DNA from: Cyanobacteria bacterium RM1_2_2
GTDB lineage: Bacteria > Cyanobacteriota > Cyanobacteriia > Elainellales > Elainellaceae
Direction of reading: 5' to 3'
Length of the DNA: 36,862 bases
NCBI GenBank assembly: GCA_012033495.1
Contig: JAAUQT010000030.1
Span: 1 to 36,862 of the forward strand
Shown here: one piece after another, positions 1-36,862 of the stretch
Layout: every line of letters begins with the position of its first letter
Position numbering within the stretch: the first letter of the stretch is position 1
Position numbers and translations under genes: made by a program
Notes under the pieces: model-generated
The model's input: the letters and a program-made list of their open reading frames with translations, nothing else
What the model was told of the DNA's origin: nothing
Database searches by the model: none

Positions 1-136
1 TAATCTCGCTCAAGCAGAGGCTTCGTGAACGCTTTCGACGTTGCAGCCCATTGCCAAGCAGTTGACGTTCCCATTGAGGTTCAAAGGTGCGGCAAAAGTC
101 ATCGACGGAGCAGAACAGGTCTTCTAAACTAAACAT
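1..136 (-). mobile_element. IS982-family transposase, N-terminal part (cut by window edge)
   Basis: Reading the minus strand from the ATG at 134-136 gives about 45 residues beginning MFSLEDLFCSVDDFC and running through FEPQW, an arginine/lysine-rich stretch and CLSEI to the window edge. This resembles the start of IS982-family transposases, which open with an LxxLFCxVDDFC-like helix and reach an LSEI motif before the catalytic DDE core. The catalytic part lies outside the window, so activity cannot be judged. About 75 bases upstream of the start, the sequence 190-209 (cttatcccgaactgacgt on the plus strand) is a plausible outer terminal repeat. It abuts an IS630-type coding remnant, which suggests this element inserted into the older one. 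Family assignment is from remembered motif similarity. Confidence 0.6.
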
Positions 137-189
137 GGGGCAGTAGATGGATGAGAAATCACTACTTTCAGCCTATCTGCTTTGCCCCT

Positions 190-210
190 CTCTTATCCCG
201 AACTGACGTG
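190..210. repeat. Probable IS982 terminal repeat / insertion junction
   Basis: The boundary between the minus-strand IS982-type element and the plus-strand IS630-type coding remnant falls here. The IS630 reading frame is recognisable immediately to the right (from about 208) and not to the left. The partner terminal repeat is outside the window, so the exact end and any target-site duplication cannot be confirmed. Confidence 0.4.
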
Positions 211-537
211 ATTTTAGTGTCTGACCAGTTAAACATTCATTGAGTTGCCTCCTTGTATGAAGCGTTTCCCCCAGCAACCGCCCGTCGCTTAGCCACTCGT
301 TTGGACATTCATCACACACCGAAGCATGGAAGTTGGCTCAATATCGCTGAAAACGAGCTATCGGCATTGACTCGACAATGCTTAGACAGGCGAATTCCAG
401 ACCGAGAAACGTTAGAGCAAGAAACAACTGCTTGGTATCAGCAACGGAATCAATCACAAAAGTCAGTGGATTGGCAATTCACAACAGCAGATGCTCGTAT
501 TCGGCTCAAGCGTCTTTACCCACAAATAGATGATTGA
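208..537 (+). pseudogene. IS630-family transposase remnant (C-terminal part with in-frame stop)
   Basis: The frame starting at 208 reads VILVSDQLNIH, then a TGA stop at 241-243, then continues in the same frame as VASLYEAFPPATARRLATRLDIHHTPKHGSWLNIAENELS and on to the stop at 535-537. IS630/Tc1-like DDE transposases carry the second catalytic Asp in a (V)xDNxxxH motif and the catalytic Glu in HGSWLNxxExxLS. Both regions are present, but the Asp-Asn pair reads Asp-Gln and a stop replaces the residue after the His. The N-terminal two thirds are missing; the left edge coincides with the probable IS982 terminus near 209. An open frame from a TTG at 253 exists but should be a non-functional fragment. 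Confidence 0.75.
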
Positions 538-620
538 CAGCCCCTAGTCTGTTTTGGAGGCAGGCGCGCTCAAGCGGATGCGGCCAGCGTTTGACCCTGA
601 ATGGATAACGCGCCCCAGCG
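536..620 (+). repeat. Interspersed repeat A, copy 1
   Basis: About 85 bases starting gacagcccctag at the IS630 stop codon match, in opposite orientation and with roughly 80% identity by eye, the sequence at 8178-8265. Shared blocks are gacagcccctag, ctgtttt, gcggatgcggc and tttgaccctgaat. Copy 1 begins exactly at the end of the transposase remnant, so the repeat could derive from an IS630 end or be a MITE mobilised by it. That origin is inference. Confidence 0.7.
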
Positions 621-746
621 TCGAGGCAGGTTGAGCGGAGTTAGTAGACTTTTGCAGCAAGCAACACCGCATTTCGACGGTTCAGCATTTTGGTTGACCT
701 CATCCTTCTATAATGTTGATGCCGTCTGCTTCTAACATGCGCTTCA

Positions 747-2072
747 ATGACCTCAAAACCCAAGATTATCGTTTTGGATGATGATCCAACTGGCTCGCAA
801 ACTGTTCATAGCTGCCTGCTATTGATGAAGTGGGACGTAGCAACCCTACGGTTAGGGCTAGCCGATCCATCTCCGATTTTCTTTGTGTTGACCAACACAC
901 GAGCGATGACGCCAGAAAGGGCATTGGCGACGATGCAGCAAGTGTGCCAGAACTTAAAGCAGGCAATTGAGGCAGAAGGCATTCAGGATTTTTTGGTGGT
1001 GAGCCGTTCTGATTCGACGCTACGCGGTCACTATCCGGTAGAGACAGACGCAATTGCTGCCGTGTTGGGTTCGTTTGACGCTCACTTTCTCACCCCTGCT
1101 TTTTTTGAAGGGGGGCGCTTCACACGAGATAGCATTCATTACCTAGTCATCAACGGTGTGCCGACGCCCGTTCACGAAACTGAATTTGCGCGAGATTCGG
1201 TGTTTGGCTATCAGCACAGCTATTTGCCCGATTACGTAGAAGAGAAAACGCAGGGACGGATTACTGCCGATCAGGTGGAGCGGTTTTTGTTAGCCGACAT
1301 TCGGGCCGGAGTGTTACCGCGTTTAATGCAACTACACGACAATCAGTGTGGGGTCGTTGATGCAGAAACGCAAATCGATCTGAACCAGTTTGCAGCAGAT
1401 GTGCTGACAGCATCGAGTCAGGGTAAGCGGTTTCTGTTCCGCAGTGCCGCCAGTCTGTTGACCGCTTTAGCCGCCTTGCCACCTCAGCCTGTGGCTCCTG
1501 AAGCGATGGCTCGCTACACCCGCAACGGACAACCTGGAGCCATCATTGTCGGGTCGCACGTTAGGAAAACTACCGAACAGCTTGAAGAGTTGCTGAAAAC
1601 TGAAGGCATTGAAGCCATTGAAGTCGATGTGGTGCATCTGCTAGAAGACTCGGCGGCTCAGCGCTCCCAGCTTTTGCAACAAACGCTCAATCGGGTGCGT
1701 ACAGCGCATAGAGCAGGCAAAACGCCCGTGGTTTTCACCAGTCGGCAAGAGCTTACCTTTGAGAATGTCCAAACTCGTCTCGACTTTGGTGTGGCGGTCT
1801 CGACGCTGCTGATGGACATCGTGCAGGGATTGCCTACCGACATTGGTTTTTTGATTAGCAAAGGTGGAATTACTTCCAACGATACCCTCAGCACCGGGCT
1901 GGCACTCACCGCCGCTCGCCTGTTAGGGCAAATTCTGCCGGGAGTTTCAGCCGTGCGCACCCCTACCGACCATCCGCAATTTCCTGACCTACCCGTGGTG
2001 CTGTTTCCCGGTAATGTGGGCGATCAGATGGCGCTGGCTGCCGTTTATCAGCGATTGAGCAGCAAAGGGTAG
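747..2072 (+). CDS. Four-carbon acid sugar kinase family protein (DUF1537)
   Basis: This 441-residue protein opens with KIIVLDDDPTGSQTVH (residues 6-21), the hallmark of the four-carbon acid sugar kinase N-terminal domain (DUF1537, OtnK/DtnK family). A second conserved stretch, VVSRSDSTLRGHYP, lies near residue 84. The C-terminal nucleotide-binding half contains GAIIVGSHVRKTTEQ, LISKGGITSND and VVLFPGNVGD, which match the SxxGGxTxxD and G(N)xG patterns of the family. Characterised members phosphorylate acid sugars such as D-erythronate, L-threonate or 2-oxo-tetronate. The partner aldolase and isomerase genes of those pathways are not next door, so the substrate here is unknown. Length is normal and the frame intact. 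No clear ribosome-binding site precedes the ATG at 747. It stands alone on the plus strand between IS debris and a convergent DUF1499 gene. Confidence 0.85.
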   Translation: MTSKPKIIVLDDDPTGSQTVHSCLLLMKWDVATLRLGLADPSPIFFVLTNTRAMTPERALATMQQVCQNLKQAIEAEGIQDFLVVSRSDSTLRGHYPVETDAIAAVLGSFDAHFLTPAFFEGGRFTRDSIHYLVINGVPTPVHETEFARDSVFGYQHSYLPDYVEEKTQGRITADQVERFLLADIRAGVLPRLMQLHDNQCGVVDAETQIDLNQFAADVLTASSQGKRFLFRSAASLLTALAALPPQPVAPEAMARYTRNGQPGAIIVGSHVRKTTEQLEELLKTEGIEAIEVDVVHLLEDSAAQRSQLLQQTLNRVRTAHRAGKTPVVFTSRQELTFENVQTRLDFGVAVSTLLMDIVQGLPTDIGFLISKGGITSNDTLSTGLALTAARLLGQILPGVSAVRTPTDHPQFPDLPVVLFPGNVGDQMALAAVYQRLSSKG

Positions 2073-2263
2073 GAGATTAACCTTGATGTAGGTTGTGAAA
2101 GATATAGGTTGTGAAATTTAGCCATTTAGATCCCCAAAATCTCAAAGATTCCAGGGATCTTGCGTTCATGAATGATCTGGCAGCTTTTTTAAAGGGGCTA
2201 GGGAGATCAGCAGGAGCTTGAAACCTAGAAAACCGTTTCTAGACCTCCTCTAAGAAGCAGAGC
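2073..2263. other. Intergenic region between convergent genes, with degenerate repeats
   Basis: This gap holds a short direct repeat (taggttgtgaaa twice, about 2088-2117) and a degenerate stretch (gatccccaaaat ... aaaggggctagggagatc) that recalls the gatcccc/aaaaaggggg blocks at 6800-6860, 12985-13035 and 20200-20285. No gene or strong terminator is visible. Confidence 0.4.
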
Positions 2264-2869
2264 CTAACTTTCTGCTTCGGCTAGCTTGGCTCGAATTGCT
2301 TCGACTCGCTTGCGGTTGACGCCCAAATCGGATTGACCTAAACGAGAAGCAGACCGCACCTGAAATTGTCCCGGCGTGCTGGAATCGAGGTAAAACTCGA
2401 CGTCATCCACATAGCCCATCAGAGCGCTGGTAAATTCGGCATAGAGGTAGTCGCCTGTCTCGCTGATAATCTTGGTTCGATCCATACTTTCAATCACCGA
2501 CTTTAGCTTAGCCATTGCATCAGCAGGGGGCAACTTGTAGGCAATGGGGGCAATGTAGTGTTCAGCATCAGCACTAGCCGCCTGACTACACACGCAGTTT
2601 GGGGTATTTGGACAAGCTGTTAGCTTTCCTGCTTTGACTCCCAAATTGGTCGGCTGTTTACCCGAAAACGAAAACAACGGTTTACTTCCCATGGCGATTT
2701 TAATGATAGGTGCAGGAGAGAATGTAGTAGACAAAGAGGCAGGAGCAGTCACAGGAGCAATCGTAGGAGCAATCGACCGGGGGGCAGCGGCAACCGGCAG
2801 CGCCGCACTCAACCCAATCAATCCGGTTAGCAACAAAGCAACAAGATAGGAAAAACCTGACTGAACCAT
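2264..2869 (-). CDS. DUF1499 family protein with signal peptide
   Basis: The 201-residue product begins with a signal-peptide-like segment (MVQSGFSYLVALLLTGLIGLSAALPVAAA), followed by a Pro/Ala/Thr-rich linker. From about residue 75 comes a DUF1499 domain: LTACPNTPNCVCSQA, then AMAKLKSVIESM, SETGDYLYAEFTSALMGYVDDVEFYLD and FQVRSASRLGQSDLGVNRKRVE. DUF1499 is widespread in cyanobacteria and chloroplasts, and its biochemical role is not established. The N-terminus suggests export or membrane attachment in the thylakoid or plasma membrane, with the domain outside the cytoplasm. The ATG start is clear and length is typical. It lies 75 bases upstream (in coordinates below) of the VOC gene on the same strand, so the two may be co-transcribed. 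Confidence 0.8.
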   Translation of the reverse strand: MVQSGFSYLVALLLTGLIGLSAALPVAAAPRSIAPTIAPVTAPASLSTTFSPAPIIKIAMGSKPLFSFSGKQPTNLGVKAGKLTACPNTPNCVCSQAASADAEHYIAPIAYKLPPADAMAKLKSVIESMDRTKIISETGDYLYAEFTSALMGYVDDVEFYLDSSTPGQFQVRSASRLGQSDLGVNRKRVEAIRAKLAEAES

Positions 2870-2943
2870 GAGTGTCTCTACCTTTACATTACGTTACTAA
2901 GTATCGCTGGTTTTGCCAGCCACGAGATGACCTTTCTCTCGAT

Positions 2944-3312
2944 TCAAGCATTTTCGTGCAAAATTAGGCGGTTTCCGACCGGATCATAGAGATAAACTTC
3001 TTGACCGTGAGAAGCCGTCATGATGGCACTAGCAGGAGAATGCCCTATCGCTTTCAAGTGTGCAATGGCTACCTCCAGCGAACTGACTTCTACACACAGG
3101 CTCATGCTGCCCGCCGCGCCGGTAAACTGATTTTGCTGATCTGCTTTGGGCTGAAAAATGCCCAGCCGCAGCCCTGTCAAGTGAAATTCTGCATAAACCT
3201 GGGGAATGTTAACCGCTGGCTTTTGATCAAATAAAGCCGTGTAGAAGGGAATGAGGGGTGCTTCCTTCCCATCGGCAAGCGCAACAAACACTGTAATCGC
3301 ATTTAAACTCAT
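2944..3312 (-). CDS. VOC superfamily (glyoxalase/bleomycin-resistance fold) protein
   Basis: This 122-residue protein starts MSLNAITVFVALAD and shows the paired beta-alpha-beta-beta-beta layout of vicinal oxygen chelate proteins: IPFYTALFDQKPAVNIPQVYAEFHLTGLRLGIFQPK in the first half and MSLCVEVSSLEVAIAHLKAIGH plus GQEVYLYDPVGNRLILHE in the second. The C-terminal YDPxGNRLxLHE is the usual final strand carrying a metal-ligand glutamate. Members include glyoxalase I, dioxygenases and antibiotic-binding proteins, and the substrate cannot be told from sequence. An in-frame TTG at 3324 would add four residues; the ATG at 3312 is preferred because the fold begins there. The neighbour at 3572 is divergently oriented. 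Confidence 0.75.
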   Translation of the reverse strand: MSLNAITVFVALADGKEAPLIPFYTALFDQKPAVNIPQVYAEFHLTGLRLGIFQPKADQQNQFTGAAGSMSLCVEVSSLEVAIAHLKAIGHSPASAIMTASHGQEVYLYDPVGNRLILHENA

Positions 3313-3571
3313 TCCATTAGCCAAGCCATTCGATAAGCAATACGATACACCTCAAGACAGAATCACGGTTCTGAAATTTGAGAGCAATGCCGAATTGAAG
3401 CCCCTGTTCGGCGTTCCGCGAGACGACACGAGCCGCTGGGCGCTCACGCCAAACCCAAAATGGCAGATTGCTTCTACTGAGCAGTGAGTAAACTGAAAAA
3501 CTGGAGGTTTCATGTCGCGTTAGATAGGTCGATGAGCCATCACACCCTCCACCCCTTTCCCAAAAATTCCT

Positions 3572-4333
3572 ATGAAACACTTATCCATTTTCTTGACGCT
3601 GATCAGTTTTAGTTTAATGGGGCTGCTGCTGACGAGTTGCCAGCCCTCAGTTCTGAGCGAAACCTCAACTGCACCCTATCAGCAGCGCTCATTCCACAAC
3701 CCAGATGGCATCGGCAAGTTTTATTTAGGGCGCGAGATCGCTCAAGTGATGGGGCATGAAGGGGCAATGTGGCTAGAACGACCCAGCCGCAGCCTGGAAG
3801 AACAGCCCAACACAGTGATTGATGCATTAAATCTGACCCCGACTGATGTCGTTGCTGATGTGGGGGCAGGCACAGGTTATTTTAGTTTTCGGATAAGCCG
3901 CCGGGTTCCGCAGGGCAAAGTGTTTGCAGTAGACGTTCAGCCTGAAATGATCGACATTCTCAACTTTTTGAAGCAGGAAAACCAGACCGAAAACCTGGAA
4001 CCTGTTTTGGGCAGCGAAACTGATCCAGGTCTGCCAGAAAGCACAGTCGATTTGGCGCTGATGGTGGATGCTTATCACGAGTTCGCCTATCCGCAAGAGA
4101 TGATGCAAGGGATCCTGAAAGCGCTGAAACCTGGCGGCAGAGTCGTGTTGGTTGAATATCGGGGCGAAAATCCGCTGGTGCTGATCAAAGGGCTGCACAA
4201 AATGACGCAACGACAAGTTCGTAAAGAAATGCAGACGGTGGGGCTGGTCTGGCAAGAAACCCAAAATTTCCTACCGCAGCAGCATGTGATGATTTTTCAA
4301 AAACCGGTTGAGGGCAAAACATTCGGTACATAA
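3572..4333 (+). CDS. Class I SAM-dependent methyltransferase with lipoprotein signal
   Basis: The 253-residue protein starts with a lysine, a hydrophobic stretch and a good lipobox, LTSC (Cys23), so it looks like an exported lipoprotein. After a linker, residues 41-75 (FHNPDGIGKFYLGREIAQVMGHEGAMWLER region) lead into a Rossmann methyltransferase: motif I DVGAGTG at 96-102, the acidic ribose-binding residue at Asp121 in VFAVDVQPEM, motif IV around LALMVDAYHEF, and post-motif LKALKPGGRVVLVEY. SAM is cytoplasmic, so an exported SAM enzyme is odd. Either SAM or substrate reaches it, it stays in the membrane facing inward, or the domain has another use. The substrate is unknown. It converges on the frameshifted PEP synthase-like gene. 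Confidence 0.8.
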   Translation: MKHLSIFLTLISFSLMGLLLTSCQPSVLSETSTAPYQQRSFHNPDGIGKFYLGREIAQVMGHEGAMWLERPSRSLEEQPNTVIDALNLTPTDVVADVGAGTGYFSFRISRRVPQGKVFAVDVQPEMIDILNFLKQENQTENLEPVLGSETDPGLPESTVDLALMVDAYHEFAYPQEMMQGILKALKPGGRVVLVEYRGENPLVLIKGLHKMTQRQVRKEMQTVGLVWQETQNFLPQQHVMIFQKPVEGKTFGT

Positions 4334-4372
4334 TTTCTGCCCCTAGCTAAATTCTGTCTGAATGCTTCGCCC

Positions 4373-4768
4373 CTACAGCAATATTTGGTCAACTGCCTCC
4401 CATTCGTTGGGTTCTACTGAAATGGCGGTGATGCCCCACTCAATTAAGCGACGAACAAAATCAGGGTGGCGGTTGAGCGCTTGTCCGCAAATGTTACAAG
4501 AAATGTCAAGCTGTCGAGCCGTTTGAACAAGCTGCTGAATAGCCCGGACAACCGCAGGATGATAGGGATTAAATGCTGCCGCCATGCGAGGATGATCGCG
4601 GTCAACTCCTAACAGCAGTTGGGTGAGATCATTTGTGCCAATTGTGATTCCCTGCACTCCGGCTGCCACATAGTCAGAAAGCAACATCAGCACCGAAGGC
4701 ACTTCTGCCATGATCCAAAGCTGGAATTCTGGATCTTCAGTCAAGCCTGCCTCTTGAACTTGCTGCCG
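4373..4768 (-). pseudogene. PEP synthase-like protein, C-terminal TIM-barrel part (downstream of frameshift)
   Basis: This frame holds the last ~130 residues of the PEP-utilising enzyme whose first 650 residues lie at 4769-6726. It contains the conserved barrel signatures WIMAEVPSVLML, GITIGTNDLTQLLLGVDRDHP and ISCNICGQALNRHPDFVRRLIEWGITAISVEP. The Cys in NICGQ corresponds to the active-site cysteine of PEP synthase and PPDK. The continuation QQVQEAGLTEDPEF can be read in this frame across the break. Taken alone the piece would be non-functional. Restoring one base near 4766-4769 joins it cleanly to the upstream part, giving a protein of about 784 residues, close to the usual PEP synthase length. 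Confidence 0.75.
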
Positions 4769-6726
4769 ACAAAAATAAATTCTTCGACCGTGCGCACAAA
4801 CGGTAAGACAAGCCGCAAATTGTGATAGCCCTGCTGCTGCAATTGTTTCAGCGCGGCTAGCTCAGTTTGGAACCAGCTTGGATCAACCTGATAGCTGAAG
4901 CTGCCGCGTACCCCCAGCATAGTATTTGACTTAGATTCAACAGGTTCTCCTGCAAATTCGTGCGAGCGCAAATCTAGGGATCGGTAAAATACAGGACGCG
5001 GTGTAAAAGCTCTGACAAACGGCAGAATCCGCTCGCTGATTTGTGTGGCTGCGCTTCTATAGTCAGATTTGAGCCAGCTTAAGGGATGAGTCTGCCCAAA
5101 TAGTTCCAGCAACAGCAGTTCCGACCGCAGTAACCCGATGCCATTAAGGGGAGCCGCAGCAATCTGTGCTAATCGAGTAGGCTGGCTTAAAGTCACCAGT
5201 AGCAGCGCTTTGCGGGAACTGTTGGGTCGCTTAATTTCTGGCGGCACAGAAGGTGCTGTTTCTACTGACTGCCAGTGATGGAGGGTGTCACCATAGTAGA
5301 CAGTCCCATGATCGCCATCAATTGCAATGGGGTCGCCGGTTTGGATCAGCCGCGTAATTTGAGCAACGCCGACGATGGCAGGAATCCCCAACTCTCGTGC
5401 CAAAATTGCCGCATGGCTCGTCATGCCGCCTTGTTCCGTAATTAGCCCTGCGGCTTGGCGGAGTCCGATGACTTGCTCTGGAGTCACCCCTGAAGCTACC
5501 ACAATGACTCCGGCAGGCACCGTAGAGAGGTCAGCGTTTTGATCGAGTAGCCAAGCAGCAGCAACGGCTCGTCCTGGAGCAGCAGCTAAGCCAGTCTGAA
5601 GATGGGCGGCATTGGCTAGAAGAGGTGTTCTAGTGACGCTGATTTCGGTCGGGGGAAGAACTTGCGTGGCTGAGCCAACTTGCGTGGCTGAGCCAAACAG
5701 CGGTGTGAGTTGGGTGAAATGAAACACTGGCAGAGACTGAGTGGCGTCGTCGGTTGAGCGAGCCAACGTCCATGCGAGTTTGAGTGGCAGGTTCAACTCG
5801 GTTTGGATCTGCCGTCCTAGCTGGGCAAGCTGCTGGAATTGTTCGGTCGTCAAAACGGGCTGAGCCTGCCGATCCGCTTCCACGAGGTTGAGGCTAAGAC
5901 AAGGCTGGGCGCTGGTGAGCCAAGTTGATAAAGCTGAATGATGGCTGAATTTAGAGGCAGCAATGGAAGCCGCAGCAATTTGATAAGCGTGGGTTTTTCG
6001 TCCGACCTGCTGCTGCTGCCCACCTGACTGCAAGTTAAGGGAATAGCGATCGGCGATATTATCTCCTTGCAGCCCATAGCCCAACCCCCAAACTGCCTGA
6101 ACCTGTAGAGACTCTTTATTCACGAGCAGTTCACCTGCTGCCAGCACCGAGTCAATGGGCTGCACCAACACCGCAAACTGAATGTGCTGAAGCTGAATGC
6201 CTAAATGCTGCCAGTAAAACAAGCTTCTGGCTCGAAATAGCTCTGCCCAAATTTGTTTCAACCCTTGCGCTAACGTCCCTCGTTCAAGGCGGCATATTTG
6301 TGACTGAAACAGCCCCGTTGTTCTGCTGCTCACGGTCGGATCTAGCCCAGACTGCAAGCAAAACGACGGGCGCAAAATCACGGCTGCGGGGTGCCACGGC
6401 TGAATCTGACGCTGTAGGCGGTCTAGAAGCGCATCTGGCAGCGGTGTCTCCAAAATTGCCTGCCGGATCTCCTGAGCCACCGCTTGAAGCTGGCGCGGGT
6501 TGTTGGTGTCTACATAAAGGGACGAGTGCGGCAAATCAGCAAACATTTGCCCTGACCAATTCACTCGGGCCAAAAAATCTTGGAAGGTGGAAACAGGAAT
6601 GACAAACCCCGGAAATGTTGGAAATCCTCGTTGCACCAACAGGCTCAGGTAGAATGCCTTGTCGCCAACTGCACTGCGCTGAGACGATTGAATCTGGTCG
6701 AGCCAGTAAATTTCATCCACGACCAT
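4741..6726 (-). CDS. PEP synthase/PPDK-like enzyme, N-terminal and swivelling domains (frameshifted gene)
   Basis: The 661-residue frame reads, in order: a PEP/pyruvate-binding (PPDK_N) domain (about 1-345), a swivelling phosphohistidine domain (about 380-480) and the start of the PEP-binding TIM barrel (from about 510). The catalytic-histidine motif GGMTSHAAILARELGIP is intact with His438. The ATP-grasp half is divergent: the usual GGKxxxL is GDKAFYL, and the usual RSSxxxEDxxxxSFAGQ loop is hardly recognisable in the 115-145 region. Family members interconvert pyruvate and PEP, but the weakened ATP-binding half makes the exact reaction uncertain. After EEFIFV the frame goes GSKFKRQA and stops; one extra base would give V-RQQVQEAGLTEDPEF and continue into the next frame. 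Most likely a one-base error or a recent mutation. Confidence 0.75.
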   Translation of the reverse strand: MVVDEIYWLDQIQSSQRSAVGDKAFYLSLLVQRGFPTFPGFVIPVSTFQDFLARVNWSGQMFADLPHSSLYVDTNNPRQLQAVAQEIRQAILETPLPDALLDRLQRQIQPWHPAAVILRPSFCLQSGLDPTVSSRTTGLFQSQICRLERGTLAQGLKQIWAELFRARSLFYWQHLGIQLQHIQFAVLVQPIDSVLAAGELLVNKESLQVQAVWGLGYGLQGDNIADRYSLNLQSGGQQQQVGRKTHAYQIAAASIAASKFSHHSALSTWLTSAQPCLSLNLVEADRQAQPVLTTEQFQQLAQLGRQIQTELNLPLKLAWTLARSTDDATQSLPVFHFTQLTPLFGSATQVGSATQVLPPTEISVTRTPLLANAAHLQTGLAAAPGRAVAAAWLLDQNADLSTVPAGVIVVASGVTPEQVIGLRQAAGLITEQGGMTSHAAILARELGIPAIVGVAQITRLIQTGDPIAIDGDHGTVYYGDTLHHWQSVETAPSVPPEIKRPNSSRKALLLVTLSQPTRLAQIAAAPLNGIGLLRSELLLLELFGQTHPLSWLKSDYRSAATQISERILPFVRAFTPRPVFYRSLDLRSHEFAGEPVESKSNTMLGVRGSFSYQVDPSWFQTELAALKQLQQQGYHNLRLVLPFVRTVEEFIFVGSKFKRQA

Positions 6727-7045
6727 AAAACAGCAGAGCGGGCAAGAGAGTCAATCACAGAAATAGGTTCTTAAAAATTTGATTTCAGTTTAGGGGTTAC
6801 GCAGAGGAGATCCCCCAACCCTGCGGGAAGCCGCTTCGCATCTACAAAAAGGGGCTAGGGGGGATCGAGAGGTCAAACTCCAAGGGCGTCAGTCCTAAAG
6901 TGAATACCCGATTCGTTGCTCCAAAATGTCTGCGCTGAGGTTTCACCCACCCGCTCGTACAGTTCTGCAATCGTTAGTGTCATTTATTTGTACTCACCAT
7001 ATCAACTCAAGCTGAGGGATGCAATCGGCTGTAGGGCTGGCAAGT
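6727..7045. other. Intergenic region with interspersed repeat B
   Basis: The ~320 bases between the PEP synthase-like start and the end of tsaD hold repeat B (see 6790-6897) and a short AT-rich stretch around 6960-7010. Open frames here lack similarity to anything recognisable and run through the repeat or antisense to tsaD. No gene is supported. Confidence 0.5.
6790..6897 (+). repeat. Interspersed repeat B, copy 1
   Basis: The blocks ttacgcagaggagatc, ccctgcgggaagccgcttcgcat, acaaaaagggg and caagggcgtcagtcct occur in the same order and orientation at 12965-13110. Copy 2 has an additional ~35 bases between the last two blocks. The element appears to be modular intergenic filler of the type common in cyanobacteria; no coding capacity is seen. 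Confidence 0.7.
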
Positions 7046-8125
7046 TCAGGAAAAGGCTGGATTTTGATCCGCGAGCGGCGGCTGATTTGACTGCTGGTAA
7101 AGCTGCATCACGGCTGCTAGCGACATTCTCGACTGCACTCCTAGAGTTAACGGCGACTCGTGCCCGCGATTTAGGTGTTCGGCAGCAGCGCAGGCAATCA
7201 TGGCAGCGTTGTCGGTACAAAACTTGAGGGGCGGAAACAACACTCGTAGTCCCTTCTCTGCCGCAGCCGTTTGGAGATGCTGCCGTAAGCCGCTGTTAGC
7301 CGCCACCCCTCCCCCGACGGCAATCGTTGACAGTCCGTGATTAATTGCACAGGCGATCGTGCGTTTGGTCAGCGCTTGGGCAACGGCCGCTTGAAAGCTG
7401 GCCGCAAGGTCGGGAACAGGAATGGCATCGGCGGGTAGAGCTTGAGTGAGGCGCAGCACCGCTGTTTTGAGTCCGCTGAAGCTGGCATCATAGGGATGAT
7501 AGCCGCCTTCTGGCAGGGAGATTTTGCCTTCAGGTAGCGCGAAAGCTTTGGGGTTGCCCGTTTGAGCGAGCCGATCGATCACCGGCCCGCCTGGATAGCC
7601 TAAATTCAGCAGTCGCGCCACTTTATCAAATGCTTCTCCGGCGGCATCGTCGCGGGTTTGCCCCAAGGTTTCGTAAACGCCGCAGTCTTTGACGTGAATC
7701 AGGCTCGTGTGCCCGCCCGACACCAGCAAACACAGAAAAGGCGGCTCCAAGTCAGGCTGACTCAAATAAGAGGCGTAAATGTGCCCTTCTAGGTGATGAA
7801 TGCCCAGAAATGGCTTTTGATGCAGCAGAGCCAGGGTTTTGCCTGCCGTTAGCCCCACCAGCAGAGCGCCCACAAGTCCGGGGGCACAGGTCGCCGCTAT
7901 TCCATCAATTTCTGACCAGGTTAAGCCTGCCTGCTGCAACGCCTGCTCGATTGCCCAGTTCACCGTTTCGACATGATGCCGCGACGCCACTTCCGGCACA
8001 ACGCCGCCATAGGGCTGATGCACCTGAATTTGAGAAGACACCACATTGCTCAAGATTTGTCGATCTCGGACAATGGCGGCGGCCGTTTCATCACAGCTTG
8101 TTTCGATTGCAAGTACGGTGGACAT
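7046..8125 (-). CDS. tsaD: tRNA N6-adenosine threonylcarbamoyltransferase TsaD
   Basis: TsaD transfers the threonylcarbamoyl group from TC-AMP to A37 of ANN-decoding tRNAs, acting with TsaB and TsaE in the cytoplasm. The 359-residue protein begins [19 protein letters not shown], the classic Kae1/Gcp start, and has [16 protein letters not shown], the metal-binding HLEGH (His111 and His115), [10 protein letters not shown] and [36 protein letters not shown] and [10 protein letters not shown] close the ASKHA fold. All expected motifs and length are present, so it should be functional. It is transcribed away from psaF, with 493 bases of repeat-rich intergenic DNA between the two starts. The last ~15 residues ([12 protein letters not shown]) are variable tail. 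Confidence 0.95.
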
Positions 8126-8177
8126 GGGGAAGTGGATGAGTAGATAGGTGGATGAGTGGATAGATAGATAGGTGAAT

Positions 8178-8265
8178 AGGGCTAGGGTGCGTCATCTATT
8201 CAGGGTCAAATGCTTGCCGCATCCGCCGGATCGCGCCCGTTTCCTAAAACAGGCTAGGGGCTGTC
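8178..8265 (-). repeat. Interspersed repeat A, copy 2 (inverted)
   Basis: The reverse complement reads gacagcccctag, cctgtttt, gcggatgcggc and tttgaccctgaat, aligning along about 85 bases with 536-620. It has no transposase next to it, which shows the repeat can occur alone. A short related fragment (gacagcctctagcttttgaccctt) lies at about 8428-8452. Confidence 0.7.
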
Positions 8266-8302
8266 GCCTTGCCAAGGTCAGAGTTTTAGGATCGTGGATT
8301 GA

Positions 8303-8408
8303 ATCAATCCGTAACCTGTACGGGCGGGTTTAACCGATCAATGGGCATCCGGCAATGGATTTGACCACAAAACCTGCCCTACCCACGATCGAACTGATTA
8401 CAATTTCC
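8303..8408 (+). repeat. Interspersed repeat C, copy 1 (palindromic)
   Basis: About 100 bases from caatccgtaacctgtacggg to acgatcgaactgatt match, inverted, 29384-29488. The core gatcaatgggcatccggcaat is essentially identical in both. Within the copy, gtacgggcgggttt and aaacctgccctac are near-complementary, so the element can fold into a long stem-loop. A partial third copy is at 12930-12957. Confidence 0.75.
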
Positions 8409-8618
8409 ATTCCTTAGCTGGAATGGATGACAGCCTCTAGCTTTTGACCCTTGTTTGACCTTTGTTCGATTTAAGTAAACTTCTTTTAAGAGCTTAACTT
8501 TAGAGTGCTGACCTTGGGGGTATGATTGCTCTCACAGCCCAATTTTTTTGTGCAAATTACTTAACGTTTTGTACAGAATTTTTGAACTTTGTAAATGTAA
8601 ATAAAGGGAAACAATTCC

Positions 8619-9104
8619 ATGCGAAAATTGTTTGCTCTAGTGCTTGTTCTCTTCCTGTGGGTTGCGGTTGCAGCCCCTGCGTCTGCGGATGTGGCAGGTT
8701 TAACCCCCTGTGGTGAATCGAAAGCGTTTTTGCAGCGTGCAGCGAATGCCAAAACACCCCAAGCGAAAGAGCGGTTTAAAAATTACGCCAACTCCCAAGT
8801 TTTGTGCGGGCCAGAAGGTCTTCCCCATCTTGTGGTGGATGGTCGTCTGAGTCATGCGGGTGAGTTCCTGATCCCCAGCATCCTGTTCCTCTACATTGCA
8901 GGCTGGATCGGCTGGGTCGGTCGGGCTTATCTGCAATCGGTTCATAAGGAAAAAGATCCTGAAATGAAGGAAATCATCATTGATGTGCCCCGTGCCGTCA
9001 AATTTATGCTGTCGGGCTTTGCTTGGCCGCTGGCAGCTCTTAAAGAGTTGACCACGGGTGAACTGACGGCGAAGGATAGCGAAATTCCGGTTTCGCCTCG
9101 CTAA
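8619..9104 (+). CDS. psaF: Photosystem I reaction centre subunit III (PsaF)
   Basis: PsaF is a transmembrane/lumenal PSI subunit that docks plastocyanin or cytochrome c6 in algae and plants and is structural in cyanobacteria. The 161-residue precursor has a lumenal signal peptide ([23 protein letters not shown]) with cleavage expected before DVAGLTPC. The mature part shows the two conserved cysteines (TPCGES and QVLCGPEG), the lumenal helix region [27 protein letters not shown], and the membrane segment [23 protein letters not shown]. The C-terminal [21 protein letters not shown] is typical. Length and motifs are normal. psaJ follows after 46 bases, and the two probably form one transcript. 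Confidence 0.97.
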
Positions 9105-9150
9105 GGGTTGGTCTGATTACCGATTTCTTTGATTCTGGAGTTCACGGTCT

Positions 9151-9279
9151 ATGCAATATTTGCTGAAGTATCTTTCTACCGCGCCAGTGCTGCTGATGGC
9201 TTGGCTGTTTGTCACCGCTGGTATTTTGATCGAGTTCAATCGGTTTTTCCCTGATCTGCTATTTCACCCAATGCCCTAG
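9151..9279 (+). CDS. psaJ: Photosystem I reaction centre subunit IX (PsaJ)
   Basis: This 42-residue protein reads [18 protein letters not shown], then [20 protein letters not shown] and a short HPMP tail. It is one hydrophobic helix followed by the conserved EFNRFxPDLLFHP segment, which is the PsaJ signature. PsaJ sits at the PSI periphery next to PsaF and helps hold it in place. The position 46 bases after psaF is the conserved cyanobacterial psaF-psaJ order. TCTGGAG lies about 13 bases before the ATG and may be a weak ribosome-binding site. Confidence 0.96.
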
Positions 9280-9556
9280 GCGAACTTTGGGCTGGTTGAA
9301 GTAGGTTCAGATTGGTTGTCCGTTCACTTCTATCATTTCCTTAGCAAGGTGAGTGGTTGGTTAAAGTTGGGCTGTTTAGGCTCACTGATGCCAATCACTC
9401 ACCTTCGCTGTTGGTGCTGTGACCGATGATGACCAGCCTGCTAGAAGCTGTCGCTATAGGCATCACGCATAAGGCAAGCCGAACGGCTGCAAACCTCTAC
9501 CTTCTGCCTTCTACCTTCTACCTTCTGCCTTCTGCCTTCTGCCTTCTTGCCAAAAG
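9280..9556. other. psaJ downstream region
   Basis: These 277 bases between the end of psaJ and the end of the convergent small gene hold no convincing gene. A heptamer tandem repeat occupies its last part (9495-9551). No clear rho-independent terminator for psaFJ was found. Confidence 0.4.
9495..9551. repeat. Heptamer short tandem repeat (TTCTGCC/TTCTACC, ~8 units)
   Basis: Eight consecutive 7-base units run from 9495, alternating TTCTGCC and TTCTACC, with the first (CTCTACC) and last (TTCTTGCC) degenerate. Heptanucleotide STRR arrays are a well-known feature of filamentous cyanobacterial genomes. It ends six bases before the stop of the small gene at 9557. Confidence 0.9.
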
Positions 9557-9853
9557 CTACTCATACAGCTTGCCAAAATACAGAAACTCTGCAAACATTG
9601 CCCAACTGAGCGGAGCCTCTTGCTCATCTAAGGGACGGGTTTTAAAGTATTCCAGTGCTGCCCAAAGAAAACTCGCAATGTCTCCATTTTCCCAGCCTAA
9701 TGCGCCATTCACCCTGTAATAATTAGGATCTTCACGTTCAATGGCTTCAGCTTGTTCGCGTTCCAGGGCTAAAGCTTGAACAAATTGAATGAAAGTTTGT
9801 TTGTCCTTGACTTGCTGAAGCAGCGTATAGGGGTTCACTCTATCCTCTGGCAT
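9557..9853 (-). CDS. Small acidic protein of unknown function (possibly DUF7660-like)
   Basis: The 98-residue product (MPEDRVNPYTLLQQVKDKQTFIQFVQALALERE ... NGALGWENGDIASFLWAALEYFKTRP ... LSWAMFAEFLYFGKLYE) is acidic and soluble, with no signal peptide or membrane segment. The layout (an FxxFVxxL helix, then W-NGDIxxFLxAxxxYF, then W-x(3)-AxFLYxGKxYE) resembles small DUF7660-type proteins often seen as immunity-like or housekeeping proteins. That assignment is tentative. It begins 24 bases after the end of nblS on the same strand, so it is probably co-transcribed with it. Coding status is supported by the clean ATG and amino-acid composition. Confidence 0.6.
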   Translation of the reverse strand: MPEDRVNPYTLLQQVKDKQTFIQFVQALALEREQAEAIEREDPNYYRVNGALGWENGDIASFLWAALEYFKTRPLDEQEAPLSWAMFAEFLYFGKLYE

Positions 9854-9877
9854 CCCAAATTCTCCTCAGTTTCTGCT

Positions 9878-11431
9878 TTAAGGCGAAGTTGAGGCCGGCA
9901 ATTCACTGGTGGGTTTGCTTGGGGCAGTCTGGCTGACAGGCTGATCGGGCAAGGCTGATTTTTCCGGCACCACGGTCAGGTCGAACCAAAAAGTTGTGCC
10001 AATGCCGACTTCGCTGACCAAATGCACTTCGCTCTGGTGTTTCTCAATGATGTTTCGCACAATTGAGAGTCCTAAACCTGTGCCTTCGAGGGTATGCACC
10101 CGATTCTCGACGCGGAAAAATCGATCGAAAATGGCTTTTTGATCTTCAGGATCGATGCCAATGCCCGTATCAGAGACTTCCACCCGCACATGGCAGGGCC
10201 CATCAACGGGTTCCGGTTCCAAACGATAAGCCCGAATTGCCACCTTGCCGCCCGGTGAGGTGAACTTCAGCCCGTTGCCCATCAAATTGGTGAACACTTG
10301 CAGCAGTAGGTCGTAGTTACCCCGGACAGGCGGCAAGTTTGGCTCAATGTCTTGAATCAGTTCAATGCCTTTATCTCTAGCATTCAACTGATGGGTGCGT
10401 AAGGTTTGCTCAATCGGCTGCGTAATTTCAACCGCATCAAACTGATAGCGCTTATTCGATTCTAAGCGCGACAAATCAAGCACATCGTTGACGAGGCGAG
10501 CCAAACGGTCGGTTTCTCGGTTAGCAGTTTCCAAAAATTCGCGCTTTTCTAGCTCCGACAAACTATCGCCATACTCGTGCAGCGTTTCGATAAAAGATTT
10601 GATATTAAACAACGGCGTCCGCAACTCATGGGAAACGTTGCTGATGAACTGGCTTTTGGCTTCGTTGAGTTCCACCTCGCGGGTAATGTCTTGGACAGTG
10701 ATGGCGATTCCTTTGACGCTTTCTCGGTATTGATCCAACACCGTTGTGAGCAAAATTCGCACCGTGCGATTGGTTGGTTCAGGAATGGTGATCCGAAACT
10801 CGGCGCCGTCTTTCAGTTCATGGGGTGGCTGTCCAGACGCCAGTTGATACAGCGGACGAGTCAGTTCAATTTTGACTGAATCGGGCAAAACGTAGAGAAT
10901 ATTTTGTCCATCGACTTGATGGGCATCCCAGCCAAAAATCCGTTGAGCCGTTGGGTTAGTCAAAATCACCCGCATGTTGGTGTCGAGCAGAACTGCCCCA
11001 TCGGCAATCGTAGACATCAAGGTTTCCAGCTTGGCTTTTTCGGCGGTCAGTTCTTCAATGTTCTGCTCGTCGTAGCTTTCCAGCCGCTCGGCCATTTCAT
11101 TGAAATTGAGAATTAGCTCGCCCAACTCTCCGCCCAGCGGCAGATCGATCCGCTGTTTGAAATTCCCTGCGGCAATATTCTTGACGCCCAGCAGCAATTC
11201 TTTGATCGGTTTGGTAATCATTAGGGCATTGAACACTGCGCCTAAAATCACCATGGCCCAGATCGAGATGAAAACAGCGATCGTGACATCACGGGTCAGA
11301 TGAGAAGACGTAACGACAGTCGGATTGGGATTAATGCCGATGGCCAGCACCCCCAGATATTTACCATCGTGGTTGAGCGGCACAAACACATCGGTAACTT
11401 CTCCATCGGGCGTGAGATGCTGACGCACCAT
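9878..11431 (-). CDS. nblS: NblS/Hik33 sensor histidine kinase, HAMP-PAS-kinase part (downstream of frameshift)
   Basis: This frame carries most of NblS (Hik33, DspA), the membrane histidine kinase that senses high light, cold and nutrient stress and acts on response regulators RpaB and SrrA. It begins in the periplasmic sensor domain (MVRQHLTPDGEVTDVFVPL, DGKYLGVLAIGINPNPTVV), followed by a membrane helix (VTIAVFISIWAMVILGAVFNALM), a HAMP domain (ITKPIKELLLGVKNIAAGNFKQRIDLP), a PAS domain (LETLMSTIADGAVLL ... NPTAQRIFGWD), HisKA with SQFISNVSHELRTPLFNIKSF, and a HATPase with N box (LMGNGLKFTSPGG), G1 (VSDTGIGIDPED) and G2 (GLGLSIVRNI). The Pro/Ser-rich tail is variable. The open frame's first Met is internal: the true N-terminus lies in the frame at 11432-11859. 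Confidence 0.9.
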   Translation of the reverse strand: MVRQHLTPDGEVTDVFVPLNHDGKYLGVLAIGINPNPTVVTSSHLTRDVTIAVFISIWAMVILGAVFNALMITKPIKELLLGVKNIAAGNFKQRIDLPLGGELGELILNFNEMAERLESYDEQNIEELTAEKAKLETLMSTIADGAVLLDTNMRVILTNPTAQRIFGWDAHQVDGQNILYVLPDSVKIELTRPLYQLASGQPPHELKDGAEFRITIPEPTNRTVRILLTTVLDQYRESVKGIAITVQDITREVELNEAKSQFISNVSHELRTPLFNIKSFIETLHEYGDSLSELEKREFLETANRETDRLARLVNDVLDLSRLESNKRYQFDAVEITQPIEQTLRTHQLNARDKGIELIQDIEPNLPPVRGNYDLLLQVFTNLMGNGLKFTSPGGKVAIRAYRLEPEPVDGPCHVRVEVSDTGIGIDPEDQKAIFDRFFRVENRVHTLEGTGLGLSIVRNIIEKHQSEVHLVSEVGIGTTFWFDLTVVPEKSALPDQPVSQTAPSKPTSELPASTSP

Positions 11432-11859
11432 GGCAGATCGGCATGTTCCGAGAAGTTGTCGGGTAGCTGCATCCGTCGCCGAATCGTCAGCGAGTTTTGC
11501 ACTTCTGATTCAGAAAAAGGAATTCCGAGGAAAATACTGCCTTCCTCATCGGCATAGAGCATGTAGCGAATGCTCGACGTGCTGCTATAAAAACTGTGGG
11601 AAAAGCGGGCAAGCTCGGTGCGGTTGTCTTCATTGACCAGAGGAGCCACATTTGCCGCCAGCAGCAGCCCCAAATCTCGCCCAAACCGAGTGTCGTTGAG
11701 GCGAACATCCTGCTGAATGGTATTGACAGCCCAAAAGGTGAGACCGCTCATGATGAGAGAAACGACCAACGTAGCCGCTGCCATCAGTCGGGTTTGCAGG
11801 GTGAAGTCCGACCACCAGCGGGCAACAATTTCTCGAATTTGAGTCAGCAAAGCTAGCAA
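11432..11859 (-). pseudogene. nblS: NblS/Hik33, N-terminal part (upstream of frameshift)
   Basis: The first ~143 residues of NblS: MLALLTQIREIVARWWSDFTLQTRL, a membrane helix LMAAATLVVSLIMSGLTFWAV, then the sensor segment QQDVRLNDTRFGRDLGLLLAANVAPL, SFYSSTSSIRYMLYADEEGSIFLGIPFSESEVQNSLTIRRRMQLPDNF. After EHADLP the frame turns to WCVSISRP and nonsense, whereas NblS proteins continue DLP-MVRQHL. One missing base at 11431-11434 (ctgcc-atggtg; a ccc run read as cc) explains it. The TTG at 11857-11859 is chosen as start because the protein from there matches the usual NblS beginning; the frame is open to a further TTG at 11907. Confidence 0.8.
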
Positions 11860-12012
11860 GGCGTATTTTTTTTGATCAGGTTCTTCATATTCTATTACCA
11901 ATCTCAAAGATAGAATTTATGACTCCATGATTCCTGGAGGCTTGATCAATTTCTAAACACCAGCCCAGCCTAGCGGGCGCGAGTCAGCAAAGACCCCAGA
12001 AAGGCATATATT

Positions 12013-12822
12013 TCAGAAAGACATATATTTCAGCACTTGAAACGCCATGCCAGCCAAGCCACCCAAAACATTCAAAATATTGCCGCTCGCGCCCCCACTT
12101 CTGCCCCCGCGCTGCCGCTTTTCATAAAGTTCCTGCGCCGTGAGGATACTGTCAGAAAACTGCGAAGCCACCAAATGCCCGCGTTCGTTGCTCTGCTCTA
12201 AATAAAGCTGATCGGCATACTGAGCGTCTTCCAGTGCGCCCATATGCTCACCCAACCGAAACCGGGCAATGCTGCGAGCCAAGTAAGCATGGGCAAAATC
12301 TGGCTCCATACTCAGCGCTTGGTTGTAGTAGTTGATCGCGCCTCTAAAATTTTCTCGCTCTGCCTCTTCCATCCCCCAACGGTAATAGTTATCGACGGTA
12401 GCGATTTCAGCAGGGATGCCGACTGCGCCCAAAAAATTGGTTCCCTCGATCACCGCGTTCTCAAAATTAGCGCCTGTCAAGTTGGCACCCCGGAGATCAG
12501 CCCCTTGCAGATTCGCGCCCGACAAATCTGCGCCCGACAAATCTGCCCCAAACAGCGTTGCTCCGTTCAGCTTTGCTCCTTGAAGGTTGGCACTCGATAA
12601 ATCTGTATGGCTCAGATTGGCCTGAATTAAGCTGGCTGCCGATAAATCTGCCCCAATTAAGTCGGCATAGACGAGTCCCGCTTTGTTTAGATCGCAACCA
12701 GAACAGTTGTTTGTGGCAATCAGTTGCTGAGTGTGCTGCAAATTTTCCGCTCTTGCAACGGGCATAATCCCTTCTGCCATCAGCAAGGATAGGACAATAA
12801 CGCCAGGGAGATAGGCTCTCAT
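12013..12822 (-). CDS. Secreted pentapeptide-repeat plus TPR protein
   Basis: The 269-residue protein has a signal peptide (MRAYLPGVIVLSLLMAEGIMPVARA), a CSGC pair (NNCSGCDLNKAGL), then about 16 A(D/N)Lxx pentapeptides (residues ~45-130: ADLIGADLSAASLIQANL ... ANLTGANFENAVIEGTNF) forming a right-handed quadrilateral helix. A tetratricopeptide segment follows at ~145-215 (RWGMEEAERENFRGAINYYNQALSMEPDFAHAYLARSIARFRLGE). The tail is Gly/Arg-rich with a last hydrophobic stretch (NILNVLGGLAGMAFQVL). CSGC followed by pentapeptides is common in cyanobacterial lumen or periplasm proteins. A protein-binding role is likely; no enzyme activity is suggested. It is single, between nblS and repeat-rich DNA. 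Confidence 0.85.
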   Translation of the reverse strand: MRAYLPGVIVLSLLMAEGIMPVARAENLQHTQQLIATNNCSGCDLNKAGLVYADLIGADLSAASLIQANLSHTDLSSANLQGAKLNGATLFGADLSGADLSGANLQGADLRGANLTGANFENAVIEGTNFLGAVGIPAEIATVDNYYRWGMEEAERENFRGAINYYNQALSMEPDFAHAYLARSIARFRLGEHMGALEDAQYADQLYLEQSNERGHLVASQFSDSILTAQELYEKRQRGGRSGGASGNILNVLGGLAGMAFQVLKYMSF

Positions 12823-12929
12823 AGGACTACACGCTAAATATAGTAGGGTCGTTCAAAGTGTACTGAAAAAAATCCCTTAACGGCAGCAAAATAGAAATAA
12901 ATCTTAGAAGATTTTCCAAAAACAAAATA

Positions 12930-12957
12930 GCTGTACGGGCAGGTTTAGCAATCAATT
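12930..12957 (+). repeat. Interspersed repeat C, partial copy 3
   Basis: ctgtacgggcaggtttagcaatcaat corresponds to the left arm of repeat C (8317-8342), with the rest missing or replaced by repeat B. Confidence 0.5.
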
Positions 12958-12964
12958 AGCAATA

Positions 12965-13110
12965 CAGGACTTACGCAGAAGAGATCTCCCAACTCCCTAC
13001 CCTGCGGGAAGCCGCTTCGCATCCACAAAAAGGGGGCTTTAGAAGTTCACTCCTTGAAAAGGGGGGTGAAGATGGAAATTTCCAGCTTCAAGGGCGTCAG
13101 TCCTTAATAA
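12965..13110 (+). repeat. Interspersed repeat B, copy 2
   Basis: Contains ttacgcagaagagatct, ccctgcgggaagccgcttcgcat, acaaaaaggggg and caagggcgtcagtcct in the order of copy 1 (6790-6897). It has an extra segment (ttcactccttgaaaaggggggtgaa) that is itself an imperfect inverted repeat. Confidence 0.7.
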
Positions 13111-13228
13111 AACTGTTGGCTTGGCGCAGAGGCTTTGGCAAAACCTGCCCCAACCCAGAGAGAGATCTTCTCTTAGCAATGACCTTGGAACACCCTTTAG
13201 GAGATTGCCAGGAAACATCCGATAGGGG

Positions 13229-14836
13229 TCAGGATGAACCCTGCGGCCCATCAGCAAAAGCCGTTTGCCAGCTATCAAACCCAAATTCTTGCTGAAATTC
13301 TTCAATCACCCAAGCCAGCGGTTTGCCGTGCCGTTGAGCCGTACAGACTAAATAATCGCGGTAGGCATACTTATCTTCCAGCGTTGGCGCGTCGCCAAAA
13401 ATTGAGCCTAAGCACCAGTCGGTTTCTGGAAAGCAGCTAAACTTCCGGTAAAACACATGCTTCGACCAGTTGGGAGCCGATCCTTCCTGATAAGTTTGTT
13501 GGCGTTGCTGCCTAAAAAACTCGTACATTTTGCGGCGTTCAATTTGGCGCAGCAGTTCTTCGCTGTAAACTTCCACCAAATCTGCGGTGTGAATCTGCGG
13601 CTCCGTTTCCCAGGTATGCCGACATCCGGGACAGGTCATCACAAATCCCCAAACCAGACGATTGCAGTCGGGGCATTGCTTAGTCGGAGCAGCCTCACTG
13701 ACGCCCGGCTCGCGGCTCGTTGGTAGATGATAGTCCTTAATATCTTCTGGGAAGCCCAGCCGCTTCAGGTTATTGGCTTGATCCAAAACGATGCCGCAGG
13801 TTTTGCCCGTTGCAGGAGAAATTCTGAGCAGACGACCGACCTGCTGATAGTGCAACGCCCGCGACTGAGTCGGACGCAACAGCAGCCCCACTTCCACGCT
13901 CGGTTCATCAAAGCCAATGCTGATCACATTGCAAGACGTGAGCACTAGCAAATGGCCGGCTCCTAGCTCACTGTAGAGCCGATGGCGCTCCTTGATCGGC
14001 GTACTGCCATCCACCACATCCGCGCTGACGCCAGAGGCACGGAAGGCTTCGGCAACGTGGCGGGCGTGTTCCACATCGACGCAAAAGGCAATCGTGCGTT
14101 TACCGGGCGTCAACCGATGCCACTCTTCGACGATCCGCTGCACCAGTTCTGGTCGGTCGCAGGCGTTCTTCAAATCGCGCTCATCAAAGTCTCCGGCAAC
14201 GGTACGGACGCTGTCCAAATTAATTTGCGAATCGGTCGGCACGCCGTAATACTGCATCGGGGCTAAATAACCCATGCGCTGGAGTTCTGCCGGAATCGGC
14301 GACGCCACAAAGGTTTGCATGTGATCGCCCAACTGCTCGCGTCCCAACCGATACGGAGTAGCGGTCATGGCGAGATGCACGGCTTTCGGATGCGTTTCGT
14401 AGATAATGTCCTGCCCAATTTGGCTAAAAACCGTAGTATGACCTTCATCAAAAAACACCACATTGGCTGGAAATTCGCGCCACCACGTTCGCTTTTCCAT
14501 CGTTTGGATGCTGGCAATCTGGATCGGGGCATCTGGGTCTTCTCGCCATCCTGCTTTGATGAATCCGCAGCGCAAGCCAAACGCCTGCATTTTTTTGTAG
14601 GTTTGCCCCACTAACACATCGAGATGCACCAGAAACATGAGCCGCAACCCACGCGCAGCCGTATCAGCACAAATTTTGCCGCCAATCACGGTTTTGCCTG
14701 CTCCAGTTCCAGCAATGATCGCCACCTGTCGATAGCCTTGCCCTAGCTTGATGTAGAGGTCTTTAATCAGCTTCGTTTGATAGGGGCGTAGCGTCGGGGA
14801 TTGCAGCGGCGCTGGCGGCTGTTCCAAGTGCGTCAA
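13229..14836 (-). CDS. DEAD/DEAH-box (SF2) helicase with zinc-ribbon-like insert
   Basis: An ATP-dependent nucleic-acid helicase or translocase of superfamily 2. Motifs in order: a Q-like region LRPYQTKLIKDLY, Walker A AGTGAGKT, motif II FFDEGHT, motif III MTATPYR, then RecA2 with RTIAFCVDVEHA, VDGSTPIKERH, NVISIGFDEPSVEVGLLLRPTQS and motif VI YQQVGRLLR. After the motor comes a CPDC-x(11)-CPGC pair that looks like a zinc ribbon, and a C-terminal domain ending WVIEEFQQEFGFDSWQTAF. It resembles the stand-alone helicases found in phages and cyanobacteria more than RecG, UvrB or Cas3. The TTG at 14834-14836 is preferred as start because AGGAG lies six bases upstream; the open frame extends to a TTG at 14890 inside a 14-base tandem repeat. 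Confidence 0.8.
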   Translation of the reverse strand: MTHLEQPPAPLQSPTLRPYQTKLIKDLYIKLGQGYRQVAIIAGTGAGKTVIGGKICADTAARGLRLMFLVHLDVLVGQTYKKMQAFGLRCGFIKAGWREDPDAPIQIASIQTMEKRTWWREFPANVVFFDEGHTTVFSQIGQDIIYETHPKAVHLAMTATPYRLGREQLGDHMQTFVASPIPAELQRMGYLAPMQYYGVPTDSQINLDSVRTVAGDFDERDLKNACDRPELVQRIVEEWHRLTPGKRTIAFCVDVEHARHVAEAFRASGVSADVVDGSTPIKERHRLYSELGAGHLLVLTSCNVISIGFDEPSVEVGLLLRPTQSRALHYQQVGRLLRISPATGKTCGIVLDQANNLKRLGFPEDIKDYHLPTSREPGVSEAAPTKQCPDCNRLVWGFVMTCPGCRHTWETEPQIHTADLVEVYSEELLRQIERRKMYEFFRQQRQQTYQEGSAPNWSKHVFYRKFSCFPETDWCLGSIFGDAPTLEDKYAYRDYLVCTAQRHGKPLAWVIEEFQQEFGFDSWQTAFADGPQGSS

Positions 14837-14868
14837 AGTTGGCTCCTGCGACAGTAAAAAAAAGCAAA

Positions 14869-14910
14869 CAGTACAAACAAAACAGTACAAACAAAACAGT
14901 ACAAACGAAT
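14869..14910. repeat. 14-base tandem repeat (cagtacaaacaaaa x3)
   Basis: Three consecutive units, the third ending in cgaat. The array lies just upstream of the helicase start and so could overlap its promoter or leader. Because it stays open in frame with the helicase, it inflates the apparent N-terminus (MYCFVCTVCFFLL). Confidence 0.85.
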
Positions 14911-14964
14911 CAATGAGGCACTAAATCTTACAGCATCTTGCTCTAGATTGAACAGCGTTGAGGA

Positions 14965-16308
14965 TTATTTCTGTAACGATTCCCATGCCGTTTTGATCGC
15001 CTGTTCCTTTTGCGGATCGGCTCCCTCCGCGTAGGGCAAGCTGAATGGAACCTGAATATCGGGGGTGATGCCACGTCCTTCTAAGCGCTGGGTTTCGTCT
15101 ACTAAAACATCCGCCACCGCCACATACAGCGCACTCCCATCTGGCATCAAGAATGGGCGACCGGCAACCACTGCGCCTGCGGTTTGGGAGCCGACCACCA
15201 CGCCAATTTGGTATTGCTGAAACGCATAAGCCAGAATCTCCTTAGCGCTACGGCTCTCTTGATTCACCAGCATCACTACAGGCTTATTCCAGTGCGATTG
15301 AGTCGTTTCCCGAACCCCTTGACGCGGTAAGATGCTAGTAACACTGGGCCCGCGTCCGGTAAAGAAGTTCAGCACCGTCGGAGATGCCCCGCCCCAGCCG
15401 CCCCGCAAATCTAAAACAAACGCATCGACATCCTTCAGCCGACCGTAGAGTAGCTCCTCTTCTAGCTTTTGCTGATACTGATCGCCTGCATACGACCAGA
15501 GGTGCATGTAGCCAATTCGGTGATTCTGCCGTTCAATCACTTCCACGCTGGCAGTTTGGGCATCCAAAAACATCGTTGTTGCATCAAATAATTTCGGCGC
15601 CACCGTCAGCGTTTGTTGGCTGTCTTCCGCAGCAGTACGCTGGATCACCACCTCAACTTGATCAGCTTCCGCAAACGAATCAATTGGATGAAACGGCCGA
15701 CCCGCCACACTAACAATCTGATCGCCGACTCGCAAACCTGCTTCTGCGACAGGACTTCCCTCTAAAACACCGCTGACAAACACCTTTCCATCCAGCGTTT
15801 GAGTGAAAATGCCGACGCCGCGATAGGTGATTTTGCCCTCTGGAAAGAAGGGTTCTAGCTGTTCTTGCAAGTCGGGCAGTCTGGGCTGGAAAATGCCCAA
15901 CAGTTGATAGTAGGCAGGTTCTTCAGGCAGATAGAGGCGAGTATGCGAGGTGTCAAGTTCCGCTAGCATGGTATTGATAACAGCCGCTGCCGCCTCGCGG
16001 GTGGGGGATTGCCCGACTTGAGGCTGATATTCTTCTCGGAGTGCTGACCAATTTACACCGTTGAAATCAGGATCATAGAAGTGATCGTTCACCGTCTGCC
16101 AAACCTGCTCGAACAAAGTAGAGGAATCGAAGGCGTTCACACGTTCTGAAGAATTAGCAGTGCTAATGAACGGATTTAAGATAATCAGGATAGTCAAAAA
16201 GATAAGGATGCTGAAAGCAATCGATACACGTGAAATTTTGAACATCATTTTTGTCAGCTTATGCTGTATGGGAATGCTATGTGAAGATTCCTCGGACGCA
16301 AAAACCAC
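14965..16308 (-). CDS. S41 family peptidase (PDZ plus tail-specific protease fold)
   Basis: A membrane-anchored serine peptidase related to C-terminal processing proteases. An N-terminal helix (VSIAFSILIFLTILIILNPF, about residues 28-47) anchors it, with the rest outside the cytoplasm. A helical domain follows (FEQVWQTVNDHFYDPDFNGVNWSAL), a PDZ-like domain at ~160-235 (YRGVGIFTQ ... SPVAEAGLRVGDQIVSVAGRPF), and the S41 core: IGYMHLWSY, DAFVLDLRGGWGG and VMLVNQESRSAKEILAYAFQQ, where Ser354 aligns with the nucleophile. The following VVVGSQTAGAVVAG lacks the Lys of the CtpA-type GxKTxGKG motif, so the mechanism may differ. Homologues in this branch often have unknown substrates. The start could be Met21 or Met22 rather than Met1. 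Confidence 0.85.
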   Translation of the reverse strand: MVFASEESSHSIPIQHKLTKMMFKISRVSIAFSILIFLTILIILNPFISTANSSERVNAFDSSTLFEQVWQTVNDHFYDPDFNGVNWSALREEYQPQVGQSPTREAAAAVINTMLAELDTSHTRLYLPEEPAYYQLLGIFQPRLPDLQEQLEPFFPEGKITYRGVGIFTQTLDGKVFVSGVLEGSPVAEAGLRVGDQIVSVAGRPFHPIDSFAEADQVEVVIQRTAAEDSQQTLTVAPKLFDATTMFLDAQTASVEVIERQNHRIGYMHLWSYAGDQYQQKLEEELLYGRLKDVDAFVLDLRGGWGGASPTVLNFFTGRGPSVTSILPRQGVRETTQSHWNKPVVMLVNQESRSAKEILAYAFQQYQIGVVVGSQTAGAVVAGRPFLMPDGSALYVAVADVLVDETQRLEGRGITPDIQVPFSLPYAEGADPQKEQAIKTAWESLQK

Positions 16309-16518
16309 TACCTTGACTAAAATTTGACAGGGCAGTGGTTACATCTAGCATAATGCCAACCTGCTTTTTGCTCACAAAACGCTTGAAGCAATCCTTGAAG
16401 CAAAAAGTGCTTTTCGTAAACAATGCTGATCAGAAAATTAAGAGGGGTACTGAATGGTTGTTGTAACAGCAAATTTAAGTTATGGGTCGATGCTGAGAGC
16501 AGCAATTGGGTGACAAGT
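16309..16518. other. Gap between kinase-WD40 gene and S41 gene
   Basis: About 210 bases with a short direct repeat (cttgaagcaa twice, 16381-16403) and a small hairpin (aagcaaaaagtgctt, about 16397-16411). There is no convincing gene. The hairpin is weak as a terminator for the minus-strand kinase gene. Confidence 0.35.
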
Positions 16519-18750
16519 TTACCGCCAGATTTTGACGGTCGTATCGCTGCTGCTGCTAACAAGCGTGGCATCGGCAGGGTTGGGTGACACCGACAGAACC
16601 CAGTCAGAGTGGGCTGGCAGGGTTTGCACAGCTTGCCCGGTTTGGACATCCCACGTTCTGATCGTTTTGTCATCACTGCCGCTGACAATCATGTCGTGAC
16701 CGACAAAAGCCACTGAAACCACCCGATCGGTATGCCCTTCATAGGTTTGCAGCAGTTGTCCCGTTTCTGCATTCCACAGCTTGACAAATCCATCCCAGCC
16801 AGCGCTTGCCAAATGTTTGCCATCTGAACTGAACGCAACGGCTCTAACTGGCTCTCGGTGTCCGCCGGGTTCCCCTAATGTTCGGATCAACTCCCCGGTT
16901 GCTACATCCCAAAGTTTGATCGTTTTATCTTCACTGCCGCTGGCAATCGTTTTGCCATCCGAACTCAGAGCCACCGAGTAAACCGTCTGTGAATGCCCGG
17001 TCAGAAGACGACTACTGCCTGTTCGCAAATCCCAAACTCTGACGGTTTTATCGGTGCTGCCACTCACCAGCGTTTGTCCATCCGCAGCCAGCATTACCGA
17101 CCAGACTGGGGCAGAATGTCCGTTTAGGGTTTGCAGCAGTTTGCGGGTGGATAAATCCCAAATTTTGATCGTGCTATCGTCACTGCCGCTAGCCAGAATA
17201 TTGGTTTCACTGACGCTGAGCGAACGCACAATATTGGTATGCTGTTCTAGCGTTTGGGTCACTTGCTGAGTTTGTAGATCCCAAATTTTGATCGGGTATA
17301 GGCTCGCAGCTTTGTCTTCTCCGGCGCTAATTAAAGTTTGATCGGTTGGGTTCAAAACCGCTGACCAAACCGAACCTGTGCTGCCTGATAGGGTTTCTGC
17401 GAGAGCAAACTGACGGTCGCCAAACTGACGGTCGCTGGTGAGGGCGGCAATCGGGTTGTCAGGCAACGAGAAAGGCAACGAGAAAGGCAACCAGCGCGGC
17501 AATAGGTAAACCCCAATCGCAACCGACAAGCAAGCGCCGCCGCCAATCAGTAGCCGCAGAAAGGGCGAATTGGACTTGGGTGCAGATTTGGGTGCAGACT
17601 TGGGTGCAGGCTTGAGGGTAGACTTGGGCACAGCAGACCGAGCCACAGTTTCGAGAGCCGTGGGCAAAATGGTAGGAGCATTGCTGGGATTGGGCGTATT
17701 GGAATGATAGACAGGCTCACGATGCTGACGGGTTGCTTCAAGCGGCGGGGCAGATGTTGCTGAATCCGGTGTTGTCCCTATGAAAGGCTTAGCAGCAGCT
17801 TGTAGTGCTTGACTCAGATCAGCAACAGAGGCAAAGCGATGGGCTGGCTTTTTCTCCAAACACTGCATCACAACGGCTTCGAGTTCGGGCGGCAGGTGTT
17901 CACAGTTGGGCTGCGAGCGGAAGGGCAGCACGGCTTTCAAAGCATGAGCCGTCAGCCAAGCATCATTACTGATTCGCTGCTGTTGGGTCTTCAGCCCAAA
18001 GGGGTCAACGCCCGTCAGCATTTCGTAAAGCATCACGCCAAGGCTGTAAATATCTGAGCGTTCGTCAACTTCACCCCCGCGATCAAACTGCTCTGGTGGG
18101 GCATAGCGACAAGTGCCTAAAAAAACGCTGGTCGTTGTAGCATACTCCGCTTGCAGCGAGTGAATTTTAGCGATGCCAAAATCAATGACTTTTACCAACT
18201 CTCCTAAAGCAGTGGGGGTCAGAAAAATATTGGCAGGTTTCAGGTCGCGGTGAACTACTTTAATGCGTTGTCCAGAGGTCGATTCGCCTGTCCAAAGCGT
18301 GATGCCGTCATGGGCTAGCTGTAAGCCAGCGCAGACTTGATTCATAATGTTGCAGGTACGCTCAATTGTCAGGCGCGGTTGAACAGCAAGAATCTCGGCG
18401 AGTGTTTGCCCTTGGAGATATTCCATCACATAAAAAGGATATCCTTCAGCAGTGACTCCATAGTCACTCACCTGAACAATATGAGGACTTTTAAGCGCCG
18501 CACAAATGGAACACTCTCGTTCAAACCGTTCTTTCAGATCAAAATCTGCGGCAACGGCTAAAGATTCTTTCAGGAGCTTGAGGGCAACAGGCTTACCCAA
18601 TCGAGTGTCGGTTGCTAGAAACACTTCGCCCATGCCACCGCTGCCCAACCGTTGATCAAGCCGATAGCGTTCAGGATGACCAATCAACCGACCGATCCAG
18701 GGATTAAACTGATTTGAGGAAGGATGAGACTGACTCACGGCTATCACCAC
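16519..18750 (-). CDS. Membrane Ser/Thr protein kinase with C-terminal WD40 propeller
   Basis: The 743-residue protein has a Hanks-type kinase domain at about 28-320: glycine loop LGSGGMGEVF (35-44), ATP-binding Lys58 in VALKLLK, HRDLKPAN (His167-Asp169), DFGIAK (190-195) and APPE (217-220). All catalytic residues are present. A Pro/Ser/Lys linker with repeated KSAPKSAP lies around 370-395, then one membrane helix (LRLLIGGGACLSVAIGVYLL, ~398-417). Seven WD40 repeats (~455-743; blades ending KIWD, KIWD, RVWD, KLWD, KLWN, RTWD, KIWR) follow. If the kinase is cytoplasmic, the propeller would face outward. The GTG start is supported by AGGAG five bases upstream. Likely a signalling receptor; target unknown. 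Confidence 0.92.
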   Translation of the reverse strand: MVIAVSQSHPSSNQFNPWIGRLIGHPERYRLDQRLGSGGMGEVFLATDTRLGKPVALKLLKESLAVAADFDLKERFERECSICAALKSPHIVQVSDYGVTAEGYPFYVMEYLQGQTLAEILAVQPRLTIERTCNIMNQVCAGLQLAHDGITLWTGESTSGQRIKVVHRDLKPANIFLTPTALGELVKVIDFGIAKIHSLQAEYATTTSVFLGTCRYAPPEQFDRGGEVDERSDIYSLGVMLYEMLTGVDPFGLKTQQQRISNDAWLTAHALKAVLPFRSQPNCEHLPPELEAVVMQCLEKKPAHRFASVADLSQALQAAAKPFIGTTPDSATSAPPLEATRQHREPVYHSNTPNPSNAPTILPTALETVARSAVPKSTLKPAPKSAPKSAPKSNSPFLRLLIGGGACLSVAIGVYLLPRWLPFSLPFSLPDNPIAALTSDRQFGDRQFALAETLSGSTGSVWSAVLNPTDQTLISAGEDKAASLYPIKIWDLQTQQVTQTLEQHTNIVRSLSVSETNILASGSDDSTIKIWDLSTRKLLQTLNGHSAPVWSVMLAADGQTLVSGSTDKTVRVWDLRTGSSRLLTGHSQTVYSVALSSDGKTIASGSEDKTIKLWDVATGELIRTLGEPGGHREPVRAVAFSSDGKHLASAGWDGFVKLWNAETGQLLQTYEGHTDRVVSVAFVGHDMIVSGSDDKTIRTWDVQTGQAVQTLPAHSDWVLSVSPNPADATLVSSSSDTTVKIWR

Positions 18751-18920
18751 TGGGTCTCCTATGGAGGTATAGAATAAACGCTGCTGTGTAATTCAAAGAA
18801 CGGCTGCTGCCGAGTTTTGATAGGTTGAAGCGAACAATAAACTGATAAAAAATTGATATTTATGAATCAATTAAGTGATGAGATAAGTGATGAGATAAGC
18901 GACAAAAGAAATATTAGAAT
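18751..18920. other. Kinase upstream region with short tandem repeat
   Basis: Contains the kinase ribosome-binding site (ctcct at 18756-18760 on plus) and two copies of aagtgatgagat at about 18873-18897. Nothing else is recognised. Confidence 0.5.
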
Positions 18921-20078
18921 TCACTGACTCCACACTGCAATCACACCATCGCGGCTCCCGCTGACCAGTTTGCTGCCATCTGGGCTAAAGCTAACGGATA
19001 AAATCCAATCGAGATGTCCTTGGAATGTTGCCAGCAGGGTTTCCTGATCCAAATCCCATAGTTTAAGGGTCTGATCGATGCCGCCACTAGCCAGCGTTTT
19101 ACCATCGGGACTAAACGCCACCGAAACCACATTATTGACATGACCTGTAAAGTGATTCAGTTCTTCACCCGTCTGAATGTCCCAAATTTTGATGCTGCTA
19201 TCCCAACTGCCGCTCGCAAGTCGTTCTCCGGCAGGATCAAAAACCAGCGTTCTCACAGTATCCGTGTGTCCTAAGAAAGTGCGTAGGAGCTTACCCGTCT
19301 GCCAGTCCCATAGCTTAATCGTTTTGTCCTTACTGCCGCTGGCCAGCGTTTTACCATCGGGACTAAACACAACCGGAAACAGCCGATCTTTGTGTCCAGA
19401 TAGAGTGCGAATGAGTTGACCTGTCTGCACATCCCACAACCGAATTGTGCTATCACCGCCGCCGCTGGCCAGCGTTTTGCCATCAGGATGGAAGGAAAGC
19501 GACCAAAGTACACCTGCATGTCCCACAAGTGTATTGATCAACTTACCAGTTTGAATATTCCACAGCATTATTTTCTTATCCGCGCTGCCAGTTGCCAAGA
19601 TTTTACCATCTGGACTAATCGCAATCGCATGAATAATATCCGCGTGTCCTTGTAAGGTATGCACCGTTTGCTGAGTAAGTAGATTCCGAATCTCAACTGC
19701 ATTGCCGCTAACGGTCGCTAACGTGTTGCCATCGGGCGTTAAGGCAACCCACCAAGCTGCACCAAAACGCCCAATGTAGTTTTCAACTTTGACTTGCTGC
19801 CAGCCGCCATCAGCTTCACATTTTGACAGCGAAACTTTAGCCGCCATCGGTTGGCTCGAACCCGACACTTCAACCGGCAGATCGCAGGTTTGTGCTTCTG
19901 GTTTCACCTTAGACGTGGATTTCATTTGAGGCGAAAATTGGAGCAAACTGCCTAAAATAAATCCGGCGCTCAGTAACCCTAGAACCATGGCGGCATCACT
20001 AAACAGAGAGAGTCGTTTTTGAGCCACGAGGGTTGGTTCGTTATCTCGGTAATCGGGGGGAAGAGGTTGCTTTTTCAT
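18921..20078 (-). CDS. Membrane-anchored WD40 repeat protein
   Basis: From the ATG at 20078 the protein starts MKKQPLPPDYRDNEPTLVAQKRL, followed by one membrane helix (AAMVLGLLSAGFILGSLLQF) and then, after about 75 residues, seven WD40 blades. These carry GH ... SPDGKTLASGSxDxTIKLWD signatures, with blades ending EIRN, MLWN, RLWD, KLWD, KIWD, KLWD and AVWSQ. Blades are regular with high mutual identity, typical of recently amplified cyanobacterial propellers. The predicted topology puts the propeller on the far side of the membrane, like the kinase next to it, so the two may act together; that is inference. The frame stays open to 20165, but those extra 29 residues come from a purine-rich low-complexity stretch and are unlikely to be translated. 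Confidence 0.88.
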   Translation of the reverse strand: MKKQPLPPDYRDNEPTLVAQKRLSLFSDAAMVLGLLSAGFILGSLLQFSPQMKSTSKVKPEAQTCDLPVEVSGSSQPMAAKVSLSKCEADGGWQQVKVENYIGRFGAAWWVALTPDGNTLATVSGNAVEIRNLLTQQTVHTLQGHADIIHAIAISPDGKILATGSADKKIMLWNIQTGKLINTLVGHAGVLWSLSFHPDGKTLASGGGDSTIRLWDVQTGQLIRTLSGHKDRLFPVVFSPDGKTLASGSKDKTIKLWDWQTGKLLRTFLGHTDTVRTLVFDPAGERLASGSWDSSIKIWDIQTGEELNHFTGHVNNVVSVAFSPDGKTLASGGIDQTLKLWDLDQETLLATFQGHLDWILSVSFSPDGSKLVSGSRDGVIAVWSQ

Positions 20079-20147
20079 GGGAGAGCTAGTGAAGGGAGAG
20101 AGAAGAAGGGAGAGGAAGACAGAAGACACAAGACGGAAGACAGAAGG

Positions 20148-20306
20148 GCTACCGTGTACGCCCATTTTGCAGTGTGCAATTCAAAGCCCTGTCTGATCCC
20201 CCTCAATCCCCTGTAGAAAAAGGGGAACTTCTATCCAGTTTTGGCTTGGTTCCTCCCTTTTTAGAAGCAGGGCAGGGGGATCTTCAACAGGTGTGTACAC
20301 GGTAGC
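20148..20306. repeat. MITE-like element with 12-base terminal inverted repeats
   Basis: The element starts gctaccgtgtac and ends gtacacggtagc, perfect 12-base inverted termini 159 bases apart. Inside, gatccccctcaatcccctgtagaaaaagggg and ctccctttttagaagcagggcagggggatc form a second, imperfect inverted repeat, so the whole can fold into a long hairpin. No coding capacity. It lies between the WD40 gene start and the RTX gene end, where it could also act as a terminator or RNA structure. A purine-rich agaagac repeat flanks it at 20095-20147. Confidence 0.8.
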
Positions 20307-20324
20307 TGCCGTTCCTACTGGCAA

Positions 20325-22157
20325 TTAGGCGAGTGCAAAGTTTTCCTTCACAAAGTTCGCCTGAAGGGCGGATGACCCCAGATTCGTCATGTTGGCTTGC
20401 ACACTGAACGGGCCACCGTTGGCTAGGTCGGTAGAGAACACGGCTCGGCTGAAACCGAGAGTGTTGTTGAAGTAGACAAACACACCGCGCCCGGCTGTGA
20501 TGTTGTTATTGTCGCGGATGGCAGCAGCAGCCAGCCCAGCGTTGGCAAACTCACCTTCCAGAATCAGCAGGTTGCTGTCTCCAGAGAGTTGTTTCACGTC
20601 GCCTTTGAGGAATTTAAGCTCGTTCAAGCCGAACGCTTGTCCGCCAAACACAAGCTGGTCTTTAGCTTGCCCTTGCTCAAAGTCAGTCACAACATCGGGC
20701 TGGTTCAGGTTTTGGGCAGGGTTGCCATTCGCAAACGGATCGTTGAGGAAGCGGAACTGATCTTTGCCCAGTCCACCTGTCATCGTGTCGCCCGTTGTCA
20801 CTGCAATGTTGTTGGCATTGGTTACAGTGATTGTGCCTGTGCCACCCGTAAGGATGTCATCTCCTGCACCGCCATCCGCAATCAGACGAGTGCTTGATTT
20901 GCTGGCATCCACACTGTCGTTGCCTTCGCCACCCGCGAACTGGATCACTTCCACTCCGGTGTTAGCCAAATCGTTGATCACAAAGGTATCGTTGCCGCCT
21001 TCTCCCAGAACATTAAACACTTCAGAAGTGTCTACGGTGAGGGTGAAGCCGCCATTAGTCGCGTTTACAGGCTGTCCATCTAGTCCGTTTCGTTCAAAGA
21101 AGGCTTTGCCTGCTGCGTTTTTGCCGAGCACAAAGTTATCGCCTTTTGCGAGTGCACCTTGAACTGCGATAGTATCCCGACCGTCATTACCGCTCATGAT
21201 GTCGTTCCCGTCACCGTCTGCCCATGCTAGAACGTCATCGCCTGCGCCGCCAATCATGCGGTCATCACCTTTCGCACCAACCACAACATCGTTGCCATCG
21301 CCACCGTCGAGCGTATCATTGGCAGAACTGCCGATCAGTGTGTCATCGCCAGCCCCACCCTGAGCGCTAATTTGGATGGCGGTTTCTTGTGCGTTTAAGC
21401 TATCGTTGCCTTCTCCACCATCAAACTGAATGAGTTCTACTCCGGCTCCTGTCAGGTCTTTGACGGTGAATGTATCATTACCGCCACCGCCAACTACGTT
21501 AAAGACTTCGGAGGTATCAACGACCAGATTAAACAAGTCAACTGCCTGTCCATCCAGTCCAGTGCGCTCGAAAAAGGCTTTATTTTGGGCATTTTTGCCA
21601 AGCACAAAGTTATCGCCTTGGAGTCCAGAACCATTCACTAAAACGGTATCTCGTCCGTCATTACCGCTGATCGCATCGTTGCCATCACCGTTATTCCAAA
21701 TCAATAGATCGTCGCCAGATCCACCCAACATTCGATCGTTTCCGGTGTTGCCAGCAATCACATCATTGCCGCTGTTACCCCTCAGCCGATCGTTTCCAGA
21801 GCCGCCGCTCAAGTTATCATTTCCAGCATTACCTGAAATGTTATCGTCACCTGAGCCGCCATCAACTGTATCATCTCCGTTACCACCAGAAATTTTATCT
21901 TTTCCAGCAGCACCCGTAATGGTATCGTTTCCGTCACCGCCGTTGAGGGTATCGTCTCCGGCTCCACCATTCACCGTATCGTTACCTCTTCCGCCATCAA
22001 CTAAATCTTTTCCAGTTCCACCGTTACAGTTATCATCTCCATCTAGACCTTTGAGAATATCATCACCACCTTGTCCAAAATAGATGTCGTCTTTGTTAGT
22101 ACCGGGAAAGAGATCGACGTCGTTGGTTCCAATCAGTTTCTTAGGTGCTTTAGCCAT
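20325..22157 (-). CDS. RTX (hemolysin-type calcium-binding repeat) secreted protein
   Basis: The 610-residue protein begins MAKAPKKLIGTNDVDLFPGTNKDDIYFG without a Sec signal. Runs of GGxGxDxLx nonapeptides (residues ~30-150 and around 265-310) form Ca2+-binding beta rolls typical of type I secretion substrates. Two copies of a ~95-residue module are obvious, beginning SGNDGRDTVLV and SGNDGRDTIAV. Each runs through GDNFVLGKNA, KAFFER-GLDGQ, VDTSEVFNV and GNDTFxxxDL to IQFxGGEGNDS. The C-terminal third (DVVTDFEQGQAKDQLVFGG ... VFVYFNNTLGFSRAVFSTDLANGGPF) resembles the C-terminal domain of cyanobacterial bluetail-type calcium-binding proteins. AGGAG eight bases before the ATG fixes the start. 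It is probably an outer surface or extracellular protein; no catalytic domain is seen. Confidence 0.9.
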   Translation of the reverse strand: MAKAPKKLIGTNDVDLFPGTNKDDIYFGQGGDDILKGLDGDDNCNGGTGKDLVDGGRGNDTVNGGAGDDTLNGGDGNDTITGAAGKDKISGGNGDDTVDGGSGDDNISGNAGNDNLSGGSGNDRLRGNSGNDVIAGNTGNDRMLGGSGDDLLIWNNGDGNDAISGNDGRDTVLVNGSGLQGDNFVLGKNAQNKAFFERTGLDGQAVDLFNLVVDTSEVFNVVGGGGNDTFTVKDLTGAGVELIQFDGGEGNDSLNAQETAIQISAQGGAGDDTLIGSSANDTLDGGDGNDVVVGAKGDDRMIGGAGDDVLAWADGDGNDIMSGNDGRDTIAVQGALAKGDNFVLGKNAAGKAFFERNGLDGQPVNATNGGFTLTVDTSEVFNVLGEGGNDTFVINDLANTGVEVIQFAGGEGNDSVDASKSSTRLIADGGAGDDILTGGTGTITVTNANNIAVTTGDTMTGGLGKDQFRFLNDPFANGNPAQNLNQPDVVTDFEQGQAKDQLVFGGQAFGLNELKFLKGDVKQLSGDSNLLILEGEFANAGLAAAAIRDNNNITAGRGVFVYFNNTLGFSRAVFSTDLANGGPFSVQANMTNLGSSALQANFVKENFALA

Positions 22158-22590
22158 TTTGATTTCTCCTGTATTTGAATTCAGTAAATTGTGTAGAGTT
22201 TGACCGCTATCAAAAACTTGACAAGCTTAGAAAAGAAAGGTTCAAGCAGAAGAGCCTTACTGTGTTTTACAGGTATCTCTTCAGTTGCGGGGGCTATCAA
22301 CTGTGGGGGCTATTTAACAGAGATAAAGGCAACCTGCTCGAACCCACGCCTGATTCATCGAAGGAGTTGTGGAAACTTACGAACCGCAACTCACTCACAA
22401 CACTTAGCCTAAGAGAGTTCTTCGATGGCGTCAGTCTGAAAAAGTCAGAAAAGGTTAGGTGTTGCCGACCGTCATTTGATCTGACCTTTTTTGGGCAGAA
22501 TGGACGACTTTTCCCGACATTTTCTGGCCGCGCCCCTGAGAGAGGCGATCTAATCTAAGAAAGCGAAACCGCATCTAAGAGGATTGATTG
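22158..22590. promoter_or_regulatory. Divergent intergenic region, RTX gene and Fe-S membrane gene
   Basis: A 430-base gap between two genes transcribed apart. It holds the RTX ribosome-binding site (ctcct, 22166-22170) and the Fe-S gene's agagg (22578-22582, eight bases before ATG 22591). It also has a small direct repeat (gggggctat at about 22286 and 22303). Open plus-strand frames here (up to 127 residues) have unusual composition and no recognisable domain. Both promoters should be here, but no hexamers are convincing. Confidence 0.4.
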
Positions 22591-24471
22591 ATGTTTGCGA
22601 AAATTCCAGAGCAGTCTATGCGTCTGATCCGCTGGGGTTTCACCCTTGGCTGGGGACTGCTGATTTTATCTCTGTTCTACGATCCAGTTTCAAGTCATCT
22701 AACCCAACCAGGACAACAATTTGCCGCCTCTAGCGCTGAAGGTTGCTTCCAATTTCAGGGTGAATGCCTGCCGCTGGCTGCCTACCCCATGGGAGCAAGA
22801 ATTTTCTGGGGGATGGTTCTGCCGCTAACCATCATGATTTTATTTGTGCTTGGCCATGAGGCATGGCGGCGCATCTGTCCGCTATCCTTTCTCTCTCAAA
22901 TTCCCCGCGCTTTGGAATGGCAACGCAAACGAGTGATTGACGAACAGTCTTGGTTGGGCCAAAATGCGCTATCGTTTCAGTTCGTTTTATTATTCATTGG
23001 CTTAAACATCAGGCTTCTACTCGTTAATTCTGATCGCGTTCTTCTAGGCATTTTTCTACTATTGACTATCCTTGCCGCGATCACAGTTGGTTTCCTTTAC
23101 GATGGCAAAACCTGGTGTCAATATTTTTGCCCTATGGCTCCGGTGCAGATAGTTTACAGCGAGCCAGGCGGACTGTTAGGAAGCCATGCTCATACGGCTC
23201 CCCCTAAAACCATTACCCAATCGATGTGTCGCACGATCGACCGAGGACGGGAGAAATCTGCCTGTGTTGCTTGCACGATGTCCTGCATCGATATTGACGC
23301 AGAAGCAGCCTATTGGGATAACATCAAACAACCAGAGCGCAGAATGCTCTACTACGCTTATGTAGGCTTGATTATTGGATTCTATTTATACTTCTGGCTA
23401 TATTCAGGCAATTGGAATTTTCTGTCGGCAGGGGTTTGGAACGAAACGAATCAACTTGCTACTCTTTTACGTCCTGGATTTTATCTCAACGGTGTTGCAA
23501 TTCCCATTCCCAAACTGCTAGCAGTTCCCTTCACTCTAACCGCCTGCTCTGGTGCAACCTACGCGATCGGACTTTGGGCAGAAAAGCAAATTAAGCGACG
23601 GAACAGACGCGCCCACTCTCCGATTAGCCCTGAACAGTTGCAAAGCCGTCTGTTTGCTGTCACCACTTTTATTTGCTTCAACCTGCTATTTTTTATGGGA
23701 GTCCGCCCGACGTTAGGCTATTTGCCTTTATTTCTACAGCAATTACTGAGTTGGTTTGCAGTCGTTGTCAGCAGCTTGTGGCTAGTGAAAACATGGCATC
23801 GCAGCTTGCAGCGCTATCACCGCGAACGAGACGCCAATCTCTTGCGCCAGCAGTTGAGCAGACTTGAAGTTGATTTCTCTCAGTTACTAGAAGGGCGCGC
23901 CCTGCACGACCTCAAACCAGATGAGCTTTATGCTTTGGCAAAGGTGCTGCCGAGCTATTCACAGGACTATCGCCTTCAGGTCTACCGAGGGGTGCTGCGA
24001 GAAGCGTTGGAGCAGAAAAGTATGACGCCAGCCAAAAGCCTGAGCATGTTTGAATCCTTGCGACAGAAGCTAGAAATTTCGGAGGCGGTTCATTGGCAAA
24101 TCTTAGAGAAATTACAGGCTGAAGAGCCTCTTTTGTTTGAGTTCTTGCATTCTTCTGATTCAGCTACAACGGTCTATCGTCCTTCTGCTAATCGTTTAGA
24201 TGGTCGTTTAGGTAGACGTTCGACTGATCATTCTGCTAATCGTTCAACTCCTTCAACTTTAGAGCCAACCATTCATAGACCGTTCAGGCAGGACGTAGAC
24301 TTGCCAAAACTAGATTCATTTACACGCAGTCCTTCTAGCGTCAATCAGGCTGAGCCATCTGATCCTGATGCTACTCGCGTTGATTCTGCATCATTGAACC
24401 ACCGCGATCAGCAAAATAAGCCTTCTGACACTTCAGATCAGACGACTCGATGGCGCGACCCTAATTCATAA
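22591..24471 (+). CDS. Polytopic membrane protein with 4Fe-4S (NapH/CcoG-like) cysteine motifs
   Basis: The 626-residue protein has about seven to eight membrane helices in residues 12-400 and a soluble tail. Between helices lie the cysteines expected of a membrane-bound electron-transfer protein: RRICPLSF (Cys96), WCQYFCPMAPVQ (Cys176, Cys180) and MCRTIDRGREKSACVACTMSC (Cys213, 225, 228, 232). CxxxCP followed by CxxCxxxC resembles the NapH/CcoG/RdxA polyferredoxin-type membrane proteins, which move electrons between quinol and soluble partners. The tail (~400-500) is helical, and residues 540-627 are Ser/Asp/Arg-rich low complexity. The adjacent FHA-FNR-ferredoxin fusion, 62 bases downstream, is a plausible electron partner. 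The ATG at 22591 follows AGAGG; an in-frame TTG sits just before it. Exact function unknown. Confidence 0.75.
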   Translation: MFAKIPEQSMRLIRWGFTLGWGLLILSLFYDPVSSHLTQPGQQFAASSAEGCFQFQGECLPLAAYPMGARIFWGMVLPLTIMILFVLGHEAWRRICPLSFLSQIPRALEWQRKRVIDEQSWLGQNALSFQFVLLFIGLNIRLLLVNSDRVLLGIFLLLTILAAITVGFLYDGKTWCQYFCPMAPVQIVYSEPGGLLGSHAHTAPPKTITQSMCRTIDRGREKSACVACTMSCIDIDAEAAYWDNIKQPERRMLYYAYVGLIIGFYLYFWLYSGNWNFLSAGVWNETNQLATLLRPGFYLNGVAIPIPKLLAVPFTLTACSGATYAIGLWAEKQIKRRNRRAHSPISPEQLQSRLFAVTTFICFNLLFFMGVRPTLGYLPLFLQQLLSWFAVVVSSLWLVKTWHRSLQRYHRERDANLLRQQLSRLEVDFSQLLEGRALHDLKPDELYALAKVLPSYSQDYRLQVYRGVLREALEQKSMTPAKSLSMFESLRQKLEISEAVHWQILEKLQAEEPLLFEFLHSSDSATTVYRPSANRLDGRLGRRSTDHSANRSTPSTLEPTIHRPFRQDVDLPKLDSFTRSPSSVNQAEPSDPDATRVDSASLNHRDQQNKPSDTSDQTTRWRDPNS

Positions 24472-24533
24472 CGTTGTTCGTAGCGTTGGTCATCTTCTTC
24501 TCGTTCATTCATCCTTAAAAACCATCATCCATC

Positions 24534-26048
24534 ATGCTGAAACTCAAAGTCTTCAACTATCAAAACGGCGATCTTCAGGAAATATCACTCGCTCCTGAAA
24601 CAATGTCTCACCACGAATGCTCAATCGGACGAGCCTCTAGCTGTCATTTAGTTTTAGACAGCCTTGATGTAAGCCGAGTGCATAGCCAAATTAAGTTTGA
24701 GCAAACAGCATATCACTATACTGATTTAGGCAGCGCCAACGGATCAAGAATCAATAATAGTACAATTCAGGCAAACCAAAGCCATGCTTTGAAAATCGGT
24801 GACTTGATTCAAATCGGAGATTTTGTCTTGTTAGTTGAAGGAATCGAAGCGGAATCATCGGGCGGAGAAACCTCGGTTTGGAAGAGAATTGCCGGAGAAC
24901 GACAATGGACAAAAGGTGAGCTATGCGTTCGCTGTGTGCGAATTGTTGATGAAACCCCTGATGTGAAGACGTTTACCTTCGCTGCTGAGCCGCCTGTGCA
25001 GTTTGACTACAAACCGGGACAGTTTGTGACGCTAGACCTCAAAATTGACGGTGAAGAGGTGTCTCGTTCCTACTCGATATCTTCGACGCCTTCCCGCCCC
25101 CATACGCTCGAAATCACCGTGAAGCGGGTGGCAGCCCCAACTGAGATCCCGAACGTTCCGAGCGGCTTGGTCTCTAACTGGCTGCACGACCATCTGAACG
25201 TTGGCGATCCTATTAAACTTAACGGCCCCTTCGGAAAATTCACCTGCCTGCCCAATCTGCCTGCCAAACTGCTGCTGATCTCCGCTGGAAGCGGCATCAC
25301 GCCTATGATGTCCATGTCACGCTGGATAGCTGACCGGGTTGCAGACTCAGATCTGGTGTTTTTCCACTGCGCCCGCACGCCCCGCGATCTGATCTTTCGG
25401 CAAGAACTGGAAATGATGGCAACTCGTTTAGCCAATTTCCGTCTGGCAGTCAGCATCACTCGCGCTGAATTGGGGCAACCGTGGCTTGGTTTGACGGGAC
25501 GATTAACAGCAACCATGCTGCAAACCATCGCTCCAGATTGGCGAGAACGCACGATTTATGTCTGCGGCCCAGAAGGCTTTATGCAGGGCACAAAATCTTT
25601 GTTGGCAGGGCTAAACTTCCCGATGCAAAACTATTACGAAGAGAGCTTCGGCGCACCGAAACAGAAGGCAGCTTCCAGTGCATCGGCTCCCAGTGCATCG
25701 GCTCCCAGTTCGGCTCCCAGTTCGGCTTCCAGTGCATCGGCTCCCATCATGGCGGTAGCGGCATCAACTCCAACGGCTGCAAATACAACGAAAGTGATTT
25801 TTGCTCAATCGGAAAAAGAAATTGCAGCAGATGGCTCAGCCTCAATTTTGGAACTGGCAGAGCAGGCAGGCGTCAAAATTCGGAGTAGCTGTAAGCAAGG
25901 AGTCTGCGGGGCTTGCAAGAAACGCAAACTGTCGGGTGAAGTGAAGTATGAATCTGAACCGGATGCCTTAGATCAAAGTGAGCAGGATGCTGGATATATT
26001 TTGGCGTGTATTGCGGCTCCGGTGGGACAAGTCGCAATCGAGGCGTGA
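24534..26048 (+). CDS. FHA - flavodoxin/ferredoxin reductase - 2Fe-2S ferredoxin fusion protein
   Basis: A three-part 504-residue protein. Residues 1-100 form a forkhead-associated domain, which binds phosphothreonine peptides: IGRASSCHLVL with Arg33, SRVHSQI with Ser47 and His50, and DLGSANGSRIN with Asn69-Gly70. Residues ~125-370 form an FNR-type reductase: FAD-binding RSYSIS (178-183), a glycine-rich NAD(P) motif AGSGITPMM (251-259) and CGPEGFM (344-350). After a Ser/Ala/Pro linker (379-412) comes a plant-type 2Fe-2S ferredoxin with Cys453, Cys458, Cys461 and Cys492 (CKQGVCGAC ... YILAC). The last two parts together match Hcr-like class IA reductases. The FHA fusion suggests that docking depends on phosphorylation, perhaps by a Ser/Thr kinase. 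Partner unknown; all key residues are present. Confidence 0.9.
   Translation: MLKLKVFNYQNGDLQEISLAPETMSHHECSIGRASSCHLVLDSLDVSRVHSQIKFEQTAYHYTDLGSANGSRINNSTIQANQSHALKIGDLIQIGDFVLLVEGIEAESSGGETSVWKRIAGERQWTKGELCVRCVRIVDETPDVKTFTFAAEPPVQFDYKPGQFVTLDLKIDGEEVSRSYSISSTPSRPHTLEITVKRVAAPTEIPNVPSGLVSNWLHDHLNVGDPIKLNGPFGKFTCLPNLPAKLLLISAGSGITPMMSMSRWIADRVADSDLVFFHCARTPRDLIFRQELEMMATRLANFRLAVSITRAELGQPWLGLTGRLTATMLQTIAPDWRERTIYVCGPEGFMQGTKSLLAGLNFPMQNYYEESFGAPKQKAASSASAPSASAPSSAPSSASSASAPIMAVAASTPTAANTTKVIFAQSEKEIAADGSASILELAEQAGVKIRSSCKQGVCGACKKRKLSGEVKYESEPDALDQSEQDAGYILACIAAPVGQVAIEA
25671..25746 (+). repeat. In-gene linker repeat (Ser-Ala-Pro coding)
   Basis: Units of gcttccagtgcatcg and gctcccagtgcatcg/gctcccagttcg encode ASSASAPSASAPSSAPSS inside the FHA-reductase-ferredoxin gene. 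The repeat should be length-variable and makes a flexible tether for the ferredoxin domain. Confidence 0.8.
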
Positions 26049-26142
26049 ACTTGGTAGGATAGCCCTAGTCACAACGCTGAGGACACCTCCGTCCTAATGC
26101 AAGTGTTTAAGGATCTCACCTAAATGCTGCGAATTCACCCCT

Positions 26143-26778
26143 ATGAGCAATCCCAACCGCATCTTAATTCTATTTGCTCACCCTGCCCTAGAAAAGTCGA
26201 GGATCAATCGGCATTTAATTGAAGCCATCAAAGGATTAGAGGCTGTCACGGTTCATGATCTTTACGAAGCCTATCCTGACTTTCATATCAACGTGAAATT
26301 TGAGCAGGATCTCCTCCTATCTCATGACATTATTGTGTTCCATCACCCGTTTTATTGGTATAGCAGTCCTGCTATTTTGAAAGAGTGGCAAGACCTCGTG
26401 TTGGAGTATGATTTTGCCTACGGACACCCGGAAACCGCGCTGCGGGGCAAAAAGTTTCTTTCCGCGATTACCACTGGCGGCGGCGAGCAGGCATACTGCC
26501 GAGCAGGCCATAACCGCTTCGCTATTCGAGAACTGCTGCTGCCCTTCGAGCAAACTGCTCACCTCTGCGGTATGGAATATCTACCGCCCTTTGTGGTGTA
26601 TGGTACTCATCGACTCCGAGAACACGAGCAAATTATCCCGCATTTGCAAGACTACCGAGCCGCAATTATGGCTTTGCGTGATGACACCGTAAATTGGGAA
26701 GTTCTGCGGCAGTGTAAAACTTTGAATCAGGACTTGCAGCAAGTGATTCAGCAATCAGAGGTGGCACACAATGCATAA
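26143..26778 (+). CDS. KefF-like NAD(P)H-dependent quinone oxidoreductase (antiporter partner)
   Basis: A 211-residue flavodoxin-fold FMN protein of the NAD(P)H dehydrogenase (quinone)/KefF family. It reads ILILFAHPALEKSRINRHL (phosphate-binding region), VTVHDLYEAYPDF, IIVFHHPFYWYSSPAILKEWQDLVL, the AYGHP segment, FLSAITTGGGEQAY and MEYLPPFVVYGTH. The Pro-Phe-Tyr-Trp-Tyr and TTGGGE stretches and the YGH...AL-GK order match E. coli KefF, the ancillary subunit of the KefC K+/H+ antiporter. Its last 8 bases overlap the start of the antiporter gene, so translation is coupled. That pairing strongly supports the assignment. The gene lies 94 bases after the FHA fusion gene; that gap has a small hairpin (aggac...gtcct) without a T run. 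Confidence 0.85.
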   Translation: MSNPNRILILFAHPALEKSRINRHLIEAIKGLEAVTVHDLYEAYPDFHINVKFEQDLLLSHDIIVFHHPFYWYSSPAILKEWQDLVLEYDFAYGHPETALRGKKFLSAITTGGGEQAYCRAGHNRFAIRELLLPFEQTAHLCGMEYLPPFVVYGTHRLREHEQIIPHLQDYRAAIMALRDDTVNWEVLRQCKTLNQDLQQVIQQSEVAHNA

Positions 26779-28657
26779 CGAAGGGTTCTTCTTTCAAGCA
26801 TTCATTTATCTATTAGCTGCGGTTTTGTCAGTGCCGATCTCGAATCGGTTGGGGCTAGGTTCCGTTTTGGGTTATCTCATCGCTGGCGTCATCATTGGGC
26901 CGTTTGGGTTGCGCTTTGTCGGGCAAGAGGGAGAAGATGTCATGCACTTTGCCGAATTTGGCGTGGTGATGATGCTTTTTCTGGTCGGGTTAGAACTCCA
27001 ACCCTCGCTGCTGTGGCGGTTACGACTCCCAATTTTGGGACTGGGCGGATTGCAAGTTGCCGTCACTGCCGGGGCGACGGTGGCGCTTGGCTTATTGCTT
27101 AACGTGCCGTGGCAAACTGCGCTAGCTGTGGGCTTAATTTTGGCGATGTCGTCAACGGCAATTGTGCTGCAAACCCTGAACGAGAAGGGATTGGCGAAAA
27201 CCGAAGCGGGACAGTCGGCTTTTTCAGTGCTGCTGTTTCAAGATATCGCGGTGATCCCAATTTTGGCGCTCTTGCCCCTGTTAGCCCTCAAAGGAAACAC
27301 AACCGTGATGCTGGCATCTAACGGCTTGATGATTGCGGCAGAACCAACCCAGAACGCCCTCCCCGGCTGGCAACAAGCCCTGTTGGTGATGGGAACCGTA
27401 GGTGGCATTATCGTCGCTGGACGGTTTCTGATGCGTCCGATTTTCCGACTCATTGCAGCCACCCGCCTGCGAGAAATTTTTACGGCAACGGCTCTACTTT
27501 TAGTGATCGGCATCGCTTTGGCCATGCAAAAAGTTGGCTTGTCGCCTGCGCTAGGAACGTTTGTGGCAGGTGTGGTGCTGGCAGATAATGAATACCGTCA
27601 CGAACTGGAAAGCGATATCGATCCGTTTAAGGGGTTGCTATTGGGCTTGTTTTTCATTTCGGTGGGAGCCAGCATCAACTTTAATTTACTGATTCAGCAA
27701 CCGTTCGTGATTCTCGGATTGGTACTCGGATTAGTTGCCGTCAAGTTCGCCGTGCTGTTCGGGCTGGGTCGGTTCTTTCGCATGGAGTTGAGCCAGAGTT
27801 TGCTGTTTGCCTTTGCCTTGGCGCAGGGTGGCGAATTTGCCTTTGTGCTCTTTTCCTTTGCGACTCAAAACCAGATCTTGGCATCTAGCATTGCTGAACC
27901 GTTAGTGGCGACTGTGGCGCTGTCGATGGTTTTAACCCCGCTGCTGATGATTGTGAATGACCGATTGGTGCAGCCCCGCTTCACTGAAACCGAAGCCGAA
28001 CGGGAAGCCGATCAAATCGACGATAACGAAAATCCAGTCATTATTGCTGGATTCGGGCGATTTGGGCAAATTGTTGGACGGTTGCTGATTGCTAACGGCT
28101 GTCGGGCTACGCTGCTCGAACACAGCCCTACACAGATCGATTTGCTGCGGCGATTTGGCTGGAAAATCTTTTACGGAGATGCTTCTCGGCTCGATCTGCT
28201 CCATGCGGCCGGTGCGCGGCGGGCTAGACTGCTCGTGATTGCAATCGATGACCGGGAGAAAGCCGTCGAAATGGTGAAGCTGGCCCACAAGCATTTTCCC
28301 CATCTGAAAATCCTGGCTCGCGCTCACGATCGCCGTCATGCCTACGAACTGATTCGCCAAGGCGCAGACGTGATTCACCGGGAAACCTTCGGCTCAGCCC
28401 TAGAGATGGGAGTAGAAGCGCTAAAGCTGCTAGGCGTTCGCTCTTACAAGGCACATCGGGCCGCTCGCATTTTCAAACGCCACGACGAGGAAGTTTTACA
28501 CGAAATGGCACACATGGAAGGCGATGAAACCGTGCTAGTGGCGCGAACCCGTCAGCTAGCAGATGATTTGTCCCAGCTATTGCAGGCAGACGATCAAGAC
28601 TTAGTTCACTATGTCGATGGTGCATGGGATATTACAGCGTTGCGAAAAGATGCGTGA
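26771..28657 (+). CDS. KefC/KefB-type K+/H+ antiporter (CPA2) with KTN domain
   Basis: A 628-residue CPA2 antiporter for K+ efflux in exchange for H+. About 12-13 helices (6-395) include the transport motif VLLFQDIAVIP (Gln157, Asp158). The cytoplasmic loop HELESDIDPFKGLLLGLFFISVG (277-299) closely follows the glutathione-sensing loop HALESDIEPFKG of E. coli KefC. Residues ~420-545 form a KTN (TrkA-N) domain with GFGRFGQIVGRLL (427-439), GDASRLDLL and RETFGSALEMG. In E. coli this domain gates the channel in response to glutathione and its electrophile adducts. An SD-like AGAGGT sits seven bases before the ATG at 26771, within the end of the KefF-like gene. KefB and KefC cannot be separated by sequence alone. 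The function in a cyanobacterium could be protection against electrophiles or K+/pH adjustment. Confidence 0.92.
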   Translation: MHNEGFFFQAFIYLLAAVLSVPISNRLGLGSVLGYLIAGVIIGPFGLRFVGQEGEDVMHFAEFGVVMMLFLVGLELQPSLLWRLRLPILGLGGLQVAVTAGATVALGLLLNVPWQTALAVGLILAMSSTAIVLQTLNEKGLAKTEAGQSAFSVLLFQDIAVIPILALLPLLALKGNTTVMLASNGLMIAAEPTQNALPGWQQALLVMGTVGGIIVAGRFLMRPIFRLIAATRLREIFTATALLLVIGIALAMQKVGLSPALGTFVAGVVLADNEYRHELESDIDPFKGLLLGLFFISVGASINFNLLIQQPFVILGLVLGLVAVKFAVLFGLGRFFRMELSQSLLFAFALAQGGEFAFVLFSFATQNQILASSIAEPLVATVALSMVLTPLLMIVNDRLVQPRFTETEAEREADQIDDNENPVIIAGFGRFGQIVGRLLIANGCRATLLEHSPTQIDLLRRFGWKIFYGDASRLDLLHAAGARRARLLVIAIDDREKAVEMVKLAHKHFPHLKILARAHDRRHAYELIRQGADVIHRETFGSALEMGVEALKLLGVRSYKAHRAARIFKRHDEEVLHEMAHMEGDETVLVARTRQLADDLSQLLQADDQDLVHYVDGAWDITALRKDA

Positions 28658-28745
28658 TGATATAAATCAACATTCCGAGAGATGCAAATCTACGCCCGCC
28701 TTGCCAGAGTGAAGAAGGAATTGATGAAGTCTCAGTTCACATCAA

Positions 28746-29378
28746 ATGAACAAATGTGGTTACGATCGAGGAATGGGAAAAACACAGTTGAAGGTAACGA
28801 GATCTAATTTCAGTAGAGTATGGGGCAAATGCTGGGCAGGAGCTATTTTAGCTCTGTTGATGGCTAGCTGTGAGGCAATCCCGCCTGAATGGACGGAGTG
28901 GAGTGAGCGTTTGCCTATCCTGCAACCTAGCATTGATTCACCGACTCGCCCATCCTTTCCGGTTCAGTCTCCCCAAACTGCCCAGATGGAAGAGCAGATT
29001 CGCCAGCGCATCAATGAAATTCGGCAAGAGCAAGGCTTAACTGAACTTCAAGCAAACGCGAAGCTGGCAGAGGTGGCCCGTCGCTATAGCCAACAGATGG
29101 CAGAGCAAGATTTCTTTAGCCACACCAGTCCAACTGGAGACACTCCGGCTCAACGAGTCCAAGCCGCTGGAATTATGTACAGGATGGTAGGCGAAAATTT
29201 GTTTAAAAGCACCAATATTCCGCAGCCCGTGAATGCAGCAGTGGAAGGATGGATGGATAGCCCTGGACACCGTGAGAATATCCTACGCTCACAGTATCGT
29301 GAAACTGGAATTGGCGTTTGGCGTGACGGAGAAACCTATTACGTGACGCAGCTATTCCTTCGATCTTTCGGGCTGTAA
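28746..29378 (+). CDS. CAP-domain (SCP/PR-1-like) lipoprotein
   Basis: The 210-residue protein has a hydrophobic signal with a lipobox-like LMASC (Cys42), a Pro/Ser-rich linker, and a C-terminal CAP domain (~75-208). The domain reads QIRQRINEIRQEQGL, LAEVARRYSQQMAEQDFFSHTSPTGDTPAQRVQAAG, VGENLF, AAVEGWMDSPGHRENILRSQYRETGIGV and YYVTQLF. The two CAP histidines (SHTSP and SPGHRENIL) and glutamate (GENLF) that form the metal-binding cavity are present. Bacterial CAP proteins are usually secreted or anchored and of unknown mechanism. The start is uncertain: Met1 lacks an RBS, and Met10 (28773) has GAGGA only a base or two before it. It stands 88 bases after the antiporter gene. Confidence 0.85.
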   Translation: MNKCGYDRGMGKTQLKVTRSNFSRVWGKCWAGAILALLMASCEAIPPEWTEWSERLPILQPSIDSPTRPSFPVQSPQTAQMEEQIRQRINEIRQEQGLTELQANAKLAEVARRYSQQMAEQDFFSHTSPTGDTPAQRVQAAGIMYRMVGENLFKSTNIPQPVNAAVEGWMDSPGHRENILRSQYRETGIGVWRDGETYYVTQLFLRSFGL

Positions 29379-29383
29379 GGAAT

Positions 29384-29488
29384 GGGAATTCAATCAGGTC
29401 GATCGTGGGGAGGGGCAGGTTTTGCGTCAAATCGATTGCCGGATGCCCATTGATCTGCAAAACCCCTCCGTACAGTTTATGGATTGAA
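29384..29488 (-). repeat. Interspersed repeat C, copy 2 (inverted)
   Basis: The reverse complement aligns along ~100 bases with 8303-8408, including gatcaatgggcatccggcaat and acgatcgacctgatt. ggggaggggcaggtttt and aaaacccctccgtac are its near-complementary arms. It begins a few bases after the CAP gene stop and could serve as its 3' hairpin. Confidence 0.75.
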
Positions 29489-29545
29489 TTTAAATTGAGT
29501 TGGTGTATAGTTGATTGACAACCTCAATCAAGTGGTAAATTTAGC

Positions 29546-29588
29546 CATTGCTGGCTAAAAATCTGGGGGCAAATTGTTTCACCCCCAG
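29546..29588 (-). terminator. Probable rho-independent terminator of the giant Ig/RTX gene
   Basis: On the minus strand, CTGGGGG (29588-29582) and CCCCCAG (29569-29563) form a seven-base GC-rich stem with a 12-base loop, followed by ATTTTTAG. It lies 23 bases past the stop codon of the giant gene. A second small hairpin (ttagcc/ggctaa, 29541-29558) follows. Confidence 0.6.
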
Positions 29589-29610
29589 TCGTTCATTCAC
29601 CAACAATCTA

Positions 29611-32600
29611 TCAAACAATCACAAAATTGCTTGCTTTTACCGCACTCACAGAAACATTCTGGATGACTGCCAGCGTCACGAGATCGTTACGACTACCGTT
29701 CCCATCTGCATCGATCCGAATTTCTGTATCCGACCCTTGCTCTACCAATTCGATGAACTGATGGAATCGGGCAAATGGCGTTGTGCCGCTGAATTCAGAT
29801 TTGGCAAAAATTGCGCGCAGGTCGATCAGGTCTTTGTTGACTTCAAAATCGGTAATGGTGTCAGTGGCGTCTAGAGGAGAATTGAAGACAAACGTATCTT
29901 TGCCTGCTCCACCTGTAAGCGTGTCGTTGCCGCTGCCACCCACCAGAATATCGTGATTTCTTCGACCCAACAGGCGATCATTTCCCGAACCGCCTAACAG
30001 CAAATCGTCTGATTTACCGCCATCCAGAATGTCGTCTCCGCTACCGCCTTCTAAGCGATCTCTGCCACTCCCACTGATCAGGCGATCATTTCCTACGCCG
30101 CCAACCAAGCGATCGCGCCCGAAGCTGAAATCTGCTGCGCCACTGATCAGAACGTCGTCTCCGCCCATCCCTTGCAGAACATCATTTAACCAAGTGCCCC
30201 GCAAAGTGTCTGAACGATCGCTGCCCTTGCGTTTCACTCCAGGCTTGCCACCTTTGAAGCTAATTTCAGGGAAAGCCAGACCAGTTCGTCCGACGAGCCA
30301 AGTCTGCTCAGCATCGTCATCGAGCGAGTTTCCTGCCTGATCGATGATGTTGCCTTTGGTAAGCGTCAGTTTGAATTCACCTTCGAGGGTTGCCAAGGAT
30401 TGCAAATTGCTCAGCGTCCAGGTGATGTTGTCTGTTGTGGTCAGCGTTGCCCCAGCCAGTTCGATCGATTGGTCATCAAGGGTGAGTTTGAGGTCTACCA
30501 GACTGAAGTTTGATACCGGTTCACTGAACCGAAGGGTGATGGTGTCGAGGGCGTCGTCCACGCTGCTGTCACGAGCAGTTGGGCTAATTTCGACAATGAC
30601 TCCGGCGGCAGGTTTGGTGTCAATTTGCAGCGATAGGAGCGTTGAAGCCGCACTGATGTTCCCTAAGCGGTCCGTTGCCGTCACCCCGATACTGTAGCTG
30701 CCGTCTGCCAGGGGAGTCGCTGGGGTAAAGCGCCAGTTTCCTGAAGCATCAGTGACGGTGGTTCCCAGGATCGTCGTGCCGATCAATAGGGAGATCGTAC
30801 TGCCTGCTTCGGCTGTGCCGACCAGCGTCGGGGTGTTGTCCTTAGTGAGTCGATCTGTGCTGGAAACTCCGGTGTCGTCGCCAATTGCTATTGAGGGAGC
30901 GGGCGGCGTGGCGGGTGGCAGCACATCATAGATGCGGCTGAGTTGTGGTGCTGCCAGGTTGAAGTTAGCAGCCCTGTCCTGTACGGTTGCGGCGGCTAAA
31001 TCAACGGTGACAACACCATTGCTAATCGGAGTCACCAGGAAACTGTAGGTCGTATCAGAAGTGGCGACAAAATTGCTCACAGTAGCGTTCTCGATCACCA
31101 GATCGGTAGCATCAAATCCAATCACTTTTTCGTCAAACTGAGCCGTTGCCGTGAACGGTGCATTGACTTCCACAGGCGCATCAGAACTGAGGAATACCGT
31201 CGGCGCGGTAGTGTCGATCGTCACGCCAAAGACCGCACTGGTCGCCCTGTTACCCACTGCATCAGCGACCGTAGCAGTAAATTCGTAAGTGCCATCCATT
31301 AAAGCAGTGCTGGTGTAGTCGAATAACCAGTCGCCCAAACCATCAGCAACCGCTGTGCCGATGACGATTCCGCCTCGCCGTAGCTCAACCGTGCTGCTGG
31401 CTTCGGCTGTGCCTCCCAGAATCAAAGTGGCATCGTTTGTGATCTGATCGCCAACCGTGCCGCTATCTTCATTGACTTGCGTAAACGTGGGAGTTGCAGG
31501 GGGAACCGTGTCGATCACCACGTCAAAGGTGGCTGCTGGGCCGACATTGCCGACAAAATCGGTCGCCGTGGCAGAGAAAGTGTGCGGGCCGTCGGGAATG
31601 GCAGTTGCGGTATAGTCAAACGACCAGTTGCCTGCTGCATCGGTGGTGGCAGTTCCGAGAGCCACACCATCGAGCGATAGATTAACTGTGCTGTTGGCTT
31701 CGGCAGTGCCGTTGATGATCAGCGTATTGTCTTGGGTGATACCGTCGGCAGGTGCGCCGCTGTCGTCAGTGATGCCGGTGAAGACTGGAGCCACCGGAGG
31801 CGTAACGTCAATCGTGACGCTAAAGCCCACTGAACTAGCGCTAATATTGCCTGCCACATCGGTAGCAGTGGCAGTAAAGCTGTAGCTGCCGCTGGCAAGC
31901 GAAATGGCGGTGTAGTCGAATAGCCAGTTTCCGGCGGCATCGGTGGTGGTGCTGCCAAGCAACGTGCTGTCTCGGTAGACCTGAATCGTTGAGTTCGCTT
32001 CGGCTGTACCACTGACACTGAGGGTATTGTCGTTAGTGATCTGATCGCCCGGTGTGCCCGTGTCATCGCTGATGGCAGTAATCACTGGAGCCGCCGGAGC
32101 CATAATATCAACCGTAACATTGAACGCTGTTGAAGCGGCACTTCTGTTGCCTGCGGTGTCGATGGTCACTGCTGTAAACCCATAGCTGCCGTCAGCTATG
32201 GTGGTGGCAGTGTAGTTAAACAACCAGTTGCCAGCAGCATCAGTGGTGGTGGTACCGACCGCAACGCCATTCTGCTGCACTTCGATAGTGCTGTCGGCAT
32301 CGGCAGTGCCACTGATAATGAGCGTGTTGTCGTTTGTAACATTGTCGGTTGGCAGGTTGCTATCGGTGCTAATGCCGCTCACGGTCGGTGCATTCGGAGC
32401 AACGATGTCAATGGTGACAGTGAATGCCACAGCAGGAGGGCTGGCATTTCCGGCGGCATCGGTGGCAATTGCGGTGAACGCATAGGTGTTGTCGGCTAAA
32501 ACAGTGCCTGTGTAATCAAACGTCCAGTTGCCTGTGGCATCAGTCGTCACCGTTCCAATCACCCCGCCGTCTCGCAAGACTTGCACGCGACTGTTCGCTT

Positions 32601-34563
32601 CAGCAGTGCCGCTAATGATCAGCGTATTGTCATTGGTGATGCCGTCACCTAAGACCTGATTGTCTGCCTCAATCGCAGTAATGATTGGCGATTGGGGAGC
32701 GGTTGTGTCAACGGTGACAGTAAACGCAGCAGAGGCAGGGCTGGTGTTTCCGGCGGCATCGGTGGCAGTGGCAGTCAGGGTATAGGTGTCATCGGCTAGA
32801 GGGACGCTGGTGTAGTCAAACGACCAGTCACCGCTGCCATCCGCAGTTGTTATCCCAATCGCAGCCCCGTTCAGAAATACTTCTACTTCACTGTTCGCTG
32901 CGGCAGTACCGCTAATGATCAGCGTATTGTCTCCTGTGATGCGATCGGTCGATTCACCTGTGTTATCGCTAACGGCAGTAATCGCGGGTGCATTGGGGGC
33001 AGCAGCATCAATGGTGAGGGCAAATGCCGCAGAAGCCGCTCCCGTATTGCCTGCAACATCAGTGGCTATAGCAGTGATGGTATGAGCGCCGCTCTCAATG
33101 ATGGTGGCGGTGTAGTCAAAGCTCCAATCGCCGAGTGCGTCAGTCAGCGCTGTGCCAATCACCACTCCATCTAGCAGCACTTGCACGGTACTGTTGGCTT
33201 CGGCTGTGCCGCTGATGACGAGCGTGTTGTCGTTGGTGATGCCGTCATCCGCTAAGCTACCCGTGTCGTCGCTAATAGCAGTCACAACGGGCGGAGCAGG
33301 TGGCGTGGTGTCAATGATGATATCCAGTGCCGCAGAAGTAGCGCTAATGTTGCCTGCGGTGTCGGTGGCGGTTGCTGTGAAGGCGTAAGTGCCATCGGTG
33401 AGTGAGGTTCCGGTATAGTCAAACACCCAGTTGCCGACTCCATTTGCTGTAGCTGTGCCGATTTCCACCCCATCTCGGAACAACGTCACTGTGCTGTTGG
33501 CTTCGGCAGTGCCAGTGAGAATCAGCGTGGTGTCTTGGGTGATCTGATCAGAAGGGTTGCCTGTATTGTTGCTTAAAGCAGTGATGGTAGGTGGATTTGG
33601 AGCAACCGTATCGATCGTGACATTAAATGCCGCAGAAGCAACGCTAGTATTGCCCGCAATATCGATGGCTCTGGCCGTGAAGGCTTGCAAACCATCTGCT
33701 AAGGGCGTACTGATGTAGTTGAATGACCAGTTGCCGGAGGCATCTGTGAGGGCTGTGCCGATCGCAGCGCCGTTGAGCAGCACTTCGACTGTGCTGTTTG
33801 CCTCCGCAGTGCCAGTGAGGATCAGCGTGTTGTCTCTGGTAATGCGATCGGTTGGGGCAGCACTGTCATCGCTAATGGCCGTCAGGACGGGAGCCGTAGG
33901 AGCCAGCGTGTCGATCGTCACCGCAAAGACTGCCGATAGCGGGCTGACGTTGTTCGTCGCGTCGGTGGCTCTAGCGGTGAAATTGTAAGTGGCATCGGCG
34001 AGGGGCGTGCCAGTGTGATTGAAACTCCAGTTCCCGCTGGCGTCTGCGGTGGTGAGTCCGATCGAAAAGCCATTCTGAAAAAGTTCTACGCTGCTAAACG
34101 CTTCGGCCGTGCCGCCTAGAATCAGCGTGTTGTCTCTGGTGATCGTGTCAGCAGGGTTGCCCGTATTCGTGGAGAGGGTGGAAATGACGGGCGCAGCGGG
34201 AGGAGTCGTATCAACCGTAATGGTGAACTGGGCAGAAGGGGCGCTAATGTTGCCTGCCACATCTCTGGCGGTAGCAGTGAAGTTATAAACATTATCGGGT
34301 AGCGTTGTGCTCGTGTAATCGAATGTCCAATTGCCGGAAGCGTTGGCGGTCGTTGTACCGATAGATGTACCGTTGCTGAGAATTTCCACCACGGTGTTCG
34401 CTTCAGCCGTGCCAGTCAAGACCAGCGTATTGTCTTTGGTGAGGCGATCGGGGCTGCCTGTGTCGGTGCTGAAACCTGTGATGAAAGGCGCAGCGGGGGC
34501 AGTGGCATCGATTCTGACGGTGAAGGTGGCCGAATCAGCGCTGGTGTTACCTGCCGCATCCAT
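29611..34563 (-). CDS. Giant Ig-like repeat protein with RTX/type I secretion tail (main part)
   Basis: This 1650-residue frame is the C-terminal three quarters of a surface protein. It holds about 11 tandem bacterial Ig-like domains of ~99 residues (xTAPxAPxI ... DNTLxLTGTAEANSTVEVxxNGxxIGTTTADAxGNWxFDYT ... TFxVTID). A variant Ig domain follows (VFLSSDAPVEVNAPFTATAQFDEKV), then another classical one and a Big-type domain (ARDSSVDDALDTITLRFSEPVSN). Next come RTX calcium-binding nonapeptides (GGDDVLISG, GGSGDDILDGG, GGSGNDTLTGGAGKDTFVF) and a type I secretion C-terminal domain (ATDTITDFEVNKDLIDL ... ASNFVIV). Likely an exported adhesin or sheath protein. Its apparent start MDAAGN is internal: the reading frame continues from 34577 upward after one missing base. 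Confidence 0.88.
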   Translation of the reverse strand: MDAAGNTSADSATFTVRIDATAPAAPFITGFSTDTGSPDRLTKDNTLVLTGTAEANTVVEILSNGTSIGTTTANASGNWTFDYTSTTLPDNVYNFTATARDVAGNISAPSAQFTITVDTTPPAAPVISTLSTNTGNPADTITRDNTLILGGTAEAFSSVELFQNGFSIGLTTADASGNWSFNHTGTPLADATYNFTARATDATNNVSPLSAVFAVTIDTLAPTAPVLTAISDDSAAPTDRITRDNTLILTGTAEANSTVEVLLNGAAIGTALTDASGNWSFNYISTPLADGLQAFTARAIDIAGNTSVASAAFNVTIDTVAPNPPTITALSNNTGNPSDQITQDTTLILTGTAEANSTVTLFRDGVEIGTATANGVGNWVFDYTGTSLTDGTYAFTATATDTAGNISATSAALDIIIDTTPPAPPVVTAISDDTGSLADDGITNDNTLVISGTAEANSTVQVLLDGVVIGTALTDALGDWSFDYTATIIESGAHTITAIATDVAGNTGAASAAFALTIDAAAPNAPAITAVSDNTGESTDRITGDNTLIISGTAAANSEVEVFLNGAAIGITTADGSGDWSFDYTSVPLADDTYTLTATATDAAGNTSPASAAFTVTVDTTAPQSPIITAIEADNQVLGDGITNDNTLIISGTAEANSRVQVLRDGGVIGTVTTDATGNWTFDYTGTVLADNTYAFTAIATDAAGNASPPAVAFTVTIDIVAPNAPTVSGISTDSNLPTDNVTNDNTLIISGTADADSTIEVQQNGVAVGTTTTDAAGNWLFNYTATTIADGSYGFTAVTIDTAGNRSAASTAFNVTVDIMAPAAPVITAISDDTGTPGDQITNDNTLSVSGTAEANSTIQVYRDSTLLGSTTTDAAGNWLFDYTAISLASGSYSFTATATDVAGNISASSVGFSVTIDVTPPVAPVFTGITDDSGAPADGITQDNTLIINGTAEANSTVNLSLDGVALGTATTDAAGNWSFDYTATAIPDGPHTFSATATDFVGNVGPAATFDVVIDTVPPATPTFTQVNEDSGTVGDQITNDATLILGGTAEASSTVELRRGGIVIGTAVADGLGDWLFDYTSTALMDGTYEFTATVADAVGNRATSAVFGVTIDTTAPTVFLSSDAPVEVNAPFTATAQFDEKVIGFDATDLVIENATVSNFVATSDTTYSFLVTPISNGVVTVDLAAATVQDRAANFNLAAPQLSRIYDVLPPATPPAPSIAIGDDTGVSSTDRLTKDNTPTLVGTAEAGSTISLLIGTTILGTTVTDASGNWRFTPATPLADGSYSIGVTATDRLGNISAASTLLSLQIDTKPAAGVIVEISPTARDSSVDDALDTITLRFSEPVSNFSLVDLKLTLDDQSIELAGATLTTTDNITWTLSNLQSLATLEGEFKLTLTKGNIIDQAGNSLDDDAEQTWLVGRTGLAFPEISFKGGKPGVKRKGSDRSDTLRGTWLNDVLQGMGGDDVLISGAADFSFGRDRLVGGVGNDRLISGSGRDRLEGGSGDDILDGGKSDDLLLGGSGNDRLLGRRNHDILVGGSGNDTLTGGAGKDTFVFNSPLDATDTITDFEVNKDLIDLRAIFAKSEFSGTTPFARFHQFIELVEQGSDTEIRIDADGNGSRNDLVTLAVIQNVSVSAVKASNFVIV
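30109..30116. other. HIP1 octamer (GCGATCGC)
   Basis: A perfect Highly Iterated Palindrome 1 site within the RTX part of the giant gene. It is the only perfect copy noticed, but near-copies (gcgatcg) are frequent. Confidence 0.85.
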
Positions 34564-36290
34564 AGCAGTGGCAACAAATTGTAGACGCCGTTTGCAAGCG
34601 TTGTGCCTGTGTAGTCGAATGTCCAGTTGCCGGAACCATTTGTGGTGGTTGTAGTGACAAAACCGCCGTTCTGGAAAATGGCAACCGTACTATCGGCTTC
34701 GGCTGTACCTGCTAAGACCAGCGTGGTGTCGTTGGTGATGCGGTCGCCAGCCAGTCCGCTGTCTGTGGTGAGGCTGTTAATGACGGGCGCAGCCGGAGCC
34801 GTGCGGTCAATCGTGACATTAAAGGGCGCAGACGCGATGCTGGTATTTCCTGCGGCATCGGTGGCTCTGGCGGTGAAGGCATAGTTCCCATTGGCTAACG
34901 GAACTGCGGTGGCATCAAATGACCAGTTGCCCGCCGCATCTGCTGTAGCTGTGCCGATGGCAGTCCCGTTCCGCAAAACTTGCACCGTGCTGTTCGCTTC
35001 AGCAGTTCCGTTGATGATCAGCGTATTGTCGCTCGTGATGCCGTCGGTTGTACTAATCCCTGTATCTGTCGTAATACTTGCAACTGTTGGTGCGACAGGC
35101 GCAGTTTTGTCTACTGTTATGTTCAGCGCTAGTGAAGCAGCACTCGTATTCCCTGCCGCATCGGTCGCGGTGGCAGTAAAGGCATAAGTGCCATCAGACA
35201 AGTCAGTCGCGGTACCGTTATACGTCCAAACGCCGCTGCTGTTGGCGGTGGTGGTGGTGCTGAGGGGAACCCCATCTCGCAACACCTGGATCACGCTGTT
35301 GGCTGCGGCCGTACCAGACAGGATCAGCGTGCCGTCATTGGTAATCCGGTCGCCAATGATGCCGCTATCTGTGCTGAACGTGGTGACAGCCGGAGCAGCC
35401 GGAGCCGTGGCGTCAATTGTGACGTTAAATGCCGCAGAAGCTGGGCTGGTATTGGCTGCAACATCGGTAGCTGTAGCAGTAAAGGCATATACGCCATCCG
35501 TCAACGTTGTGCTGGTGTAGTCAAACGTCCAATCGCCCGCCGAATTTGCGGTTGCAAAGCCCACCGCAGCCCCATTCTGAAACACCTGGATCAGGCTATT
35601 CGCTTCGGCTGTACCATTCAGGATCAGCGTCGTGTCGTTGGTGATGCGGTCGCCTGCCGTCGCACTGTCGTCACTGATGTTGGTGATCACAGGAGCCACA
35701 GGAGCCACTCGATCGATCGTGACATTGAATGCGTCCGAGGTGTTGCTATTTCCGGCGGCGTCGGTGGCAGTAGCAGTGAAAGTATAGGTTCCGTTGGCAA
35801 GGGGAACGGACGTGTAATCAAACGTCCAGTTGCCTACTGAATCGGTCGTGGTGGTGCCGACAGGTGTTCCATCCCGTAGAATTTGGACGGTGCTATTGGC
35901 TTCGGCTGTGCCGTTCAGGATCAGCGTCGCGTCGTTAGTAATCCGGTCGGTCGGACTGCCGCTATCGCTGCTAATGGCGCTAATGAGGGGCACAGCAATG
36001 GTTGAATCGAGAGTAACGTTATAAGCCGCAGATATTGGACTTATTCCACTTCCGGTGACAGTAGCCATAGCAGTGAGCGCATATGCACCGTCGGCAGGCA
36101 GCGTTGTCGCTAATGACCAATTCCCCGCTGCATTTGCCGTTGTTGTGCCAATCGAGCTACCATTCCGGAATACTTCAACCGAACTGTTCGCAACAGCCGT
36201 TCCGCTAATGGTCAACGTGCTGTCATTGGTGACGCCATCACCGGGAGTTGCACTGTCATCTGCAATAGCGGTAATCACAGGTGAAGCTGG
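31200..36290 (-). repeat. Tandem ~297-base Ig-domain repeats
   Basis: About 17 units of roughly 297 bases (~99 residues) recur with period visible at, for example, gtatcgatcgtgac/gtgtcgatcgtcacc-like phrases at 33606, 33903 and 34204. Such arrays are prone to recombination and to assembly collapse, so the copy number in the genome may differ. Confidence 0.85.
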
Positions 36291-36402
36291 CGAATCACCC
36301 TCATAGCGAACAATTGCAAAGTCACTGTTTGCCTGACCGACCACTACGATCTTGCCATCCGGCTGCATGACCACACTGTAGCCATCGGCATCGCCGCTGC
36401 CG
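34577..36402 (-). pseudogene. Giant Ig-like protein, N-terminal part (frameshifted and truncated)
   Basis: Upstream part of the giant protein, in the frame that continues as far as 36773. From the right it reads GSGDADGYSVVMQPDGKIVVVGQANSDFAIVRYEGDSP, a delta-60-type propeller repeat, then six Ig-like repeats beginning ASPVITAIADDS. At 34576-34578 (aaa on plus) one base seems to be missing: the minus strand reads DYTGTTLANGVYN then LLPLLWMRQ, but an extra T gives YNFVATAMDAAGNTSADS and the next frame. The N-terminus is lost: beyond about 36402 the frame becomes a Val/Ile run from the antisense of a trinucleotide repeat and antisense of an unrelated gene, so the true 5' end is absent from the window. 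Confidence 0.8.
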
Positions 36403-36485
36403 AGGCGGCAACGCGGAAGAAGGACGATCAGCGCAGCAGCAATAACAACAACAATAACAATAACAACAACAACAACAACGGGTAG
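36403..36485 (+). other. Putative C-terminal coding fragment with 13-Asn run (possible foreign junction)
   Basis: On the plus strand, in frame, AAATRKKDDQRSS is followed by 13 Asn codons (AAC/AAT mix), a Gly and TAG (36483-36485). A small hairpin (ggcat gcgtta atgcc, 36486-36501) and then an RBS follow. This looks like the end of a plus-strand gene whose beginning would lie where the cyanobacterial giant gene now stands. Composition and codon use change here. Low confidence that it is a real gene end. Confidence 0.35.
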
Positions 36486-36524
36486 GCATGCGTTAATGCC
36501 TGTTACAACTACGGAGGTTTCACA

Positions 36525-36862
36525 ATGCACATCTATCAACCAAAAGAGGATTGGATTCCCGGTGAATTCGCATCGCTGCTGGCCATTGGCGATTCCTGGT
36601 TCTGGTATCCGAAGAACAACATCCTGCAAGCGCTTGCGGAGCATCCGAGGCTCAAGGATCCTTTCAGGAACATCCAGATGCTCGGGTACAACGGGGCAAA
36701 ACTGGAGCAATACGTTTTCGGCAAGTACGCCAAACAATTCACGCACGAATTGCGGCCGATAAACCGCAAGCACTACTCGGCCGTTCTCATCAGCGGCGCC
36801 GGCAATGACGCGGTGGACTACCGTCTCGGCTTGTTCAAGAACTGCTCGGCGGCCAGCGGGCC
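36525..36862 (+). CDS. SGNH-hydrolase-like protein, N-terminal part (runs off window)
   Basis: A strong GGAGG (36513-36517) precedes ATG 36525. The 112 visible residues start MHIYQPKEDWIPGEFASLLAIGDSWFWYPKNNILQAL and include ISGAGNDAVDYRLG. GDSW matches block I (GDS) and GAGND block III (GxND) of SGNH/GDSL hydrolases, so an esterase/lipase-type fold is likely; the catalytic Asp-His block lies beyond the window. There is no signal peptide. G+C-rich third positions (ctggccattggcgattcc...) are unlike the rest of the window and closer to proteobacterial genes. Combined with the position right after the abrupt end of the giant gene, this points to foreign DNA, by transfer or by assembly error. Confidence 0.7.
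   Translation, partial: MHIYQPKEDWIPGEFASLLAIGDSWFWYPKNNILQALAEHPRLKDPFRNIQMLGYNGAKLEQYVFGKYAKQFTHELRPINRKHYSAVLISGAGNDAVDYRLGLFKNCSAASG

Follow-up and report, generated by a model that had tools for sequence, protein, structure and literature searches.

What would an FHA domain do on an electron-transfer protein? The question is raised by a gene in a 36,862-nucleotide stretch of DNA (hereafter the window) from Cyanobacteria bacterium RM1_2_2 (GCA_012033495.1, contig JAAUQT010000030.1), whose product carries an FHA domain, a flavin reductase and a 2Fe-2S ferredoxin. The preliminary description of this DNA supposed that Ser/Thr phosphorylation sets electron delivery or its place. The present sequence analysis partly supports this view: a predicted membrane Fe-S protein encoded next to the fusion, threonine motifs in its tail, conserved phosphothreonine contacts in the FHA domain and an enrichment of kinase genes all speak for it, while the partner gene itself had been missed.

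Domain architecture of the fusion reductase

The gene and its domains are placed as follows.

24534..26048, + strand: FHA - FAD/NAD(P) reductase - 2Fe-2S ferredoxin fusion, ATG start, 504 aa (Pfam, family alignment, AlphaFold2)
24621..24818, + strand: FHA domain, residues 30-95 (R33, S47, H50, N69-G70; Pfam, 58.8 bits)
24951..25595, + strand: reductase part, FAD- and NAD(P)-binding, residues 140-354 (Pfam; Foldseek)
25806..26021, + strand: plant-type 2Fe-2S ferredoxin domain, residues 425-496 (C453, C458, C461, C492; Pfam Fer2)

The presence of all three parts in one chain, as first described, was borne out by four Pfam domains, each scoring above its curated cut-off: FHA (PF00498, 58.8 bits, E 7.5e-16, cut-off 20.7), FAD_binding_6 (residues 140-236, 57.7 bits), NAD_binding_1 (residues 248-354, 64.3 bits) and Fer2 (residues 425-496, 50.2 bits). 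Foldseek matched the reductase domains to 7ylr, 1gvh, 2pia and others, and the RSYSIS, AGSGITP and CGPEGFM motifs on which the reductase had been recognized are all found in the protein. The FHA and cysteine residues named in the preliminary description are present as well; S47, H50, G70 and the four ferredoxin cysteines are invariant in a 25-sequence alignment of the family and R33 is at least 90% kept. N69, at a position that is a usual FHA contact, is variable, with D, S, G, C and other residues in many relatives. The AlphaFold2 model (mean pLDDT 77.4, pTM 0.53) consists of folded domains joined by low-confidence linkers at residues 107-122 and 373-416, and the described Ser/Ala/Pro tether is recovered in the second of these, with pLDDT below 50 over 373-403 and 405-416.

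A cyanobacterial family apart from GbcB

The idea that the fusion might be an isolated case did not hold. In total, 2,355 homologues were found at E <=1e-3 among 7,998 candidates scored, and FHA, FAD_binding_6, NAD_binding_1 and Fer2 types stand in the precomputed Pfam lists of all the best 120, of which those with a named organism are cyanobacterial. At least 571 relatives lie in named genomes; the best 80 of them were kept, giving 15 loci from other bacteria and 65 loci (L041-L105) whose records are named as cyanobacteria, save the metagenome bins L054 and L070, which are labelled otherwise. A match at E <=1e-60 occurs in 9 of 292 genomes sampled across the phylum, so the family is widespread but patchy. 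No published function or description of this architecture was found in the open-access literature searched.

The preliminary description took Hcr-like proteins as the nearest kind, but the glycine betaine monooxygenase reductase GbcB scores higher (364.5 versus 195.5 bits). The GbcB model (NF058606) is the top named NCBIfam model, below its equivalog cut-off of 500, and its 362 positions cover only residues 123-503, that is, the part after the FHA domain. The Hcr model (PRK10684) is likewise below its equivalog cut-off of 383, and the PaaE and BenC models reach 160.6 and 123.9 bits. In a tree built by a quick method with L108 and L115 left out, the fusion proteins group together in a single clade (SH-aLRT 99), apart from five GbcB-type sequences. 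Rieske-type neighbours, called by a Cys/His pattern rather than a profile scan, accompany 10 of the 15 non-cyanobacterial loci and, by the same clustering, none of the cyanobacterial ones. When the window genome (91.65% complete) was searched with a GbcA-like neighbour from L106, no full-length GbcA Rieske oxygenase was found, only two short matches, the better with E 3.9e-7 over 77 residues (74-150). Judged from these sequences, the FHA-reductase-ferredoxin fusion is a cyanobacterial family that branches separately from GbcB, its nearest named relative.

A predicted membrane partner encoded upstream

A second gene, here called UP, ends 62 bp upstream of the fusion on the same strand.

22591..24471, + strand: UP, predicted membrane Fe-S protein with eight helices; 626 aa when counted from ATG (the mechanical start is the preceding codon, a TTG at 22588)

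The AlphaFold2 model of UP is of good quality (pTM 0.80; 341 of 627 residues at pLDDT >=90). Cys 97, 177, 181, 214, 226, 229 and 233 (TTG numbering) are invariant in a 49-row alignment. By our reading of the helices in the model, eight cross the membrane, and the seven cysteines and the C-terminus fall on the side with nearly all loop Lys and Arg; the Fe-S cysteines and the tail are thus predicted to be cytoplasmic. The Fer4_5 profile (PF12801, cut-off 22) scores 18.7 on the window UP and 19.7, 21.2, 24.8 and 28.6 on those of L045, L115, L055 and L108, with no match listed for L102. A search of NCBIfam at E 0.001 returned no match, and a Foldseek search of the PDB gave nothing at E <3.0, which still allows a shared fold. 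Among the best 120 UP homologues listed, most are unnamed or termed 'hypothetical protein'. Two further cysteines, C53 and C60, in a hairpin that connects helices 1 and 2 and is predicted to face the lumen, are at least 90% kept in the 49-row alignment and by eye absent from L108 and L115; a redox-active or structural disulfide is possible there.

Pairing of the two genes was assessed in 81 non-redundant cyanobacterial loci, comprising the window and L021-L105 minus five duplicates. UP lies near the fusion in 67 of the 73 loci with at least 1.9 kb of upstream sequence, on the same strand and within 450 bp upstream in 62 of those 67 (median gap over the 67, 103 bp). It was not found nearby in the other six (L048, L049, L085, L086, L093 and L094), in a sample in which many loci are cut by contig ends. 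The 292 sampled genomes gave the same picture at E <=1e-60: both genes occur in 8, the reductase only in 1 and UP only in 27 (Fisher p 1.6e-7, ignoring phylogeny), with the FHA domain outside this search since 6 of the 9 reductase matches begin at residue 118 or later. In G326, the sole reductase-only genome, both genes are in fact present in shortened form: a 138-aa piece of UP lies next to a reductase ORF whose start falls behind the FHA domain (L140 6931-8785).

Arg, Ser and His residues make the phosphothreonine contacts of FHA domains, and R33, S47 and H50 are intact in 79 of 81 fusion reductases (80 from the 81 loci above, excluding the split gene in L094, plus L138). R33 and S47 are lost in two only, from the Crocosphaera bins L085 and L086, neither of which has UP nearby.

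UP itself extends beyond the fusion, with matches in 35 of the 292 genomes. In the 27 genomes lacking the reductase it is often a longer protein, and the one such UP scanned (L121) has a cyclic-nucleotide-binding domain at its end. Three genomes that lack the fusion (L129, L130, L131) encode two proteins ahead of UP: an ABC transporter protein of 666 aa, which each time exceeds the cut-off of TIGR01184 ntrCD, and one of ~280 aa that matches ABC_tran in L130. Such neighbours might suggest that UP works close to the uptake of nitrogen or carbon. Two betaproteobacterial loci from Undibacterium and Rhodocyclaceae (L108 3767-9137 and L115 1435-6451) carry a UP-reductase pair instead of a Rieske neighbour. 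Their FHA and cyclic-nucleotide-binding domains are on UP, and their reductases have a different N-terminus of ~200 aa with no Pfam FHA match. A further locus (L037 8145-15542) has two reductase genes on opposite strands and a single UP; one reductase gene directly follows that UP, and the other comes after a kinase with no UP in between.

Threonine motifs in the UP tail

The C-terminal part of UP is predicted to be disordered and holds several candidate phosphothreonines.

24154..24468, + strand: predicted disordered UP tail with candidate phosphothreonine sites (pLDDT <50 for residues 523-627, AlphaFold2)
24166-24171, + strand: candidate phosphothreonine T527/T528 (UP tail sequence)
24268-24270, + strand: candidate phosphothreonine T561, the sole window site fitting the strict motif [DE]xT[VIL]
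24373-24375, + strand: candidate phosphothreonine T596 (UP tail sequence)
24442-24447, + strand: candidate phosphothreonine T619/T620 (UP tail sequence)

The tails of UP relatives contain repeats of the type [D/E]xT[V/I]x[R/K]P, up to ~6 copies by eye, whose number and order shift from protein to protein while the motif persists. Among 125 non-redundant short tails, obtained from 189 sequences after removal of near-copies, sequences under 480 aa and long forms, the strict motif was observed 194 times versus 12.1 expected (SD 3.4, maximum 25, 300 shuffles), and its Ser version 6 times versus 11.3. Its density is 2.77 per 100 aa in the tail versus 0.026 in the body; 85 of the 125 tails have at least one copy and 61 at least two. 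Around the tail threonines, D/E at -2, V/I at +1, R/K (rarely W) at +3 and P at +4 are enriched, with nothing similar around serines. As far as the available parts of two reports go, known sites of mycobacterial kinases likewise tend to have acidic residues close to the Thr, at positions that are not exactly those of the UP tail (PMC7164672, PMC6554272). Among 773 further proteins encoded at the same loci, 27 have two or more strict motifs in the last 90 residues, and 22 of the 27 belong to the kinase/WD40 cluster.

The strict motif is present in 83 of 97 window-type UP rows, which have no genomic context except for the window, versus 2 of 28 rows from other loci, so the latter tails need a looser motif. 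With the window left aside, 46 UPs of reductase loci are short-tailed: 13 have the strict form, and in 31 of the other 33 the final 60 residues include T[VIQRLT][VILRQYAT][RK] (50 occurrences versus 6.1 expected; Ser version in the same 33 tails, 5 versus 6.0). The looser form occurs in none of 18 UPs from genomes without the reductase, hand-picked from the 27 such genomes and including 13 long proteins that end in a folded domain. Counted across their entire C-terminal part, the strict motif in these 18 is near chance (18 versus 11.1 expected, SD 3.3, maximum 22; present in 13). The 17 long UPs of reductase loci also show the looser motif at chance level (3 of 17, 2.8 expected), and another ligand would therefore be needed there. 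The co-distribution of motif and reductase is strong but not blind evidence, because the patterns, which the Ser control and the no-reductase set share, were chosen after inspection of the tails and 13 of the 18 controls end in a long folded part.

Ser/Thr kinases at the locus

A kinase gene is encoded ~5.8 kb away in the window, on the other strand.

16519..18750, - strand: Ser/Thr protein kinase carrying WD40 repeats, a candidate for acting on the pair (Pfam Pkinase, 151 bits)

An opposite-strand kinase upstream also occurs in the related loci L022, L025, L026, L028, L029 and L031. Across the 81 loci, a kinase lies within 8 kb in 45 versus 5.2 expected and within 3 kb in 31 versus 2.2 expected, where the expectation comes from 604 matches in 119.5 Mb of 19 window relatives and was obtained with a profile and threshold different from those of the locus count. 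No kinase was found within 8 kb in 36 loci, many of them cut by contig ends. The order kinase-UP-reductase on the same strand is seen in 15 loci, and a CHASE2-type kinase is located downstream in eight loci of Nostoc-type organisms. The nine kinases scanned include kinase-WD40, CHASE2-kinase, kinase-alone and kinase plus periplasmic-binding-domain architectures. From these sequences it looks as though kinases were recruited repeatedly rather than inherited as one neighbour, in a count inflated by related loci, which are not independent. The 19 cyanobacterial genomes contain 16-54 Ser/Thr kinase domain matches each, and to our knowledge few cyanobacterial Ser/Thr kinases have known targets.

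The linker after the FHA domain

A second place where a phosphosite may lie is the fusion itself.

24864..24878, + strand: GETSV, fusion residues 111-115, in the linker after the FHA domain, a possible cis phosphosite resembling the ETTS of GarA (pLDDT <50 over 107-122)

By sequence, the nearest solved FHA domains are those of GarA and OdhI (E 5.7e-7 to 3.2e-6). GETSV-type motifs occur in a number of close window-type relatives without being family-wide; many clades lack them, and the GETS form, judged by eye, is absent from most other clades. A different linker motif, [DE]x?T[VIMK][VI], was found in the reductases of 8 of the 12 loci whose UP, always a long one, has its own FHA domain, versus 1 of 48 short-UP loci. 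It would follow that reader and motif exchanged sides between UP and reductase in the FHA-bearing-UP loci; this is suggestive only, because the pattern took its wider form after inspection and a single clade supplies most of the 12 loci.

Other genes around the pair

Directly downstream of the fusion, the window has genes for a KefF/KefG-like quinone oxidoreductase and a KefC-like antiporter overlapping by 8 bp (26143-28657); the window is alone in this among the loci examined. An RTX-type calcium-binding repeat protein is encoded on the minus strand at 20325-22157. Fourteen loci have such proteins close to the pair, for the most part encoded on the opposite strand, a clustering that may reflect repeat similarity alone. 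Two large bacterial Ig-like repeat proteins (Big_13, Big_6) follow on the minus strand at 29611-36773, with RTX repeats in the first; their ORFs overlap by 148 bp in different frames and might be a single long gene that a frame change has divided.

Proposed mechanism and alternatives

Directly observed here are the domains, the pairing of the genes, the threonine motifs and how these are distributed together with the reductase, the conserved FHA residues and the excess of kinase genes. On this footing the analysis favours, with a probability of roughly 0.6, a phosphorylation-gated electron-transfer module made up of UP and the fusion. Nearby kinases would phosphorylate threonines of the UP tail, a step to which the motif and the neighbouring kinase genes point indirectly, and the FHA domain would bind the phosphorylated tail and dock the reductase there. 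Electrons would then run from NAD(P)H through FAD and the 2Fe-2S cluster to the presumed iron-sulfur clusters of UP, whose cysteines probably hold 4Fe-4S clusters, and UP would pass them into the membrane, where guesses for the recipient are a quinone or an acceptor on the lumen side. With several sites per tail, the number of phosphates could tune the amount of reductase recruited, and the kinases encoded nearby would in effect switch electron flow into the membrane. The UP-reductase system thus described appears real, conserved and functionally coherent, while unproven.

A wider version is a phosphothreonine code, in which UP is a new class of membrane Fe-S protein, various kinases write on its multi-site tail and the FHA-bearing NAD(P)H reductase reads it and plugs into the membrane, with the sides swapped in Nostoc-type lineages; we regard it as tentative and somewhat doubtful. 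If true, it would amount to a kinase-assembled NAD(P)H dehydrogenase whose membrane part has an unsolved fold, a new sort of regulated electron entry point. The locus supplies a concrete candidate kinase, substrate motif, reader and output, tying phospho-signalling to membrane redox flow.

Among the alternatives, the one that survives best, though we consider it unlikely, is that the FHA domain reads another phosphoprotein, such as an autophosphorylated kinase or a soluble oxygenase partner, with UP as a neighbour whose tail is no docking site. One locus (L049) has a kinase 427 bp from the reductase and no UP found upstream, 27 of the 35 genomes with UP have no reductase match, and GbcB serves a soluble Rieske oxygenase according to the accessible part of PMC12093977. 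The presence of UP near the reductase in 67 of 73 loci speaks against this reading, as does a tail motif that 44 of the 46 short-tailed UPs from reductase loci have, versus none of the 18 without reductase (looser form); no close GbcA was found in the window genome, which is 91.65% complete.

Less probable still is a cis switch of the GarA kind, with the phosphorylated linker (GETSV in the window) folding onto its own FHA domain and altering reductase activity or partner binding. Phosphorylation of ETTS in an unstructured extension switches GarA off, as stated in the portion of PMC5448819 available, GarA and OdhI are the nearest solved FHA sequences, and linker motifs are indeed seen, one form in window-type relatives and a second in 8 of the 12 reductases of FHA-bearing-UP loci. 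Yet most other clades lack the GETS form by eye and just 1 of 48 short-UP loci has the second form, whereas 79 of 81 reductases retain their FHA residues. Such a switch would leave the UP tails unexplained, and it could coexist with docking.

Little credence is given to the FHA domain as a phospho-independent scaffold with incidental kinases, which would make the pair a constitutive NAD(P)H-to-membrane Fe-S oxidoreductase. Phospho-independent interactions of the GarA FHA domain are the subject of a reference cited by title in PMC5448819, but the conservation of R33, S47 and H50, the specificity of the motif for Thr and not Ser, and the kinase excess argue for phosphothreonine reading. An ordinary GbcB-type reductase of a ring-hydroxylating oxygenase with a decorative FHA domain, already disfavoured, is highly improbable, since GbcB, although the top named model, scores below its cut-off, the cyanobacterial proteins form a separate clade, Rieske-type neighbours by the Cys/His pattern accompany 10 of the 15 non-cyanobacterial loci and, by clustering, none of the cyanobacterial ones, and the window genome gave no full-length GbcA-like match.

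Comparison with known systems

Hcr, PaaE and BenC have reductase and ferredoxin domains of the same kinds as the fusion and serve other partners; their models score lower than that of GbcB. GbcB shares with the fusion the domain order FAD, NAD(P) and C-terminal 2Fe-2S, but it is shorter, its model covering only the post-FHA part of the fusion, and its partner is the Rieske oxygenase GbcA (PMC12093977, in the part available). The actinobacterial GarA and OdhI, which the accessible text of PMC5448819 presents as small FHA proteins regulating metabolic enzymes, have the nearest FHA sequences, and some members of the fusion family have a candidate phosphosite motif beside the FHA domain; unlike the fusion, they are without redox domains. 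FHA-dependent recruitment via phosphothreonine is described for mycobacterial FhaA with CwlM, and for MurJ/MviN as cited there, in the excerpts at hand of PMC6180346. That system acts in cell-wall synthesis with no electron transfer, and kinship to the fusion is claimed for the FHA domain alone. No case of FHA-phosphothreonine recruitment in electron transfer was found in the open-access literature searched.

On the membrane side, we take the NapH, NosR and CcoG-type membrane polyferredoxins to be the comparison class for UP. Membrane helices and a CxxxCP motif are common to both, and Fer4_5 exceeds its cut-off in some UPs; UP differs in its tail, in a helical domain at its C-terminal end and in a set of invariant residues of its own.
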